Positions 1 to 64,000 of a stretch of 64,000 nt of DNA are shown here, in pieces. The translations under genes and the position numbers were made by a program. Numbering within the stretch: the first letter of the stretch is position 1; each line of letters begins with the position of its first letter. Source of the DNA: Cytophagales bacterium (GTDB lineage Bacteria; Bacteroidota; Bacteroidia; Cytophagales; Bernardetiaceae). The stretch is taken from contig RDZD01000035.1 in NCBI GenBank assembly GCA_004293815.1, positions 1-64,000 of the forward strand, in the 5' to 3' direction. The notes beneath the pieces were generated by a model that worked only from the letters and a program-made list of their open reading frames with translations, had not been told where the DNA came from and made no database searches.

Positions 1-8
1 TGTTGTTG

Positions 9-39
9 CAAATATAGCGTAATCTTGTTTTGAAACCAA
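9..39 (-). promoter_or_regulatory. Promoter reading off the left edge
   Basis: On the minus strand there is a TATATTTG -7 box (9-16) and a TTG (37-39) 20 bases upstream. This matches the Bacteroidota TTG-N19-21-TAnnTTTG pattern. It lies just past the stop of the mutase subunit gene and faces left, so the next gene, outside the window, probably has its own promoter. Confidence 0.5.
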
Positions 40-50
40 TTCACAACAGA

Positions 51-1061
51 CTACGATTTTTGAAGCAATTCAAAAGCCTTTTGTGTTAGCTTTTCTACAA
101 AACTTTCCAGATAATAAGCTCCAGCAAGGGGATCTGCGACTTTGCCAATATGGGTTTCTTCTCTAAGTAAATTGCTGACATTAAGCGCAATACGTTGTCC
201 AAAGGCATTGTCTTCGTGCGGAAAAACCGTAAGGGCTTGCACACCAGCCAGCGTAGCAGCCAGTGCTTGTACCGTATTGCTGATGAGATTTGAGTTGGCA
301 TCGGCCTGCAAAAGGGTTGTTTGCGCATGTAAAAACACATCCTTTTCCGAAAACTGCTCCACCCCTTGGCTTTCTGCCAACATGGCAAACAACAACCTAA
401 TCGCTTTTATTTTGGCAATATCTGCAAAAAAGTAATTGCTCAGAGTGAGGCTAAATCCTATGCTCTTAAAGTCTTGAGCAGAAGCTTGGGCTTGTGGAAG
501 GAGAGTAGCTGCTTGGCGAATAGCGTCTGCAATATCTTGGCTAGGTTCTTTACTGGCCGCCACTTTTACAAGCTGTAAATCTGCATTGTTTATCTTTTTT
601 GCGCCAATCAAGAACACGCAAAGAGGATTTAGAGGCTTCAAGAATATCTCTAAACGTGAAACTGAAGCCGCGTTTTGAGCATTGGCCACCACCCCCAGCT
701 TGCAATAACTGAGTTCTACATCTTTGAGCAGCACCTCCCAGTTAGTATCTGGCTCTGGTTCAATCAGTAAACCGCTAGCCCCAGCATTGAGAGCGTTGAG
801 CAGTTCTTTGTTTTGGAGGCCAGCACCTCTAAAAAACGGCATGGCGCACCAATCGAAAGCCGTCAGCTGCCCAGGTTCTGGCTCAAAAGAAAGAGCTGCC
901 GACATGATTTCCTGTACAGGTGGCATGGCTTCTATGGCCAAATTAGGCTCTAGATGCCACAAAAGTTTGTCTTTAAAACGTTCGCCTTTCAGGTCTTTTT
1001 GCACCAATTTTAGCCAGTCTTGATAAGAAGGCAAAACAAACTCTTGTAGAAGGGATTTCAT
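51..1061 (-). CDS. mutA: Methylmalonyl-CoA mutase small-subunit-like protein
   Basis: This 336-residue protein resembles the catalytic TIM-barrel part of the methylmalonyl-CoA mutase small (alpha) subunit. The enzyme interconverts methylmalonyl-CoA and succinyl-CoA. The best signature is near the C-terminus, where a stretch with the family pattern RIALNVSNLLREE is followed by ADPLAGAYYLE and an amphipathic helix. It lacks the C-terminal cobalamin-binding domain and is much shorter than the roughly 600 residues usual for MutA, ending cleanly at a TAG. Small subunits do not bind B12, so this may be a natural minimal structural subunit. A catalytic mutB would be expected to the left, outside the window; a promoter-like motif there faces that way. 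The family call is solid, the exact role less so. Confidence 0.75.
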   Translation of the reverse strand: MKSLLQEFVLPSYQDWLKLVQKDLKGERFKDKLLWHLEPNLAIEAMPPVQEIMSAALSFEPEPGQLTAFDWCAMPFFRGAGLQNKELLNALNAGASGLLIEPEPDTNWEVLLKDVELSYCKLGVVANAQNAASVSRLEIFLKPLNPLCVFLIGAKKINNADLQLVKVAASKEPSQDIADAIRQAATLLPQAQASAQDFKSIGFSLTLSNYFFADIAKIKAIRLLFAMLAESQGVEQFSEKDVFLHAQTTLLQADANSNLISNTVQALAATLAGVQALTVFPHEDNAFGQRIALNVSNLLREETHIGKVADPLAGAYYLESFVEKLTQKAFELLQKS

Positions 1062-1352
1062 AAGAATAAAGGTTTTAGCAAAGGCTTTATTTCAGGGGGT
1101 AAAGATAGCAAGCAGATTTAAAAATAAAGCCATTCACCGCATGAAATGCAGAAATCTTTTATACGTTGTGGATTCAAAAGCTTAATGCAATCTTTCCAAT
1201 GAAAATAAATAGGCTTTTTGAAACAAAAAAAGCAATTATTAAAACCTTGTAACAAAACAGCTGGTTTTTTATTGCGATACATTAAAACTTCGTACTAAAG
1301 AAAAGTATGATTCAATCTTTTGTCTCAAATTTTATCCCCCTCGCAGATTAAG

Positions 1353-1763
1353 ATGGCTAGTATATTCACAAAAATTATCAGAGGAGAAATCCCTTGCTAT
1401 AAAGTGGCTGAAACCAGCGAATTTCTCGCTTTTTTAGATGTACAGCCCCTTGCTGTGGGGCACACACTAATTGTCCCAAAGCTAGAAATAGACTACATCT
1501 TAGACTTAGAAGAAGATCTGTACGTAGAGCTTTTTCGGTTTGCTCGCCGTGTGGGCATTGGTATAGAGCGCAATGTTTTGTGTAAGAAGATAGGTATGGC
1601 TGTGGTAGGCTTGGAAGTCCCCCATGCACATGTTCACCTAGTACCACTCAACGAGCTTTCGGACATCACTTTTACATCTCCTCGCCTCAAGCTCAGCAAA
1701 GATGAGTTTGAAAAAACAGCAGATGGTATTCGTAATGTACTTCAGGCTCAGTTTGATATGTAA
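1353..1763 (+). CDS. HIT family protein (histidine triad hydrolase)
   Basis: This 136-residue histidine-triad nucleotide-binding protein starts MASIFTKIIRGEIP, the classic HIT N-terminus. Near the C-terminal third it carries HAHVHLVPL, the HxHxHxx active site that hydrolyses nucleoside phosphoramidates or AMP-linked substrates. I take the ATG at 1353; a longer frame would need a TTG at 1320 and adds residues not found in the family. It is convergent with cysQ, with 12 bases between the stops. The physiological substrate cannot be read from the sequence. Confidence 0.9.
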   Translation: MASIFTKIIRGEIPCYKVAETSEFLAFLDVQPLAVGHTLIVPKLEIDYILDLEEDLYVELFRFARRVGIGIERNVLCKKIGMAVVGLEVPHAHVHLVPLNELSDITFTSPRLKLSKDEFEKTADGIRNVLQAQFDM

Positions 1764-1775
1764 ATTTGTAGACAT

Positions 1776-2555
1776 TTAAGGCTCAAAAATAGCTTTACAC
1801 ACAAATCCTTTATTGTAGAGTGAGGCTCTGTTGTAGGTGAACCGTTGGCCGTCAAGTCCAAGGAGTTCACCTCCAGCTTCTTCCACAATCAGTTGCCCAG
1901 CGGCTGTGTCCCACTCCATAGTGGGACGAAAGCGCACATAGAAATCTCCTTTTCCCTCTGCTAAGAGGCCAAACTTGATAGCACTGCCCATTTTAATGAT
2001 TTTTTGTACCTCAAAAGAACGGTAGTATGGCTCCTCTTCAGGGCTTGCATGGCTCGCGCTAGAGAGTATAACTACTTGAGGTTTGGGCTGTAGGGAATGT
2101 TTTCGGACTTGTATTGGTATGGTGTCGTTAGTTGCGTTGGTCTTAAAAGCTCCCATGCCTCTCACGGCCCAGTAACAAATGTTTTCCACGGGCACATAAA
2201 TCCAAGCGGCTACTGGTTCAGAACCGCTCATCAGGCTCAAATTGATGCTGAAATGTCCTGTTCGTTTCAAAAACTCTTTTGTACCATCTAACGGATCTAA
2301 AAGCCAATAATCCTTCCAGCTCTTTCGCTCTTCATAGCTTGAAATTTGCCCTTCTTCCGAAAGTATGGGCATGTGTTCATGGTTTTTTTGGAGATAAGAC
2401 GTGATAATTCGGTGTGAGGCTTTATCAGCTTCGGTGAGGGGTGATAGATCTTCCTTGTATGAAGTGACCGATTTAAAGTCAGCAGTGTTATACACTTTCA
2501 TAATGGCGTGTGCCGCTTCTGCAAGGGGAGCTATCAGCTGTTGAGGATTTATCAT
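1776..2555 (-). CDS. cysQ: 3'(2'),5'-bisphosphate nucleotidase CysQ
   Basis: This 259-residue inositol-monophosphatase superfamily enzyme hydrolyses PAP (3'-phosphoadenosine 5'-phosphate) to AMP, a by-product of sulfate assimilation. The metal-binding motifs are visible in order: SEEG near residues 66-69, DPLDGTKEF at 87-95, and WDTAAGQ near 217 followed by EEAGG. The length is normal for CysQ. The gene is alone on its strand, with no sulfate assimilation genes beside it here. An inositol monophosphatase is the only close alternative, but the DPLDGTKEF form favours CysQ. Confidence 0.9.
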   Translation of the reverse strand: MINPQQLIAPLAEAAHAIMKVYNTADFKSVTSYKEDLSPLTEADKASHRIITSYLQKNHEHMPILSEEGQISSYEERKSWKDYWLLDPLDGTKEFLKRTGHFSINLSLMSGSEPVAAWIYVPVENICYWAVRGMGAFKTNATNDTIPIQVRKHSLQPKPQVVILSSASHASPEEEPYYRSFEVQKIIKMGSAIKFGLLAEGKGDFYVRFRPTMEWDTAAGQLIVEEAGGELLGLDGQRFTYNRASLYNKGFVCKAIFEP

Positions 2556-2739
2556 TTAAATGAGAAAGTCTAGTTTTTAGAAGGCAAGGTATGAAAAATT
2601 AAGTTGTGTTTCAGTTAAGAGAGAAAAAAACTATCTCTATTCTTACAACGGCACAACACAAGAGCAAGGTTCTATAGAAAAGCCCTCATATTTTCTAAAA
2701 ATATTTCCTTGTGCCTCTGGCTTATTGGTATAACATTCC

Positions 2740-2747
2740 TAGCTTTG
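2740..2747 (+). promoter_or_regulatory. -7 box before the exonuclease gene
   Basis: TAGCTTTG matches TAnnTTTG and ends 26 bases before the ATG at 2774. A start of transcription just after it would exclude the longer GTG start at 2711, which supports the shorter protein. I see no well-spaced TTG. Confidence 0.4.
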
Positions 2748-2773
2748 TGATTAGAAAATTGCTCAAGGCTATC

Positions 2774-3544
2774 ATGTCCAATACCTCCAAAAACGACAAA
2801 GATTTATATCAAAAACTACTCAAAGACGTGCTTGTCATAGACCTAGAAACTGTGCCTATGACAGAGAGTTTTGAGAATTTAAGCCCTGTTTGGCAAAAGC
2901 TGTGGGAGAAAAAAAGCCGTTTTTATGTTAAAGAAGGGCAAACAGCCTCTGATGTATTTTTTGACATGGCCGCCATTCATGCAGAGTTTGGACAAATTGT
3001 AACGATTGGTGTAGGCAAGTTTTATCTGAACAAAAGCGAAGAAATTTGTTTGCAGGTCAAGCCTATAGCCAGTCATAATGAAAAGCTGATTCTTGAAACA
3101 TTCTTTGAGTTGGTAGAAAACAAACTGAATCCTCAGACTTTGCGTCTGGTGGCCCATAACGGCAAAGAGTTTGATTTTCCGTACTTGGGCAGACGTTATC
3201 TAGCCAATGGCATGAGCATACCCAAAACCATTCGTAGCATACAGACCAAAAGACCTTGGGAGCAAAACCATCTAGACACCCTAGAGCTTTGGAAATTTGG
3301 GGACTATAAAAATTTTACATCCTTAGATCTTCTTGCTGCGGTTTTTGGACTCACTTCCTCCAAAACTGAGCTAGATGGCAGCCGCGTAAATCACGTTTAC
3401 TACCATGAGAAAGATCTCAAACGCATTGCAGATTATTGTAGTCTTGATGTGGCTCTTACAGCTCAGGTTTTACTCAAAATGTGGGAGCTTCCTGCCCTTC
3501 CAGAGTCTCGTGTTAAGATTATGCCTTTTGAGCCAAACGTTTAG
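2774..3544 (+). CDS. PolB-like 3'-5' exonuclease
   Basis: This 256-residue DEDD-type exonuclease resembles the exonuclease domain of family B DNA polymerases (pfam DNA_pol_B_exo2). The motifs run in order: Exo I as VIDLETVP near the N-terminus, Exo II inside AHNGKEFDFPYLGRR, and Exo III as a YCSLDVALT segment near the C-terminus. There is no polymerase domain. It should remove nucleotides from a DNA or RNA 3' end. The ATG at 2774 fits the promoter box at 2740-2747; the GTG at 2711 would add 21 residues unlike the family. The next gene starts 8 bases after its stop, so the two are probably co-transcribed. Confidence 0.85.
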   Translation: MSNTSKNDKDLYQKLLKDVLVIDLETVPMTESFENLSPVWQKLWEKKSRFYVKEGQTASDVFFDMAAIHAEFGQIVTIGVGKFYLNKSEEICLQVKPIASHNEKLILETFFELVENKLNPQTLRLVAHNGKEFDFPYLGRRYLANGMSIPKTIRSIQTKRPWEQNHLDTLELWKFGDYKNFTSLDLLAAVFGLTSSKTELDGSRVNHVYYHEKDLKRIADYCSLDVALTAQVLLKMWELPALPESRVKIMPFEPNV

Positions 3545-3552
3545 CAAACTCC

Positions 3553-4947
3553 ATGAGACTAGTAAATAGATGGCAAAACTGGCTTTTCAGGCTCGTGATA
3601 GGTCTTTTGTTTGTGATAGGTTCGCTGGCCTTTTGTTTAGAGCCAGTAGAAAGTCTGCCTTATACCTTGCAGCCTTTCTACGCCAGCTATCAGCAAAAAA
3701 TTAACGCCCTTGCTCATATTCCTCTGCCAGCAACCCAAGATAGCTGTTTTAAAGCAGGTTGGGCACAGGAGAGCATACTGCCCAGTTTGCCTACGCCCAT
3801 TGCAGGTTATACTCCACGCGATGCGTATACGTCTGTACGCGACACACCTTGCGTGAAGGTACTCGTTTTGCGCTTAGGTCAACAGAAAGTGGCTTTGGTG
3901 AGCATAGATTTGCTCATCTTTCCGCCCAATGTACACCAGCTTTTAGCCGATAGCCTCAGAAGCACCTCTTGGGATATTTCAGAGCTTTATGTAGGGGCTA
4001 CTCATACACACTCAGGGATGGGTGGTTGGGCTGACGGCATGCTGGGGCGTTTCATGGCGGGAGCTTACCAAGATAATCTACCTCGCTTTTTGGTACAAAA
4101 AATCATGTTGGCTCTGAGGCGTGCAGAACAGCATACCAGATTGGCGGAACTCTCTATGGCGCAGTGCTATGCCTCCGATTTGCTCAATAACCGAATAAGT
4201 TCTAAACCTTACGAAACATTTGGCCTTTTGCAAACGCTTGAAATCAAACAAGACAAAGGAGAAAAAGCACTTTGGTGCGTGTTTGGCGCACATGCTACCT
4301 GTTTGAGCCGTCACAGTCTTGCGCTTTGTGCGGACTATCCAGCCGTTTTGAGCCAAGAGCTGAAACAAAAAGCAAAAGCGAGCATGGTGGGTTTTATGGC
4401 TGGAGCGGTGGGCAGCCAAAATCCAAATGAGTTTGGTCTTAAGGATTTTGAGTTGATAGATGCTTTAGGCAAAAAAATAGCGCAGCAAGTGCACACATCA
4501 CTGCAAACCAAAACAAAGATAAAACCCTCTAGGCTGCATCTAGCACAATTGCCTTTGGGGAGAGTGCCGCTTAGGCTGCGTTTGAGTGAGAACTGGCAGC
4601 TTAGAAGCTGGATTTTTGATCGGATGGCAGCCAGTCAGTCTGCACAAATTTCTGTATTAGCTTTGGGGGATTGGCTTTGGTTAGGCTACCCCGCTGATTT
4701 TTCGGGTGCGTTGGCTGCCCAGCTATGGGCAGAGCTGTCGGAATCGGAGCAGAGAGTGGTTTTTACAAGCTTTAATGGAGCTTATCTGGGCTATGTAGTG
4801 CCTGATCATTATCTCAAACGGTATGAGAGACATGAAACAAGAGAAATGAATTGGATTGGTGGCCAAACGGGAAGTCTTTGGCTTTATCTGAGCCGTGCAC
4901 TGATTCAACAAAACACAAAAAAACAATCTCTCAATGACACAAAATAA
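3553..4947 (+). CDS. Neutral/alkaline ceramidase N-terminal domain protein
   Basis: This 464-residue protein has an N-terminal membrane segment (about residues 10-30), then a domain like the N-terminal catalytic part of neutral/alkaline non-lysosomal ceramidases. The key region is VGATHTHSGMGGW, where the two histidines match zinc ligands; a further FGAHATCLS and a late GYVVPDHY segment fit the same fold. Many Bacteroidota make sphingolipids, so hydrolysis of an amide-linked lipid is plausible, but family members of this size have no proven substrate. It follows the exonuclease gene by 8 bases. It lacks the C-terminal immunoglobulin-like domain of full-length ceramidases. Confidence 0.75.
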   Translation: MRLVNRWQNWLFRLVIGLLFVIGSLAFCLEPVESLPYTLQPFYASYQQKINALAHIPLPATQDSCFKAGWAQESILPSLPTPIAGYTPRDAYTSVRDTPCVKVLVLRLGQQKVALVSIDLLIFPPNVHQLLADSLRSTSWDISELYVGATHTHSGMGGWADGMLGRFMAGAYQDNLPRFLVQKIMLALRRAEQHTRLAELSMAQCYASDLLNNRISSKPYETFGLLQTLEIKQDKGEKALWCVFGAHATCLSRHSLALCADYPAVLSQELKQKAKASMVGFMAGAVGSQNPNEFGLKDFELIDALGKKIAQQVHTSLQTKTKIKPSRLHLAQLPLGRVPLRLRLSENWQLRSWIFDRMAASQSAQISVLALGDWLWLGYPADFSGALAAQLWAELSESEQRVVFTSFNGAYLGYVVPDHYLKRYERHETREMNWIGGQTGSLWLYLSRALIQQNTKKQSLNDTK

Positions 4948-5010
4948 TTACTGAAACATGTGCTGTGCAATAAAAAATGCCAAGAAGCATGGAAAAAATA
5001 GTTTTTTTTA

Positions 5011-5018
5011 TACCTTTG
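5011..5018 (+). promoter_or_regulatory. -7 box of the hppD promoter
   Basis: TACCTTTG matches TAnnTTTG and lies 47 bases before the hppD ATG, downstream of a T-rich run. No TTG stands at the expected -33 distance; the three bases there are ATG. Confidence 0.5.
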
Positions 5019-5065
5019 CAAAAGGCTAAATGTTTAAGTTCATTTATAACAAAGAGACTTGAATT

Positions 5066-6166
5066 ATGGAAGTAAAAACAGATTTTTTGCCGCTTAAAGG
5101 CACCGATCACATAGAGTTTTATGTAGGCAATGCCAAACAGGCAGCTTATTTTTACCAATCAGCTTTTGGATTTGAGCTAGTAGCTTATGCAGGCCCCGAG
5201 ACAGGTGTTAAAGACCGCGCGTCTTATGTTTTACAGCAAGAAAAATTGCGCTTTGTGCTTACTACGCCACTTTATCCCGAGTCTGAGGCAGCTGCGCATA
5301 TACACAAGCATGGTGATGGCGTAAAAACTATTGCGCTTTGGGTTGATGATGCCAAAAAGTCTTTTGAAGAAACTGTCAAACGAGGTGCTAAGCCAGCTTT
5401 TGAGCCTTATACCATTAGCGATGCAGATGGAAGCGTAACACTTTCTGGTATACATACTTATGGCGATACTTTGCACGTATTTGTGGAGCGAAATGCCTAT
5501 AAAGGTGCTTTCATGCCAAATTTTAAACCCATGAAGTCGGGCATGAAGACCACTCCTGTGGGCTTAAAGTATGTGGATCACTGTGTGGGCAATGTGGAGC
5601 TAGGCGAAATGAACAAATGGGTCAAGTTCTACGAAGAGGTGATGGGCTTTAAGCTCCTGATTACTTTTGATGACGAAGATATTTCTACAGAATACAGTGC
5701 TTTGATGTCTAAGGTGGTATCTAACGGTAACGGGTATATTAAGTTTCCTATCAATGAACCCGCTAAAGGCAAGAAAAAGTCACAAATTGAAGAGTATATA
5801 GACTTTTATAGAGGGGCGGGTGTGCAACATGTTGCCATTGCCACAGATAACATCATACATACTGTGGGCGAGTTGCGCAACCGAGGCATAGACTTTTTGG
5901 TGGTGCCAGACACCTACTACGAAGACCTAAAGACACGGGTGGGTGCCATAGATGAGGACGTTGAAGCTCTCAAAAAACTCAATGTGTTGGTAGATAGAGA
6001 TGACGAAGGTTATTTGCTTCAGATTTTTACCAAACCACTAGAAGACAGACCAACTCTTTTCTTTGAAATTATCCAAAGAAAAGGCGCGGTATCGTTTGGA
6101 AAAGGCAATTTTAAAGCGCTTTTTGAATCTATAGAACGCGAGCAGGCTCTGCGCGGCAACTTATAG
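5066..6166 (+). CDS. hppD: 4-hydroxyphenylpyruvate dioxygenase
   Basis: This 366-residue non-haem iron(II) dioxygenase converts 4-hydroxyphenylpyruvate to homogentisate in tyrosine degradation. It has two VOC modules. The iron ligands are visible as His in YVDHCVGN (about residue 170), His in GVQHVAIATDNI (about 250) and Glu in LFFEIIQRKG (about 330). The N-terminal DHIEFYVGNAKQAA segment is the family's opening and the length is standard. The gene has its own promoter box. No other homogentisate-pathway gene lies next to it here, so the pathway is dispersed. Confidence 0.95.
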   Translation: MEVKTDFLPLKGTDHIEFYVGNAKQAAYFYQSAFGFELVAYAGPETGVKDRASYVLQQEKLRFVLTTPLYPESEAAAHIHKHGDGVKTIALWVDDAKKSFEETVKRGAKPAFEPYTISDADGSVTLSGIHTYGDTLHVFVERNAYKGAFMPNFKPMKSGMKTTPVGLKYVDHCVGNVELGEMNKWVKFYEEVMGFKLLITFDDEDISTEYSALMSKVVSNGNGYIKFPINEPAKGKKKSQIEEYIDFYRGAGVQHVAIATDNIIHTVGELRNRGIDFLVVPDTYYEDLKTRVGAIDEDVEALKKLNVLVDRDDEGYLLQIFTKPLEDRPTLFFEIIQRKGAVSFGKGNFKALFESIEREQALRGNL

Positions 6167-6179
6167 CGGCATGTCTTTC

Positions 6180-6228
6180 AAGCCCGTTTGATGACTGCTT
6201 AAAACCAGTTGAATAATTGAACGGGCTT
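6180..6228 (+). terminator. Hairpin after hppD
   Basis: AAGCCCGTT (6180-6188) and AACGGGCTT (6220-6228) form a perfect 9-bp stem with a 31-base loop, starting 14 bases after the hppD stop. There is no T run after it, so termination is only one option; it could also be a structured leader of nadK. It argues against nadK starting at the TTG at 6217, which lies at the edge of the stem. Confidence 0.4.
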
Positions 6229-6273
6229 CAAAGATATTGCTTGAAGCACACACAACACAAACAAAACCGCACT

Positions 6274-7152
6274 TTGAAACGAATAGCCATACACAGCAAA
6301 ACTTTTGACGAGGCAAAATTGCCTTTTATCAATCAAGTATTTTTTGAAATAGAAAAATACGGCATTCCAATCGTCATTTCAGAAGATTTTCAGCTCCATC
6401 TGGAAACCATCAATCACCGAGTAAATCACAGCGGAGTTTTTGGTAAGCCACGAGACTTAGAAGGTGTAGATTTGGTCATCAGTGTGGGAGGCGACGGCAC
6501 GTTGCTCGAAACGGTTACGCTTGTTCAGGACATGGACATTCCTATTTTGGGAGTAAACACAGGCCGTCTGGGCTTTTTGGCCACTACTTCGCGTGAACAA
6601 ATCAAAGCCAACATAGAAGCTGTGCTAAATGGCATGTACAGCATTGATGAAAGATCTATTTTAGAGCTAGAAATCAACCGCGATGTATTTGATGGACTAA
6701 ATTTTGCGCTCAATGAATTTGCTATTATGAAGCGCGACACCTCGTCTATGATTGTGGTGCACACTTACATAGATGGCGAACATCTCAATTCGTATTGGGC
6801 TGATGGTTTGATTGTAGCCACACCTACTGGCTCCACGGGCTACAGTTTGAGTGTGGGCGGGCCTGTGGTGATTCCTGATTCTGGCAACTTTATCATCGCG
6901 CCCGTAAGTCCTCATAACTTGAATGTGCGTCCTTTAGTGGTGTCTGACAAGAGTGTAGTGGCCTTTGAAATAGAGGGACGAAGCAAAAATTTTCTTATTT
7001 CTTTGGATTCTCGCTCACGTAAAGTAGATGCTTCTGTGCAAATGGCGGTGCGTAGATGTGATTTTACGGCTAAATTAGTGCGGCTATCAGGTGAAAGCTT
7101 CTTGAAAACCCTAAGGGCTAAATTGAACTGGGGCAATGATGTAAGAAACTAA
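6274..7152 (+). CDS. nadK: NAD kinase
   Basis: This 292-residue enzyme phosphorylates NAD to NADP using ATP. The signature GGDGTLLETV is in the N-terminal third, NEFAIMKRD follows in the middle, and ATPTGSTGYSLSVGGP is the second conserved block. The frame is open further upstream, but the family starts with a segment like LKRIAIHSKTF, so I take the TTG at 6274. TTG codons at 6241 and 6217 are less likely, as 6217 lies in the preceding hairpin. No ATG is available near the correct N-terminus, so a TTG start appears to be real here. Confidence 0.93.
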   Translation: MKRIAIHSKTFDEAKLPFINQVFFEIEKYGIPIVISEDFQLHLETINHRVNHSGVFGKPRDLEGVDLVISVGGDGTLLETVTLVQDMDIPILGVNTGRLGFLATTSREQIKANIEAVLNGMYSIDERSILELEINRDVFDGLNFALNEFAIMKRDTSSMIVVHTYIDGEHLNSYWADGLIVATPTGSTGYSLSVGGPVVIPDSGNFIIAPVSPHNLNVRPLVVSDKSVVAFEIEGRSKNFLISLDSRSRKVDASVQMAVRRCDFTAKLVRLSGESFLKTLRAKLNWGNDVRN

Positions 7153-7234
7153 ATCTTTTGATTTTTGATTGCCTCAAGATTTAATTTTTTTATACTTTTT
7201 TACGACTGGTATATAGAACAGATAAATGAATTTG

Positions 7235-7242
7235 TATTTTTG
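7235..7242 (+). promoter_or_regulatory. -7 box before the outer-membrane protein gene
   Basis: TATTTTTG matches TAnnTTTG and lies 48 bases before the ATG at 7291. No TTG is seen at the -33 distance. Confidence 0.4.
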
Positions 7243-7290
7243 CGACATTCGCTTTAATAAAATTTAGGCTTAAAACAACCCTTAAACGCT

Positions 7291-7965
7291 ATGCAAAAAA
7301 TAGGTATCTCTTGCTTTTTAATGCTTATGTTGTTCGTTGGCGTGTGGCAACGTGCAGCTGCACAAGACACTGGCTTTAGATTTGGCATCAGACTTAACCC
7401 TTTGGTTACAACTGTCAGAGTTACAGACCAAGACAAAAATGCGATTAAAATAGGTCAAAAAGGCCGTGCTGGGATAGGCATTGGCCTCATGGCTACTTAC
7501 AACTTTACAGATAAATTTGGCATTTATTCGGGGATCAATTATGTGAGCCGCGGCTATATCACCAAGTACAAATCTGATACTTCATCAAGCGCAAATGTGG
7601 AGACGCGTGCCAATATTGCGTATATGGAAATTCCTGTAGCACTAAAAATGCGTTCTTCGGAAGTTATTGAAGGACTTCGGATACGTGGCTTGGTTGGCAC
7701 ATCGCTAAACGTGGCAGTGGGCGGCAAAACCACCACCAAAGGCGGCCCTAACGCAGGGACACGCGCAGGCACAAAAGACTATATTCCCTTTGTTATGGAC
7801 GTTGTGGCGGGCGCAGGCGTGGAATGGACACTTGAGAATGTGGGCACATTGGATTTGGGTCTAAGCTATCACCACGCACTTTGGAAAGCGGCAAAGACAC
7901 CACAAGACAGCTCGCCTATCATTAAAATGAGCTATATTTCTTTGGACTTGGGTTACTACTTCTAA
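7291..7965 (+). CDS. PorT-family outer-membrane beta-barrel protein
   Basis: This 224-residue protein has a signal peptide ending at AAAQDTGF, so it crosses the inner membrane. The rest alternates short hydrophobic strands and polar turns (GLMATYNFTDKFGIYSGINY, then YMEIPVALKMR, and a late MSYISLDLGYYF ending in an aromatic residue). This is typical of the eight-strand PorT/OMP_b-brl_2 barrels of Bacteroidota. The internal stretch GGKTTTKGGPNAGTRAG looks like a long loop. The function is unknown. A second barrel of the same type lies at 9359-10030 on the other strand. Confidence 0.8.
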   Translation: MQKIGISCFLMLMLFVGVWQRAAAQDTGFRFGIRLNPLVTTVRVTDQDKNAIKIGQKGRAGIGIGLMATYNFTDKFGIYSGINYVSRGYITKYKSDTSSSANVETRANIAYMEIPVALKMRSSEVIEGLRIRGLVGTSLNVAVGGKTTTKGGPNAGTRAGTKDYIPFVMDVVAGAGVEWTLENVGTLDLGLSYHHALWKAAKTPQDSSPIIKMSYISLDLGYYF

Positions 7966-7993
7966 AAAAATTAATTGACTTGTTTTTGAGTGT

Positions 7994-8040
7994 ATAAACC
8001 CTTGTCATCATTTTGCTACGCAAAATGTACGAGGGTTTAT
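7994..8040 (+). terminator. Two-tier hairpin between barrel gene and moaD-like gene
   Basis: The outer stem pairs 7994-8005 with 8029-8040 (12 bp, one G-U pair). A small internal loop leads to an inner stem, CATTTTGC (8009-8016) with GCAAAATG (8020-8027), and a TAC loop. It starts 29 bases after the barrel gene's stop and ends 25 bases before the MoaD-like ATG. There is only a weak T-rich tail. It may terminate the first transcript or be a structured leader of the second. Confidence 0.5.
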
Positions 8041-8064
8041 CGTTTATATTCATCCCATGAACAC

Positions 8065-8310
8065 ATGAAGATAACTGTTCTTTTTTTTGGTATCACCAAA
8101 GACATTGCCCAGACAGATAAGCTAGAATTGAATGCAGCAGACTTTCCCAATTTGGGTGTATTGCGTGCCCATTTGCTTCATTCTTATCCCGCATTAGGCT
8201 CTCTCAAGAGCTTAGCTTGGGCGCATAACCAGACTTACACGCACGATTTTTTAGCACAGCTGGTCCCTAATGACGAAGTAGCTCTGCTCCCTCCTGTAAG
8301 TGGCGGGTAA
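8065..8310 (+). CDS. moaD: MoaD/ThiS-family sulfur carrier protein
   Basis: This 81-residue protein has the beta-grasp ubiquitin-like pattern and ends in the diagnostic SGG. The C-terminal glycine of this family is adenylated and thiocarboxylated to carry sulfur for molybdopterin synthase (MoaD) or thiazole synthesis (ThiS). MKITVLFFGITKDI and the ending LLPPVSGG are more like MoaD. I use the ATG at 8065; a longer GTG frame would run through the hairpin at 7994-8040. No other molybdopterin gene is in the window, so the pathway assignment rests on the protein alone. Confidence 0.8.
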   Translation: MKITVLFFGITKDIAQTDKLELNAADFPNLGVLRAHLLHSYPALGSLKSLAWAHNQTYTHDFLAQLVPNDEVALLPPVSGG

Positions 8311-8362
8311 CAGAGCTACGAGTAACACGGCTTATGCGGTGAATAACTTTACAAAGACTGCC

Positions 8363-8983
8363 CTACCACCAATAGTCCGTGTCTTTTATGCCAAAAGTAA
8401 TAAGTCCAGCAATAGCAGCCAAGATTACTATGCCCAAAAAGCGGCTAGCGGTGCTGCGTCTCTGGGCTACGTCCAGCTCTTCAGGCGTAAGCGCACGCTG
8501 CTTTTCTTCTGCGACATCACTAGGGCTTTTGGGTTTGAGTAGCCGTTTAAACATCCTGATTACAAGATACGTGATGAGGAATATAATCATTAGAGGGAGC
8601 AAGGGCGACAAAAAGCTAACTCCATTGAGACCAGAACCAAGAGCGAACATGAGAAACACAATCCCAAAAAATAAAGTTAGCGCGATACCAAAACCAAAGA
8701 GAATTGAAACGTTCTTAGTTCTGGGATTCTTGTCTTTTATGACTTTTGATACTTTTTTATTATTGGATTTAAGCACTTTGGGGCTATCTTCCTTGATTTT
8801 TTCCCAACGTTTATGATGGGCTTTGTTGAAATGGGATTTTCGCTGCTTTTTAGAGGCTTTCTTGGTAGTTTTCTGCTCGGAAGGCTGGTTGTTAGGCACA
8901 TGCCCAGCGTGTATGGGGCTGTAAAAAAGACTAAACAAGAGCAGAAATACCCCTAGGGTTAGCAGATAAATGGAATGTTTCAT
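8363..8983 (-). CDS. Unknown protein with signal peptide, basic linker and three membrane segments
   Basis: I do not recognise this 206-residue protein. It begins with a signal peptide or signal anchor (about residues 5-25, then SPIHAG). A very lysine-rich stretch follows (about 35-90, with KKASKKQRKSH and KSNNKKVSKVIKDK). Two hydrophobic segments lie in the middle (FGFGIALTLFFGIVFLMFAL and LLPLMIIFLITYLVIRMF) and one near the end (FLGIVILAAIAGLITFG), before a terminal DYWW. The layout suggests a small inner-membrane protein with a positively charged soluble stretch. It is convergent with the moaD-like gene. Confidence 0.65.
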   Translation of the reverse strand: MKHSIYLLTLGVFLLLFSLFYSPIHAGHVPNNQPSEQKTTKKASKKQRKSHFNKAHHKRWEKIKEDSPKVLKSNNKKVSKVIKDKNPRTKNVSILFGFGIALTLFFGIVFLMFALGSGLNGVSFLSPLLPLMIIFLITYLVIRMFKRLLKPKSPSDVAEEKQRALTPEELDVAQRRSTASRFLGIVILAAIAGLITFGIKDTDYWW

Positions 8984-9058
8984 TTTTTTTGTTGTTACTT
9001 AAAGGCATAGTAAATATAGTAGTTTTCAACTAGCAACAAATATTCTTTATCAGAGCTG

Positions 9059-9087
9059 CAAACCTACTAAATGGCATTAAAAAGCAA
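9059..9087 (-). promoter_or_regulatory. Promoter of the three-segment membrane protein gene
   Basis: TAGGTTTG (9059-9066) on the minus strand has a TTG (9085-9087) 18 bases upstream, close to the Bacteroidota spacing. It gives a leader of about 70 bases before the start at 8983. Confidence 0.45.
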
Positions 9088-9270
9088 GCCAATTATCAAA
9101 AAAAGCTATCAGCTGCTGTTCAAAGCCGAACAATAGTTTGAACCTCGTCAATGCAAATCTAGTCAAAAATAATAATAAAAGAGAGAGCTCCTAGAATTTT
9201 TTGTGTAACGTAAAAAGGAAACAACAAGATGCTTTATTCTCTGATTGCAAGAGCCTGAAACAAAAGGATT

Positions 9271-9312
9271 AGCCCATGTTATTAGCCTTCCTTGTGCTAA
9301 ATAACATGGGCT
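9271..9312 (-). terminator. Terminator of the second barrel gene
   Basis: AGCCCATGTTATT (9271-9283) pairs perfectly with AATAACATGGGCT (9300-9312); an inner TAGC/GCTA pairing can shorten the loop. On the minus strand the stem is followed by a T-rich stretch (TCCTTTTGTTTC). It lies 47 bases past the stop of the barrel gene at 9359. Confidence 0.65.
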
Positions 9313-9358
9313 AGCTCTCACTAGGCGTATGAAAAAAGCAATCTTAAAGTACAAAAAA

Positions 9359-10030
9359 CTATTCAGCTGTTTTCAGGGGAAGAGTAAGTGCTATGCGCCC
9401 CGCAATAACGAGATTACGCGTATCTCTGTCTAATTGTCCTGCAACTGACTTTGGCGACTGTATAGGCACAAGTGTGTAACTGGCGCGTATATCACCCACA
9501 AGCCAAAATTTGTTATTCAGCCTGTAATGCATACCAGCACCTCCTAAAATACAGAAGTCCATACTATTATAGTCTTTTTTTATATCTACAGCCGTTTTGG
9601 TGTCTCGGCTTGTATCTTCAGTAATATCCCTAGCCAACAGGAGTTGCCCGATGCTGCCACCAAGCATGAATTTAGGTCGGAAACCTTCCTCACCAAAGAA
9701 AAAATTGCAATAGATGGGTATCTCTACATAATCAAGATTCTGCCTTCTGATGACATTACTGGTGAACCCAGTGTTACCATCAAACTTTCCACCTTTAGGC
9801 GCATAATTAAGCTCCGCGCCGAGACCAAAGCTACTTGTTGCACTATAATTAAGGAGTAAGCCACCGCCTATAGCCAAGCGAGAACCGTAAGAACTCCCTT
9901 CCTTTTGTATAGTGCTATATGAAGGTCCAACAGTGACTCCAAAAGATAATGTGTTTTTGCTTTGTGCGGAAGCCATAAAACTAGTGAAAAACAAAGCTAT
10001 AAATGCAATGCAAGAAAATGATTTTTTCAT
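9359..10030 (-). CDS. PorT-family outer-membrane beta-barrel protein
   Basis: This 223-residue protein starts MKKSFSC, has a signal peptide ending near FMASAQ and then the PorT-like barrel pattern: SFGVTVGPSYST, a GGGLLLNYSATSSFGLGAELNYAPKG-type strand pair (split here by turns), YVEIPIYCNFFFG and a final AGRIALTLPL. It is the same kind of barrel as the protein at 7291-7965 but clearly diverged. The start is the ATG at 10030, 26 bases after the promoter box at 10057-10064; a TTG at 10036 is possible. The gene ends in a good hairpin terminator. The function is unknown. Confidence 0.8.
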   Translation of the reverse strand: MKKSFSCIAFIALFFTSFMASAQSKNTLSFGVTVGPSYSTIQKEGSSYGSRLAIGGGLLLNYSATSSFGLGAELNYAPKGGKFDGNTGFTSNVIRRQNLDYVEIPIYCNFFFGEEGFRPKFMLGGSIGQLLLARDITEDTSRDTKTAVDIKKDYNSMDFCILGGAGMHYRLNNKFWLVGDIRASYTLVPIQSPKSVAGQLDRDTRNLVIAGRIALTLPLKTAE

Positions 10031-10056
10031 AATCAAAATAAATTAAAAGTTATGTA

Positions 10057-10064
10057 CAAAAATA
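10057..10064 (-). promoter_or_regulatory. -7 box of the second barrel gene
   Basis: TATTTTTG on the minus strand matches TAnnTTTG, 26 bases before the ATG at 10030. No well-spaced TTG is visible. Confidence 0.4.
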
Positions 10065-10073
10065 AACAAAAAA

Positions 10074-10544
10074 TTAATTGTGATAGCGGTCTAGTTCACG
10101 TTGCGCATCTTTTTCTTTTAAAGTTTCTCGTTTGTCATAAAGCCTTTTACCACGCGCTAGGGCAATATCCACCTTGGCCCAGCCTTTCTCGCTTATAAAA
10201 ACGCGAGTGGGGACAATAGTCATGCCACTCTCATCTAAAGCCTTGTTGAGTTTGTTCAACTCTCTTTTAGTGAGAAGAAGTTTGCGGTCTATTTTGGGAT
10301 TATGGTTGTGAATATTACCACGCTCATACTCAGAGATATGTAAATTACGTACAAAAAGCTCGTTGTTGAGAAACAAGCAAAAAGCATCTTGCATATTGAC
10401 TTTGCCTTGCCTGATAGACTTAATTTCGGTGCCTTTCAACACCACGCCCGCGCTATATTTGTCAATGAAATGAAATTCGTGGGCAGCCTTTCGGTTTTGA
10501 ATACTCACAAACTTTTGAATATCGGATTTTTTAGGGGTACTCAT
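10074..10544 (-). CDS. smpB: SsrA-binding protein SmpB
   Basis: This 156-residue RNA-binding protein delivers tmRNA to stalled ribosomes in trans-translation. Conserved segments are visible: NRKAAHEFHFIDKYSAGVVL, GTEIKSIRQGKVNM, and the late KGWAKVDIALARGKRLYDKR before a basic tail. The length is normal. tmRNA itself is not nearby. Start at the ATG at 10544; no competing start is needed. Confidence 0.97.
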   Translation of the reverse strand: MSTPKKSDIQKFVSIQNRKAAHEFHFIDKYSAGVVLKGTEIKSIRQGKVNMQDAFCLFLNNELFVRNLHISEYERGNIHNHNPKIDRKLLLTKRELNKLNKALDESGMTIVPTRVFISEKGWAKVDIALARGKRLYDKRETLKEKDAQRELDRYHN

Positions 10545-10691
10545 AACTCTGGGGCATTATGTTTGGGAATGCACTCGTGCCCACTCATACGATTTTTAGA
10601 GGGCTAATGTTACAACACCAGCTTTAGAACGCAGCATTTGTTCAGAGAGCGTCTATTGTAAATGCGTAATAAAGGTTTGATTTTCAGGTTG

Positions 10692-11909
10692 TTATTTACT
10701 AATCCACTGCTCAGGGTCTAGCTTAGTTTGATGTCGCCAAATCTGGAATTCTATTTCTGGTAGATTGTTGGCATTCATACCTGCTGTCGCAATGTTTTCC
10801 TTCTGCTTCACCTTTTGCCCTATTTGTACTCGCACATTTTTTAAACGTCCATAAACTGTAAAATAGTCTCCGTGCTGAATGATAATCATGAAACCGCGCC
10901 CTGGAATATCACTGATATCCACTACTTTGCCCGCAAAAACAGAGCGTACTGGTTGGTTGGCCGTGGTGCGTATATCCACGCCAAGTTTTTCTATTTTTAG
11001 CTTAGAGTCTTTGTCGTTACCGTAAGTTTGAAGGCCAAATCGTCCTGAAATAAAGCCCTCAACCACTGGCCAAGGAATTCGTTTTTTAGATATCACAAAA
11101 TTAGCTGAAATCTTACGCTCATCGGGTGTAAGCGAGGCCGAAAAGGCAGCCGCTTTGATGCTTTCCGCTATGAGTTTTTCCATTTCATTGAGAGACTCTT
11201 GCTCAGAGTTGAGTTGCTGCAATACCTCTGACTCTTTGGTTTTTAGCTCTGTGATAACCGTTTTTTGTGAGCTTTGCAAAGAAGAGAGCTCTTGTGTACG
11301 GCTGCGCTCCATACCCAGCAAGTCTTGCTTTTGTAGTTTTTGTTCTGCCAGCTGAGCTTTGCGCTTATTCAGAATGTCCTTTACTCGATTAATCTGTGAA
11401 AATTGTTCTTTGCGTGTGGCATCATAAATTCTGAAGTAATGAAGGCGTGCCAGAAACTGGTTTAAGCTGTTGGCCGCAAATACAAAAACAAGTCTATCTA
11501 AAGTTCCCACTGACTTATAGGACGCATAGATCATGTTTTTGTATTCATTTTTGATATTTTTATAATCTTGCTCTAGTGCTTCCACAATGTAGGAGTTTTC
11601 TTGTACATTGCGTTCAATGAGCTTGATTTCACGCTGAATAACACTGATAAGAGCATTTTTTTGATTGATTTGGCCGTTGATTTCAGCTAACTTGTCAAGC
11701 TCTTGTGTGCGTGTTTCGCGGGTTTGTCGTAGGGTGCTGTTGGTTTTTTTGATTCGGCTCATAATCGCTGCACGCTCTTTTTCAAGAGCTTTTTTGCTAT
11801 CGCTATATTGAGCGCAAAGCGGAGAATAAAACCCAAGCACACAAATAACTAGGCCAATAAGACTAGTTGCTATGCGTGTTTGTAAGGAGCCAATAAACCC
11901 TAATATCAT
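10692..11909 (-). CDS. envC: EnvC-like murein hydrolase activator (degenerate M23)
   Basis: This 405-residue protein has an N-terminal signal or anchor segment, a long coiled coil (about residues 35-260, rich in E, K, Q and L) and a C-terminal LytM/M23 domain (about 285-400). In active M23 peptidases the zinc is held by HxxxD and HxH. Here the first histidine is missing around KLGVDI and the HxH position reads YGRL, so the domain should not cut peptidoglycan itself. This is the state of EnvC, which activates cell-division amidases. The start is the ATG at 11909. DinB-like gene 11916-12422 ends just upstream, so the two are probably one operon. Confidence 0.85.
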   Translation of the reverse strand: MILGFIGSLQTRIATSLIGLVICVLGFYSPLCAQYSDSKKALEKERAAIMSRIKKTNSTLRQTRETRTQELDKLAEINGQINQKNALISVIQREIKLIERNVQENSYIVEALEQDYKNIKNEYKNMIYASYKSVGTLDRLVFVFAANSLNQFLARLHYFRIYDATRKEQFSQINRVKDILNKRKAQLAEQKLQKQDLLGMERSRTQELSSLQSSQKTVITELKTKESEVLQQLNSEQESLNEMEKLIAESIKAAAFSASLTPDERKISANFVISKKRIPWPVVEGFISGRFGLQTYGNDKDSKLKIEKLGVDIRTTANQPVRSVFAGKVVDISDIPGRGFMIIIQHGDYFTVYGRLKNVRVQIGQKVKQKENIATAGMNANNLPEIEFQIWRHQTKLDPEQWISK

Positions 11910-11915
11910 CAAATA

Positions 11916-12422
11916 CTACTTAATATGGTGGTGCTTCACTGTAGCAGGCGCAACTCCTAGGTTTTCAATAATGCTCACTGAATGGAAAGCCTCCTTTATG
12001 CCTATTTTGATGATAGCTAAGTGGTGTATAGCGTGTTCTATGTTATATGCAAGTTCGCGACCCCAATTAGAGTTAATTTCTGTGGGTACTTCGTCGGCAT
12101 CAGGAGTGAAATAGACCACCAAGCTCAGTGGGTTATTGATTTGGTAAGTGTCTAGTAGAGCGCGATAAGTGTTTAACTTGCTTTTTACAAATGGAATTTC
12201 AGTTTCTAGTCTCAAGTCGCGTTGGCGGCGGTCGTAACAAACACAATTTGTGCCCTGCTGAGAAAATAAGCATTCGTAAAACTCTACAATATGGCGAACG
12301 TGCTGGCCTATTGAGCTTCCTGAAAGAATAGGAAGCGATTGAGAGTATTGGGCACTGCTGAGGCGAGAAATTTGCTCTGTAATTTGGTCAAAAATAGACG
12401 CGGTTGCCGAAATAATGCTCAT
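11916..12422 (-). CDS. DinB-like metal-binding protein
   Basis: This 168-residue protein resembles the DinB/YfiT four-helix-bundle family, whose members bind a divalent metal with three histidines. Candidate ligands are His in SSIGQHVRHIVEF (first third) and the two histidines in NIEHAIHHLAI (last quarter). DinB-like proteins include thiol-dependent transferases; no substrate is evident here. I take the ATG at 12422, since the longer frame starts with TTG. Its stop is 6 bases before the EnvC-like ATG, implying co-transcription. Confidence 0.7.
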   Translation of the reverse strand: MSIISATASIFDQITEQISRLSSAQYSQSLPILSGSSIGQHVRHIVEFYECLFSQQGTNCVCYDRRQRDLRLETEIPFVKSKLNTYRALLDTYQINNPLSLVVYFTPDADEVPTEINSNWGRELAYNIEHAIHHLAIIKIGIKEAFHSVSIIENLGVAPATVKHHHIK

Positions 12423-12505
12423 TTTTTGGGGTAGTGTTTTATGGAACAAAGAAAGAGATGAAAAAATAACAACAAGCTAAAATTTCAACATGCTCTTTCA
12501 GGCTA

Positions 12506-12513
12506 CAAAGTTA
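12506..12513 (-). promoter_or_regulatory. -7 box upstream of the DinB/EnvC pair
   Basis: TAACTTTG on the minus strand matches TAnnTTTG, 83 bases before the ATG at 12422. The nearest upstream TTG is at a poor spacing. Confidence 0.35.
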
Positions 12514-12620
12514 TAGCAAAAGCATAACAAAACGTAATTTTAACAAAACATTTTTGGAAAAGCCTTAACTTTACTACGTATGCCGCTAAGTTTACTGTTG
12601 CTTTTCAAAGATTTCTAGCT

Positions 12621-13742
12621 TTAAAATGGATCAGAATAATCAGGATTTGTCAAAAACTTTTCGTCTGTTAGCATTTTAAGAAAAGTCAGAATATCTGCTT
12701 TTTCTTCTTTTGTTAGACCCAATTTAATGGGGTCACCGGGGTTGAAGCGAGGCTCATTAGAAGCAGCCACAATGAGCTGGTCTAGGGTAGCACTTCGTTT
12801 CACATGCTTGTCGTAATGCTCAAGCACCTCCTCGATGGTTTTGAAACGACCGTCGTGCATGTAGGGAGCCGTTTTCATGATGTTACGCAGGGTAGGTGCT
12901 TTGAACTTACCTTTATCTTTTGGATTACCTGTAACGGCCATAAGACCTTCCTTCAAATTGTCGTCTGTATCCAAGCCGTTGTTATGAAAGCCACTGAATC
13001 CCAGATTATTGCCTGCCAAGCGTACTGGAAGGTGACAGTCGCCACAGTTTGCGCCCCTAATACCCGCTATGGGGTCGGGGTGATTAAAAAACAGGCGCAT
13101 ACCCCGCATTTCAGCATCTGTAGGGTTGTATTCCCCTCTCAAAAATTTGTCATAAGGCGAGTCTTGGCTAATAAGCGTGCGTTGAAATTGTGCCAGAGCC
13201 TTGGTGATCAGGTCAGAAGAGATTTTATCTGTGCCGAAAGCGCGAGCAAATAGTACTGGGTAGCGTGAATCAGATTGCAATTTACTGACTGCTTTGGCTA
13301 TGGCTTGGTTCATTTCATTAGGGTGTTCCATAGGCATAATGGCCTGTTTTTCTAGTTGTTCGGCCTTTCCTGTCCATGTTAAACGAACCTCCCAAAGTAG
13401 ATTGGCAATGCTCATAGCACCTACATCTGTTTGACGGCCTTCGAAACCTTGACTAAAAGCGCGCCCATCAGTAAAGGCTTTGCTTTGTTGATGACACGAG
13501 CCGCAAGAAATGCTGTTATCTACTGAAAGTTTTTTTTCATAAAAGAGCATCCTTCCTAAAGCAACGCCCCCTTCGGTCAATGGATTATCCACTGGCATCA
13601 AATAATCGCCAAAATAATAAGGAATCCGCATTTTATAGGGCTCATTGCTCAAAGGGATTTCCTTTTCGCCTTTACAAGCTATTACAAAAAGAGATACCGC
13701 AAAACCAAAACTTATGATTTGAAAGCAACGTTTCAGCCACAT
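12621..13742 (-). CDS. Dihaem cytochrome-c peroxidase family protein (lipoprotein)
   Basis: This 373-residue protein has a lipoprotein signal (LFVIAC, Cys about residue 23) and two c-type haem sites, SCGSCH and NCGDCH, the pattern of the CcpA/MauG family. A late YMHDGRFKTIEEVLEHY segment supplies the methionine axial ligand and the usual C-terminal helix. Such enzymes reduce hydrogen peroxide in the periplasm with electrons from small cytochromes, or, as MauG, oxidise proteins. Nothing beside it suggests a MauG role, so peroxidase is the simpler reading. It has its own promoter and is divergent from the dehydrogenase gene. Confidence 0.88.
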   Translation of the reverse strand: MWLKRCFQIISFGFAVSLFVIACKGEKEIPLSNEPYKMRIPYYFGDYLMPVDNPLTEGGVALGRMLFYEKKLSVDNSISCGSCHQQSKAFTDGRAFSQGFEGRQTDVGAMSIANLLWEVRLTWTGKAEQLEKQAIMPMEHPNEMNQAIAKAVSKLQSDSRYPVLFARAFGTDKISSDLITKALAQFQRTLISQDSPYDKFLRGEYNPTDAEMRGMRLFFNHPDPIAGIRGANCGDCHLPVRLAGNNLGFSGFHNNGLDTDDNLKEGLMAVTGNPKDKGKFKAPTLRNIMKTAPYMHDGRFKTIEEVLEHYDKHVKRSATLDQLIVAASNEPRFNPGDPIKLGLTKEEKADILTFLKMLTDEKFLTNPDYSDPF

Positions 13743-13775
13743 ATTGTTCTTTTGATTAAAATTCTATGTAATATG

Positions 13776-13783
13776 CAAAGATA
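13776..13783 (-). promoter_or_regulatory. -7 box of the cytochrome peroxidase gene
   Basis: TATCTTTG on the minus strand matches TAnnTTTG, 33 bases before the ATG at 13742. Confidence 0.5.
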
Positions 13784-13799
13784 AAGCAATAATTACTTA

Positions 13800-13828
13800 T
13801 TGTATTTCTATTCACTCCTTTATATTTG
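13800..13828 (+). promoter_or_regulatory. Promoter of the hydroxyacid dehydrogenase gene
   Basis: TTG (13800-13802) and TATATTTG (13821-13828) are 18 bases apart, close to the Bacteroidota consensus. The leader to the ATG at 13870 would be about 38 bases. It sits back to back with the minus-strand box at 13776-13783. Confidence 0.55.
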
Positions 13829-13869
13829 ATAAATTTTTAATATTTTTAGCCAGTGTGCCCTCATAGCCA

Positions 13870-14853
13870 ATGGCTTATCCATATCACATGAATATAAACA
13901 AACCGTTCAAAATTCTAGTGGCTGATACATTTCCCGCTCAAGCCATTAAGCAGTTGGAACAAGCAGATTTTGCTGTGAGCAATAAGCCTCATATACAGCC
14001 CCAAGAACTTCTGGAAGAGGCACATCAATATGAAATCCTCATTATTAGAAGTAAATGCAGACTCAAAACCGAATTTTTTAAGAATCCACAAAAGCTAATG
14101 CTCATTGGGCGGGCTGGTGCAGGCTTAGATTTGATCGATTTAGAAGCTGCACATGAAGCTGGAATACATATAGTAAACGCACCAGAAGGCAATAAAGATG
14201 CCGTAGCAGAGCATAGTTTAGGCTTGATGCTAAGCTTATTACACAAAATTTGGGCTTCAGCCCAAGATATTAGGCGTGGGGTGTGGGATAGGAACAAGCA
14301 TACAGGTTTTGAAATAAAAGGTAAAACCATAGGCTTGATTGGCATGGGCAATATGGGAAGAGCCACCGCTCAGCTTTTACAAAACTTTGGGTGTAAAATT
14401 TTGGCTTATGATCGTGTTCAGATGCTGCAAGGCTTGCCAAGCTATATTACCTCTGTGAGTTTAGCACAACTTAAACAAGAGGCTGATATTGTGTCATTTC
14501 ATATACCGCTAGACGAACAAAACTACCAGTTGGTGAATGAAACTTACCTCAACGCGTTTAAAAAAAGCATTTATCTTATCAATACATCTCGTGGTGAAAT
14601 CATAGACCATAGCTGTTTGTTGCCTTTGTTAAACGCCCAAAAGCTCCTTGGGATTGGCCTAGATGTGTTTGAGAATGAGAAAATTGAAACACATACGCCA
14701 CATCAAAAATTACTCTATGATCAACTTCGTCAGGATGACCGCGTCATTATGACTCCACATATTGCAGGCATCACGCATGACTCTTTCGAAAAGATAGGCT
14801 CAGTACTGGTTCAGAAAATTCTGAGTTGGCGTAGCTCGTTAATTCAGAATTAA
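13870..14853 (+). CDS. D-2-hydroxyacid dehydrogenase (phosphoglycerate dehydrogenase-like)
   Basis: This 327-residue NAD-dependent enzyme has the D-isomer-specific dehydrogenase fold. The cofactor site reads GLIGMGNMGRATAQLL with an acidic residue after it (LAYDR). The catalytic Arg is in INTSRGEI, the Glu in LDVFENE and the His in TPHIAG. Similar length proteins include SerA without its ACT domain, which oxidises 3-phosphoglycerate in serine synthesis. No other serine gene is beside it, so the substrate is inferred only. Two in-frame ATGs exist, at 13870 and 13888; the second gives a protein starting MNINKPFKI. Confidence 0.85.
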   Translation: MAYPYHMNINKPFKILVADTFPAQAIKQLEQADFAVSNKPHIQPQELLEEAHQYEILIIRSKCRLKTEFFKNPQKLMLIGRAGAGLDLIDLEAAHEAGIHIVNAPEGNKDAVAEHSLGLMLSLLHKIWASAQDIRRGVWDRNKHTGFEIKGKTIGLIGMGNMGRATAQLLQNFGCKILAYDRVQMLQGLPSYITSVSLAQLKQEADIVSFHIPLDEQNYQLVNETYLNAFKKSIYLINTSRGEIIDHSCLLPLLNAQKLLGIGLDVFENEKIETHTPHQKLLYDQLRQDDRVIMTPHIAGITHDSFEKIGSVLVQKILSWRSSLIQN

Positions 14854-15187
14854 AAATATGGGTTTGAGACTCTTAAAAATCTAACAAAAGAGTAGCGATG
14901 CTTCAAGTTGATAGCTGTATGACTGGCAATGTGTGTTTATGTCATGCATAGCACCAAGGATAAGCTCGATACAAATGATCTTTCAGACCTCAAACCGAAA
15001 AGCATTTTACTAGCTGAGGAACTTTTGTAGAATCAAAAACTTTATTTGAACCAACGAAAGTTTTTTTCATCTAGGGCTTTTTATTCATAAATTTTCCGCA
15101 ACTTTGCAAATGATTTTTGAGGCTCAAGGCTCAAACGCCTTAAAAAGATTGCACACCAGAACACTATCCAATTATTGACTAAATTTC
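14854..15187. other. Intergenic region (334 bases)
   Basis: No gene is visible. The only promoter-like site is CAACTTTG (15099-15106), one mismatch from TAnnTTTG, about 80 bases before the next ATG. A weak ACTCTT/AAGAGT inverted repeat lies just after the dehydrogenase stop. Confidence 0.5.
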
Positions 15188-17296
15188 ATGGCTGCTGAGC
15201 ATTCAGAATCGGTACGTTTTTTTACAGAATATTCTTTGTGGTGGATTCTGCCCGCCGTCTTAGTCGCTTTAGCCTATGCTTGGGGTCTGTACAGCCGTCA
15301 GGCTCCTTGGACAGCTACCCTTAACCGTCTGTTGGCTGGAAGTCGATTTGTGTTGGTGTTTTTAGTGTTGCTGTTGTTATTGGGCTGGTTCGTTAAGCAA
15401 ATTAATAATCGCACTGAAAAACCAATATGGGCTATTGCACTAGACAATTCAGAATCTTTGCGTTTAGTCATGGATTCTGCTCAGATAAAAAAAGCATTAG
15501 AAGTTTGTGCCAAGGCTACTCAGAATCTGGAAAAAGCAGGTTTTGATGTGCATCTTCACACACTCAACAGCTCTACTGAGCTTCCTTCCGCGCAACTCAC
15601 AGGCATACCCTTTACGCACGATGGGAGTAACCTAAGCGAGTTGATGCGCAAAGTGCGTAGTCGCTATGAAAACGAGAACCTTGTGGGGACACTGCTTATC
15701 TCGGACGGCATTTTTAATCAAGGAAGCGACCCTGCCTACCAAACATATCCTTTTGAAGTAAGTGCGCTTGGGCTGGGTGATACAGTTCCTCAGCGTGATG
15801 TAAGCCTCAAAGCTGTTTTTCATAACAAAATCTCTTACCTAGGCAATAAATTTCCTCTATCTCTAGAAATAGCTCAAAATGGCTTTTCGGGACAACAAAC
15901 CACAGTTAGCGTGAGCCGAAACGGTAACACGATAGCCTCTCAAAACCTGCGCTTTGCGCCTAATAACACCATAACCAAATTAGATTTTCTGATTGATGCC
16001 ACTGAAAAGGGCACACAACATTATGTGGTGAAAGTTCAGCCTCTAGCAGGAGAATTTACTACGCAGAACAATAGCAAACACGTTTATATTGATGTCATTG
16101 ACAGCAGAGAGCGTGTGTTATTAGTGGCTTCTTCCCCGCACCCCGACATCAAAGCTCTGCGTTCGGCTGTGGTTAAAAACAGCAACTATGAGTTTACGCT
16201 GCACATTCCAGGCATACACCAAACTAAGTTTGAGAGCCAATACGACTTAATTATTTTTCATCAAGTGCCAGATAAAAAGAATCTGACTACTGCCCTTATG
16301 AATGAACTTTTGTCCAAAACCAAGGCAACTCTATTTGTTACAGGGCTTTTGACTAACTACCCCGAGCTAAACAGACTCAACACGGGTGTAAAAATTCAAA
16401 CATTTGGTAATCAAACGGATAAAGTAGTTCCTGCTTTCAACCCTGCTTTTAATAGATTTGTTTTTGAAGATGATAAAAAGGAGGCTTTAGCCAACTTTCC
16501 ACCTCTCACAGTGCCCTTTGGTGATTTTCAGGTACAAGGCAAAACAGATGTTTTGCTCTACCAGCGTGTGGGGCGAGTTCAAACCAACAAACCACTGCTC
16601 ACGCTTAATGAAACAGAAAACAGGAAAACCGCTTTGCTTTTGGGCGAAGGGGCGTGGAGTTGGCGTGTACAAAACTATGAAGATCAAGAAAACTTTGCTG
16701 CTTTTGATGACTTGATTACCAAAACAGTGCAGTATCTTTCGACCAAAGAAGATAAAAGGAAGTTTAGAGTAACTCCTTCAGAAACTGAATATTACGACAC
16801 AGAACCAGTGGTATTAGAAGTGGAGGTTTACAACGATATTTATGAGCCTATTTATGGACAAAAAATAAATTTGCAGATAACAGATGAAAATAAAAACACA
16901 AGAAACCTCAGCTTTGTAAATGGAACAGCTGGTTATAAGCAATATATACAAGCCTTACCACAAGGTATTTACAAGTTTAAGGCCACCACAACGCTTAACG
17001 CTAAGGAAGAAACCTCCACAGGTCAGTTCATTGTAAAAGCCTTAGACATAGAGGCTATTAACACCACCGCTGATTTTGCATCTTTGCGAAACCTAGCCAG
17101 CAAAAACAATGGGCAGTTTTATACAGAATCCAGCCTAGAAGCACTCCTTAAAAATTTGAGTGAACGAAAAGCCATTAGCCGAATACACAGCAGTGAAACT
17201 TTCGAGGAGGTTATTGATTTGTGGTGGTTGCTTGTCCTGCTCTTGCTTTTGGCCTTTTTGGAATGGGGGGTGCGCAAATACAAAGGTGCGTATTAA
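15188..17296 (+). CDS. BatA-like membrane protein with von Willebrand A-like fold
   Basis: This 702-residue protein has two N-terminal membrane segments (about residues 16-36 and 50-68) and one near the C-terminus (about 675-695, LWWLLVLLLLLAFLEWG). Between them lies a large extracytoplasmic part. Its first part resembles the vWA-type fold: AIALDNSESLRLVMDS is at the place of the metal-site strand and TLLISDGIFNQGS at a later strand, but the classic DxSxS reads DNSES. This layout is like the BatA/aerotolerance-type proteins and the glutamine amidotransferase-like membrane proteins of Bacteroidota. No BatB-E or MoxR gene is beside it. The function is unknown. Confidence 0.7.
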   Translation: MAAEHSESVRFFTEYSLWWILPAVLVALAYAWGLYSRQAPWTATLNRLLAGSRFVLVFLVLLLLLGWFVKQINNRTEKPIWAIALDNSESLRLVMDSAQIKKALEVCAKATQNLEKAGFDVHLHTLNSSTELPSAQLTGIPFTHDGSNLSELMRKVRSRYENENLVGTLLISDGIFNQGSDPAYQTYPFEVSALGLGDTVPQRDVSLKAVFHNKISYLGNKFPLSLEIAQNGFSGQQTTVSVSRNGNTIASQNLRFAPNNTITKLDFLIDATEKGTQHYVVKVQPLAGEFTTQNNSKHVYIDVIDSRERVLLVASSPHPDIKALRSAVVKNSNYEFTLHIPGIHQTKFESQYDLIIFHQVPDKKNLTTALMNELLSKTKATLFVTGLLTNYPELNRLNTGVKIQTFGNQTDKVVPAFNPAFNRFVFEDDKKEALANFPPLTVPFGDFQVQGKTDVLLYQRVGRVQTNKPLLTLNETENRKTALLLGEGAWSWRVQNYEDQENFAAFDDLITKTVQYLSTKEDKRKFRVTPSETEYYDTEPVVLEVEVYNDIYEPIYGQKINLQITDENKNTRNLSFVNGTAGYKQYIQALPQGIYKFKATTTLNAKEETSTGQFIVKALDIEAINTTADFASLRNLASKNNGQFYTESSLEALLKNLSERKAISRIHSSETFEEVIDLWWLLVLLLLLAFLEWGVRKYKGAY

Positions 17297-17334
17297 TCTT
17301 GTCCAATAGTTAAAGTATAGTTTTATGTGAGCAA

Positions 17335-17364
17335 TTGTGTTTTGTACTTATTCTATTACTTTTG
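17335..17364 (+). promoter_or_regulatory. Promoter of the VOC/ABC pair
   Basis: TTG (17335-17337) and TACTTTTG (17357-17364) are separated by 19 bases, the textbook Bacteroidota spacing. The leader to the ATG at 17395 is about 28 bases. Confidence 0.65.
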
Positions 17365-17394
17365 TTGCGATAAATTAATATTAACATAATAAAA

Positions 17395-17784
17395 ATGAAT
17401 CACTTAGCCCAGATAGGCGGCGTTTTTATCTACTCCGAAAATCCTCAGCACTTAGCTGACTGGTATGCTCAACACCTAGGCATTGTTTACGAAGTCGCTC
17501 CTGATGGCAGTGCCTATTATGCGTCATTGCCTTATCTGACGTTAGATGAGGGCAAAAAAGCCTATTTTGCTTGGTCTGTGATTAAAAGTAAAAAAAGACC
17601 TCCCGTAGAGTTTAAGCCTTACATGATCAACTACCGCGTGGTGGATATGGAGGGTTTGGTGCAAAAACTTAGAAATGCAGGAGTTGAGGTTAAAGACATA
17701 GAAGTTTATAACGAAGGCAAGTTTACATGGCTTCACGACCCAGAAGGGAATCAGTTAGAGCTCTGGGAAGATACTAGCCTTTAG
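17395..17784 (+). CDS. VOC (glyoxalase/bleomycin resistance) family protein
   Basis: This 129-residue single-module VOC protein has the family's opening (GGVFIYSENPQHLADWYAQ) and closing (WLHDPEGNQLELWE, with the Glu metal ligand). These proteins use a metal for glyoxalase-, dioxygenase- or drug-binding chemistry, and the substrate cannot be told from the sequence. It starts 30 bases after a well-formed promoter and the ABC ATPase gene follows after 9 bases, so the two are probably co-transcribed, though no functional link is known. Confidence 0.85.
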   Translation: MNHLAQIGGVFIYSENPQHLADWYAQHLGIVYEVAPDGSAYYASLPYLTLDEGKKAYFAWSVIKSKKRPPVEFKPYMINYRVVDMEGLVQKLRNAGVEVKDIEVYNEGKFTWLHDPEGNQLELWEDTSL

Positions 17785-17793
17785 CAATTTTTC

Positions 17794-18513
17794 ATGATGT
17801 CTATGCAGACCTTCATTGAAGTTTCGGATCTGAGCAAAGTTTTTCAGAGTGGCAAAAATATGACTGTCAATGCTCTGAGAAATATCAACTTGAGTGTGGT
17901 AGAAAATTCCTGTACCCTGCTTCAGGGGGCATCGGGTTCAGGAAAAACAACTCTTTTAAGTATCTTGGCTTGTTTAGAAAGACCCACCACTGGACAACTT
18001 TTTATACAAGGTAAAGCCCTGAGCCGTGCCAATGAATCGCTTTTAGCATCCTTCCGACAGCAGAACATCGGCATTGTGTTTCAGAATTACTATCTTTTAC
18101 CTCAAGCCACTGCGTTACAGAACATAGCCGCTCCTCTTCTTAATAGCTCATTCTCTCGCAAAACGATTCAGCAACACGTACAAGAAGCCGCCGAGAAGGC
18201 CAATATAGCACACAAGTTGCAAGCCAGAACTGAAGAGCTTTCAGGTGGAGAGCAACAGCGTGTAGCTATAGCCAGAGCGTTAGTTCGCAAACCTAGCCTC
18301 TTGCTGGCAGACGAACCAACGGCACACCTTGATACAGCCAATACGCAGAGTTTACTCAGCTTATTTCAAAATTTACTTGCAGAAGGCAAAACGATTATCA
18401 TAACTTCTCACGACCCCCGCATTTTTTCAGGAGCTTTGCCTATACATCAGATAATCACTATGGCTGATGGCGGCATTCAGAATCGCACAATCCCCTCAAT
18501 GTTAAGTGTTTAA
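17794..18513 (+). CDS. ABC transporter ATP-binding protein (LolD/MacB-type)
   Basis: This 239-residue ATPase shows Walker A (GASGSGKTT), Q-loop (VFQNYYLLPQATALQNI), signature (LSGGEQQRVAIARAL), Walker B (LLLADEPTAHLD) and the H-loop (TSHDPR). It belongs to the LolD/MacB/FtsE class that works with FtsX-like permeases in lipoprotein release or peptide efflux. No permease gene is next to it, so its partner is elsewhere. Three ATGs lie close together at the start; 17794 is the first. Its stop codon overlaps that of the convergent HEAT-cyclophilin gene. Confidence 0.92.
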   Translation: MMSMQTFIEVSDLSKVFQSGKNMTVNALRNINLSVVENSCTLLQGASGSGKTTLLSILACLERPTTGQLFIQGKALSRANESLLASFRQQNIGIVFQNYYLLPQATALQNIAAPLLNSSFSRKTIQQHVQEAAEKANIAHKLQARTEELSGGEQQRVAIARALVRKPSLLLADEPTAHLDTANTQSLLSLFQNLLAEGKTIIITSHDPRIFSGALPIHQIITMADGGIQNRTIPSMLSV

Positions 18514-20519
18514 TTATCTAAAACTTCTATTTTTTTGATTTTGTCACCTATCTCCAGCTGATCTATAACATATTGGCCAATGATAATCTTGCCAAAAATA
18601 GTATACCGCCCGTCCAAATGAGGCGTGGGGCAGTGCGTAAAAAACCACTGACAACTTTCCGTATCCTTACCAGCCGAAGCCAAGCCTAAAACCCCTGTTT
18701 CGTAGCCTCGTTGGGTGAATTCCGAGCGAATCAAGTCAGGACTGCTGCCCCAGCCATCTCCTCTAGGGCAACCGCCTTGCGCCACAAAATTCTGTACCAC
18801 CCTGTGAAAGCTTTTATTTGTATAAAAACCTTGACGTATCAAACTGATAAAGTTGGCCACCGAAAGAGGAGTTTCATTGATGAGCAGTTCCACCACAATA
18901 TCGCCTTTGGAGGTTTCCATAAGTACACATTGTCCTTGCTTAATACGGCTAATATTCTCCCAGTCAAGAGCTTTTTGATTCACTTTAGCGATGGCGGCTA
19001 CATAAGCTTGGTCATTCAAATAGGCTAAGGTTTGGGCTATTTCTACATAAGTTTCTACATCTTGAGGTTTAGAAAAATGCTGCGCGGCTTCCTCTAAAAA
19101 AGTATATTGTCCGTTTAACAAAGCCTTGTAGGGCAGGTCTTTACCCCTCAGAATGGCGGCTCCTAAACCAGATACCGCTTCGTCTTGAGAGCGGACGGCC
19201 AATATCAGTAGTTTAAGTATTTGCTCAGCAAAGGTTTTATCTTTTTGAAGCTTTTGTATAAAATCTGTTTCGTTATGCAGATTTTGAAGAGCCTCTATGG
19301 CGGAGGATCGCACCACAGCAGGATTGTTTTTGTTCAGTGCCAACTCTAAATACTGATTGGCATTGACGCTCTCTAGCGGCAGAGCTGTAATAAGTGCCGC
19401 TTTTTCATAAGGTTTTTTAGTTTGCGAAATGAGGTCTGTAATACGGTTTTTAGCATTGATGTTTTTGGTAGCAGCCGCTCCCCATAGCAAAGCCCTTGCG
19501 CGGTAGTTTTCGGTGAGCTGAGCCCATATCAGGAGGTTCTCTTCGCTGGCATTTAAGGATTTGCTTTGACACATTTCGGCCAATGCAATCAAAGCGTTCG
19601 GATTGAGATTTTGGTCAGAAAAAAATCGTTCGGCTTCTTGAGCAATTCTCTCAGAACGTTCTTGGGGACTCAAATCGTATGACTTGAGTGCGCGAAAGGC
19701 ACTCACCAAAACGCGGTAGTCTTTTTCGCGTTTCAAAATATTGCTCAATACGGCAAAAGAGGTATCGTCCTGATGAAACTCTAAAGCCTGAGTCATGTGC
19801 ATCCTCACCACTGGGTCAGAGTCAAACTGCGCCAGTTGCCTGCATTGATGCTTATAGTCAGGTTCTTTAATAAGTTTGCGGTTGCGTGCAAAATAGGCAG
19901 ATGCTATCACGCGCACAACTTCGTTACGGCTCAAGAGAAGCAGCTCAGAAACCTTAAAAGTACCTTCTAGGCTAATCAAAGGTTGCAAAATCCCGTCTAT
20001 AATGGCTTTTTTGAGGGCAGCTCTATAAAAACAATAAGCTTGACCTAGCCGCAAAGTATCACTTTGATAGCGCAAGCCTGCCACAAATTCTATCCCCGCA
20101 ATAGTAGCACATTTGCCTATGGCCTCCAATATTGCAGCAGCTACAAGCGCATTCCGCTCTCGCTCCAAAGCAAAAATAAGACGACTCTCTGCTAAACTGC
20201 TGCCTGTTTGCCCTATGGCAAAAGCTGCCGCAGAACGCACTGCTACTGATGTGTCCTGCATACTCACACGCCAGAGTTCAGCTATTGCTAAAGTGTCTTG
20301 TACAGAACCCAATGCAACAGCGGCAGCTAGCCTATATTCGTGTATGGGTTGAGTCAAATAAAAGAGTAAAGAATCGGTATTTCGTTTGTCTTGGAAGTCG
20401 TAAATACGTCTCAAAATATGATTCTGACTAAATTTATTGGGTTTTAGAGGAAGAGGGTTCTGCGCATGGCAGGACACCAAGAAGCCGCAAAACAACAAGA
20501 AGACAGTAAAAAACTTCAT
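18510..20519 (-). CDS. HEAT-repeat protein fused to a cyclophilin peptidyl-prolyl isomerase
   Basis: This 669-residue protein begins with a lipoprotein signal (CGFLVSC, Cys about residue 17). About 450 residues of helical HEAT-like repeats follow (AAAVALGSVQDT, AAAFAIGQTGSS and similar units), then a C-terminal cyclophilin domain from about residue 515. That domain contains TSKGDIVVELL, FHRVVQNFVAQGG, LGLASAGKDTESCQWFFTH and HLDGRYTIFGK, so the active-site Arg, Phe and Gln are kept. It should be a surface or periplasmic foldase with a protein-binding arm. The start at 20519 fits the promoter box at 20552-20559; a longer frame to 20564 would miss the signal. Confidence 0.87.
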   Translation of the reverse strand: MKFFTVFLLFCGFLVSCHAQNPLPLKPNKFSQNHILRRIYDFQDKRNTDSLLFYLTQPIHEYRLAAAVALGSVQDTLAIAELWRVSMQDTSVAVRSAAAFAIGQTGSSLAESRLIFALERERNALVAAAILEAIGKCATIAGIEFVAGLRYQSDTLRLGQAYCFYRAALKKAIIDGILQPLISLEGTFKVSELLLLSRNEVVRVIASAYFARNRKLIKEPDYKHQCRQLAQFDSDPVVRMHMTQALEFHQDDTSFAVLSNILKREKDYRVLVSAFRALKSYDLSPQERSERIAQEAERFFSDQNLNPNALIALAEMCQSKSLNASEENLLIWAQLTENYRARALLWGAAATKNINAKNRITDLISQTKKPYEKAALITALPLESVNANQYLELALNKNNPAVVRSSAIEALQNLHNETDFIQKLQKDKTFAEQILKLLILAVRSQDEAVSGLGAAILRGKDLPYKALLNGQYTFLEEAAQHFSKPQDVETYVEIAQTLAYLNDQAYVAAIAKVNQKALDWENISRIKQGQCVLMETSKGDIVVELLINETPLSVANFISLIRQGFYTNKSFHRVVQNFVAQGGCPRGDGWGSSPDLIRSEFTQRGYETGVLGLASAGKDTESCQWFFTHCPTPHLDGRYTIFGKIIIGQYVIDQLEIGDKIKKIEVLDN

Positions 20520-20551
20520 GGGTAGTATCTCAAAGCAAAATTTGACCAGTG

Positions 20552-20559
20552 CAAATATA
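20552..20559 (-). promoter_or_regulatory. -7 box of the HEAT-cyclophilin gene
   Basis: TATATTTG on the minus strand matches TAnnTTTG, 32 bases before the ATG at 20519. It lies inside the longer open frame, which supports the shorter start. Confidence 0.5.
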
Positions 20560-20675
20560 ATCAATCGAGGATATTTTGCACCGCTACATCAAACAGACTT
20601 TGAGAACAAGCCAAAAACTTATAAAACCAGATGCAAGCAAGGACATCTTATCATATAGGAAAGCACATAACTGAA

Positions 20676-20716
20676 ACACTAGAGAGGTGTGTCGTAACTA
20701 CAGACCTCTCTAGTGT
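20676..20716 (-). terminator. Perfect 13-bp hairpin after the lipoprotein gene
   Basis: ACACTAGAGAGGT (20676-20688) and ACCTCTCTAGTGT (20704-20716) pair fully with a 15-base loop. It lies about 140 bases past the lipoprotein stop on the minus strand. No strong T run follows on either strand, so it may be a processing or weak termination signal. Confidence 0.45.
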
Positions 20717-20854
20717 CCCAAATTTATAGTCTTTACAAAAGACAAATATTTTTCTATAAGCAGCATACTCCTAATAGCCAACAATTTGCTCGTGCAGAAG
20801 CAAGTTTAAGAAAATAAAAAATTGGCATTTAGTATGTTAAGCTGTATTTTTAGC

Positions 20855-21547
20855 CTACATGTCAGGTGTAGATGCAAAATCTGGCAGCTGCACCAGGCTT
20901 TTGTAAGGCTCACCCATGCCTGCAAGTTCTGTCTTATTTTTTGCCCAAAGCTCATTGTATTGCTTGGCATAACTGCTATACTTGGCTCTTTTCATCAAAT
21001 CGGAACCGTCCAAGCCCTGAATCTGGTCGTGTATTTTGGTTAAGGCAGTGTATTTGGGCAAATTGGTCGTTTGCTCGGCCAAAGTATTGACGGCTTTGAT
21101 CAATTCTTCTGTTTTTTTGTCATATTCGTCCACAAGCGTGCTGTTAGACATGGTTTCTTTGGTGAATCTGGCTGCCAAAACACCTTTGAGCATGATGTTG
21201 ATGTTTTTAGAGTCTGTAAAACCGTCCACATTCTTGATTCTTTCCAAAAAGCTTTTGATGTTTTCAAACTTATCGTCTTCGCATTTGCGCATGGCCTGCC
21301 ATGCTTTGTCGGCACTGTCGCGCAACATCAAAATCTTTTGTGGCAGTGGCAGAGTGTCGTCATTGACGGGCTGGGTTTTGTCCCAGAGCACGTCTTCACT
21401 CAAGGAGTCAGGGTTTTGAACCAAACTGGAATCTTGGGTAGTTTCGCCGCCTTTGCCGCCGCAAGAATTTAAAAACAAAGAACCAAAGCACAAAAGCAGA
21501 CAAGTGCATAGAGTAGCTAAAATGGGCAATGAAGATTTGATTTGCAT
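20855..21547 (-). CDS. Unknown helical lipoprotein
   Basis: I do not recognise this 230-residue protein. A signal peptide ends in a lipobox (LFLNSC, Cys about residue 28) and GGKGGETTQDSS follows, a typical flexible linker for an outer-membrane lipoprotein. The rest is predominantly helical, charged and without cysteine motifs (for example LRDSADKAWQAMRKCEDDK and DEYDKKTEELIKAVNTLAEQ). I take the ATG at 21547, supported by the promoter box at 21580-21587; the longer frame would add 41 residues without the signal in place. Confidence 0.7.
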   Translation of the reverse strand: MQIKSSLPILATLCTCLLLCFGSLFLNSCGGKGGETTQDSSLVQNPDSLSEDVLWDKTQPVNDDTLPLPQKILMLRDSADKAWQAMRKCEDDKFENIKSFLERIKNVDGFTDSKNINIMLKGVLAARFTKETMSNSTLVDEYDKKTEELIKAVNTLAEQTTNLPKYTALTKIHDQIQGLDGSDLMKRAKYSSYAKQYNELWAKNKTELAGMGEPYKSLVQLPDFASTPDM

Positions 21548-21579
21548 AGCAAGAAGTTTTGTTGAACAATAAAATGGTA

Positions 21580-21587
21580 CAAAAGTA
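21580..21587 (-). promoter_or_regulatory. -7 box of the lipoprotein gene
   Basis: TACTTTTG on the minus strand matches TAnnTTTG, 32 bases before the ATG at 21547. Confidence 0.45.
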
Positions 21588-21699
21588 AATCTTGCTTTTA
21601 TACGTTTATCAGAAATTAAAGGACGATAAAAATGTGGCTTTTTTTGGACTAAGTTTATTTTGTGGGGCACTCACATTGATTCTCAACAGTTTTTTTGAG

Positions 21700-21731
21700 G
21701 CCTGCGGCAAAGCCGCCACCGCCTTGCAGGC
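21700..21731 (-). repeat. GC-rich inverted repeat after the export cassette
   Basis: GCCTGC (21700-21705) pairs with GCAGGC (21726-21731), and an inner GCGGC/GCCGC pair (21704-21708 with 21712-21716, AAA loop) competes with it. It stands out as GC-rich in an AT-rich gap, 40 bases past the HlyD-like stop. No T run follows in the direction of the cassette, so a plain terminator is not shown. Confidence 0.45.
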
Positions 21732-21770
21732 ATTTAACGGTGCACTAAGAGTTTTTTTACACCGAAGACC

Positions 21771-23072
21771 TTATTGTGTTTTTTTGACCAATACAATGAT
21801 TTGCTCAAAGAATTTTTCAATTAAAGTGCGCTCCTCTGTAATAATTTCCACCGCGCCCTGCATGTCGGGCCTAAACGGCAGATATTGTTTACTGTCTGTC
21901 TTTAGTCCTTGTGTAAAGCGCAAAAACACCGCATACTTGTTGTCTTTTGCTTGCATATCTATATTTTTAACTTGAGCCATTAAACTTCCACAGCGGGCAT
22001 GTGGAAAAGCTTCTAATTTAACTTTTGCAGATTGTCCAATTGTGAGTTTGCCCACAGATCTCCCATCTATTTGCGCTATGGCATAGACGTTTTCTTCAGA
22101 GGGAATAAATGTTAGAACCGTTTCACCTGCCTTGAGTTGCTCAAAAACAACTTTGGGTTTGGGCATACTGACCTGGCACGAGAAGGGTGCAAGTACGAGG
22201 TGATGCGTTTTCCACTCTTCAGTTTTTTTACGTAAATCAAGGAGGGCAGATTTTAAATCGGTTAGGAGTCTAAAGACTTGTTCGTTGTATTGAATGTCGA
22301 GTTCGCTCAAGCTGCGTTGAGTTTGTGCAATTTGCAGCTGGCCATTAATTTTGGCTGCGCGGCTTTGCTCAAATGCACTTTTCTTACTCAAAAGCACACT
22401 TTTAGCTTGTAAAGCGTCTTTTTTTGAAATAGCACCAGCCAGTGCCAGCAAGGAGTCGGTGGTGTGGTGATGTGAATTGATGCCAAGCTCTGCAATTTGC
22501 AGTTCCATTTGACGCTCGAGAATTTCAACCAGCTCTGAGCGGTGTATGATTTCGTTTTCCAATGCCATTTTCTTTTTTAGATAGGCATTTTGCTCACAGA
22601 AAAGGTGGTACTCGCCAATCTTTTTTACAAAACTAAGGGCATCGGACTGTAAAAATCCCAAGCCTGTTACAGCAGCAATGTCTCTAAACTTGGACTTATC
22701 CTTGCGCCAAGTGGCTGTATCTTGTGTATTGATGCTGCTCACAAGCTTGTCAAAGATGAGCATACTGCGAAAGTCTGCCGAGCTTTCTAAAATGAGTAAA
22801 GTGTCGTTTTTTTGAACTCGGTCGCCTGGCTGTATGCCAACAAGGGCTATGCGTGCGTTTACGGGTGATGTAAAGGCCACATTGCCAACGTTATTGTACA
22901 ATACGACTGTCCCCGAGGCTATTTCAGGGTAGCGTATAAAAAACGAGAGCAGCAACACTGTGGCCAAAGCACCCAACAGCACACCGCCGCCAGAGCGCAA
23001 TAGCCACGACGGAGGCGACGAAAGCAGAGAGTCTGTGGCGGGTGAGTAAAGGGTTTGAGAGTTGAGTGGCAT
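21771..23072 (-). CDS. HlyD-family membrane fusion protein (export cassette)
   Basis: This 433-residue periplasmic adaptor bridges an inner-membrane exporter and an outer-membrane channel in type I-like secretion. It has a short cytoplasmic N-terminus, one membrane segment (about residues 25-45, GGVLLGALATVLLLSFF), a lipoyl-like half (GTVVLYNNVGNVAFTSP and GDRVQKNDTLLIL), a long coiled coil (about 90-275) and the second lipoyl and barrel parts (LAPFSCQVSMPKP, then GETVLTFIPSEE). The ATG at 23072 gives this layout. The gene follows the C39-VKOR-thioredoxin gene after 27 bases, completing the cassette behind the leader peptide. No ATPase of the bacteriocin-exporter type is in the window. Confidence 0.85.
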   Translation of the reverse strand: MPLNSQTLYSPATDSLLSSPPSWLLRSGGGVLLGALATVLLLSFFIRYPEIASGTVVLYNNVGNVAFTSPVNARIALVGIQPGDRVQKNDTLLILESSADFRSMLIFDKLVSSINTQDTATWRKDKSKFRDIAAVTGLGFLQSDALSFVKKIGEYHLFCEQNAYLKKKMALENEIIHRSELVEILERQMELQIAELGINSHHHTTDSLLALAGAISKKDALQAKSVLLSKKSAFEQSRAAKINGQLQIAQTQRSLSELDIQYNEQVFRLLTDLKSALLDLRKKTEEWKTHHLVLAPFSCQVSMPKPKVVFEQLKAGETVLTFIPSEENVYAIAQIDGRSVGKLTIGQSAKVKLEAFPHARCGSLMAQVKNIDMQAKDNKYAVFLRFTQGLKTDSKQYLPFRPDMQGAVEIITEERTLIEKFFEQIIVLVKKTQ

Positions 23073-23099
23073 CTGAAATATGTGTATACACAGCAATGG

Positions 23100-24602
23100 T
23101 TATTGATTCACTGCAAAAAACATCAAATCTTCTAAACGGTAAGAAGGCGGCAGAATATGACCATTGACGATAAATGCTGGTGTATGTGTTATGTTAGCAA
23201 CCTGATAAAATGCGTGATGCTTTTCTAGCGCATTTTCTGTTTGAAACTTATCAAGCCCATTTTTACCAAGCTCTTTTTCTACAAACTGACGGTTTGGGTC
23301 TGATGCGTCAGAAGAAAAAGCATAGCAAATGCGAAGCGAAAAGAGTCCTCCAAAATTTTTGAGCATCTCCTCCACTGTGCGGTGTGCTGTTTGACAAGGC
23401 GCACACGATGGGCGGCTTATCATCACGATGTTAAAATCAGATTCGGTGTTACCGTACAGAAAATCAGCAGGTGCAGCATTCTGGTCTATGGCAGGGCTAG
23501 ACTTGAGCGCGAAAAGAAAGGCATCTTGAGCATGTAAAAAAGCCGTCAATCGTGTGTGTGAATACACATTCAACTGCCTTTCGGCAAAATAAAGAGCAAT
23601 AGTACAGAGCACAAGGTAAGTACTTAAACCAGACAATAGCAAAGGTACAGATGCAGAAAGAAAAGTTTGAGCAACAAAAAAAGTAGTGTCAGCGTACAAA
23701 AAGGGCATCGTGTAAGCAAACAAAACGGCAACAATACCTAAGCAAAATAGGCACATTTTTTTTTGCTTAAATCCTTGTATGTAAAGTGAATAAAAACCAA
23801 CAGGTATGCCCAACAAGGAGAGTAATTGAACTAGCTCGTAAGTAGCATTGGCAGAAAGTACGTCGGGCGAAAACACAAAACTCAAAACGGAAAAAGTAAA
23901 AAAAGCAAAGGCCGCTTCTGCCCATGTGTAGCTTGAAGCCAAAAATGCTTTCCTCTCTTTTACTATTTCGCTACAGTTCTTGTTGCCCAAAACTGTGCAA
24001 GCGTTTCGGAAAAAATTATTTTTGGGTAAATTTTCGCCTAAAAGCAGCAGAGCAGATATGGCCACACCTAAAAGCGACAGTACAAAAAAGGCTAGGGCAG
24101 ACAAATTACCAACAAGCAAAAAGCATACACGAGCGCAAAGTAAAAAAACAAGCAAACAGAAAAACGCATTTTGTAGAAAGGTATTTCGCTTATAGGATTT
24201 ATCTTTATGTCTATTCTCTTTCAATTGCGGCTCACCACTCTGTTCGGTTTTTTCCACAAGGAGTGCTTTTCCTGTCCAACTCTGACAAAACTCTTTGCGA
24301 CTGACCGCTTCAGAATTTTTTTTGGCAAAAATATAAAAGCTAGCCCCTTGTATTTTTTCAAGGACAACCCACTTGTTTCTGCCCTGCCCCAAGTCTAGTA
24401 GAGCCAGAGCGGGCAAGGGTATTTCTTCGAGCTGCTCTTCTGTCAGGTCTACCGCTAGGGTATCTACTCGGTAAGCTGCAAGCACATATTTCAAAAAGGG
24501 AATACTGCCGTCACTGTGCTTACACAAGCTTGTGAGCTGCGTATCTGTGTAAGCCACACCCGCAAGGGTGAGCAGACGCGCGATGAGAACTTGCACAGTC
24601 AT
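23100..24602 (-). CDS. C39-like / VKOR / thioredoxin fusion
   Basis: This 500-residue protein joins three parts. Residues 1-120 resemble the C39 leader-peptidase fold (VQVLIARLLTLAGVAYTD and WVVLEKIQGASFYIF), but the catalytic Cys is absent and the usual His position is Trp, so it should bind rather than cut. Residues 145-345 form a five- or six-segment membrane VKOR domain with loop cysteines C202 and C210 and the quinone-linked C284-L-F-C287. Residues 385-500 are a thioredoxin domain with C400-A-P-C403 and cis-Pro P475. Such fusions oxidise secreted proteins, passing electrons to quinone. The ATG at 24602 lies 1 base after the stop of the thioredoxin-like tail upstream, so translation is probably coupled. 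An in-frame upstream extension to 24716 overlaps that tail. Confidence 0.87.
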   Translation of the reverse strand: MTVQVLIARLLTLAGVAYTDTQLTSLCKHSDGSIPFLKYVLAAYRVDTLAVDLTEEQLEEIPLPALALLDLGQGRNKWVVLEKIQGASFYIFAKKNSEAVSRKEFCQSWTGKALLVEKTEQSGEPQLKENRHKDKSYKRNTFLQNAFFCLLVFLLCARVCFLLVGNLSALAFFVLSLLGVAISALLLLGENLPKNNFFRNACTVLGNKNCSEIVKERKAFLASSYTWAEAAFAFFTFSVLSFVFSPDVLSANATYELVQLLSLLGIPVGFYSLYIQGFKQKKMCLFCLGIVAVLFAYTMPFLYADTTFFVAQTFLSASVPLLLSGLSTYLVLCTIALYFAERQLNVYSHTRLTAFLHAQDAFLFALKSSPAIDQNAAPADFLYGNTESDFNIVMISRPSCAPCQTAHRTVEEMLKNFGGLFSLRICYAFSSDASDPNRQFVEKELGKNGLDKFQTENALEKHHAFYQVANITHTPAFIVNGHILPPSYRLEDLMFFAVNQ

Positions 24603-24603
24603 A

Positions 24604-26398
24604 TCACAAAGCCTCCTCAATGGCATTGCTGAGTTTGAGCAGGGTGTCTTTGTAGGCCCCAGCTTCTTCAAAAACAATTTCGCCTTGGCGGTTGATAACC
24701 ATATTGACTGGAACAAAATACGCCTTGTTAATCAAATTGTTTTTCTTTGAAAAAACCCGCCAGCTTGGCTGCATTGTCGCGGGTGGGGGCCAAAAAGACC
24801 ACATCAGAGCTGTATGAAAACCTTTTTTTTAGGTCGTTGAGTTCTGGCATTTCCTTGATACAGGGCACGCAGTAAGTACCCCAAAAGTTCAGAACCACCA
24901 CCTTGCCTTTCAGAGAAGACAGGCTCACTTCCTTATCGCTGCCATAAAGCTTAAAAAGGGCTTCGGGCGCGTGTTTGGTTTCCACAATAAATTTATCTAT
25001 GCCATTTTGTACCAAATAATCTTGGTAGCCCTCCTTGCTGCCGTGAATGCTGATGTAAGTGCCCTCAATCTTCTCGAAAAGGCTATCCAATTGGGTGAGC
25101 TTGACCAGCTCTGTGTATACCTTGAGGGCTGAGTCGGGCTGGTTGGTTTGGACGAGCGACTGCGCTAAGATATTGCCATGAATTGTTATATTATTCCCCA
25201 AAAAGCTTAATTTTTTATAATTGGCATGATAGAGTTCAAACACGGGGCGTATAAATGTCATAGTTTCAGTGTATCTTTGTTTAGAGAAGCAGTGTTGGGC
25301 TACATCCCAATAATGTTCAAAGAAATTAGCACTATCTATCACTGTGGCATTGATACAAATATCGCCTCTTTCAAACGCTTTGATGATTTCTTTTTTTCTT
25401 GCAGCTGCACTATCTATTTTTCCATAAGCGTGAATAAGATTGGTGAGCTTGATATACTCATGCCAATACGGATATTTATAGTAATTTGAAAAGTGGTGGT
25501 GTGTGCTCAAAGCCGCCTCATAACTGATAGTATGTGCTTGAACATAAGGTGTAGATGATGCTAAGTCAGCAAATGCTGAGTATGGATACTTCGCCATATA
25601 TTCGTGGAAATCTATATGATACCCACCCCAAATTTCATTGTAATAAGAACTAAGAAGATAGAATTGTGTTGAGTTAGGGTATAGTCCTGCAAGTAGCTTC
25701 AAATACTTTAAGCCTTGTACTTTATCGCCTGCGGCAATGTATAAGACAGCTACAGCTGCCAAATATTCGAGGTCAGTTTTAGGCTTGGCCTGTAACTCCA
25801 AAAGAGCTGCTTTTCCGTATCTTTCAAAATAGTAAGTAGTCGAGTCAAAACTCTTATATTCTGAAAACCGCCTCAAAAGACAAAAAAACAGATTACTAAC
25901 ACCAACTGCGGTGTATGTGCCACTGTGATTCGCAAAAGCGGCTATATCTTTTTCTGTGCAATCTAAAAGAATTTTTCTTGAGGCTAGCCTGGCCCCAACC
26001 AGAAATATCTTTCTTTCAGTGAAATCAGGGCGCAATGAGTGAATCATCGTAACTCCACTGCTGTGCTCCACACTGTTTTCTTGAACTACCCACTTTTTAG
26101 GGTATTCAAAATAAGAGACTATGATATCCAAAACATTGCTATTCAATGCTAGTTGAATAGTAAAAAAGCTATCTTTTTGTGAAAGTCGTTTGTAATCAAA
26201 CCAGCCATAAGTACTATCATAGTTGTAAGACACCAATGCAACAACATTTGTTGTTGAAGCGTATTTGGGTTTATACGTTAGAGTTACTGTTGTATCAGCT
26301 TTTTGCGCCTTGAGGGTGGGCAGTGCACAAAGCGTGAATAGACATGCAAGAATGCTCAAACGAGTAGTTTTTAGGATTATTGAAGTCATAATGTCCAT
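24604..26398 (-). pseudogene. TlpA-like thioredoxin protein with frameshifted C-terminus
   Basis: The main frame (26398 to 24728) encodes 556 residues: a signal peptide, a long alpha/beta N-terminal region and a thioredoxin domain with the CxxC C510-V-P-C513 (WGTYCVPCIKEM). It stops right after FKEKQFD. The missing end continues in another frame (down to 24604) with INKAYFVPVNMVINRQGEI, which supplies the cis-Pro and last strands of TlpA-type folds. About 8 residues usually found between these parts are also absent, suggesting a small deletion rather than one base error. The signal and linker region has no other defect. If the break is real, the product lacks its cis-Pro. No TAnnTTTG box lies upstream, so expression probably comes by readthrough from the leader peptide gene. 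Confidence 0.7.
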
Positions 26399-26445
26399 TT
26401 CTTATTACGTTTAAGTCGCATAAAAAATTTAGTAAAATTGCAAAA

Positions 26446-26490
26446 AAATGCGGTTCGGTAAATATGCCATATAACGACCGAACCGCATTT
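26446..26490 (-). terminator. Strong intrinsic terminator behind the leader peptide gene
   Basis: AAATGCGGTTCGGT (26446-26459) and ACCGAACCGCATTT (26477-26490) form a perfect 14-bp stem with a 17-base loop. On the minus strand the stem runs straight into a T-rich tail (TTTTTGC). It lies 56 bases after the peptide's stop and 47 bases before the thioredoxin gene's start, so most transcripts would cover the peptide only. Confidence 0.85.
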
Positions 26491-26546
26491 GGAAGTGTTT
26501 GGTACAACAATTTGTTGCAACCATCATACGCAAAAACAGCTTCTGC

Positions 26547-26768
26547 TTAGAAGCAGCCTATGAAACCAGGTAGGTTACCAAACATGTTGCTGATGTAGTT
26601 ATTATTAAAGTTCGGCGAACCAACTGTAAGCACCCCGACAATTCTTCGCCCCTGTCCGGGATTATCTGTGTAACAATTAACCTGGGCATTCTCACTTCCC
26701 CCCGCCACGTTTTTAGCTTGTGTGTTGCTGAGTTCAAATTTACCGAATTTTTCTTTTAAAGTTTTCAT
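26547..26768 (-). CDS. Double-glycine leader peptide precursor
   Basis: This 73-residue peptide has a 24-residue leader, MKTLKEKFGKFELSNTQAK then NVAGG, which fits the Bacteroidota pattern K-L-x-K-F-E-L-S-x-x-Q and ends in a Gly-Gly processing site. The predicted 49-residue core is rich in Gly, Asn and Pro and holds exactly two cysteines, core positions 8 and 48, so one disulfide could join its ends. No Ser/Thr cluster suggests a lanthipeptide. Behind it come a terminator, then thioredoxin, C39-VKOR-thioredoxin and HlyD genes. I infer an exported disulfide peptide; whether it is a bacteriocin or a signal cannot be seen. I take the ATG at 26768, because the longer frame would run through the gcvP terminator. 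Confidence 0.75.
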   Translation of the reverse strand: MKTLKEKFGKFELSNTQAKNVAGGSENAQVNCYTDNPGQGRRIVGVLTVGSPNFNNNYISNMFGNLPGFIGCF

Positions 26769-26811
26769 TGGATTAAAGTTTTTTTTGTCAGAAAACATTG
26801 AACAAAAAAAA

Positions 26812-26855
26812 TCCACTAGCAACGCCCTCTTTTTTGCAAGAACGCTGCTAGTGGA
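26812..26855 (-). terminator. Intrinsic terminator of gcvP
   Basis: TCCACTAGCA (26812-26821) pairs with TGCTAGTGGA (26846-26855), with further pairs inside the loop (CG/CG after one mismatch). On the minus strand an eight-T run follows directly. It ends gcvP 16 bases after its stop and lies only 43 bases upstream of the leader peptide's ATG. Confidence 0.85.
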
Positions 26856-26871
26856 ATTATAGGACAAAGCT

Positions 26872-29800
26872 TTAAACTTTGGCTTCGTCTTGTTGATAGG
26901 CTTCTATGGGCGCACAAGCACACACGAGATTGCGGTCGCCGTAGGCGTTGTCCACACGTCCCACCGAAGGCCAGAACTTGCGTTCACGTACCCACGCAAG
27001 CGGGAAAGCGGCCTTTTCGCGGCTATAAGAACGCGTCCAGTCGTTGGCGCATATCACATGGAAAGTGTGAGGAGCTTGTTTCATCACGTTGTCCAGTGCG
27101 TCCACTTTGCCTGTTTCCACTTCTTCTATCTCCTGCCTAATTTGAATGAGCGCGTCGCAAAGACGATCCAACTCGGCTCTGGTTTCGCTTTCGGTAGGCT
27201 CTATCATAATGGTACCCGCCACCGGAAAAGACATCGTAGGCGCGTGGAAGCCATAGTCCATCAATCGTTTAGCAATGTCTTCTACGGTAATCTTCTTGAA
27301 TGCACGGCAGTCCACAATCATTTCGTGTGCCGAACGACCTTGCTTGCCCACATAAAGAATAGGATAATGTGCCGAAAGATGCTTTTGAATGTAGTTGGCA
27401 TTCAAAATGGCGTATTTGGTGGCTTCGGTGAGTCCTTCGCCTCCCATCATGGCTATGTAAGCATAAGAAATGAGCAAAATGTCAGCACTGCCATAAGGAG
27501 CAGCCGACACTGGCTCCACTGCCATGGCTCCGCCAGTTTTCACCAGAGGGTGGCCAGGCAAGAACGGTGCTAAATCTTTCACTACGCCGATAGGCCCCAT
27601 GCCTGGGCCGCCTCCGCCGTGCGGAATACAGAAGGTTTTGTGCAAATTGAGGTGGCAAACATCTGCGCCAATTCGGGCAGGACTCGTAAGGCCCACCTGC
27701 GCATTCATGTTCGCGCCGTCCATATACACGCGACCACCATTTTTGTGAATAATGTCGCAAATTTCTTGAATACCCTCCTCATACACGCCGTGCGTGGAGG
27801 GGTAGGTAACCATCAAGCAAGAGAGGTTGTCTTTATACTTTTCGGCTTTTTCTTTGAGGTCTTGAATGTCCACGTTGCCATTTTCGTCGCACTTGGTAAT
27901 GACCACTTCCATACCAGCCATAACCGCACTGGCAGGGTTGGTGCCGTGGGCAGACGAAGGTATCAAGGCAATGTTGCGGTGGGTGTCGCCACGGCTCAGG
28001 TGGTAGGCGCGTATGACCAAAAGACCCGCATACTCGCCTTGCGCGCCCGAGTTGGGCTGCAAAGACATGGCATCAAAACCCGTTACCTCACACAACCAAG
28101 CTGAAAGTTCGTCAAGAATTTCTTGATAACCTTCGGTTTGATTTTGAGGTGCAAAAGGGTGAATATTGCAAAACTCTGGCCATGTGATAGGAATCATCTC
28201 GGCGGTAGCGTTCAGTTTCATGGTGCATGAACCTAGCGCAATCATGGAGTGAGCCAAAGATAAATCTTTGTTTTCCAGACGCTTCATATAACGAAGCATT
28301 TCATGCTCTGACTGACAAGTGTTAAAGATTGGGTGAGTGAGGAAATCCGACTGACGGCGCAGGCTTGTAGGCCACTCCACTTCCAAAGAGTTTGAAGCAG
28401 CCTTAATCAGGCTATCTAACTCATTTTTTACGCTTTGAGCAAGCATAGGTTCACCATGTTGTACACTAGGTGTGCTTTGTCCTAAGCTTGGCAACACATT
28501 GGATGTTACCCCAGGAACACTGCTCTGAAACTTGGCTGTAGCCTCTGCAAAAATATAAGTGATAAGGCGCACATCATTTATGCTTGAGGTTTCGCCAAAA
28601 GAAATACCTATTCTTTGGTCTTGGAAATAGCGGAAGTTATAACCATGTTTTTCGGCTATTTCGCGAATGGCGAACTGCATTTTCTTGTCGTGTGCGTCTA
28701 TGCAAAGACAGTCAAAAAAATGTTCTGTGGTATTATTAAATCCTAATTTTTCTAAACTTGTGGCTGTTAGCTTAGCCAAACCATGTGTTTTACTGGCTAT
28801 TTTACGTAAGCCATCAGGGCCGTGATACACCGCATACATACCTGCCATGACGGCCAGCAGGACTTGTGCCGTACAAATGTTTGAGGTGGCTTTTTCACGC
28901 TTAATGTGTTGTTCGCGGGTTTGAAGAGCCATTCTAAGAGCAGTGTTGCCCGCAGAATCTTTTGAAACACCAATAATGCGTCCTGGCATAAAGCGTTTGT
29001 ACTCTTCTTTGGTAGCAAAAAAGGCAGCATGAGGTCCACCAAAGCCCATAGGCACGCCAAAGCGGTGTGAAGAACCAAACACTACCTCAGCTCCCATTTC
29101 ACCAGGAGGCGTAAGCATAGTGAGTGCCAGCAAGTCTGTGGCAAAAGCACAACGGACGTGTTGCTCCTTAGCTGCTGCTACAAAGTTGCTGTAATCTTCT
29201 ATACTGCCGTCTGTTGCAGGATACTGAAGTAAAGCACCGTAAAGATCTGGATTGGTCAAGTCCACCGTTTTATGGTTGCCAATAATCAGCTTAATGCCAA
29301 CAGGCTCTGCCCTGTTTTTGAGTACCGCAATAGTTTGTGGGTGACAGAGTTCAGACACAAAAAATGAGTTGGCATTTTTCTTTTCCTTAGGTGGCGTAAC
29401 GTGCAGCATACGCATAGCCTCGGCAGCGGCAGTGGCCTCGTCTAACAGTGAGGCATTAGCTAGCTCCATGCCTGTAAGATCTAAAACCATTGTTTGATAG
29501 TTCAGAAGAGCTTCCAAACGGCCTTGAGCAATTTCAGCTTGATAAGGCGTGTAGGCTGTATACCAACCTGGATTTTCTAAAATATTTCTTAAAATAACAT
29601 TAGGTGTGATGTTTTCATGATACCCAGCACCTATAAAAGAGCGAAAAACTTTGTTCTTGGCAGCTTTGTTCTTCAGGTCACTCAAAAACTGGTGTTCTGT
29701 TTTGGCTGCAGGCAAGCGCAAGGCTTGTTTGAGTCGGATATGTGGCGGCACTGTTTGCGAAATGAGTTCGTCTAAAGATGCTGCACCCACGTATTTAAGC

Positions 29801-29883
29801 ATATCCTGGGTTTCATGCGAATTCGCAGAGGGACTGTTATGTCTTTTTACAAAATGCTCTGCGTGATTGATATCAATCTTCAT
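26872..29883 (-). CDS. gcvP: Glycine dehydrogenase (aminomethyl-transferring), P protein
   Basis: This 1003-residue pyridoxal-phosphate enzyme decarboxylates glycine and passes the aminomethyl group to lipoylated GcvH. It is the single-chain form with both halves. The N-terminal half opens with the RHNSP motif and contains [20 protein letters not shown]; the C-terminal half holds the cofactor lysine in [19 protein letters not shown]. The length is normal. gcvH and gcvT are not in the window. Start at the ATG at 29883; I found no clear promoter or glycine riboswitch upstream. Confidence 0.96.
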
Positions 29884-30205
29884 CTGTGTTATTGCTAAGG
29901 TATTCTTGTTTGATTTGAGCTAAAATATCAGGTATTAAAGAATGCGTAAATGTACTCAAAAAAGGATTGTTAGAACCTTAATGTTTTAAAAAAAAGTTTT
30001 TTGCGCCAGTTTTTTTGTTTTAAGCACCAACTTTTGAGCAAGACTTAAAAAAAGAGTAGATGTATATTTTTTTTTGAAAAGGCAAAAAAAAAATCCATAC
30101 TTTTGTATATTTTTAAAATTCTCGTTAGTTTGCGTACTTTAGAAAGACAGCTCATTATTTGTTTGATTAGCATTTACGCACCTGTTTAAACCATACAACT
30201 TACTT
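29884..30205. other. Intergenic region (322 bases)
   Basis: It separates divergent gcvP and the unknown gene at 30206. It is strongly AT-rich with several A and T runs and carries the plus-strand promoter at 30074-30105. I see no gene and no riboswitch-like fold. Confidence 0.55.
30074..30105 (+). promoter_or_regulatory. Promoter of the tail-fibre-like gene
   Basis: TTG (30074-30076) and TACTTTTG (30098-30105) are 21 bases apart. The leader to the ATG at 30206 would be about 95 bases. Confidence 0.5.
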
Positions 30206-30928
30206 ATGTCTTTACAAAGCCGAGACAAGCTCAAAAGTTATTTTAAAAAAGGCAGTATGCCACAGGAAGGTCATTTTGTGGACTTGATGGACTCCGTTCT
30301 AAACAAAATTGACGATGGTATAGCCAAAAATTTAGAAGATGGCCTTGTTCTGTCCTTGGTAGGCTCTAGTCCCAAGCTGTTGAGCTTTTTTAAAAGTATA
30401 GAAGACAAAAGTCCTGCATGGTCTTGGGAGTTAGACCAAAGTGGAGCTGCTTTGCATCTCAATAACTTTTCGGGCGATCATGTGCTTAGCTGTATGCCCG
30501 ATGGAAAAGTAGGTATACTCAACGGAAATCCTGAATATGAGCTAGATGTGCGTGGCGTAGTGGCTTCTCAAGGCCGCATAGGAACTTACACCACAGGCCG
30601 TGTACCAGCAGATGGGCAGTGGCATCCTATCATAGAACAACTCAATGGATGTAATGCTTTTGAGGTGATGGCTGGAGCTGGTCGTAAAGGAACAGGTAAA
30701 TACGCGCTCATTCATGCCATTGCGTTGAGTACCTTCGGAAAATCAAAGTCAGAAATCAATCTAACCCAAGCTTATTATGGTGTAAGATGCAACAAAATTG
30801 AGCTAAAGTGGGTAGGCGACACCTTTGATTATGCGCTCCATGTGCGTACCAGATGTAACTACGGTGACGGAACAGAAATACAATTTAATGTATCTAGCCT
30901 GTGGACAGACACTTTCATGGATAGCTAG
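30206..30928 (+). CDS. Unknown protein with tail-fibre-like middle
   Basis: I cannot name this 240-residue protein. It has no signal peptide or membrane segment. The N-terminus (SRDKLKSYFKKGSMPQEGHF, then LMDSVLNKIDDGIAK) looks like a helical adaptor that recurs in Bacteroidota fibre-type proteins. The middle has ELDVRGVVASQGRIGTY, the kind of segment that precedes C-terminal parts of phage tail fibres and injection-system baseplate proteins. The rest (NAFEVMAGAGRKGTGKYAL and onward) is a compact beta-rich region. No phage or contractile-system gene is nearby. The FAD-lipoprotein gene follows after 98 bases on the same strand. Confidence 0.6.
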   Translation: MSLQSRDKLKSYFKKGSMPQEGHFVDLMDSVLNKIDDGIAKNLEDGLVLSLVGSSPKLLSFFKSIEDKSPAWSWELDQSGAALHLNNFSGDHVLSCMPDGKVGILNGNPEYELDVRGVVASQGRIGTYTTGRVPADGQWHPIIEQLNGCNAFEVMAGAGRKGTGKYALIHAIALSTFGKSKSEINLTQAYYGVRCNKIELKWVGDTFDYALHVRTRCNYGDGTEIQFNVSSLWTDTFMDS

Positions 30929-31026
30929 CAAACGATTAAAGAGATTATTTTTCAGAAAGGGATACTTTAAAAATGGTTCTCTACTGTGTTTGATTTGTCT
31001 TTTCATCAAAACACAATTTGCTCTAC

Positions 31027-32610
31027 ATGAATCGCCGTTACTTTCTAAAAACAGGAACATCAGGTCTCCTAGTGCTGGGTGCCTGTGGCATAAAAGATAG
31101 CAAGCCTGAGCCTGCTACAGAGACAACTGTTGGAGATGATTCTCTTTCTCTTCCAGCCCCTGATCTTAAGAACCAATATGCTATAGAGTTGCATTCTGAT
31201 ATGCAGGCTGGACATTTATTACGAGAAAGCCAGAGCTGGCCTAAGCTGAAACCTGAGCAAAGCGATTTTGTAGTGGTTGGGGGTGGTATTGCTGGCCTTT
31301 CGGCGGCCTATGCTTTGCGTAAAAAAAAGTGCATGTTGTTTGAGTTAGGCAGCGATGTGGGCGGTACATCGGGAAGCACTGAGTATGCAGGGCAATGGTT
31401 ATGTCAGGGTGCACACTACGATTTGGCTTACCCAAGTTTTTATGGAGAAGAAGCCCTGAGAATGCTGGAAGAAACTGGGATTATTTATTTTGATACACTC
31501 AAAAATATTTGGAATTTTAGAGACAAACAGTTTCTTATTGCTAGCAAGCAAGAAAGTCAAACGCTTTGGAATGGCAGCCTTAGGGCAGACTTGATGCCAG
31601 AAGGTGAAGAAAAAGAAGCTTTTGAACAACTTATGGACAGTTTTTATGGACAAATGAAAATGCCCACGCGGCTCATTGACCATGAACTCAGGTACTTGGA
31701 TAAGCTAGATTTTAAAACGTATTTGGAGCAAACTCTCAACAAAAAATTATCGCCAGAGTTCCTGAGAGCTTTAGACTACCAGATGATTGACGATTATGGC
31801 GGATTAGCAGAACAAGTATCTGCTTTAGCAGGTATTCATTATTACAGCTGTCGCCCTTATTACAAAAGCGAGGTAGAACTTTTTTCGCCGCCAGAAGGCA
31901 ACTATTATTTTGTGAAAAAAATAATAGCGCAGCTGCCTCATCAAATGCTTAATAACCAATGCTTGGTAAGAAAAATTACTAGAAAAGGTTCAGGCTTTCT
32001 AGTGGAAGTTTTGGATCTTATCAAACGACAGGTAAGACAGGTGGAGGCAAAAAAAATCGTGTATGCTGGTAACAAGCACGCTATTCCTTATATTTTTAAA
32101 CCTGATCAACATTTGTTTAAGCAATTACAATCAGTGCCTTGGGCAGTGTTGAATGTGGTTCTTAAAAATGATATCAAAAAAAATGCGTTTTGGCAAAACG
32201 AAATTCTGAGTGCAGATACTTCACTCATGGGCTTTGTCAACTCGAGAGCACAGCAAGCCAGTGATGGTAACAAACAAGTACTCACTGTCTATTTCTGCTT
32301 TAAGCCCTCTGAGCGTGCTCTGATGCAGGACTGGCATAAACCTGACGGTATCAAGCCGCTTGTGGAGCGAGCCATTGTGGCTATTTCTGACTATTACAAG
32401 CAAGATGTATCTAATCAAATAGAAAAAGTTTTTGTCAAATTAATGGGTCATGCCATGCCTCTGCCAGCCCCTAATTATCTTTTTAATGACCAAAATAAGC
32501 AAAGAAGTCATCAAAAACTAGTCTATGCAGGCGTGGATAACAGCAGGTTGCCGTTGCTCTTTGAAGCTGTGGATTCTGGTCTTATGGCGGCCAAGTTGCT
32601 GAAAGGCTAA
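31027..32610 (+). CDS. FAD-dependent oxidoreductase lipoprotein
   Basis: This 527-residue flavoprotein starts MNRRYFLKTG, a twin-arginine-like export signal, and has a lipobox (LVLGAC, Cys about residue 20), so it is probably exported folded and lipid-anchored. The FAD site is VVVGGGIAGLSAAYALRKKK (about 83-102), followed by ELGSDVGGTS. The late LVYAGVDNSRLPLLFEAVDSG fits the C-terminal FAD contact of amine-oxidase-like proteins. The substrate is unknown. I take the ATG at 31027 rather than the TTG at 31018. Its stop overlaps that of the convergent hisD. Confidence 0.8.
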   Translation: MNRRYFLKTGTSGLLVLGACGIKDSKPEPATETTVGDDSLSLPAPDLKNQYAIELHSDMQAGHLLRESQSWPKLKPEQSDFVVVGGGIAGLSAAYALRKKKCMLFELGSDVGGTSGSTEYAGQWLCQGAHYDLAYPSFYGEEALRMLEETGIIYFDTLKNIWNFRDKQFLIASKQESQTLWNGSLRADLMPEGEEKEAFEQLMDSFYGQMKMPTRLIDHELRYLDKLDFKTYLEQTLNKKLSPEFLRALDYQMIDDYGGLAEQVSALAGIHYYSCRPYYKSEVELFSPPEGNYYFVKKIIAQLPHQMLNNQCLVRKITRKGSGFLVEVLDLIKRQVRQVEAKKIVYAGNKHAIPYIFKPDQHLFKQLQSVPWAVLNVVLKNDIKKNAFWQNEILSADTSLMGFVNSRAQQASDGNKQVLTVYFCFKPSERALMQDWHKPDGIKPLVERAIVAISDYYKQDVSNQIEKVFVKLMGHAMPLPAPNYLFNDQNKQRSHQKLVYAGVDNSRLPLLFEAVDSGLMAAKLLKG

Positions 32611-33899
32611 GTCTTTGTTTTGAGGGCTGATAAGCGTACAGAAACTGCTAAGGCGTGTGCCTCGAGTGTTTCTGCGTGTGCGAGAGTTTCCACAGCAGTC
32701 CCCAAACCTCGTAAACCTTCAGGGCTAAGCTTTTGAAAGGTGATAAATTTCATAAAAGACTCTACCGACACACCACTCCAAGCTTCTGCAAAACCCGCAG
32801 TAGGCAGCGTGTGATTCGTACCACTTGCATAGTCGCCTACGCTTTCGGGAGACCAATCTCCTAAAAAAACAGAACCTGCATTTCGAACATTTTCAGTATA
32901 CCATTGCTCATCTTGGCTTTGTATAATGAGATGTTCTGGTGCGTAAAGATTGACCAAGTCAATGGCCTCTTTGCGGTTGGGCACGTAAATGAGGCAGGAG
33001 TGTTGAAGAGTTTGTTGAATGTATGAACGTCGTGAAAGGTTTTCGGAGAGCTTCTCTAGCTCTTGTTCCACTTGTTGCAAAAGTGCCTTGTGTGTACTTA
33101 CAAGAAGTACTTGGCTATCTGATCCGTGTTCAGCTTGTGCAAGTAAGTCCGCTGCCACAAATACGGGGTTGGCTGTTTGGTCAGCCAAAACGAGCACCTC
33201 CGAAGGCCCCGCAGGCATGTCTATGGCAGTGCCTAAGCTGCTAGCGTACTGTTTGGCCGCAGTTACCCAGCGGTTGCCCGGCCCAAAAAGTTTTGAGCAT
33301 TTGGGCACGGAGGCTGTGCCTAAGGCCATACCTGCAATAGCTTGAGCACCGCCTATTTTTAGCACTTTCTGAATATTACAACGCTTGGCAGCATACAAAA
33401 TAGCGGGGTGAATACTGCCATCTGGTTGGGGTGGGCTGCAAAGCACCACCTCTGCACAGCCTGCCAACTGAGCAGGAATGCCTAGCATAAGCACTGTGGA
33501 AAAGAGGGGAGCACTGCCTCCAGGTATGTACAAGCCCACTTTTTCAATTGGAAAGGCTCTGCGCTCACACCAAACCCCTTGCATGGTTTCTACGCCAACC
33601 GACTCAGGCAGTTCCGCCTGATGAAAGCGGTAAATATTTTGATAGGCTAGTTCCAAAGCACTTTTTAATTCAACAGAAATGAGAGCCTCTGCCGCCTCAA
33701 ACTCTTGCTCTGTTACGAGCCAGTCGCCTTCAAATTTATCTAGCGCGAGCGCGTAACGCTTGAGTGCGTGATCGCCTTCACGCTGTACTTCCTCAAAAAG
33801 TTGACGAATAAAGTCTTGATTTTGTGTTTGTTCAGGGGCTGGACGCTGCAAAATGCTGAGCCATTGTTGACGGGGCGGATTGATGTATATCTTAGGCAT
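32607..33899 (-). CDS. hisD: Histidinol dehydrogenase
   Basis: This 430-residue enzyme performs the last two oxidations of histidine synthesis, L-histidinol to L-histidine, with NAD and zinc. Typical segments are IPGGSAPLFSTVLML, AGPSEVLVLAD, LLAQAEHGSDSQ and the late SVGDYASGTNHTLPTAG. The length is normal. It is not in a his operon here: it is the last gene of a run behind a SurA-like foldase and an FG-GAP protein, 26 bases after the latter. Whether it is co-transcribed with them or has a hidden promoter is unclear. Confidence 0.95.
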   Translation of the reverse strand: MPKIYINPPRQQWLSILQRPAPEQTQNQDFIRQLFEEVQREGDHALKRYALALDKFEGDWLVTEQEFEAAEALISVELKSALELAYQNIYRFHQAELPESVGVETMQGVWCERRAFPIEKVGLYIPGGSAPLFSTVLMLGIPAQLAGCAEVVLCSPPQPDGSIHPAILYAAKRCNIQKVLKIGGAQAIAGMALGTASVPKCSKLFGPGNRWVTAAKQYASSLGTAIDMPAGPSEVLVLADQTANPVFVAADLLAQAEHGSDSQVLLVSTHKALLQQVEQELEKLSENLSRRSYIQQTLQHSCLIYVPNRKEAIDLVNLYAPEHLIIQSQDEQWYTENVRNAGSVFLGDWSPESVGDYASGTNHTLPTAGFAEAWSGVSVESFMKFITFQKLSPEGLRGLGTAVETLAHAETLEAHALAVSVRLSALKTKT

Positions 33900-33925
33900 G
33901 AAATTAGGGTGCTTTTGAAATAAAG

Positions 33926-36082
33926 TTATTCTTTGACTAGCTTGAAGCTCTGATTTTGTTGCGCACTTACGAGTTGAATAAAATAAATGCCTTGTGGTAA
34001 ATGCTGAATTTGAATGCGGTTTTGGATGTTGGGTAAAAGGTTTCCCCTTAAAAAAACTTGACCATAGGGGGAATAAAGGGTATAGAAACCATCTTGAGCT
34101 TCAGTAAAGATATCAACGTGATGCTGAGCTGGGTTTGGACTTATGTAGGTTCTTAAGCGTTCTTTAGGGTCTTCAAGAGCCGTAACGGGGCTGCGGCGTG
34201 AAACAAACTGCAAACCTCCTGCTCTTCCACCTACCACCAAAAAGTCTCCCATGGCGCAGATAGCGGCTTTCTGACCAAAAAAATAATTTTGTTTATTGCG
34301 CCAAGCATCAAGCACTTGAACAGATTCTGCACGAGCCGTTTCACTCAAACAATCGCTATAAAGTTCAGCCCTTCCCTGAAAGTTGATAAGCAATAAATCT
34401 GGCTTATTGTCTTTGTTGAGGTCGGTGAGCCAAAGTACAGGCTCGCGTTTGGTGAAGTCCTCGTTCACGCCCAAAAAGTTGTTTTGCTTGGTGACAAAGC
34501 GCAAGTCTCCTTGATTTTCTAAAACGCTCAGGCTTCCACGCCTAGAACTGATAATCAAATCTTGGTCGGTGTCGCGGTCTATGTCTATCGCAGCAGCATG
34601 GTAGAGGTCGCGTTGTCCCTCCAGCGGCACACGTGTGAGGTCTGAGAGTGTGTAGCGGAAAGGTTGCCCTGTGGCAGCACGATTGGGCATAAACTTGATA
34701 GCCGAGGTGGAAGAATCTGTAAAAGCCAAATCCAATAAGCCGTCGCTGTTGATATCGCCAAAAAATGGCTTGATACCTAAGGTTCTGATAGACTGAAGAT
34801 TTAAATAATCATCGCTTTGCCACTCTAGAACAGGTTCGGTATCAGTACCAGTATTTTCAAAAAAGGCTATACCCGAAGCATACAGCCCATCGGGACGGGT
34901 TTTTCCGCGATAACCCACCAGCAAATCCATATCACCATCTGAGTCGAGGTCTGCGGCAGCAGGGTGACTATCCTCGCCCAAATCTGGCATTTGAGCAGAC
35001 AAAAACGAGGTATCTGATTTTATGAACAGAGGGTTGCGATTGCTACCCATGTTTTTGAAGAGCTGGAGCGGTTGTTCAAAATTAATTTTATTGGCATCAT
35101 TAAAATAGACGTTAGGAGCAGCTAGTAAATCTTTTTCGCCGTCAAAGTCCATGTCTTCCAGAAAAAAGGCAGGAAAGTTAGGTAAAAAAATAGGGCTGTC
35201 ATTTGGAAAGGTATTGTCAAGCCTGGTAAAAAGCGGTTTGAGGTTGCTGCCAAAGTTTTCTAGAAAAGTAGGTCTTGGACAGTCCACATCCCCCACGAGC
35301 AAGTCTAAGTCGCCGTCTCCACCATCATCAAAGCATATCATAGATGAACCAGCATGCTGGAGACGGCTCAACCGACAATCACTGCCGTCAAATACAAAGG
35401 CATCACACAAACATTCTTTAACATTACCCCACTTGGTTTCTACCTTTTCAAAAATAAGAGAGTCGGCTCTTCCGAAACGTTCTACGCTAAAATTTTGATT
35501 GTACTCAATAAACTGCCCAATAGAAGCTGTAAAAGAAAGGACATCTAAATCACCATCTGCATCAAAGTCTTTGATGATGGGAATATCTGTTACGTCTATT
35601 TGCAGACTGATAGACGCACCGCTAATACCTTTTGTGCGCACTGGATCGCGAAAGAGCACAAATTTAGGTTTTCTTCCTTCTGGAATATTCTTAAAGACTC
35701 TAAAACCTAGCCTACCTGCCGTGAAGAGGTCTTTTTGACCATCACCATCAAAGTCTACTAATAAAAACCAATCTTGTACGGGTGGAAAGACTGACTCGTA
35801 GCGCGGATCATAAATCCAAGAAGCCCCCTGACACCTAAAAACAGACACTTTACTACTTGTTCTATCAAAAACTACCAAGTCCTCCAAGCCATCTGCATTG
35901 AGGTCTAACGTAGAAATTTGTGGCGAGTTGAGGCCAGAAGAACCGCTCAATGTCAATAATTTACCCGTTTTAGACCTTACAACAACATCAGGACGATGCT
36001 GCCAGTCTTGAGCAAAAAGAGCAAAACCACAAAACAGCAAAGGAATGAATAAAAGACAGAGCAATGGTGTATTTCTAAGCAT
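33926..36082 (-). CDS. FG-GAP repeat protein with type IX secretion sorting domain
   Basis: This 718-residue secreted protein starts with a signal peptide ending at ALFAQ. It has many FG-GAP/VCBS blades with the calcium-loop pattern DxNxDGxxD (LDLNADGLEDLVV, DFDGDGQKDLFT, DINSDGLLDLAF and others), which make a beta-propeller. The last 80 residues are a type A C-terminal sorting domain: SPNPAQHHVDIF, then LYSPYGQVFLRG, and a final FKLVKE. Such proteins leave the cell through the T9SS and are anchored at the surface. The start is the ATG at 36082; a GTG at 36106 is less likely. The gene lies 45 bases after the SurA-like gene. Confidence 0.9.
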   Translation of the reverse strand: MLRNTPLLCLLFIPLLFCGFALFAQDWQHRPDVVVRSKTGKLLTLSGSSGLNSPQISTLDLNADGLEDLVVFDRTSSKVSVFRCQGASWIYDPRYESVFPPVQDWFLLVDFDGDGQKDLFTAGRLGFRVFKNIPEGRKPKFVLFRDPVRTKGISGASISLQIDVTDIPIIKDFDADGDLDVLSFTASIGQFIEYNQNFSVERFGRADSLIFEKVETKWGNVKECLCDAFVFDGSDCRLSRLQHAGSSMICFDDGGDGDLDLLVGDVDCPRPTFLENFGSNLKPLFTRLDNTFPNDSPIFLPNFPAFFLEDMDFDGEKDLLAAPNVYFNDANKINFEQPLQLFKNMGSNRNPLFIKSDTSFLSAQMPDLGEDSHPAAADLDSDGDMDLLVGYRGKTRPDGLYASGIAFFENTGTDTEPVLEWQSDDYLNLQSIRTLGIKPFFGDINSDGLLDLAFTDSSTSAIKFMPNRAATGQPFRYTLSDLTRVPLEGQRDLYHAAAIDIDRDTDQDLIISSRRGSLSVLENQGDLRFVTKQNNFLGVNEDFTKREPVLWLTDLNKDNKPDLLLINFQGRAELYSDCLSETARAESVQVLDAWRNKQNYFFGQKAAICAMGDFLVVGGRAGGLQFVSRRSPVTALEDPKERLRTYISPNPAQHHVDIFTEAQDGFYTLYSPYGQVFLRGNLLPNIQNRIQIQHLPQGIYFIQLVSAQQNQSFKLVKE

Positions 36083-36127
36083 ACTGCAAACAGAAATCGG
36101 ATACACCTACACAACACACAAGACTAC

Positions 36128-37468
36128 TCAAAAGTTCAAAACATCACACTTTTTATATTCTGGTGCAATGTCTATGTAAAGATTTTCAATAGCGTTCTCG
36201 AACCAACGGTTTATCTTATCATTTTTCTCATTCTCAAGAGTTGCCTGATAAATTTTTTCGTAGTCTCTTTCAAAGCTGGCCTCATGGGCTTCTATTTTCT
36301 TCTTATACAAAATGAGCTTAAAAGCATCTTTGCCGTCTACCGTCCTAGATTTTATGACACTGCTCACCTGATTGATTTTCATGGTGTCTATGGTTTTAAA
36401 GAGTGTATAGTCCAGATCTTCAATGGTAAGTTTGTTGCTGCCTGTTTGTGGGTTTAACTTCACACCGCCTTGAGTTCTGGAGGATTTATCGTCTGAGTGT
36501 GCTTTAACGGCTTCCTCAAATGTGTACTTCCCAGCTTGTATGTCGCGACGCAGGCTATCCAAAAACTTCTGTGTAAAGTCAAAATCGCCTTTATCAGGTT
36601 TAGGGGTGAGTAGAATATGGCGAGAGTTGAATCGGTTACCGCGTCTTTCTATGAGCTGAATGAGGTGAAAACCAAATTCTGATTCTACGGGGTCGGATAT
36701 TTCGCCTTCTTTGAGCTTGTAAACGGTTTCTTCAAATTCAGGCACCAGCTCACCACGCGCCCTAAAGCCCAAGTTTCCACCTTCTGCAGCCGAACCTAAG
36801 TCCTCAGAGTTTTTAGAAGCCAGTGTAGCAAAGTCTTCTCCTGCCAAAATCCGAGCTTTGATATCGAAAAGAGCTTGTCTGCTTTTATTTTTAGATGCTT
36901 TATTAACAATAGGCTTTTTGACTAACTCAGCCAAAACGTATTCGGTAGGAAAAAGCGGTAAACTGTCTTTAGGAAAGGCATTGAAAAATTTTTTGACTTT
37001 ACCAGGTGTCACACTCACACCTTGCGTAATTTCGCGTTGCACTTCGCCAATAGTCAGCTGCTCAATAACCAAGGGCCTTAAGTCGTCTTTGGCTTCGGTA
37101 AGCGTTTTGCCAATAGCCTGCTCCAGAGCTTCTTGGCTACCTGCACGATCTACCATAGCCATCATTCGCCTCTCCATTTCAAAATCAATAGAGGCATCAG
37201 GGACTACGATAGAATCTATTTCTGCTTTGGCTGCCATTACTTTATTGAGAATGAGCTGGCGCAAGATTTCGCATTTCAGATTAGGGTCTGGCGAAAGCTT
37301 ATTTTCTTGTAAATAGCCCAAATAGGCATTTTCTACTTCAGATTTCAATATAATTCGGTTGTCTATTTCAGCCACAATTTTGTCTACAACCATAGACTCA
37401 ACCTGAGCCTGTGCTATACCAGACAGGAATAGAAAGTAACATAATGTGCTTACAATGAATCTGATCAT
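36128..37468 (-). CDS. surA: SurA-like peptidyl-prolyl isomerase (two parvulin domains)
   Basis: This 446-residue periplasmic foldase has a signal peptide (cleavage after AQAQ), an N-terminal chaperone region (KIVAEIDNRIILKSEVE is the family's opening) and two parvulin (PpiC) domains. The first lies at about 180-265 (ILAGEDFATLASKNSEDLGS, then GFHLIQLIERRG); the second at about 280-375 is weaker. It probably helps outer-membrane proteins fold, which fits the next gene, a secreted FG-GAP protein. The promoter box at 37504-37511 lies 35 bases upstream of the ATG. Confidence 0.88.
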   Translation of the reverse strand: MIRFIVSTLCYFLFLSGIAQAQVESMVVDKIVAEIDNRIILKSEVENAYLGYLQENKLSPDPNLKCEILRQLILNKVMAAKAEIDSIVVPDASIDFEMERRMMAMVDRAGSQEALEQAIGKTLTEAKDDLRPLVIEQLTIGEVQREITQGVSVTPGKVKKFFNAFPKDSLPLFPTEYVLAELVKKPIVNKASKNKSRQALFDIKARILAGEDFATLASKNSEDLGSAAEGGNLGFRARGELVPEFEETVYKLKEGEISDPVESEFGFHLIQLIERRGNRFNSRHILLTPKPDKGDFDFTQKFLDSLRRDIQAGKYTFEEAVKAHSDDKSSRTQGGVKLNPQTGSNKLTIEDLDYTLFKTIDTMKINQVSSVIKSRTVDGKDAFKLILYKKKIEAHEASFERDYEKIYQATLENEKNDKINRWFENAIENLYIDIAPEYKKCDVLNF

Positions 37469-37503
37469 CTTTTTTGGAATTTAAACTAAAGACTAAAAGT
37501 CCG

Positions 37504-37511
37504 CAAATTTA
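37504..37511 (-). promoter_or_regulatory. -7 box of the surA-like run
   Basis: TAAATTTG on the minus strand matches TAnnTTTG, 35 bases before the ATG at 37468. It would drive the SurA-like, FG-GAP and possibly hisD genes. Confidence 0.5.
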
Positions 37512-37663
37512 TTCAATTATTTACAAGGAGCGGCACATGCCTCAAAATATTAACTCATTTTATGAGTCTCTTAGGGTTTTAAGTACTTAGAGAAAGGGAA
37601 TAGTTCGCGCCGCCAGACTCTAAGGGATAAACGGTTGTGACATAGCAAAGTGTTGTCCTGTAT

Positions 37664-39136
37664 CTAATCTTCCAATTCGTTTTCTTGGGGCGTTGATATA
37701 GGTTTACTTATTTTATTGACGATTTTCAACCCATTTTTTTCACCCACCTTGAGCGTAAAAGCCAAGGCTGCCTCCCATTCGTTGGAAATGAGCCCCTCAA
37801 GTATGGCCTCACGAACAGCCAGTTTGATTTGTCCCACAACAGGGCAGGGCTTCAAGTTGAAAATTTCCATGATATGTTCGCCGTCAATGACGGGTTTAAA
37901 GTTTCTGAGCCGATCTTTTTCTCCCACATCAAGAATTTTCTGTTCCACCTTATCAAAGTTTTGAAGGTAGCGCGCCACACGGTTATGGTCTTTTGAGGTT
38001 ATATCTGCCCTACAAAGCATCATTAAAGCTTCCACATCATCGCCCGCTTCCACCACCAAACGGCGTATAGCAGAGTCGGTAATGGTTTCTTTGACGAGGG
38101 CTATAGGACGTAAATGTAGGCGCACTAACTTTTGAACAAAACGCATTTTTTCATTGAGAGGCAAACGCATTTTTCGGAAAATAAAAGGCACCATTTTAGC
38201 TCCTTTTTCTTCGTGTCCATGGAAAGTCCAGCCCACTTTTTTATCAAAACGCTTGGTTTGAGGCTTGGCAATGTCGTGTAGAATGGCCGCCCAGCGCAGC
38301 CATAAATCATGGCTATATTTGCTCAAATTGTCAAGTACTTGAAGTGTGTGGTAGAAGTTGTCTTTATGTGACTTACCGTCTTGGACTTCTGCTCCCAGCA
38401 ACTCACAAAACTCAGGAAAGATAATAGGCAAAAGCCCCGAGTGAAACAACAGTTTAAAGCCATAAGAGGGCACAGGCGACAAAATGATTTTATTGAGTTC
38501 GTCTGTGATGCGCTCCTGCGAAATAATTTTGATGCGCTCCTTATTCTGTTGAATAGACTCAAAGGTACGTGCTTCTATATCAAAATTGAGTTCAGAAGCA
38601 AAGCGTATCGCACGCATCATGCGCAGAGGGTCGTCCGAAAAAGTTTGGTTGGGAGAAAGCGGTGTTTTGATAAGTTTGCGCTGAAGATCTCTTACGCCAT
38701 CAAAAGGATCTAGGAGTTGCCCATAATCCTTGGCATTGAGACTAATAGCAAGGCTGTTGATTGTAAAATCACGACGGTTCTGGTCGTCTTGAAGTGTGCC
38801 GTCCTCCACCACTGGCTTGCGAGAATCTTGGTTATAGGATTCTTTACGCGCACCCACAAACTCTAAATCTAGGTCAAAAAGCCGTATCATGGCTGTTCCA
38901 AATCGTTGAAAAGAGTGCACTTGAGGGTTTTTTTGCGATAGCTGAGCTACTTTCTGCGCCAGCTCTATGCCGCTGCCCACACAAACGAAGTCTAAGTCTT
39001 GTTTTTGCTTCTTTCGCTTCAGGAGCAAGTCACGCACATAGCCGCCCACAACATACGCTTCAATATCAAGGTTTTGCGCACTGTCTGCCACCAACCTAAA
39101 GACGGGGTGTTGTTCTATATGTGGCCTCATATCCAT
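37664..39136 (-). CDS. cca: CCA-adding enzyme / poly(A) polymerase family nucleotidyltransferase with HD domain
   Basis: This 490-residue enzyme repairs or builds the 3' CCA end of tRNAs. The nucleotidyltransferase motif is VVGGYVRDLLLKR followed by QDLDFV, with the RRDFTINSLA and RMMRAIRFA segments after it. An HD domain is present (RWAAILHDIAKPQTKRF), as in the bacterial class II type. The length is on the long side of the family. The start is the ATG at 39136 or 39130; a TTG at 39148 lies inside the promoter box 39146-39153, so the transcript would be almost leaderless. Confidence 0.9.
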   Translation of the reverse strand: MDMRPHIEQHPVFRLVADSAQNLDIEAYVVGGYVRDLLLKRKKQKQDLDFVCVGSGIELAQKVAQLSQKNPQVHSFQRFGTAMIRLFDLDLEFVGARKESYNQDSRKPVVEDGTLQDDQNRRDFTINSLAISLNAKDYGQLLDPFDGVRDLQRKLIKTPLSPNQTFSDDPLRMMRAIRFASELNFDIEARTFESIQQNKERIKIISQERITDELNKIILSPVPSYGFKLLFHSGLLPIIFPEFCELLGAEVQDGKSHKDNFYHTLQVLDNLSKYSHDLWLRWAAILHDIAKPQTKRFDKKVGWTFHGHEEKGAKMVPFIFRKMRLPLNEKMRFVQKLVRLHLRPIALVKETITDSAIRRLVVEAGDDVEALMMLCRADITSKDHNRVARYLQNFDKVEQKILDVGEKDRLRNFKPVIDGEHIMEIFNLKPCPVVGQIKLAVREAILEGLISNEWEAALAFTLKVGEKNGLKIVNKISKPISTPQENELED

Positions 39137-39145
39137 AATTGGCTG

Positions 39146-39153
39146 CAAAAGTA
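39146..39153 (-). promoter_or_regulatory. -7 box overlapping the start of cca
   Basis: TACTTTTG on the minus strand matches TAnnTTTG and ends 9 bases before the ATG at 39136. Transcription would start within a few bases of the start codon. Confidence 0.45.
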
Positions 39154-39584
39154 CTCATTTTTTTGCTTAAAGAAAAACATGTCAAGCAATTGAAAATCTT
39201 TTTTCTAAGCCAGTTTCGTGTTTGAATTGGATACTAAAAACGTAGTTTTAAGGCTGAATGTGTTATAAGTTGTCAGTTTTGATAGATTCATAAAAATGCA
39301 GTGGCCTATTGAATAATTTTATCTAAGCTTTGTACACAACACAATACGCTGTTGCATTAACAGAATAACTACCCATAAGTGACATCTTGGCTGGCTTTTG
39401 AGGAGAAGAACTAATGAGTTGCAAATAAAAAATAGACTTGCGTTGCTTTTTATTTCTTTTTAAGTTGTATAAATTTACGGCTTATTGTAGATAATTAGAA
39501 TTAACAAAACGAAGGTTTTTAGAAATAATCAAGATAGTAAGAATTGAAGATTATGACTGGATTATAGTTAAATATTTAAAGTAG
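39154..39584. other. Intergenic region (431 bases)
   Basis: This AT-rich gap separates divergent cca and the lipoprotein gene at 39597. Apart from the two promoter boxes at its ends I see no gene, strong hairpin or repeat. Confidence 0.5.
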
Positions 39585-39592
39585 TATATTTG
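39585..39592 (+). promoter_or_regulatory. -7 box directly before the lipoprotein start
   Basis: TATATTTG matches TAnnTTTG and ends only 4 bases before the ATG at 39597. If used, the mRNA would be leaderless. Confidence 0.45.
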
Positions 39593-39596
39593 TAAG

Positions 39597-40301
39597 ATGA
39601 AGCGCATAGGAATTATTTCTCTATTATTTCTGTTTTTGTGTAGTTGTTCAGCAATAAGAAATACTGCAAAGCAAGAACTTTCTGATGGTTTTTACAATAA
39701 AAAAGAAAACTCAGAAAAGTCCAGAGTTTATGTACACATTGCTGATGAGAATATATACACTTACAAAACAATAGAAAAAAAAACTATAGAGATAGACACT
39801 ACCCAAGCTTATAGTGTTTATTTCTCTGAGTTAAACACCTTGGGAAAAAATAATTTTAAACTTTCACAAAATAGTTTTGATTTAGACTTTTTTACCATCC
39901 CATTAAAGCTAAGATTTACTCAGAAGGATGTTCCTACACAGCTCAATGCCAATATAAATGGTGCTGTTTATATCGGTTATAGAATCGATCGTTACAAAAT
40001 AAATTATCGAGGCACTCCGATGAAAAAGGCGGTACGTCATGTTGACCACTTCGGTTATTCTGTTGGATTTTTTACAGGCTTAGGGAACACTTTTATGTCG
40101 CCTACCAATACTCATAATGTACTACAACAAGAATACGATGGAATAGTTTGGAGCAAAGGAATTGCTGGAATAGTGGCTATAAACAGTTTTAGTGTTGGTA
40201 TAACTCTTGGTTTTGATAACTTACTTGACAGAAATAAAAAAATATGGATATATGAAAACAAACCTTGGTTAGGACTTGCATTTGGATTGAACTTGAATTG
40301 A
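39597..40301 (+). CDS. Unknown beta-rich lipoprotein
   Basis: I do not recognise this 234-residue protein. It has a lipobox (FLCSC, Cys about residue 17), then a charged linker (KKENSEKSR). The body has a beta-rich pattern with alternating aromatic residues (NINGAVYIGYRIDRYKINY, FGYSVGFFTGLGNTF, SFSVGITLGFDNLL and WLGLAFGLNLN at the very end). The last two strands resemble a small outer-membrane barrel, which is unusual together with a lipid anchor. Its coding sequence looks more AT-rich than its neighbours'. Confidence 0.65.
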   Translation: MKRIGIISLLFLFLCSCSAIRNTAKQELSDGFYNKKENSEKSRVYVHIADENIYTYKTIEKKTIEIDTTQAYSVYFSELNTLGKNNFKLSQNSFDLDFFTIPLKLRFTQKDVPTQLNANINGAVYIGYRIDRYKINYRGTPMKKAVRHVDHFGYSVGFFTGLGNTFMSPTNTHNVLQQEYDGIVWSKGIAGIVAINSFSVGITLGFDNLLDRNKKIWIYENKPWLGLAFGLNLN

Positions 40302-40338
40302 TTTCAAAATGGTAATGGCTAAAAAATAATCGCTTACA

Positions 40339-40371
40339 TCAAAGCAGTACTAAAGGCTAGCACTGCTTTGA
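40339..40371 (+). terminator. Terminator after the unknown lipoprotein gene
   Basis: TCAAAGCAGT (40339-40348) pairs with ACTGCTTTGA (40362-40371), loop 13 bases, followed by ATTTTATTG. It lies 37 bases past the stop. Confidence 0.6.
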
Positions 40372-40485
40372 ATTTTATTGCTGCATTTAATGATAGCTTT
40401 TCAAGCACTCCTGTTTTACCTTAGATTCCGTAAAGTTCAAAAAAGAGCCTAGGCAATTGCACGGAGTAAGTTTTATTGTCAGAGA

Positions 40486-40989
40486 TTATTTCTTGACTAG
40501 TCTTCTCCATGTGTCGGTGCGGCCTATCAACGAAATGCCGATGTAGCCACGTCCGTCAAGCAGATTGGTATTTTTCTTGGTCATTTTAGCTTCAAAGCTA
40601 TAATCAGAGCCGTTCTTGGGATCATATATCGAGCCTTCTTCCCATATAAGCTCGTTGCCACTGCCCGTAAATTCAAGATCTCTCACAATGACTAAGCCCT
40701 TGAGTGGTGTAGAGCGTTTGCTTTCCTCTGGGTTGAGCTTGTCCGTGCGGGGCTTACCGTCTGGATCATTTGGCTCTAAAAGCCAGACGATTTTGCCGTA
40801 ATACTTATCAGTTTTTTCACCGTTTTTGCCTGTACCTTTATAAATATTGACAACCGAACGCCCGTCGCTTGGCTGCCAGTTGCCTATAATCAGATCCGCA
40901 TTAAGGACGTTTTTATGGTCTATCATTTTGCCTGACATGAGCAAAAGCAAAACAGGCAATGCAAAACTGAGGAGCTTTATCTTCTGCAT
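40486..40989 (-). CDS. DUF2147 domain protein
   Basis: This 167-residue protein has a short signal peptide and a lipocalin-like DUF2147 domain. Characteristic segments are IIGNWQPSDGRSVVNIYK, KIVWLLEPNDPDGKPRTD and ELIWEEGSIYDPKNG. The domain is widespread in Bacteroidota and Proteobacteria as a secreted single-domain protein of unknown role. It is followed in the same direction by nothing close, and preceded by the barrel gene at 41050 after 60 bases, so the two may share a transcript. Confidence 0.8.
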   Translation of the reverse strand: MQKIKLLSFALPVLLLLMSGKMIDHKNVLNADLIIGNWQPSDGRSVVNIYKGTGKNGEKTDKYYGKIVWLLEPNDPDGKPRTDKLNPEESKRSTPLKGLVIVRDLEFTGSGNELIWEEGSIYDPKNGSDYSFEAKMTKKNTNLLDGRGYIGISLIGRTDTWRRLVKK

Positions 40990-41049
40990 GAGTTTTTTAA
41001 GGTTTGTTTTTAAATAGTTTAGATTGATATGAAAGATGTTTAATCACTT

Positions 41050-42081
41050 TTAAGGGCTAACTAGACTAATTCCAAATCTGAAATAAAGCGGCAGACCTAC
41101 ATTAAAACTTAAAAGCGGTTCTGTAGAGCTGGCATCTTCATCTATATCAAAGCGGTAACCATAACGAACACCGCCTTGTAAATTCAACCATATAAAGTCA
41201 GTCAAAGCTTTGTCCCAGCCTAAGCGGAAGCGAACCTCTGAACGGCGTAATTCTAGCTTTGGGGAGGTGGCGGTATTGCTTGTTTGCAAGCGATAACTAT
41301 GCCCCTCCACCTCAAAACCAGCCGTAACGAGTGATTTAGCTGAAAAATTATACCTTACCATAGCGCGAGCGGGCAGTAACATTTCTAGACCCCAACGATC
41401 ATTGAAAGTTTTATTATAAAGTAAAGCAGGTAAATGTAGAAGTCGTCCGCCTCTATAGGTACGCACAGCTCCTATGGCAAAGTTGGTGTAGTCGTTAAAC
41501 TTCCAGCCAAACAAGGCTGCTGCACTGTATTTTAAAGCACCAAAATCAGGCGAGGTATCATTAAAATCATAAGTACCATTGAGAGCTGCTTCTGCCTGAA
41601 CTATAATAAAATGTTTAACACTGAGCGGCTTAAAAACCAGAAAACCTAGCGCAGAAGTACGAAGTGGAGTATTCTCTACTACTGACGAAAAAGGAATCCC
41701 GTTATTTTCTTTCTTGAAACGGTAGTGTGTTTCCCAGTGATTGAAAGTACCGCTCACGATGATTTTGCGGTTAGAAATGATAGGAACAGTGGCATCAATG
41801 CGAAGGCCGTGTTTGAGCGATACAGGGGAAAAGCGATACGGGAATAAATCTATATTCTGCTCATTTGTCACAAGAAACCCAGATACAAAATCGTAAGACA
41901 AGCTGACTATTTTTGAGGGGCTTAAGTTCAGTACTTTGTTAGTGCAGAAGCTCTTTACTTTTTGACTGTCTGCCGCCGAAAAATCCGACATATTGAAGTC
42001 ATCGTCTTGTGCCCACGTGCTGAGGCGGGGAGCAAGACAAAACACAACAATAAGGGCGAGTAGTGTGAAATTTTTTTTCAT
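41050..42081 (-). CDS. Outer-membrane protein, probable DUF6268-type barrel
   Basis: This 343-residue protein has a signal peptide (LSTWAQDD), a short acidic linker and then regular amphipathic strands, ending with PLYFRFGISLVSP. Examples are FNHWETHYRFK, YTNFAIGAVRTYRGGRLLH and WLNLQGGVRYGYRFD. The pattern resembles the DUF6268 outer-membrane barrels of Bacteroidota; that assignment is from memory and should be checked. The DUF2147 gene follows 60 bases downstream. Confidence 0.7.
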   Translation of the reverse strand: MKKNFTLLALIVVFCLAPRLSTWAQDDDFNMSDFSAADSQKVKSFCTNKVLNLSPSKIVSLSYDFVSGFLVTNEQNIDLFPYRFSPVSLKHGLRIDATVPIISNRKIIVSGTFNHWETHYRFKKENNGIPFSSVVENTPLRTSALGFLVFKPLSVKHFIIVQAEAALNGTYDFNDTSPDFGALKYSAAALFGWKFNDYTNFAIGAVRTYRGGRLLHLPALLYNKTFNDRWGLEMLLPARAMVRYNFSAKSLVTAGFEVEGHSYRLQTSNTATSPKLELRRSEVRFRLGWDKALTDFIWLNLQGGVRYGYRFDIDEDASSTEPLLSFNVGLPLYFRFGISLVSP

Positions 42082-42461
42082 AAAGTTAAACTATTTACTT
42101 CAACAACTATTTTGAATCTGAAATTGTTTTAAAGAAAAGAATTACTTGTCAATATTTTATTAAAAAGTGGACGACTTGTAAAATATTTTATGGAATAAAA
42201 CTAGCAGAACCATTTTTTTAAGAATTATAAAGAGTAAATACAAAATTTGTAGCAGCTAGCTCTCTGGCTAGCAATAATACAGCTAAGCAAGTAATAAACA
42301 AAAAACAGCAGATAGATTCTTACTTAATTTTTACATCGGCAAAAAGTAAAACCGCATCTCGTGTCACCTTAGACCTGATTGGTTTAGAATAAATGAATAA
42401 AAACGTTAAGGATATCAACAAAAAATTGAGTAACTAGCAGCTCACAAAAAAACAAAGTTTT
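42082..42461. other. Intergenic region (380 bases)
   Basis: It separates the divergent barrel gene and the NTF2-like gene. A GCTAGC/GCTAGC pair (42255-42260, 42267-42272) can make a small 6-bp hairpin. I see no gene and no TAnnTTTG match. Confidence 0.5.
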
Positions 42462-42932
42462 ATGTTCTCTGTTCTACATCGCACCGTACTATGTTTAGCC
42501 TTTGTTGCTTTACAGGGTGTCTTTTCTTTCGCTCATGCTCAGAAAGCAGAAAAAAAAGCACTTAAGAGCACAATTCAAGATTTTTTTAAGGCATTTCATC
42601 AATCCGACACTCTACGTCTTTCCATGCTTATGGATCAGCAGCTCGCGATGCAAAGCATTCTTATTCAAGGAGAAAATACTCGTTTGAGCACTGGCAAACG
42701 ACAGGATTTCCTAGAGGCCATTGCCAAACTCAAAGGACGCTCTTTTGAAGAGAAAATAGAGTCGTACAAGTATAAAGTGAATGGCGCAATGGCGAATGTT
42801 TATATGTCTTACCAGTTTGTTTTGGATGGCCAAATCTCACACAGCGGCATCAATAATTTCACTTGCTTCAAAACAAAGGATGGCTGGTGTATAGCACACA
42901 TCATAGACACACGCGTACCCAACAGACGTTAA
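42462..42932 (+). CDS. Secreted NTF2-like (nuclear transport factor 2 fold) protein
   Basis: This 156-residue protein has a signal peptide (ending FAHAQ) and an NTF2/SnoaL-type cone fold: a helix with DFFKAFHQSDTLRLSMLM, then strands ending in NNFTCFKTKDGWCIAHIIDTR. Such periplasmic proteins are common in Bacteroidota and usually lack a known ligand. No catalytic residues can be assigned. It stands alone upstream of nuoG. Confidence 0.78.
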   Translation: MFSVLHRTVLCLAFVALQGVFSFAHAQKAEKKALKSTIQDFFKAFHQSDTLRLSMLMDQQLAMQSILIQGENTRLSTGKRQDFLEAIAKLKGRSFEEKIESYKYKVNGAMANVYMSYQFVLDGQISHSGINNFTCFKTKDGWCIAHIIDTRVPNRR

Positions 42933-43074
42933 GAGCAGGCGGCCAAAGCGCAACAAAAGTCAATTTTTTAGAAACAAATTACTTTAAAAATTGCTTTTAA
43001 CATAAATACATGCTTTATTTAGGGTAAAATTTGCACATCTCTTCAGAGACTGAGCACTTAAACATTTGATTATC

Positions 43075-44091
43075 ATGGCAAAGATAACTTTTGATGGCAT
43101 TGAAGTAGAAGTTCCTGATGGCACAAGCATTTTGCAGGCTGCTAGGAAAATAGGTGGGCACGTAGCTCCGCCTGCCATGTGTTATTATTCGTCTTTGAAA
43201 GGAACAGGCGGTAAATGTCGCGCTTGTTTGGTGAAGGTAACTCAAGGTTCGGCCAAAGATCCCCGTCCCATGCCCAAGTTGGTGGCCTCTTGTATCACTA
43301 GTGTGCAAGATGGTATGGTGGTAGAAAATACGATAAATCCAGAGGTTTTAGAAGCTCGCAAAGGTGTAGTAGAGTTTTTGCTAATCAATCACCCACTAGA
43401 TTGCCCTATTTGCGACCAAGCGGGTGAGTGTCATCTACAAGATTTTTCGTTTTCGCACGGCAAAGTGGCCACGCGCTACGAAGAAGAAAGACGCACATTT
43501 GAAAAAATTGATATAGGTTCTTACATACAGCTGCACATGACACGCTGTATCCTGTGTTATAGGTGTGTTTATACGGCAGACCAGCTGACGGACAAGCGCG
43601 TACATGGCGTAATGCACCGCGGCGATACGGCAGAGATTAGTACCTACATTCAAAATTCTATAGAAAACGATTTTTCTGGCAATGTCATAGACGTATGTCC
43701 TGTGGGCGCACTCACTGACAAAACATTCCGTTTCAAAAGCCGTGTGTGGTTTACTAAGCCAGTCAATGCAAGCCGTAGCTGTACCAAGTGCTCTGGTAAA
43801 GCCGTTATATGGTATAAAGGCGATGAAGTATTGCGCGTCACGGCTCGTAAAAACGAATGGGGAGAAGTGGAAGAGTTTATCTGCAACACCTGCCGTTTTG
43901 AGAAGAAAAAAACATCAGATTGGACCATTGAAGGGCCACGCGATATTTCTCACACATCGGTTATTAGCCAGAATCATTACACAAAAGGAACGGTCAAGCC
44001 CAAGTTTGCAGAGCAAACGGCAGATGAGTATAAGCCAATAGATGATACGCGCACGCCTTCCAAGCTACCGTACTCTGAGCGAATTAAATAA
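43075..44091 (+). CDS. nuoG: Short NADH-quinone oxidoreductase subunit G
   Basis: This 338-residue iron-sulfur subunit of complex I has a 2Fe-2S site (AMCYYSS, GGKCRACL, ASCIT), the His/Cys3 4Fe-4S region (HPLDCPICDQAGECHLQ) and a 4Fe-4S pair (RCILCYRC and DVCPVGALTDK). A further four-cysteine region (CTKC and later CNTC) matches the start of the bis-MGD oxidoreductase part. The long molybdopterin-like body of typical NuoG (700 or more residues) is absent. Short NuoG is known in Bacteroidota. nuoH follows after 20 bases. I use the ATG at 43075; a TTG at 43066 is possible. Confidence 0.92.
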   Translation: MAKITFDGIEVEVPDGTSILQAARKIGGHVAPPAMCYYSSLKGTGGKCRACLVKVTQGSAKDPRPMPKLVASCITSVQDGMVVENTINPEVLEARKGVVEFLLINHPLDCPICDQAGECHLQDFSFSHGKVATRYEEERRTFEKIDIGSYIQLHMTRCILCYRCVYTADQLTDKRVHGVMHRGDTAEISTYIQNSIENDFSGNVIDVCPVGALTDKTFRFKSRVWFTKPVNASRSCTKCSGKAVIWYKGDEVLRVTARKNEWGEVEEFICNTCRFEKKKTSDWTIEGPRDISHTSVISQNHYTKGTVKPKFAEQTADEYKPIDDTRTPSKLPYSERIK

Positions 44092-44111
44092 TTTTTTTAA
44101 CAAATGTCGTT

Positions 44112-45149
44112 ATGACTATCATTCTCATAAAAGCGGTTATCATACTCCTGATTTTTGCGATATCTTTGGGTATAGCCGCTTATTCTACTTTTGCAGAGCG
44201 CAAAATTGCGGCGTTTTTTCAAGATCGCTTGGGTCCTAACCGTGCAGGGCCTTTTGGTATTTTACAGCCATTAGCAGACGGCGTGAAGATGATATTCAAA
44301 GAAGAGTTTATTCCTGCAAGTGCCAATAAACTTTTATTCATTGCTGGGCCTTGTTTGGCCATGCTTACGGCTTGTATGACGAGTGCTGTTATCCCATTCA
44401 GCGACGAGCTGTCTATGTTTGGCGAAAGCTTTACCATTCAGGCTGTGGATATCAATATTGGTATTCTTTACATCTTTGGAGTTGTTTCTTTGGGTGTTTA
44501 TGGTGTAATGGTGGGCGGCTGGGCTTCTAATAACAAATATTCCTTGCTTGGTGCTGTCAGAGCAGCTTCTCAGAACATTAGCTATGAGTTAGCCATGGGC
44601 TTGTCTATTGTTGCTGTGGTCATGTTAACAGGTTCTCTTTCTCTCAACAACATCGTGGAGGCACAGCATGGCATGAACTGGAATATTTTTTATCAGCCTT
44701 TGGGTTTTGTTATATTCTGTATCTGCGCTTTTGCTGAAACAAACCGCACGCCTTTTGACCTTCCTGAGTGTGAAACTGAGCTTGTGGGTGGCTATCATAC
44801 CGAGTATAGCAGCATGAAGCTCGGCTTTTATCTCTTTGCCGAGTACGTGAATATGTTCATTGCCTCTGCGGTAATGGCTGCTCTGTATTTTGGCGGCTAC
44901 AACTATCCTTTTATGGACGAGGCGGCTACTCTCTTAGGGCAGAATATGGCGGCATTTCTTGGTACTGCGGTATTTTTTATGAAAATATTTGCATTTATTT
45001 TCTTCTTCATGTGGGTGCGTTGGACAATCCCACGTTTCCGCTATGACCAACTCATGGGCTTGGGCTGGACAGCACTCATTCCTCTTTCTATTGCCAACGT
45101 GATATTGACTGGTACGGCCATTCTGATCAAACATTTCATAACACAGTAA
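44112..45149 (+). CDS. nuoH: NADH-quinone oxidoreductase subunit H
   Basis: This 345-residue subunit has about eight membrane segments and forms the quinone-binding hinge of complex I. Family marks are FAERKIAAFFQDRLGPNRAGP near the N-terminus (split here by the DRLGPN core), FAETNRTPFDLPE in the middle and the charged loop AECETELVGGYHTEYSSM-like segment (PECETELVGGYHTEY). Length is normal. nuoG and nuoH sit together here without the other nuo genes, and a strong terminator follows the nuoH stop by 3 bases. Confidence 0.96.
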   Translation: MTIILIKAVIILLIFAISLGIAAYSTFAERKIAAFFQDRLGPNRAGPFGILQPLADGVKMIFKEEFIPASANKLLFIAGPCLAMLTACMTSAVIPFSDELSMFGESFTIQAVDINIGILYIFGVVSLGVYGVMVGGWASNNKYSLLGAVRAASQNISYELAMGLSIVAVVMLTGSLSLNNIVEAQHGMNWNIFYQPLGFVIFCICAFAETNRTPFDLPECETELVGGYHTEYSSMKLGFYLFAEYVNMFIASAVMAALYFGGYNYPFMDEAATLLGQNMAAFLGTAVFFMKIFAFIFFFMWVRWTIPRFRYDQLMGLGWTALIPLSIANVILTGTAILIKHFITQ

Positions 45150-45152
45150 CCT

Positions 45153-45183
45153 AAAGAGACGCGACCACCGCGTCTCTTTTTTT
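45153..45183 (+). terminator. Intrinsic terminator after nuoGH
   Basis: AAAGAGACGCG (45153-45163) pairs perfectly with CGCGTCTCTTT (45169-45179) around a 5-base loop, and a T run of seven or more follows. The stem starts 4 bases after the nuoH stop. Confidence 0.92.
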
Positions 45184-45335
45184 TGCTCTCTGTAGAAGTA
45201 CTTAGATAATTTAGATTTTGCTTCTGAGGCAGAGAGAGAATATCCAACTGGTGGAATAGGCTTAACGCCCCTTATCACTCAATACTCCAGAACTGTTTTT
45301 ATAGAAGTCTAAAGACTTTTTTAGAAAATAATGAC

Positions 45336-45343
45336 TAACTTTG
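45336..45343 (+). promoter_or_regulatory. -7 box of the leuS promoter
   Basis: TAACTTTG matches TAnnTTTG, 85 bases before the leuS ATG. No TTG at the ideal spacing is seen. Confidence 0.45.
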
Positions 45344-45427
45344 CAACTGAAATGGCATAAGGTGAGGCTTTAAGCTTAGAATTAGAGCCTTTGTAGACGT
45401 TTAAAAGCAAAATTTATTCAAGTAAGT

Positions 45428-48196
45428 ATGGAGTACCTACCCGCAAGTATAGAGACCAAATGGCAAGAGTATTGGAAAACTCATAAGAAATACCTCGCCT
45501 CAGAATCTTCTGATAAGCCTAAATATTACGTTTTAGACATGTTTCCCTATCCCAGTGGGGCTGGCCTCCATGTGGGACACCCACTTGGCTATATTGCTTC
45601 CGACATTGTAGCGCGTTACAAAAAACATTTGGGCTATAACGTGCTCCATCCTATGGGGTTTGATGCTTTTGGTTTGCCTGCCGAGCAGTATGCCATAGAC
45701 ACTGGCCAGCACCCCGCCATTACCACAGCTCAGAACATTAAAACTTACAAGGATCAACTTAGCAAAATTGGATTTAGCTACGATTGGGATAGGGAAGTCA
45801 TTACCTCTGAGCCAGATTACTACCATTGGACACAATGGATTTTTATGCAGCTCTTTAATGCATGGTACAATCAGGCTACTGACCGTGCCGAACCTATAAA
45901 AATACTTTTGGAGGTGTTTGAAAAAGAGGGCAATAAACATGTAAAAGCCGCTCAAAGCGACAGTACACCTGTTTTTTCTGCTCAAGAATGGCACACCTAT
46001 GATGAGGAGCAGCGCGCTTTGATATTGCTCAATTATCGCCTCACCTATTTGGCCGACGTGGTCGTAAACTGGTGTCCTGCTTTGGGGTCTGTGTTGGCAA
46101 ATGATGAAGTCAAAGACGGGTTTTCTGAACGAGGTGGTCATCCTGTGGAGCGCAAAAAAATGAAACAATGGATGATGCGCCTCACAGCTTACGCGGAAAG
46201 ACTTTTGCAAGGCTTAGACGTTATAGACTGGTCTGACGCTCTCAAAGACATACAGCGCAACTGGATTGGAAAATCTATTGGGGCAGAACTTAAGTTTAAA
46301 GTAAAGGATTCGGACTTAGAACTAACCGTTTTTACAACACGAATAGACACTATTTTTGGCGTTACATTCGTTTCCATTGCGCCCGAAAGCGACCTTTTGA
46401 CAAAGCTTACCACACCAGAGCAAGCCAATCAGGTGGCTGACTATGTACAGAAAGCCAAAAATAGATCCGAAAGAGAAAGGATGGCTGATGTAAAAACAGT
46501 CTCGGGAGCTTTTCTGGGAAGCTATGCTATCAATCCTTTTTCAGGTGAAAGCATTCCTATTTGGGTGGCAGATTATGTTCTGGCTGGATATGGTACTGGT
46601 GTAGTCATGGGAGTACCCTCTTCTGATGATCGCGACTACCGATTTGCCAAACATTTTCAGTTGCCTATACGCTGCGTGATAGAGGGCACGGAAGAGCTGG
46701 AAAACCCTACTGAAAAGAAGCAGGGCAAAATGATTAATTCAGGCTTTTTAGATGGTCTTAATTATCAAGATGCGATTTTGAAAGCCATAGAACACGCACA
46801 GGCACAAGGCTTTGGTCTCAAAAAAATCAATTACAAGCTACGTGATGCAGTTTTTGGTAGGCAACGCTATTGGGGCGAGCCTATTCCTGTTTATTACAAG
46901 AATGGTGTGCCTTTTTTGATTTCAGAAGAACAACTGCCCCTTATTTTGCCTCAAATTAGTCATTTTAAGCCCACAGAAAGCGGTGAGCCGCCTTTAGCGC
47001 GTGCTCAAAACTGGCTTCACGAAGGCAAATATCCCTACGAACAGACCACCATGCCTGGTTGGGCTGGCTCTTCATGGTATTTTCTGCGTTATACAGATGC
47101 CAAAAACCCCCAAGCTTTTGCAAGTAAAGACGCTACCACTTACTGGGGGCAGGTGGATTTATATATGGGTGGAGCTGAACACGCTACAGGCCACTTGCTA
47201 TACAGCCGCTTTTGGAACTTAGCTCTTTATGATTTAGGCTATGTGGCTCATGCTGAACCTTTCAAGAAGTTAATCAATCAAGGAATGATACAGGGGCGTT
47301 CTAGTTTGATTTACAAACAGAAAAATGCGGAGGTGTTTTTGAGTCATAAATTGAGCAAAGGTCAGGACTGTCAGGAACTGCATGTAGATGTGAGCTTGGT
47401 CACTAACGACGTGCTAGACGTGGAAGCTTTCAAAAAGTGGCGGCCAGAATATGCCAATGCGGAATTTGTGCTTGATAATGGTAAGTTTGAATGTGCCTAT
47501 CAAGTAGAAAAAATGTCTAAGCGTTGGTATAATGTGGTAAATCCAGACGAAGTAGTGGCGCGCTACGGAGCAGACACCTTGCGTATGTATGAGATGTTTC
47601 TGGGGCCTTTGGAGTATTCCAAACCTTGGGATACGAGTGGTATTGATGGGGTTTCTCGCTTTTTGCGCAAACTTTGGCGTACCTGTATTGGTCGCGAAGG
47701 AGAATCTTTGTTATCTAAAAATCAGCCCATAAGCGATAAGGAGAATAAAATTTTGCATAACCTTATCAAGCGTGTGCGCGAGGACCTGGATCGCTTTAGC
47801 TTCAATACGGTTGTGAGCAGCTATATGATTGCGCTTAATGAGCTTAATAGTTTGGAGAGCAAACAGCAAGAAGTTTTTGAAAAGTTTTTGATTTTGCTTT
47901 CACCTTTTGCGCCTCATATTGCCGAAGAGCTGTGGCATTTGCTTGGCAACTCTAGCAGCGTGATTGATCAACCCTTTCCTATGTATGACGACAAGTATTT
48001 GAAAGAGAGTGGTTTTGATTACCCTGTTTCGGTTAATGGCAAGCTGCGCGCATCGCTTTGGCTCGCTAATGGTACAGACGCTGAAACTGCACTTAGCCAG
48101 GCACTTGCCTTAGATAAAGTGCAAACTTGGGTAGAAGGAAAAACGATTAAGAAATGTGTTTTTGTACCCAATAAAATTCTAAACTTGGTGGTATAG
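45428..48196 (+). CDS. leuS: Leucyl-tRNA synthetase
   Basis: This 922-residue class I synthetase charges tRNA-Leu and edits mischarged products. The HIGH-type motif is in PSGAGLHVGHPLGY (about residue 45), the editing domain follows (FTTRIDTIFGVTF, then GTGVVMGVPSSDDRDY), and the KMSKS-type motif is KMSKRWYNVVNP (about 695). The anticodon-binding part begins around FNTVVSSYMIALNEL. The protein is somewhat longer than E. coli LeuS, with extra sequence before the editing domain, common in this phylum. It is convergent with the DUF5682 gene, 12 bases between stops. Confidence 0.97.
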   Translation: MEYLPASIETKWQEYWKTHKKYLASESSDKPKYYVLDMFPYPSGAGLHVGHPLGYIASDIVARYKKHLGYNVLHPMGFDAFGLPAEQYAIDTGQHPAITTAQNIKTYKDQLSKIGFSYDWDREVITSEPDYYHWTQWIFMQLFNAWYNQATDRAEPIKILLEVFEKEGNKHVKAAQSDSTPVFSAQEWHTYDEEQRALILLNYRLTYLADVVVNWCPALGSVLANDEVKDGFSERGGHPVERKKMKQWMMRLTAYAERLLQGLDVIDWSDALKDIQRNWIGKSIGAELKFKVKDSDLELTVFTTRIDTIFGVTFVSIAPESDLLTKLTTPEQANQVADYVQKAKNRSERERMADVKTVSGAFLGSYAINPFSGESIPIWVADYVLAGYGTGVVMGVPSSDDRDYRFAKHFQLPIRCVIEGTEELENPTEKKQGKMINSGFLDGLNYQDAILKAIEHAQAQGFGLKKINYKLRDAVFGRQRYWGEPIPVYYKNGVPFLISEEQLPLILPQISHFKPTESGEPPLARAQNWLHEGKYPYEQTTMPGWAGSSWYFLRYTDAKNPQAFASKDATTYWGQVDLYMGGAEHATGHLLYSRFWNLALYDLGYVAHAEPFKKLINQGMIQGRSSLIYKQKNAEVFLSHKLSKGQDCQELHVDVSLVTNDVLDVEAFKKWRPEYANAEFVLDNGKFECAYQVEKMSKRWYNVVNPDEVVARYGADTLRMYEMFLGPLEYSKPWDTSGIDGVSRFLRKLWRTCIGREGESLLSKNQPISDKENKILHNLIKRVREDLDRFSFNTVVSSYMIALNELNSLESKQQEVFEKFLILLSPFAPHIAEELWHLLGNSSSVIDQPFPMYDDKYLKESGFDYPVSVNGKLRASLWLANGTDAETALSQALALDKVQTWVEGKTIKKCVFVPNKILNLVV

Positions 48197-48208
48197 CCCC
48201 CAGGATGG

Positions 48209-50425
48209 CTAACTTTGTACATAGCCCAGCTTGCGCAAAAGTGGCTCTAAGGCAGCTATTTGCATGGGTTCTAGCTCCATGCTGCTGGTTGCTGTCGTGT
48301 GTTTTTTAGAAAAAGTTTTTTGCTTTATCTTATCGCGTTCGGCATGGCTGTAGCGTGCGAAGGTGCGTCTCAAAATAGCCAAAGCCTCTATAAATTGAGA
48401 TTCTGAAAGGTTCATCAGCCAAGTATCTAATATCTCAAAGAGTTTATCCTGATAAATGAGCAAATGCACACTGCCGTCCAGAAAGCCATCTAGCCAGTTG
48501 GCTGCATGGAGCGCGTCTAATCGTGTATTAAGAGCTAAAGACATTTGCTCTTGCAGGCTCTCGGGTGAGGTCAGAGAGGCATCATAGCAGATACGGTTAG
48601 CTTTGCCACTAATCAGACCATGTGTAAGGGGCGAAAGTGCTAAATGCAGGAGCATCTCCTCAAAAAGCCTATCAACATTTTGATTCTCTAGTTTCCTCAC
48701 AATTTGCTGAAGATCTTCTAATCTAGAGCTGATTTTTGCTGCAAAATCCTCGTCTGTATTTTTAACAATGCCAGGTATGCCAATACAAATTTTGGTGCAG
48801 AGGTCTGCTAGTATACTCGCAACAGCTTCTTGGTCTGTGAGTCGCACATTGCCATAACGCAAAATAGCTGCCAAAGGCTTGGCTGTATCTATGAGTGCCG
48901 TTAGGTCTATGCTTTGTGCCGTTTTGTTTCTGAGAGCTTCTAGCAAATAAGGTACTGCACTGGGTAAGTCTGCCAGCAGCAGCTGAGTGAGCAAGGTGCT
49001 GATTTGCTTAGAGGAGTCTGCCTCATTGGCCACATCAAGAACCTTGGCCAGAGCCGCATTTTCTATGGTGCTACCCCATCTGTTGGCTTCTACCAGTCCT
49101 ATTTCGTACTCTGGTCGCCAACGAAGCTCCCAATGATCATGAAAAGTACCTTTCTTGTTGTAGGTCTGTCTGTTATAGCCAAAGGGAATATCTAAAATCA
49201 GTAAACGATTTAGGAAGGCACTTTTTTGAAGATGTAGAGCTTGTCTCAAATCCAACTCCAAAAGTTCTTTGCCAGGCAAAAGCTTGAGCCTGTATTTTTT
49301 GATAAGGGCGTAAAAGTCTTTTTGAATAGGTAATGAAGGCATTTCTGCTGGAACATAACCGATTTTTTGCCCAATGAGTAGCTCTTTTTCTATGAAGTTG
49401 AAGACGGTTTCTTGACCTTCGCAAAGTACAGCCAGAGCAGCCGATTTGAGTTCGTCTAGTCCGGGCATCGCTTTTTCACGCATGGAAGCTAGCGCGTATG
49501 CCAATCTTACGGCTTCCTGTACGTGAGCAGATGAAGCTGGCAAATCTTTTTGGCGCATTAGGCCAGCGGCGGCAGCTGTCCAAACGAGTATCGCTTCTTT
49601 TTGATGCTGCCAAATGAATTCATACCAGCGTGGTGAGTGAATACCTGCGCCATATCCGCTTCTAATGGCCAGTCTTTCATAGGTCCAAGGAATCCAAGTA
49701 GCATTCACTTTGATTTTGGGCAAGCTTTTAAGAGCTTCTTTGTCAGACTTGCTGGCCTTTTGCCCCTCGAGAGCAGGTAGGTGATAGGCTCCGCAAATGA
49801 CAGCCAATTTTTTGGGTTTTTGTGTTTTTAGACAGTCTTGAATAGCAAGTCGCATAGCACTTTCGCGTAAGAGCGTCAGGGTACTTTCCTGCACTTTGCC
49901 TTCGCGTATGATGTGCATCAGCTGCGAAACCGCCTCAAAAACGTCGCTTTGTTCAGGTCTAGATTCTATCCAAAAGTCCCACCAGTGCTCTGTATCAGAA
50001 TAGCCAAACTGCTCTGCATACCAATCTAAACCTAGCTCATCGCTATTTTGAGCACCTTGTTCAAGTGGTTGTTCTTGTAGAGCCAGCATGTTTTGCTGTG
50101 GCAAATCCATAAACTTGAACAGAACATTGGCTTTGAGCGCGTACTGTATGGCCTGCCATTCTGGTGAAAATTCTGCAAAAGGATAAAAATTGGCCAAATG
50201 AGGTTTTTCTGTAGCATAAACTAGAACCGCCACAGGTGGCACAAGCGACTTGAGTTGTTCTGTCTCTTCGTTGGATTTGCACCATGAGATAAGTTCAGAT
50301 GCTGCATCAGGCCCTTCACAGAGTATCACATCTGGTTCAAATTGTTGTAGAGCTTCCAAAAGATAGCGTGCCGAGCCAGGCCCGTGATGCCTAACCCCAA
50401 AGTATTTGATAAGCGTGTTATCCAT
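48209..50425 (-). CDS. DUF5682 family protein
   Basis: This 738-residue protein starts with FGVRHHGPGSARYLLEAL and ILCEGPDAASELISW, the hallmark opening of the DUF5682 family, which has a distant TraB/GumN-like look. AVICGAYHLPALEG follows about a third of the way in. The C-terminal half is helical and low in clear motifs. Elsewhere this family is found in a conserved set with MoxR ATPases, vWA proteins and SWIM zinc-finger proteins, of unknown but possibly defence-like role. Here it stands alone except for RicT 26 bases upstream on the same strand, so the set is missing. The biochemical function is unknown. Confidence 0.8.
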   Translation of the reverse strand: MDNTLIKYFGVRHHGPGSARYLLEALQQFEPDVILCEGPDAASELISWCKSNEETEQLKSLVPPVAVLVYATEKPHLANFYPFAEFSPEWQAIQYALKANVLFKFMDLPQQNMLALQEQPLEQGAQNSDELGLDWYAEQFGYSDTEHWWDFWIESRPEQSDVFEAVSQLMHIIREGKVQESTLTLLRESAMRLAIQDCLKTQKPKKLAVICGAYHLPALEGQKASKSDKEALKSLPKIKVNATWIPWTYERLAIRSGYGAGIHSPRWYEFIWQHQKEAILVWTAAAAGLMRQKDLPASSAHVQEAVRLAYALASMREKAMPGLDELKSAALAVLCEGQETVFNFIEKELLIGQKIGYVPAEMPSLPIQKDFYALIKKYRLKLLPGKELLELDLRQALHLQKSAFLNRLLILDIPFGYNRQTYNKKGTFHDHWELRWRPEYEIGLVEANRWGSTIENAALAKVLDVANEADSSKQISTLLTQLLLADLPSAVPYLLEALRNKTAQSIDLTALIDTAKPLAAILRYGNVRLTDQEAVASILADLCTKICIGIPGIVKNTDEDFAAKISSRLEDLQQIVRKLENQNVDRLFEEMLLHLALSPLTHGLISGKANRICYDASLTSPESLQEQMSLALNTRLDALHAANWLDGFLDGSVHLLIYQDKLFEILDTWLMNLSESQFIEALAILRRTFARYSHAERDKIKQKTFSKKHTTATSSMELEPMQIAALEPLLRKLGYVQS

Positions 50426-50451
50426 ATTTCTTTGTATGCTAAAGGGCTAGT

Positions 50452-52071
50452 TTATTCTTCTGGCTTGTTCTTGTGAGGTCTGTTAAAAGGTTTTTTGTGA
50501 TGTGGCTTTTTAAACTTTGGTGTATCAGAAGTTGGTTTCGGTTTGATATTTTCTAGCTTAGGGTTGATGGGCAGCGGAGTTTTGGGCACAGATTTAGAAG
50601 AGTCCTTAGGAACGAAGTGGTCATTCCTTGTTTGTGGCTTGTTTGTGCGCTGCTCTTGCGGTTGAATAGGTTTTTGATGTCTTTTGTCTATTGCTCCCTC
50701 TGCCGTTTTTTCGGGAGCCTTCTGGCGGGGTGGAAGCTTGACGTTGTCGGTGTTTGGCGCGTTTTTGAAGTTAGGTCTAGAGTCTGACACCGGTTTTAGT
50801 TTTTTCTCTGTCACCTCCTCTGAAGGTTTTAGGGACTTATTTTTATGAAAAGGCTGACCGCTTTTTGAGAGGTTTGTATGGCTCAGCGCTGGTTTCTTGT
50901 CGTCCTTTGTATGGCCTTCGTGTCGTCTTTGCTTGTTGTCTTTTCGGTTTTTATGGGCATTTCTATCTTGTTTATCACTATGCTGGCTGCTTTTTTCTGA
51001 AGGCTCGTCTTCTAGCTCTGATAAATCAAGTTCAAAAGAGATAGGTTGTTCAAGGTGGTGGGTGTGTTTGACTGCTTCTGCTTGTGGTGCGGGAGCTTTT
51101 TGTCCTTTTTTGTTAATGCTCACATATTCTGATACTTGTGTAATAGTTAGAGGATACCAAGCTTCTTCATTTGGATAGCTAAACCAAAGCACTTGCTTAA
51201 AAATATCGGTTTTTCTATGCGTCAATATACCTTTTTCAGTTTGTAGCGTATCTACCTTTGGGATATCGCGCAGAGCCGTCATATAGGTATCTAGCTCGTA
51301 ATTAAGGCAGCACTTGAGTCGACCACACTGTCCGGATAATTTAGCTGGATTAAGGGCTAGATTCTGATAACGCGCCGCACTAGTGGCCACATTTTTAAAA
51401 CCGCTTATCCAAGTGGAGCAGCAGAGTTCTCTGCCACACGCCCCTATACCGCCTAAGCGTCCAGCTTCTTCGCGCATATTGATTTGCCGCATTTCTACCC
51501 GTATTCTAAACTCAGAAGCCAATTCTTTGATAAGCTCCCTAAAATCAATGCGGGTATTGGCTGAATAGTAAAATGTTGCTTTGGTGTTATCTGCTTGGTA
51601 TTCCACATCCGAGAGCTTCATTTTCAAGCCCATGGTGTTAATAATTTCTCTTGTTCTGTAAAGCGTAGGCAGTTCGCGGTTGCGCGACTGTTCAAATTTT
51701 TGCATATCGCGCACTGTAGCCACTCTGATGACGTTCAACAAGGTATCTGAAGCAGAAGAAACATTCTTTTTTCGCATCTGTAAGCGAACTAGCTCACCTT
51801 GTAAAGTCAAAGCACCAATATGGTAGCCTTTAGAAGCTTCTAAAACTAAAAAATCACCTGTAGTCAGATCCAAATTCTCTGGATTTCTAAAAAACTCCTT
51901 TCTACCGCCCTTAAATCGAACTTCTACTATCGGAAACTGAGGGGCAGGAATATCCATTTCTGATAGCCAGTCATAACTGTTTTTTTTATTACAGCCACAA
52001 CCGCCCGTACTACTACAGCCGCCTGCGCTGCTACCTTCAGCAGATTTAGTACTACAAGTATTACAAGCCAT
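50452..52071 (-). CDS. ricT: PSP1-domain protein, RicT-like, with cysteine N-terminus and long basic tail
   Basis: This 539-residue protein has three parts. The first 30 residues hold five cysteines (C3, C6, C19, C25, C27) among Gly/Ser. The middle (about 45-300) is the PSP1 domain of RicT, with GACGRELCCSTW and CGRLKCCLNYE as its cysteine motifs. The last 200 residues are a disordered Lys/Pro/Gln/His-rich tail. In Bacillus, RicT works in an iron-sulfur complex with RicA and RicF that controls RNA processing. RicA and RicF are not expected in Bacteroidota and none is here. Two promoter candidates lie upstream; DUF5682 follows 26 bases downstream. Confidence 0.88.
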   Translation of the reverse strand: MACNTCSTKSAEGSSAGGCSSTGGCGCNKKNSYDWLSEMDIPAPQFPIVEVRFKGGRKEFFRNPENLDLTTGDFLVLEASKGYHIGALTLQGELVRLQMRKKNVSSASDTLLNVIRVATVRDMQKFEQSRNRELPTLYRTREIINTMGLKMKLSDVEYQADNTKATFYYSANTRIDFRELIKELASEFRIRVEMRQINMREEAGRLGGIGACGRELCCSTWISGFKNVATSAARYQNLALNPAKLSGQCGRLKCCLNYELDTYMTALRDIPKVDTLQTEKGILTHRKTDIFKQVLWFSYPNEEAWYPLTITQVSEYVSINKKGQKAPAPQAEAVKHTHHLEQPISFELDLSELEDEPSEKSSQHSDKQDRNAHKNRKDNKQRRHEGHTKDDKKPALSHTNLSKSGQPFHKNKSLKPSEEVTEKKLKPVSDSRPNFKNAPNTDNVKLPPRQKAPEKTAEGAIDKRHQKPIQPQEQRTNKPQTRNDHFVPKDSSKSVPKTPLPINPKLENIKPKPTSDTPKFKKPHHKKPFNRPHKNKPEE

Positions 52072-52136
52072 TTTTTTATATCTCTATAATTCTGAAAAAT
52101 AAATTTCTACTGCCCCAAAACACAATAAGTACATCT

Positions 52137-52167
52137 CAAATCTAGGGCCTTGATGTAAACTTCACAA
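52137..52167 (-). promoter_or_regulatory. Proximal ricT promoter
   Basis: TAGATTTG (52137-52144) has a TTG (52165-52167) 20 bases upstream on the minus strand. The leader to the ATG at 52071 would be about 62 bases. Confidence 0.5.
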
Positions 52168-52171
52168 TAGG

Positions 52172-52202
52172 CAAAAGTAGAATAAAAGCGACACATTAAC
52201 AA
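52172..52202 (-). promoter_or_regulatory. Distal ricT promoter
   Basis: TACTTTTG (52172-52179) has a TTG (52200-52202) 20 bases upstream on the minus strand. With the proximal site it forms a tandem pair 35 bases apart. Confidence 0.5.
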
Positions 52203-52527
52203 AAAGAGTTTGAATCCAGCCGCATTTTTTTTAGTTTTTATGGTTTATTGAGTCCGCAACATAAGATGTAGAGGCTTTGAATTGTCTCAGCGAAAAATAA
52301 AAGAAGCAAAGCTTGTCAAACAATTCTTGGTGGAAAACTGAGTAAAATCCTATAAAATAATTGAAATTATGCCATATTAACATTTTATTTAAAAATAAAT
52401 ACAATTTTTGTATCAGAGTCTGATTCTTTGCAAAATAAATATTTACTCCAGCCGTTTTTATGATACTTGCCTCATTGCAATGAATAATCTCTGTTTGAAT
52501 TCTTTCAGAAAACAACCTTGTAAAGCC

Positions 52528-54021
52528 ATGAACCCTTTTGTGCATTTTGCTTTAAGTCGTCAAACACGCTTGCTTTTGCTTATGTGTGGTCTTTGTATAG
52601 GCATCCAACTAAAAACTTTTTATGCTGCTGCACAAACTGACGATAGCCAGCGAGTGCCAGTTAAACTTTATTATGATGCAGATGAGCCTATTCTTAAGGA
52701 AGAGTTTTTTATTATCGGCAATGACTCTAGTATGATAGATGGCCCTTATGCCAGCTATTACGTTACCAAGCAGCTTAAGTACAAATGTGATTTTGAAAGG
52801 GGTTCTATCAAAGGCAAAGTGCAGGAATTCTATCCAGAAGGCACACTTAAGCTGGAAGGAGACTACCAAAATGGGCGCAAAGAAGGTAAATTTATAGAAT
52901 ATTATCCTTCAGGTGCTATTAAAGTGGTATACAACTGTGTCAATGATATAAAGCAAGGTGAAGTAACGGGATACAATGAAAAGGGCTTAGCGGTTCAGAA
53001 AGGCACTTATCGCAATGACAAGCTCCAAGACACCTTTTGTGTGTACTACGATAATGGTAATCTCAAAAGCATAGCTAACTTTGATACGGGGATGCTTAAT
53101 GGTACTATGAAAGAATATTATCCTCAGGGCGGACTTAAAAGAGAAAGTAATTTTGATAAAAACCTTCAGCATGGGATAGAAAGAGCCTATTACGAAAATG
53201 GCATCATTCAAACCGAATCTAACTACAAAAACGGGGAGCTTTATGGCGATCTCAAGTTGTATCATAATAATGGGCAGCTTGAGTTTGAAACCTCCAACCT
53301 CTTTGGCCTCCGTCATGGCTATTTCAAGCGTTACAATCCACAAGGAGTTTTAGTACAGGAAGGCCACTATCGGGACGGTGTAATGCATGGCAAGAGCTAT
53401 AGCTATTATGACAACAGCAAATTACGCTTTGAAATTGACTACAATAAAGGTGTAGCAGACGCTTCTGTGGCCTACTACCCCAACGGAAAGCCCAAGGAGA
53501 AAACTAACTTCAGAGGTGAACAAGGCAGAAAAACTGTTAATCTTTACTACGACAACGGCGAGAAAAAACTGGAATCTGCTTATTTGGGTGATGCGCGCGT
53601 GGGAGCGTGGACATATTACTACAACAATGGCGAGCCACAAACCAAAGAAAACTTTGAAAACGACAAATTACACGGCGAAAGAACCACCTATTTTAATAAT
53701 GGCAAAATGCATACTCGCGAAGAATACGCCTATGGAAAAAAGAAAGGGCTTTGTAAGGAGTATGACCGTGAGCAAAACTTGGTCAGTAAAATAGTCTACA
53801 AGATGGATATGAAATGGGGCGAAGGTGTTTTTTTTCATAAAAATGGCAAGATTGCTTCAGAAGGACTTTTTTATCGCAACTATAAATTTGGAAAGTGGAG
53901 CTACTATAACGAAGAAGAAGTACTGACAAGGCGCGAAACTTACCGCAGAGGAAAGCTCGTAAACGGCAAAAACTATAAAAATGGTAAAAAACGTTCTGCC
54001 TACAAAAGAAAAAAAGCTTAA
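52528..54021 (+). CDS. YwqK-like MORN-repeat protein
   Basis: This 497-residue protein has an N-terminal signal (about residues 13-35, ending FYAAAQ) and then more than fifteen units of about 23 residues, each like YYPNGKPKEKTNFRGEQG or YYNNGEPQTKENFENDK. This is the MORN-variant repeat of YwqK proteins. Such proteins are often named antitoxins in databases, but a secreted one with no partner here is more likely a surface or periplasmic binding or structural protein. The ATG at 52528 gives a clean signal peptide; one at 52480 adds 16 residues. Confidence 0.8.
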   Translation: MNPFVHFALSRQTRLLLLMCGLCIGIQLKTFYAAAQTDDSQRVPVKLYYDADEPILKEEFFIIGNDSSMIDGPYASYYVTKQLKYKCDFERGSIKGKVQEFYPEGTLKLEGDYQNGRKEGKFIEYYPSGAIKVVYNCVNDIKQGEVTGYNEKGLAVQKGTYRNDKLQDTFCVYYDNGNLKSIANFDTGMLNGTMKEYYPQGGLKRESNFDKNLQHGIERAYYENGIIQTESNYKNGELYGDLKLYHNNGQLEFETSNLFGLRHGYFKRYNPQGVLVQEGHYRDGVMHGKSYSYYDNSKLRFEIDYNKGVADASVAYYPNGKPKEKTNFRGEQGRKTVNLYYDNGEKKLESAYLGDARVGAWTYYYNNGEPQTKENFENDKLHGERTTYFNNGKMHTREEYAYGKKKGLCKEYDREQNLVSKIVYKMDMKWGEGVFFHKNGKIASEGLFYRNYKFGKWSYYNEEEVLTRRETYRRGKLVNGKNYKNGKKRSAYKRKKA

Positions 54022-54033
54022 AAGGAGTTTCTA

Positions 54034-54053
54034 AGAATTGATCAAACAATTCT
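54034..54053 (+). terminator. Small hairpin after the YwqK-like gene
   Basis: AGAATTG (54034-54040) and CAATTCT (54047-54053) pair around a 6-base loop, 12 bases after the stop. The stem is AT-rich and no T run follows, so termination is doubtful. Confidence 0.3.
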
Positions 54054-54066
54054 CAGAATTAAGATT

Positions 54067-54074
54067 TATCTTTG
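54067..54074 (+). promoter_or_regulatory. -7 box of the AhpD-like gene
   Basis: TATCTTTG matches TAnnTTTG, 46 bases before the ATG at 54121. Confidence 0.4.
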
Positions 54075-54120
54075 GCTCATGTTGTACATTTTAAGCATTT
54101 GATGCTACTTCCTGAAACAC

Positions 54121-54741
54121 ATGAAACAACCTCTTGTTGCGCCAAAGTCTGCCATAGAAGACCCAGAACTTCAAAAACTGGTACAGTTTTATGAAGAAAC
54201 TTTAGGTTTTTGTCCAAATAGCGTCAAAACGATGCATATTCGTCCACGCATCGCTTTGGCGTTTGTAGAAATGAATAAGGCCGTTATGGAAAATCATGGC
54301 CGCGTGACGAGCGCACTCAAAAGACTTGTAGGCTATCTAACGAGCTTCAGAACAGGCTGTATGTACTGCCAAGCACACACGATACGCGCCGCGGAGCGTT
54401 ATCAGGCTAGTTCAGAACAACTAGACAATATTTGGTCTTACTCAACGCACCCCGCTTTTTCGGAGGCAGAGCGAGCGGCCTTAGACTTTGCGCTGGCGGC
54501 TTCTGCTGTTCCTAATGAGGTAACAGACCAGTTCGCTGACAATCTCCGAAAACACTGGGACGAAGGAGAAATTGTAGAGCTACTGGCTGTCATTGCGCTT
54601 TTTGGTTATCTGAACCGCTGGAATGATTCTATGGGAACAGAGCTAGAAGCTCCTGCTTTAGACTCAGCCCAAACCAGACTTACTTCTAAAACCAATTGGA
54701 CAGCGGAGAAACACGCCTACAAGCAAGAATCTGGCAATTAA
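54121..54741 (+). CDS. AhpD-like carboxymuconolactone decarboxylase family protein
   Basis: This 206-residue all-helical protein carries the redox site CMYCQAHTI (about residues 80-88) with a Cys pair and nearby His, as in AhpD-type alkylhydroperoxidases, where a proton relay and a disulfide carry electrons for peroxide reduction. The flanking FRTG and ERAALDFALAAS segments fit the family. No ahpC is adjacent. It is convergent with purD, 6 bases between stops. Confidence 0.85.
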   Translation: MKQPLVAPKSAIEDPELQKLVQFYEETLGFCPNSVKTMHIRPRIALAFVEMNKAVMENHGRVTSALKRLVGYLTSFRTGCMYCQAHTIRAAERYQASSEQLDNIWSYSTHPAFSEAERAALDFALAASAVPNEVTDQFADNLRKHWDEGEIVELLAVIALFGYLNRWNDSMGTELEAPALDSAQTRLTSKTNWTAEKHAYKQESGN

Positions 54742-54747
54742 GCTTTG

Positions 54748-56022
54748 CTATAAATCAAACCCAATGTCACGGCGGTAATATTTGTTTTCATATTGCACCG
54801 TCAGTGCAGCTTTGTTTGAGAGTGCCAAAGCTTCTGGCAAGGAGTCCGCAAGTGCTGTCAGAGCCATTACGCGTCCGCCATTTGTAAGCAATTGGTCGTT
54901 TTTGAGGATTGTACCTGCATGGAATGGCAAAACCTCTGATTCTATCAGGTCTAACCCACTCATAGCAATACCTTTTTGAAAGGCTTCTGGATAGCCGCCC
55001 GACACCAACATAACGGTAGTGGCTGTTTGTGAGGTCGTTTGTATGTTGATACTGTTAAGCTGCCCGAGTGCGGTCTTCTCAAAAAGCTCCACAAAGTCTG
55101 TGCGGATACGTGGAATGACGACCTCTGCCTCTGGATCGCCAAAGCGGACATTGTACTCAAGTAGGTAGGGTTGAGCACCTACTTTCATAATACCCAAGAA
55201 TATAATGCCTTGATAGTGAATATTTTCGTTGTTAAGTCCACGCAAAGTAGGGATGACTATTTCTTGTTCCACTTTGTCCATAAATGCTTTGTCTGCAAAA
55301 GGGACAGGCGATACGGCTCCCATGCCTCCCGTGTTAAGACCTGCATCAGCCTCGCCTACGCGCTTATAGTCTTTGGCTTCAGGCAAAATCTTATAATTTT
55401 TGCCATCAGTCAGTACAAATACAGAAACTTCAATGCCCTCCAAGTACTCTTCTATCAGCACGCGAGCACTGGCGTGGCCGAATCGCTCATTCACTAACAT
55501 ATCTTTGAGCACTCCCCAAGCTTCTTCTTTGTTGTCTGTAATGATTACACCTTTGCCAGCTGCTAAGCCGTCAGCTTTGAGAACAATTTTGCCTTTGAAG
55601 GTGTGAATAAAGTGATAACCTTCACTGATATCTTGTTTGGTAAATGTCTTAGACTTGGCAGTGGGAATGCCATATTTGAGCATGAAGTTTTTAGAAAAAT
55701 CCTTGCTACCTTCCAGCTTTGCTCCTGCCTGTGTGGGGCCTATTACCCACACGTGTTTGAGGTCTGCTCGGTTATGAAAATAGTCGGTAATGCCTTCCAC
55801 AAGAGGAGCCTCAGGCCCTACCACCATCATTTGCACCTTTTCGCGCAACACAAACTCAGCTAAGCTCTTGAAATCCAGAATATCTAAGGCTATGTTTTGC
55901 GCTATGGTGGCAGTACCAGCATTGCCTGGAGCCACAAACAAACGTTCACAGCGGCTGCTTTGTGCCAGTTTCCATACGAGAGCGTGTTCACGTGCGCCCG
56001 AGCCTAAGACTAAGATATTCAT
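54748..56022 (-). CDS. purD: Phosphoribosylamine-glycine ligase
   Basis: This 424-residue ATP-grasp enzyme makes glycinamide ribonucleotide, the second step of purine synthesis. Segments include the start NILVLGSGAREHALVWKL, GPEAPLVEGI, LKADGLAAGKGVI for ATP binding, GGMGAVSP and EYNVRFGDPEAE. Length is normal. I take the ATG at 56022, 51 bases after a consensus promoter; a longer frame to 56085 adds 21 unrelated residues. purL lies 6.8 kb away, so purine genes are scattered. Confidence 0.97.
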   Translation of the reverse strand: MNILVLGSGAREHALVWKLAQSSRCERLFVAPGNAGTATIAQNIALDILDFKSLAEFVLREKVQMMVVGPEAPLVEGITDYFHNRADLKHVWVIGPTQAGAKLEGSKDFSKNFMLKYGIPTAKSKTFTKQDISEGYHFIHTFKGKIVLKADGLAAGKGVIITDNKEEAWGVLKDMLVNERFGHASARVLIEEYLEGIEVSVFVLTDGKNYKILPEAKDYKRVGEADAGLNTGGMGAVSPVPFADKAFMDKVEQEIVIPTLRGLNNENIHYQGIIFLGIMKVGAQPYLLEYNVRFGDPEAEVVIPRIRTDFVELFEKTALGQLNSINIQTTSQTATTVMLVSGGYPEAFQKGIAMSGLDLIESEVLPFHAGTILKNDQLLTNGGRVMALTALADSLPEALALSNKAALTVQYENKYYRRDIGFDL

Positions 56023-56072
56023 GTTAACTGTTTTATTTTGAGGGATATAAAAAACTATATTTTTTTGTGTTG

Positions 56073-56102
56073 CAAAGTTAAACAACTTATGCTTCTATGC
56101 AA
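56073..56102 (-). promoter_or_regulatory. Promoter of purD
   Basis: TAACTTTG (56073-56080) has a TTG (56100-56102) exactly 19 bases upstream on the minus strand. The leader to the ATG at 56022 would be about 46 bases. Confidence 0.65.
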
Positions 56103-56250
56103 TGGCTTTGAGGAGAAACAAAAATTGGATAAAGATCATCTTCTAAATACCTCTCAACAAAACGACATAGGGTATTAATGACATAAAGCCTTATTAATTA
56201 GCATGTTTTTGAAAACAAAGAGTTATTCTTAAGAATATCAAAAAGGACTT

Positions 56251-57324
56251 CTACAAGCTCAGTTCACCACAAAGGCTGGTTCTCAGAAGTTGTTTAGCTT
56301 CTTTGCTATCAGTGGTTTGTCCTAGTACAAACATTAGCTTGGTAATGGCTGCTTCGGTTGTCATATCGTGGCCGCTCACTACTCCCAGTTCGTTGAGCAT
56401 GGTGCTAGCTTCATATTTGCCTTGTGCAACTGCCCCACCCATACACTGCGAGATATTCAGAAAAACTACCCCGCGAGCTGCGGCTTCGCTTATAGCGTCT
56501 TGCAGCCAAGGGCTGGTGGGTAAGTTACCCGAACCATAAGATTCTAATACCACACCGCGCAAAGTTTGGTTCTGAAGACGTGCCTTGACCAAGTCGGGCA
56601 TCATAGATGGATAAAACTTCATAATCGTAACGCGGTTGTCGAGGTTTTTGTGCGCTTTGAATATGGTTTGATGACGCTTTAGAATATGACTGTAATTGAA
56701 GTCTAGTTGTATCCCAATTCGTGCCAGCGGTGGATAGTTCTCAGAGGCAAATGCAGTAAAATTGCTTGTAGCCACTTTACTGCTACGATTAGCTCTGAGC
56801 AACACACTTGAGAAACAAATACAAACCTCTGGTACTGTAGCTTGTCCGTTAGTTTGGGAAGCAGCAATCTCCAAGGCTGATATGAAATTTTCGCGTGCAT
56901 CAGTACGCGTAAACCCAATAGGGATTTGGGAACCTGTAAAGATAACGGGTTTTTGTAAACCGTCAAGCAAAAAACTGAGTGCAGAGGCTGTATAAGCCAT
57001 TGTATCTGTGCCATGTAATACCACAAAGGCATCAAATTCATGATAATGTGAAGCTATTACCTCACTCAGAATAAGCCATTCGGCTATGCCGACGTTAGAA
57101 GAATCTAGAGGCAAAAAAGGCGCAATAAGCCTCAAGCGATAGCGAAACCGTCTGAGTTCTGGTAGTTTTTCTAAAATTCGCTCAAAGTCTAGGGGGACAA
57201 GCGCACCATCGGCATTGGTGTCCATACCAATGGTGCCGCCTGTATAAATAATCAGAATACTGCTTTCTGGCGAAGCTCCACCCGCAGTAAGCAGGTCAAA
57301 GTACTCATAATAAGAGTTTTTCAT
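56251..57324 (-). CDS. ansA: Type I (cytoplasmic) L-asparaginase
   Basis: This 357-residue enzyme hydrolyses asparagine to aspartate and ammonia. The first active-site Thr is in IIYTGGTIGM, and the second block FVVLHGTDTMAYTASALSF carries the Thr-Asp pair; a later ITKLMFVLG is the family's C-terminal mark. No signal peptide is present, so it is cytosolic. The start is the ATG at 57324; a TTG at 57333 is possible. It follows the aminopeptidase gene by 15 bases, so both are probably in one operon for amino-acid turnover. Confidence 0.94.
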   Translation of the reverse strand: MKNSYYEYFDLLTAGGASPESSILIIYTGGTIGMDTNADGALVPLDFERILEKLPELRRFRYRLRLIAPFLPLDSSNVGIAEWLILSEVIASHYHEFDAFVVLHGTDTMAYTASALSFLLDGLQKPVIFTGSQIPIGFTRTDARENFISALEIAASQTNGQATVPEVCICFSSVLLRANRSSKVATSNFTAFASENYPPLARIGIQLDFNYSHILKRHQTIFKAHKNLDNRVTIMKFYPSMMPDLVKARLQNQTLRGVVLESYGSGNLPTSPWLQDAISEAAARGVVFLNISQCMGGAVAQGKYEASTMLNELGVVSGHDMTTEAAITKLMFVLGQTTDSKEAKQLLRTSLCGELSL

Positions 57325-57339
57325 ACCTGCCAATAACGT

Positions 57340-58635
57340 TTATTTGCCCGTATTCATGAGGTCTTCTATCTCTTCAACCTCTATAGGAATGTTAGCCATT
57401 AGGTCAATAAGGCCATTTTCTGTAACTAAGAAGTTATTTTCAATTCTTATTCCTAATCCTTCTTCGGCAATATAAATGCCTGGTTCAATCGTAAAGACCA
57501 TACCAGGTTTGATGCCCATTTCTAGACCGCCATAATCATGTACATCTAAACCCAAAAAGTGGGAAGTGCCATGCATGTAATATTTTCGGAACAAAGGGTT
57601 TTTGGGGTCTTGGTTCTTGACATCTGCTGCTGTAAAAAGCCCTAGTTTGATGAGCTGCTCCTCCATGATTTTGCAAACCTGTTGGTGGTATTGCGCCACC
57701 GTGTACTGAGGTTTGAGCAAAGTCATGGCCTTTCTCATAACGTATAAAACGGCATTATAGACCTGTTTTTGTCTCGGGCTAAACCTGCCATTGGCGGGTA
57801 CGCAACGCGTGAGATCTGATTTATAATTGGCATATTCAGCGGCCACATCTAATAAAATCAAATCGCCATCGCGGCAAATCTTGTTGTTTTCGGTATAGTG
57901 CAGCACACAAGCATTGGCTCCCGAAGCTATTATTGGGGTATAAGCAAAACCCTTGGAGCGGTTGCATATAAATTCATGTATCAGTTCGGCTTCAATTTCA
58001 TATTCCCATACACCTGGTTTGATAAAACTCAGTAAACGTCTAAAGCCCTTTTCGGTAATGTTGCAGGCGGTTTGCATGGCCTCAATTTCCTCTGCTTCTT
58101 TAATGGTGCGTATTCTGTTTAGAATAGGGAAAGAGCGTTCGTAGGTATGGAGGGGGTAGTGCTCCTTGCAGTATTTAAAAAAACGTTTATCACGCGTTTC
58201 TGTTTCCACAGAAGCCCTATAATGCTCGTTTAGGTTCAAATAGACGCGCTCTGCGTGCCGCATGAGATCTTTGAAAATTGTACTGAATTCAGAAAGCCAA
58301 TATACAGTTTGTATACCTGAACGCTCTCTTGCTTGTTCTTTGGTCAGTTTTGCACCCTCCCAAACGGCAATATGTTCGCTAGTTTCTTTCAAAAATAATA
58401 CTTCGCGGTGATTGGGATTCATGGCGTTGGGGCTGAGCACCAAGATAGATTCCTCTTGGTCTATTCCCGAAAGGTAATATATATCAGATTGTTGCACGAA
58501 TGGCATAGTGCCATCTGCGCTCGTGGGCATGGTGTCATTAGAGTTAAAAACAGCCAAAGCATTGTTTCTTAGCCCACTAATAAATTTTTCGCGATTTTTT
58601 TTGAATAGATTAGATGAAATGGGAGTATAGCGCAT
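57340..58635 (-). CDS. pepP: Xaa-Pro aminopeptidase (aminopeptidase P family)
   Basis: This 431-residue metallopeptidase releases the first residue ahead of proline. The pita-bread domain has its five metal ligands in order: LLDVAAEY and KSDLTR for the two Asp, MHGTSHFLG for the His, FTIEPGIY and GIRIENNFLV for the two Glu. The N-terminal creatinase-like domain (residues 1-170) is of normal length. It is upstream of ansA with 15 bases between, and a -7 box lies 35 bases before its ATG. Confidence 0.94.
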   Translation of the reverse strand: MRYTPISSNLFKKNREKFISGLRNNALAVFNSNDTMPTSADGTMPFVQQSDIYYLSGIDQEESILVLSPNAMNPNHREVLFLKETSEHIAVWEGAKLTKEQARERSGIQTVYWLSEFSTIFKDLMRHAERVYLNLNEHYRASVETETRDKRFFKYCKEHYPLHTYERSFPILNRIRTIKEAEEIEAMQTACNITEKGFRRLLSFIKPGVWEYEIEAELIHEFICNRSKGFAYTPIIASGANACVLHYTENNKICRDGDLILLDVAAEYANYKSDLTRCVPANGRFSPRQKQVYNAVLYVMRKAMTLLKPQYTVAQYHQQVCKIMEEQLIKLGLFTAADVKNQDPKNPLFRKYYMHGTSHFLGLDVHDYGGLEMGIKPGMVFTIEPGIYIAEEGLGIRIENNFLVTENGLIDLMANIPIEVEEIEDLMNTGK

Positions 58636-58669
58636 GTCAGTCGATGTGTTTTGATTAAGAGCAATAGGC

Positions 58670-58677
58670 CAAATGTA
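58670..58677 (-). promoter_or_regulatory. -7 box of the pepP-ansA operon
   Basis: TACATTTG on the minus strand matches TAnnTTTG, 34 bases before the ATG at 58635. No TTG at the ideal spacing. Confidence 0.4.
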
Positions 58678-58740
58678 TCAAAAAAAACAATGTTGATTAA
58701 CAATTGCACCATTTTTTTTAATGAAACTAACAATACAGTT

Positions 58741-59871
58741 TTACTCTTCAAAAAACTGGAGTAGGGTATCTGTAATGTAGTCTACTTCTTGGTCTGTAAG
58801 CTCATAAAAAAGAGGCAGCCTCAGCAAGGTGTTCGTAAACTCATCGCTTTGTGTGAGAGGTCTTCCGTCGTGGACTTGGTGAAAGTATGGGCTAGAGTGC
58901 AACGACAGATAATGAAACACAGCATAAACGCCTTTTTCTTTCAGATAGGCCAACAGCTCACTTCTTTGCTCTAAATTTTTGCAGAGCATAAAATAAATAT
59001 GGCCGTTATTGGTGGCGTAAGACGGTAGAGCAGGGAGCTGGATGCCCTTCAGAGCTAAAGGCTGTAGTTTTTGGTGGTATCTGGCCCAAATAGCTTTGCG
59101 GCGTTGCTGTATTTGATCCAAATTCTCGAGCTGCGCAAAAAGGAAGGCTGCAATGATTTCAGAAGGTAAAAATGAGGATCCAATGTCTACCCAGCCATAT
59201 TTGTCTACTTCGCCTCTAAAAAATGCCGTTCGGTTAGTGCCTTTTTCGCGTATAATTTCAGCTCTTGCAGCGAATTGTAAATCATTAATTGCCAGTAAGC
59301 CACCCTCACCCGATATGATATTTTTAGTTTCATGGAATGAAAAAGCGGCCAAATGTCCAATTGTACCCAAAGGACGGCCTTTATAGAAGCTGTCAATAGC
59401 CTGAGCTGCATCTTCCACCACTTTCAAGTTATATTTTTCTGCTAAGGCCATCACAACATCCATATCGCAGGCCACACCTGCATAGTGAACCACGACAATA
59501 GCCTTTGTTTTGGGCGTAATGAGAGACTCTATTTGATTAACATCTAGGTTGGGATGCTCTTGGCTGCTATCCACAAACACAATTTTTGCTCCGCGTAGCA
59601 CAAAAGCATTTGATGTGGAGACAAAGGTATAAGAGGGCATAATGACCTCATCGCCAGGTAGGATATTGAGCAAAATAGCACACATTTCAAGTGCATCAGT
59701 ACAAGAAGTGGTCAAAAGTGCTTTTTTGATGCCATACTTTTGCTCAAAAAACTGATGACATTTTTTGGTAAAGTTCCCGTCGCCCGAAATTTTACCTGAA
59801 GCTACAGCTTCTTGTATGTATTTGGTTTCTTGCCCTGTCATATAGGGCTTATTGAAGGGGATGAGCTTCAT
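58741..59871 (-). CDS. rffA: dTDP-4-amino-4,6-dideoxygalactose transaminase (RffA/WecE-like)
   Basis: This 376-residue PLP enzyme of the DegT/DnrJ/EryC1 family adds an amino group to a 4-keto sugar nucleotide for cell-surface glycans. The start IPFNKPYMTGQE and TTSCTDALEM are typical of RffA. The cofactor Asp is D154 (VVEDAAQA) and the Lys is K183 (FSFHETKNI). Length is normal. No other glycan gene is beside it, so its pathway cannot be placed. A consensus promoter lies upstream. Confidence 0.93.
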   Translation of the reverse strand: MKLIPFNKPYMTGQETKYIQEAVASGKISGDGNFTKKCHQFFEQKYGIKKALLTTSCTDALEMCAILLNILPGDEVIMPSYTFVSTSNAFVLRGAKIVFVDSSQEHPNLDVNQIESLITPKTKAIVVVHYAGVACDMDVVMALAEKYNLKVVEDAAQAIDSFYKGRPLGTIGHLAAFSFHETKNIISGEGGLLAINDLQFAARAEIIREKGTNRTAFFRGEVDKYGWVDIGSSFLPSEIIAAFLFAQLENLDQIQQRRKAIWARYHQKLQPLALKGIQLPALPSYATNNGHIYFMLCKNLEQRSELLAYLKEKGVYAVFHYLSLHSSPYFHQVHDGRPLTQSDEFTNTLLRLPLFYELTDQEVDYITDTLLQFFEE

Positions 59872-59920
59872 GCGGTTTATATTGATGAGCTTAAAAATGT
59901 CCTTTAAGTATGAAGAATTG

Positions 59921-59952
59921 CAAACATAGCATTTTTACAGTATTTAACCCAA
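59921..59952 (-). promoter_or_regulatory. Promoter of rffA
   Basis: TATGTTTG (59921-59928) has a TTG (59950-59952) 21 bases upstream on the minus strand. The leader to the ATG at 59871 is about 45 bases. Confidence 0.5.
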
Positions 59953-60037
59953 ATTTTCTTGATGCTAATCCTTAAAAAGCATGTTTTGCGGATTGTTAGT
60001 ATAAGTAATCTTCATGTGTTGGGTTTTAATGACTGTT

Positions 60038-60877
60038 CTAAAGTATCTTTACTTTTCTAGGCTTGGTGACATGGCTACCGACCGAGTGATTTTTGAGGAC
60101 AAGTGTGTCAAAATTGACTTGTTCTTTTTTGATATTCTGAATGAGTTTATTTAAACCGCTTTGCTTATGTCTTTTTAGCCACTGCTTGACCCAAAAATAG
60201 GATAGTAAATGATTTCTCAAATGTGTTTCGTCAGGATTCCTGTAAAAGTCCTGTGCGCTAGCCAATTCTTTGGGCTGAGGAAGATTTTTATGCTCTAGGT
60301 TGTAATACTGTTCGGCTTGCGTGTAGCGACCATCCACCTGCAGTGCTAAACCTTCATCAAACCATTGCGGTAAAGAAGGTTGTTTTAAGCTTCCGCCAAG
60401 TCTATGATAGAGTTCTGCATGACAAAATTCATGGCTACTAATATCAGGCGTAAGTTTATACATAGAAAAAATTATAAAAGGTCTCCCGAAATAGAATGTA
60501 CTAGCGATTTTGACGGGGGCTTTATACAGAAAATGCGTTATGTTTTGGGGCTTAAACAGAAAAATACATCTTGGTTTACTTTTTAGGTCACCAAAAAGAT
60601 GTTGATTTCTTGCTTTAGCTATTTCAACACAATAAGCGATAAAAGCTTTTTCTTCTGCTTTAGGCTTCTGGTCTGCCCAAAAATCTTCTTGAGAGCTTAT
60701 ACGCACCAGCCCACGTGAATGAGGCCAAAGCGCGCTCACCACCTGTGGCATGGTGGCGACCCAAAGCAGTAATCCAAGCAGTGTACCAGCCAAAATAATC
60801 CAAAAAACATGCGAAAGTAAATGATTCACACTCAGCCTCAATGGCTTTTCGGGCTGTACATTGTGGGATTTATTCAT
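60038..60877 (-). CDS. Membrane-anchored gluzincin-like putative metallopeptidase
   Basis: This 279-residue protein has one membrane segment (about residues 21-43) and then an extracytoplasmic part. H149-E-F-C-H153 is a HExxH zinc motif and WFDEG (172-176, Glu 175) is the downstream third ligand region of gluzincins such as peptidase MA-like domains. I do not recognise the family more closely; a substrate is unknown. The AAA ATPase gene ends 36 bases upstream on the same strand, so both may be one transcript. Confidence 0.65.
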   Translation of the reverse strand: MNKSHNVQPEKPLRLSVNHLLSHVFWIILAGTLLGLLLWVATMPQVVSALWPHSRGLVRISSQEDFWADQKPKAEEKAFIAYCVEIAKARNQHLFGDLKSKPRCIFLFKPQNITHFLYKAPVKIASTFYFGRPFIIFSMYKLTPDISSHEFCHAELYHRLGGSLKQPSLPQWFDEGLALQVDGRYTQAEQYYNLEHKNLPQPKELASAQDFYRNPDETHLRNHLLSYFWVKQWLKRHKQSGLNKLIQNIKKEQVNFDTLVLKNHSVGSHVTKPRKVKIL

Positions 60878-60913
60878 CTAAAACGGCCACACGCGGGGCT
60901 TAAGCTGATGTGG

Positions 60914-61864
60914 TTAGATAATTTGTCCAGGATTAAGAAAAAAATCATTACCTAACTCTCTTACCTTCTCGAGGTTAGCCATCGTGAGCGGTTTTATTTC
61001 GGTACGGTAGTCACGCATAGAGGTCATAAAAACACCCAAATCAGACTCTGCGAGCGAGTCCATCATAGAAAACAATAAATAAGGGTTGTGGGTGATGATA
61101 AAATACTGATTACTATTGTCTTGTATGATTTTGTCCGCCAAGAACTTAACGTAGTAAGGGAAAATATACGCCTCAGGCTCTTCAAATAGCAGTACACTGT
61201 TGGAGTTAGTAGACATGGCCGTTAGATAAAACACCACCCTCTGAATCGTATCCGAAAGCGATTCGTAAGGATAAGTATAAAAAATATCGTCTACTTCTTT
61301 AAGAATTTCTATTTTTTTGTCCTGAGTATCAATAATTAAACGAAACCCTTTTTCTAATAAAAGCTGAGACACCTCTTTGCGGAGGCTCTTATTGGTATAA
61401 AGAATAGAGAACAGATTTTTGCCAAAGGGTGGTAAGAGGTAATCATAACCCGCAGAGGCTGTGTAGTCCAATTTGAAGCGGTAGTATTTGAAGGGCAATT
61501 TATTATCTTGCACTTGTCGGTCATATTCACCACCATAATTAAGCCTAAACTCTAAATAATTTTCTTCTCCTTTGTTGCATTTGCCTCTAAAAATGCCTTT
61601 GTCATAGGTTATATGGCAGAGATAATCGTCTGCCGCAATCTGTATATCTTGGGTAACGTCATTGTCAAAAAATAAATTTTCGGTTTTTTTAAAACGTATA
61701 AAGTCTTTGAGATTGCGCACATAGCTAGCCGAAAATAAACCTAAAGCCTCTAAAATATTGGATTTACCAGAGTTGGGTGTCCCTAAAAGCAAATTGACGC
61801 GCTTGGCTTCAAAAGAGACATCTTTGATGGATTTGAAATTCTTAATAGCTATATGCTTAACCAT
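60914..61864 (-). CDS. AAA/RecF-type ATPase
   Basis: This 316-residue ATPase of the AAA_21/RecF-like kind starts MVKHIAIKNFKSIKDVSFEAK and has Walker A GTPNSGKSN, Walker B SVLLFEEPEAYIFP and the H-loop ITHNPYLLFSM. It has no C-terminal TOPRIM nuclease, so it is not a complete OLD-type defence protein. The same ATPase kind appears in defence systems, in abortive infection and in plain housekeeping. Its neighbour is a putative membrane peptidase. I take the ATG at 61864; a TTG start at 61885 would add 7 residues. Confidence 0.82.
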   Translation of the reverse strand: MVKHIAIKNFKSIKDVSFEAKRVNLLLGTPNSGKSNILEALGLFSASYVRNLKDFIRFKKTENLFFDNDVTQDIQIAADDYLCHITYDKGIFRGKCNKGEENYLEFRLNYGGEYDRQVQDNKLPFKYYRFKLDYTASAGYDYLLPPFGKNLFSILYTNKSLRKEVSQLLLEKGFRLIIDTQDKKIEILKEVDDIFYTYPYESLSDTIQRVVFYLTAMSTNSNSVLLFEEPEAYIFPYYVKFLADKIIQDNSNQYFIITHNPYLLFSMMDSLAESDLGVFMTSMRDYRTEIKPLTMANLEKVRELGNDFFLNPGQII

Positions 61865-62033
61865 AACTTTTGTATATTTTTTCAAAACAATTATACTTAC
61901 CCAAAAAACAGGCCAAAAGCCCCACTATGAGTTTAAGAACATTGTTTCGTTGATAATTGTTTGAAAAACACCAAATCTCATCCAATGTTTAAAACATCTG
62001 GTTAGATTACAGGTTATTCGTCGTGCACCAAGC

Positions 62034-62453
62034 CTAGCTCAAAGAACTGAGAGTTTGCGCAGCAAAGGTCAGTCTCATTTCTTTGCCACCAGCAGCCACT
62101 ATAAATCTGTCAGACAAATGCTTCATCAAAAAAATACCCCTACCACCAGGATTAAGCAAATTTTCTGGTGCAGTGGGGTCAGGCAGTTTGTCTGGGTCAA
62201 ACCCGCTACCTTCATCGCGTACCACAAAATGTAGGGTGTTGTTATCCACCTGCAAAGATAAGAGTACGTTCTTGTCTTTATCACACTTATTGCCGTGTAT
62301 GATGGCATTATTTACGGCTTCTGTGACGGCTACCATAATGTTACCGTATATGTCATCACTCAACGAATAACGGTCTCTCGCATTGTCTATGAAACTTTCC
62401 ACAATACGGATATTCTCTGTTTGAGAAGGAATCGTGATTTTTAGAACAGTCAT
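62034..62453 (-). CDS. RsbW-like anti-sigma factor / serine-protein kinase
   Basis: This 139-residue histidine-kinase-like ATPase domain has the N box (MVAVTEAVNNAIIHGNK), the G1 box (VVRDEGSGFDPDKLPD) and the G2 box (GGRGIFLMKHLSD). Such proteins phosphorylate an anti-anti-sigma factor and bind sigma factors, switching general or stress responses. No STAS partner or sigma gene is adjacent. I take the ATG at 62453; a TTG at 62459 is possible. Confidence 0.88.
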   Translation of the reverse strand: MTVLKITIPSQTENIRIVESFIDNARDRYSLSDDIYGNIMVAVTEAVNNAIIHGNKCDKDKNVLLSLQVDNNTLHFVVRDEGSGFDPDKLPDPTAPENLLNPGGRGIFLMKHLSDRFIVAAGGKEMRLTFAAQTLSSLS

Positions 62454-62547
62454 CGGCAAAAAAGGCTAATAAAATGGGTCTGTTGGGTAGCTAAACAATA
62501 AAAGCCATTAGTAGAAACGCGAAATAATAAAAAAAGTTCTTTGCTTG

Positions 62548-62555
62548 CAAAATTA
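62548..62555 (-). promoter_or_regulatory. -7 box of the rsbW-like gene
   Basis: TAATTTTG on the minus strand matches TAnnTTTG, 94 bases before the ATG at 62453. Confidence 0.35.
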
Positions 62556-62779
62556 TTCTTCCCAAAAGCTAAATTTTGTTAAAATAAAGGCAATAAAACG
62601 ATTTTATTTTTTTACTCTTCAATAAAATAGTGCAAAAAATGACTCAATTTTTTTAAAGGATATGAGCTTTGAGCAACCTGCTATACTGCTAGAAGAAGGC
62701 TGGATCTCTTAGGAGGCTCGTGATTTCACGCTAGAGAAAAAAAACAAACCAATTATTATGGCAAAGCCGTAAAAAATGA

Positions 62780-62787
62780 TAGTTTTG
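62780..62787 (+). promoter_or_regulatory. -7 box of the purL promoter
   Basis: TAGTTTTG matches TAnnTTTG, 35 bases before the purL ATG. No TTG at the ideal spacing. Confidence 0.45.
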
Positions 62788-62822
62788 CGAATCGTTTAGC
62801 CCAAAAATATCTGCTTTTTATC

Positions 62823-64000
62823 ATGGAATTAACCACCGTAGAAACCGCAAAAAAACTTAAGCTGCTGCCTGAAGAATTTGAAAAAATCAAACAAATTTTG
62901 GGTAGAGTGCCCAATTTTACCGAATTAAGCATTTTTTCGGTGATGTGGTCAGAGCATTGTAGTTATAAAAACTCCATTGTATGGCTCAAAACCCTACCCA
63001 AAGACTCGCCTCGTATACTCGTGAAGGCAGGCGAGGAAAACGCGGGCTTGGTAGATATAGGAGGCGGTTTGGCTTGTAGTTTTAAGATAGAATCTCATAA
63101 CCACCCTTCTGCTCTCGAGCCATATCAGGGAGCTGCCACAGGCGTTGGCGGTATCAACCGTGATATTTTTACGATGGGAGCCCGCCCTATTGCTATTCTC
63201 AACTCGCTGCGCTTTGGTAATCCAGAGCTGGCCAAAACTAAGTGGCTGATAAAAGGTGTGGTTAAAGGCATAGGCGATTATGGCAACTGCTTTGGTATTC
63301 CTACTGTGGGTGGTGAAGTCTATTTTGACAATTCTTTTAATATCAATCCTTTGGTCAATGCCTTTTCGGCGGGTATTGTCCGTGCTGATCGCATAGCCAA
63401 GGCCACATCTTATGGTGTGGGCAATAAGGTTTTTATTGTGGGTTCTGCCACAGGAAAAGACGGCATCCATGGCGCGACGTTTGCTTCCGAAGATATTACT
63501 GCGGAAAGCGCGTCTAAGTTGCCTGCTGTGCAGGTAGGTGACCCTTTTCAAGAAAAACTTCTCCTAGAGGCCACTCTAGAGGCTTTGGAAACAGACGCTA
63601 TCATTGGTATTCAAGACATGGGCGCGGCAGGTATCATCTGCTCCACCTCTGAAATGAGCGCCAAAGGGGAACATGGTATGGAAATTTGGCTCGACAAGGT
63701 GCCTTGTCGTCAAGAAAATATGCAGCCTTTCGAAATCTTGCTTTCTGAGTCGCAAGAGCGTATGCTTTTGGTGGTTAAGCAAGGAAGAGAGGAAGAAATT
63801 AACCGTATTTTTGAAAAGTGGGACTTAAACTGCTCACAAATTGGGGTAGTGACGGATAGTAAGAGACTCCGTTTTTATCAAAACAACGCCCTGGTGGCTG
63901 ATGTACCTGCTCAGGATCTGGTTCTGGGTGGTGGCGCACCTGTTTATCACCGAGAATACAGTGAACCAGCCTATTTTGCAGCTTATCAGAAATTTAACAT
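62823..64000 (+). CDS. purL: Phosphoribosylformylglycinamidine synthase subunit PurL (5' part)
   Basis: The gene runs off the right edge; about 392 codons are visible, roughly half of the 740-residue small-type PurL. The start fits: ATG at 62823, then [20 protein letters not shown] and CSYKNS near residue 50, [20 protein letters not shown] near 90, and [10 protein letters not shown] further on. This is the ATP-binding part that makes FGAM in purine synthesis, working with separate PurQ and PurS. No stop codon occurs before the window ends. Confidence 0.95.

Follow-up and report, generated by a model that had tools for sequence, protein, structure and literature searches.

A terminator-like hairpin between a GG-leader peptide gene and redox partner genes in Bernardetiaceae, and its possible role in setting precursor dosage

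The window (the whole 64,000-nucleotide stretch analysed) carries, on its minus strand, a short peptide gene followed by a terminator-like hairpin and 3 tightly packed partner genes (Table 1). The upstream neighbour, which we take to be gcvP from reading its translation rather than from a family search, runs in the same direction and ends in a strong terminator of its own, the stem of which stops 43 nt ahead of the peptide ATG. The core of the peptide holds 2 cysteine residues. Its leader, which ends in GG, is common to peptides of unlike cores (34 genes in 9 genomes), as in GG-leader precursors. Curated leader models scored the 73-residue peptide below their cut-offs (best NCBIfam model, 13 bits with a cut-off of 32; Pfam Bacteroid_pep, 12.9 with a cut-off of 25), and a PHROGs search with it returned no match.

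Table 1. Minus-strand features of the locus, in window coordinates.
Feature	Coordinates	Strand	Details and basis
Presumed gcvP (glycine dehydrogenase), upstream neighbour	26872..29883	minus	ORF
Strong terminator behind gcvP	26812..26855	minus	18 pairs, loop 8, T8; -30.1 kcal/mol
GG-leader precursor peptide gene	26547..26768	minus	73 aa, leader MKTLKEKFGKFELSNTQAKNVAGG; ORF, leader common to relatives
Terminator-like hairpin	26446..26490	minus	perfect 14-bp stem, arms 26490-26477 / 26459-26446, loop 17 nt
Seven-T run	26442..26448	minus	three T within the 3' arm of the stem; sequence
Space from hairpin tail to tlpA-like start	26399..26441	minus	43 nt, no TAnnTTTG; box scan
TlpA-like thioredoxin-domain protein, TPR-like N-terminal part	24728..26398	minus	frame-disrupted; ORF and domain match
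C39-like, VKOR and thioredoxin fusion	23100..24602	minus	ATG at 24602, directly behind the tlpA C-terminal frame
HlyD-family membrane fusion protein	21771..23072	minus	domain match

Only part of the AhpC-TSA/Redoxin domain is matched by the TlpA-like protein. In the region 24604-24810, its reading frame is broken near 24730, after the part that holds CxxC, and the remainder of the domain is encoded in a different frame down to 24604; relative to the intact protein of the congener G001 (L056:6007-7770), approximately 15 residues are lost there, and the break could stem from either mutation or misassembly. In the fusion protein, no cysteine of the C39-like domain is conserved among 9 relatives. 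The preliminary description had called the downstream genes export genes, which holds for HlyD, the sole export component among them, and not for the other 2. The congener has no equivalent of this HlyD. A C39 peptidase ABC transporter (PCAT) was found neither in the window genome G000 (85% complete) nor in the congener (99% complete): the only C39 match in the former is the C39-like domain of the fusion, and the latter has none. In each of the 9 other genomes of the family, by contrast, a reading frame of PCAT size gives a strong C39 match. With no C39-peptidase ABC transporter found in cluster or genome, the locus does not class as a PCAT-exported peptide cluster, nor do the 7 window proteins scanned, which contain no LanB or LanC domain, point to a class I lanthipeptide. 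Given the disrupted frame of tlpA and the unsuccessful search for a PCAT, the window's copy of this system may be undergoing decay. A search of the named genomes with the C39-VKOR protein yielded only 5 loci, which were kept out of the statistics. At one locus of a relative (L049 of G002, 3500-16100), modules of a GG-leader peptide gene and a large TlpA-like gene are repeated upstream of the genes for C39-like-VKOR and HlyD.

Recomputation of the coordinates and pairing of the hairpin agreed with the preliminary description, which had placed a perfect 14-bp stem with a T tail 56 nt behind the peptide stop codon (ending at 26547). All 14 positions pair, and the predicted fold energy is -21.8 kcal/mol (Vienna, 61-nt stretch); the stable stem with its directly adjoining T run has the sequence form of an intrinsic (Rho-independent) terminator. 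Perfect 14-bp inverted repeats with loops of up to 20 nt occur twice in the window, compared with a mean of 0.0 in 60 dinucleotide shuffles. The only other one (9270-9313) lies just 3' of a minus-strand gene ending at 9359. The hairpin is present once in the 3.0-Mb assembly, even at 3 mismatches, which rules out its origin as a dispersed repeat. Searches for known RNA families found none in the window and none in the loci of 7 relatives. Between the peptide stop and the hairpin lies a near-palindrome (GCAACAAATTGTTG, 26505-26522, minus strand); a similar palindrome is found inside tlpA near 26253, each occurring once in 464 kb.

TAnnTTTG is given as the sigma-A -7 box of Flavobacterium in the available passages of a transcriptome study (PMC9723704). 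It is also a usable promoter signal in the window genome: among window genes that have 120 nt or more of upstream space, 17 of 29 are preceded by it, versus 3 of 29 on the antisense strand and 2 of 41 coding stretches, and, over 464 kb of the genome, it precedes 43 of 69 divergent genes versus 19 of 248 coding stretches. No exact box is present in the gap between the peptide gene and tlpA (26399-26546), which bears out the earlier statement that none separates the stem from the thioredoxin gene. This absence is weak evidence, since 26 of 69 well-separated genes of the window genome (about 4 in 10) lack an exact box. The 150 nt upstream of the window's peptide gene contain none either. One match lies within the peptide gene (TAAATTTG at 26742), where it is made by leader codons, and a transcription start there would still cross the hairpin. 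A plain sigma-70 scan was uninformative (10 sites versus 13.7 expected).

We compared the arrangement across relatives that we infer to belong to the family Bernardetiaceae. A leader profile gave 44 matches in 11 genomes, among which we kept the 34 with E ≤ 2.7e-4 (9 genomes) and set aside the 10 weaker ones; 2 of the 34 appear truncated (L132:3617, 28 aa; L130:3401, 23 aa). With a hairpin defined as T-tailed, with dG ≤ -10 and within 190 nt of the stop, 22 of the 34 peptide genes are followed by one; across 40 shuffles, the corresponding number averages 0.17 and never exceeds 2 of 34. Removal of 14 genes without a codirectional ORF in the next 330 nt and of 2 ahead of leuS left 18 peptide-to-partner gaps. 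In a first count, which took next genes up to 250 nt away, a hairpin was present in 14 of 19 gaps, versus 11 of 69 controls (Fisher 3.7e-6); in the wider count (up to 330 nt), 13 of the 18 gaps had one, versus 21 of 177 controls (relatives, 8 of 41; window genome, 13 of 136; Fisher 7.1e-8); and among box-free gaps only, the counts were 13 of 17 versus 13 of 112 (Fisher 6.7e-8), although all these Fisher counts overstate independence, as the genomes are related and the modules paralogous. By genome, the hairpin gaps number 1/1 in G000, 1/1 in G001, 2/3 in G002, 4/4 in G005, 1/1 in G006, 0/2 in G007, 0/1 in G008, 2/2 in G009 and 2/3 in G010; the remaining 5 of the 18 gaps have no such hairpin. 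In the congener, a 13-pair hairpin with 1 mismatch stands 25 nt ahead of the partner gene. Elsewhere in the order, outside this family, a T-tailed hairpin follows 3 of 7 peptide genes.

The place of the hairpin appears to be kept more closely than its sequence. None of the 13 hairpin gaps contains TAnnTTTG, and the distance from hairpin to partner ATG is 14-48 nt in all 13, which leaves little room for a separate partner promoter; distances below 50 nt occur in only 2 of 22 other codirectional hairpin gaps of the window genome. The 2 gaps ahead of the unrelated leuS have a hairpin, 157 nt and the box. The 22 hairpin sequences are mostly unlike, with only 7 pairs above 0.6 and one of these reaching 0.8. 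In one orthologous pair (L049:12797 and L052:8531), an A-T versus C-G difference affects both sides of the stem.

Upstream of the precursors, relatives differ from the window. Among the 34 upstream regions, 16, all from Bernardetia-type genomes, align over approximately 100 nt and share a -7-like box followed by ATCAAACTTACT-N-AGTAAGT. This block (TAnATTTG...ATCAAACTTACT-N-AGTAAGT) lies approximately 70-100 nt ahead of the start at L049:3557, 6038, 8445 and 12797 and at 12 other Bernardetia-type peptide genes. In 11 genomes, all 7 exact matches to the pattern derived from it lie ahead of GG-leader-type peptide genes; at one mismatch, most further matches lie elsewhere and a reversed control also matches. 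The window genus has no match to the pattern (0 in G000 and 0 in G001). Since RNAalifold predicts 0 pairs in the block, we regard it as promoter- or operator-like. A second, different block (GCTACTACTTC..AATAAA..) is common to L050:10687, L050:11212 and L051:5713, and the sigma-54-like pattern used matched nothing ahead of the 34 peptide genes. The earlier description of the peptide unit as self-contained is weakened by the lack of a recognisable promoter for the window's peptide gene, although 16 of the 34 genes in relatives have the common promoter-like block. In Bernardetia, many precursors appear to have their own start signal and their partner genes show none, a pattern that fits leakage from one into the other.

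We propose that the hairpin is probably a leaky intrinsic terminator, past which a fraction of transcription continues into the tlpA-like, C39-like-VKOR-thioredoxin and hlyD genes, so that precursor would be made in excess of its partners. Most RNA polymerases arriving from a start site upstream of the hairpin would stop at approximately 26442, yielding a short precursor mRNA whose 3' end is protected, and a minority would read on to produce the messages of the 3 partner genes, for which no promoter is recognisable. Leaky termination would thereby set the precursor above the partner proteins, in line with a common means of producing plenty of peptide and little helper protein, and such dosage may be its purpose.

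Alternatively, the hairpin could be a full terminator behind which the tlpA-hlyD operon has its own promoter, one other than TAnnTTTG, read by an alternative sigma factor or from a degenerate box. The 43-48 nt past the window hairpin are just enough for a promoter that overlaps the T tract, boxes with 1 mismatch lie at 26448 and 26431, and one relative's gap (L052:9456) has the box and no hairpin; moreover, sigma-54, TAnnTTGY and ECF-type promoters together account for 7% of start sites in Flavobacterium psychrophilum, according to the available text of PMC9723704. We nevertheless consider a separate promoter unlikely, as at most 34 nt remain ahead of the partner ATG in 11 of the 13 hairpin gaps, none of which holds the box. 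Much the same low probability attaches to the view that the hairpin terminates little and that its main effect is to guard a processed precursor mRNA against exonucleases (segmental stability). In several relatives the T tail of the hairpin is weak, as in GTTATTTA, TATTAAAA and AATTATAC, and such hairpins may protect 3' ends more than they terminate; the window hairpin, by contrast, has 7 T residues, close to the 8 of the gcvP terminator.

Regulation at the hairpin seems improbable. If the hairpin were a regulated attenuator, a factor or an alternative fold would open the terminator and switch the partner operon on when the peptide needs maturation, and a second inverted repeat between the stop and the hairpin (approximately 26520-26505) does pair in the predicted fold. 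However, the 14-bp stem is retained in that fold, and the hairpins of relatives often stand 10-30 nt past the stop, where there is no room for an antiterminator. That the hairpin is a repeat or a chance palindrome with no role is scarcely credible given its single copy in the genome, the shuffled expectation of 0.0 and its recurrence in relatives. Leaky termination is the reading that we regard as probable.

The layout has a precedent outside Bacteroidota. In nisin clusters, the maturation genes lie downstream of the precursor gene and in the same direction. A terminator right after the precursor gene has already been reported for these clusters: the available passages of one study place a predicted Rho-independent terminator directly behind the precursor gene for nisin A, Z, Q, P, U, E and O (PMC9958725). 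The window hairpin, placed between precursor stop and partner start in the same direction, has the layout of the nisA-type attenuating terminator; the nisin-type systems, in contrast, are Gram-positive lanthipeptides, and here a GG-leader peptide is combined with thioredoxin, VKOR and HlyD partners. A precedent for partial termination comes from the same phylum, and with the same TAnnTTTG box: in F. psychrophilum, RNA beyond an intrinsic terminator is a recorded transcript class with 67 transcribed regions (PMC9723704, available passages), that class being defined by RNA-seq and the window case by sequence. In Bacteroidales, the bacteroidetocins are described, in the text available, as clusters of GG-leader precursor and PCAT, 2 of them without PCAT (PMC10352776); they resemble the window locus in the GG-type leader and the nearby secretion genes, and differ in that here no PCAT was found in the cluster or genome. 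The available text of that paper contains no occurrence of thioredoxin, vitamin K, HlyD or terminator. The terminator passages of papers on the plantaricin C and Listeria clusters offered no read-through precedent, and the literature search, as far as the sources were accessible, found no case of the same layout in GG-leader clusters of Bacteroidota.

A broader reading, which we put forward tentatively and think rather unlikely, is that the GG-leader precursor is a plug-in cassette nearly throughout this branch of Bacteroidota, made up of its own promoter-operator block (in Bernardetia), a leader-core gene and its own terminator, and placed before promoterless redox-maturation genes. The terminator would then be a selected dosage valve whose sequence turns over at a constant place; in the window genus, this valve would persist even without the usual peptidase exporter, implying another route of export or processing.

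The window genome presents an orphan form of the system, in which the peptide, the VKOR fusion and HlyD are present, the TlpA-like gene is broken and a peptidase exporter was not found. For this understudied peptide system as a whole, the finding suggests a rule: a terminator of changing sequence and fixed place divides the precursor from its redox partners. If this is true, expression ratios would be predictable from the gaps, and the hairpin, in addition to the leader, could serve to detect precursor genes.
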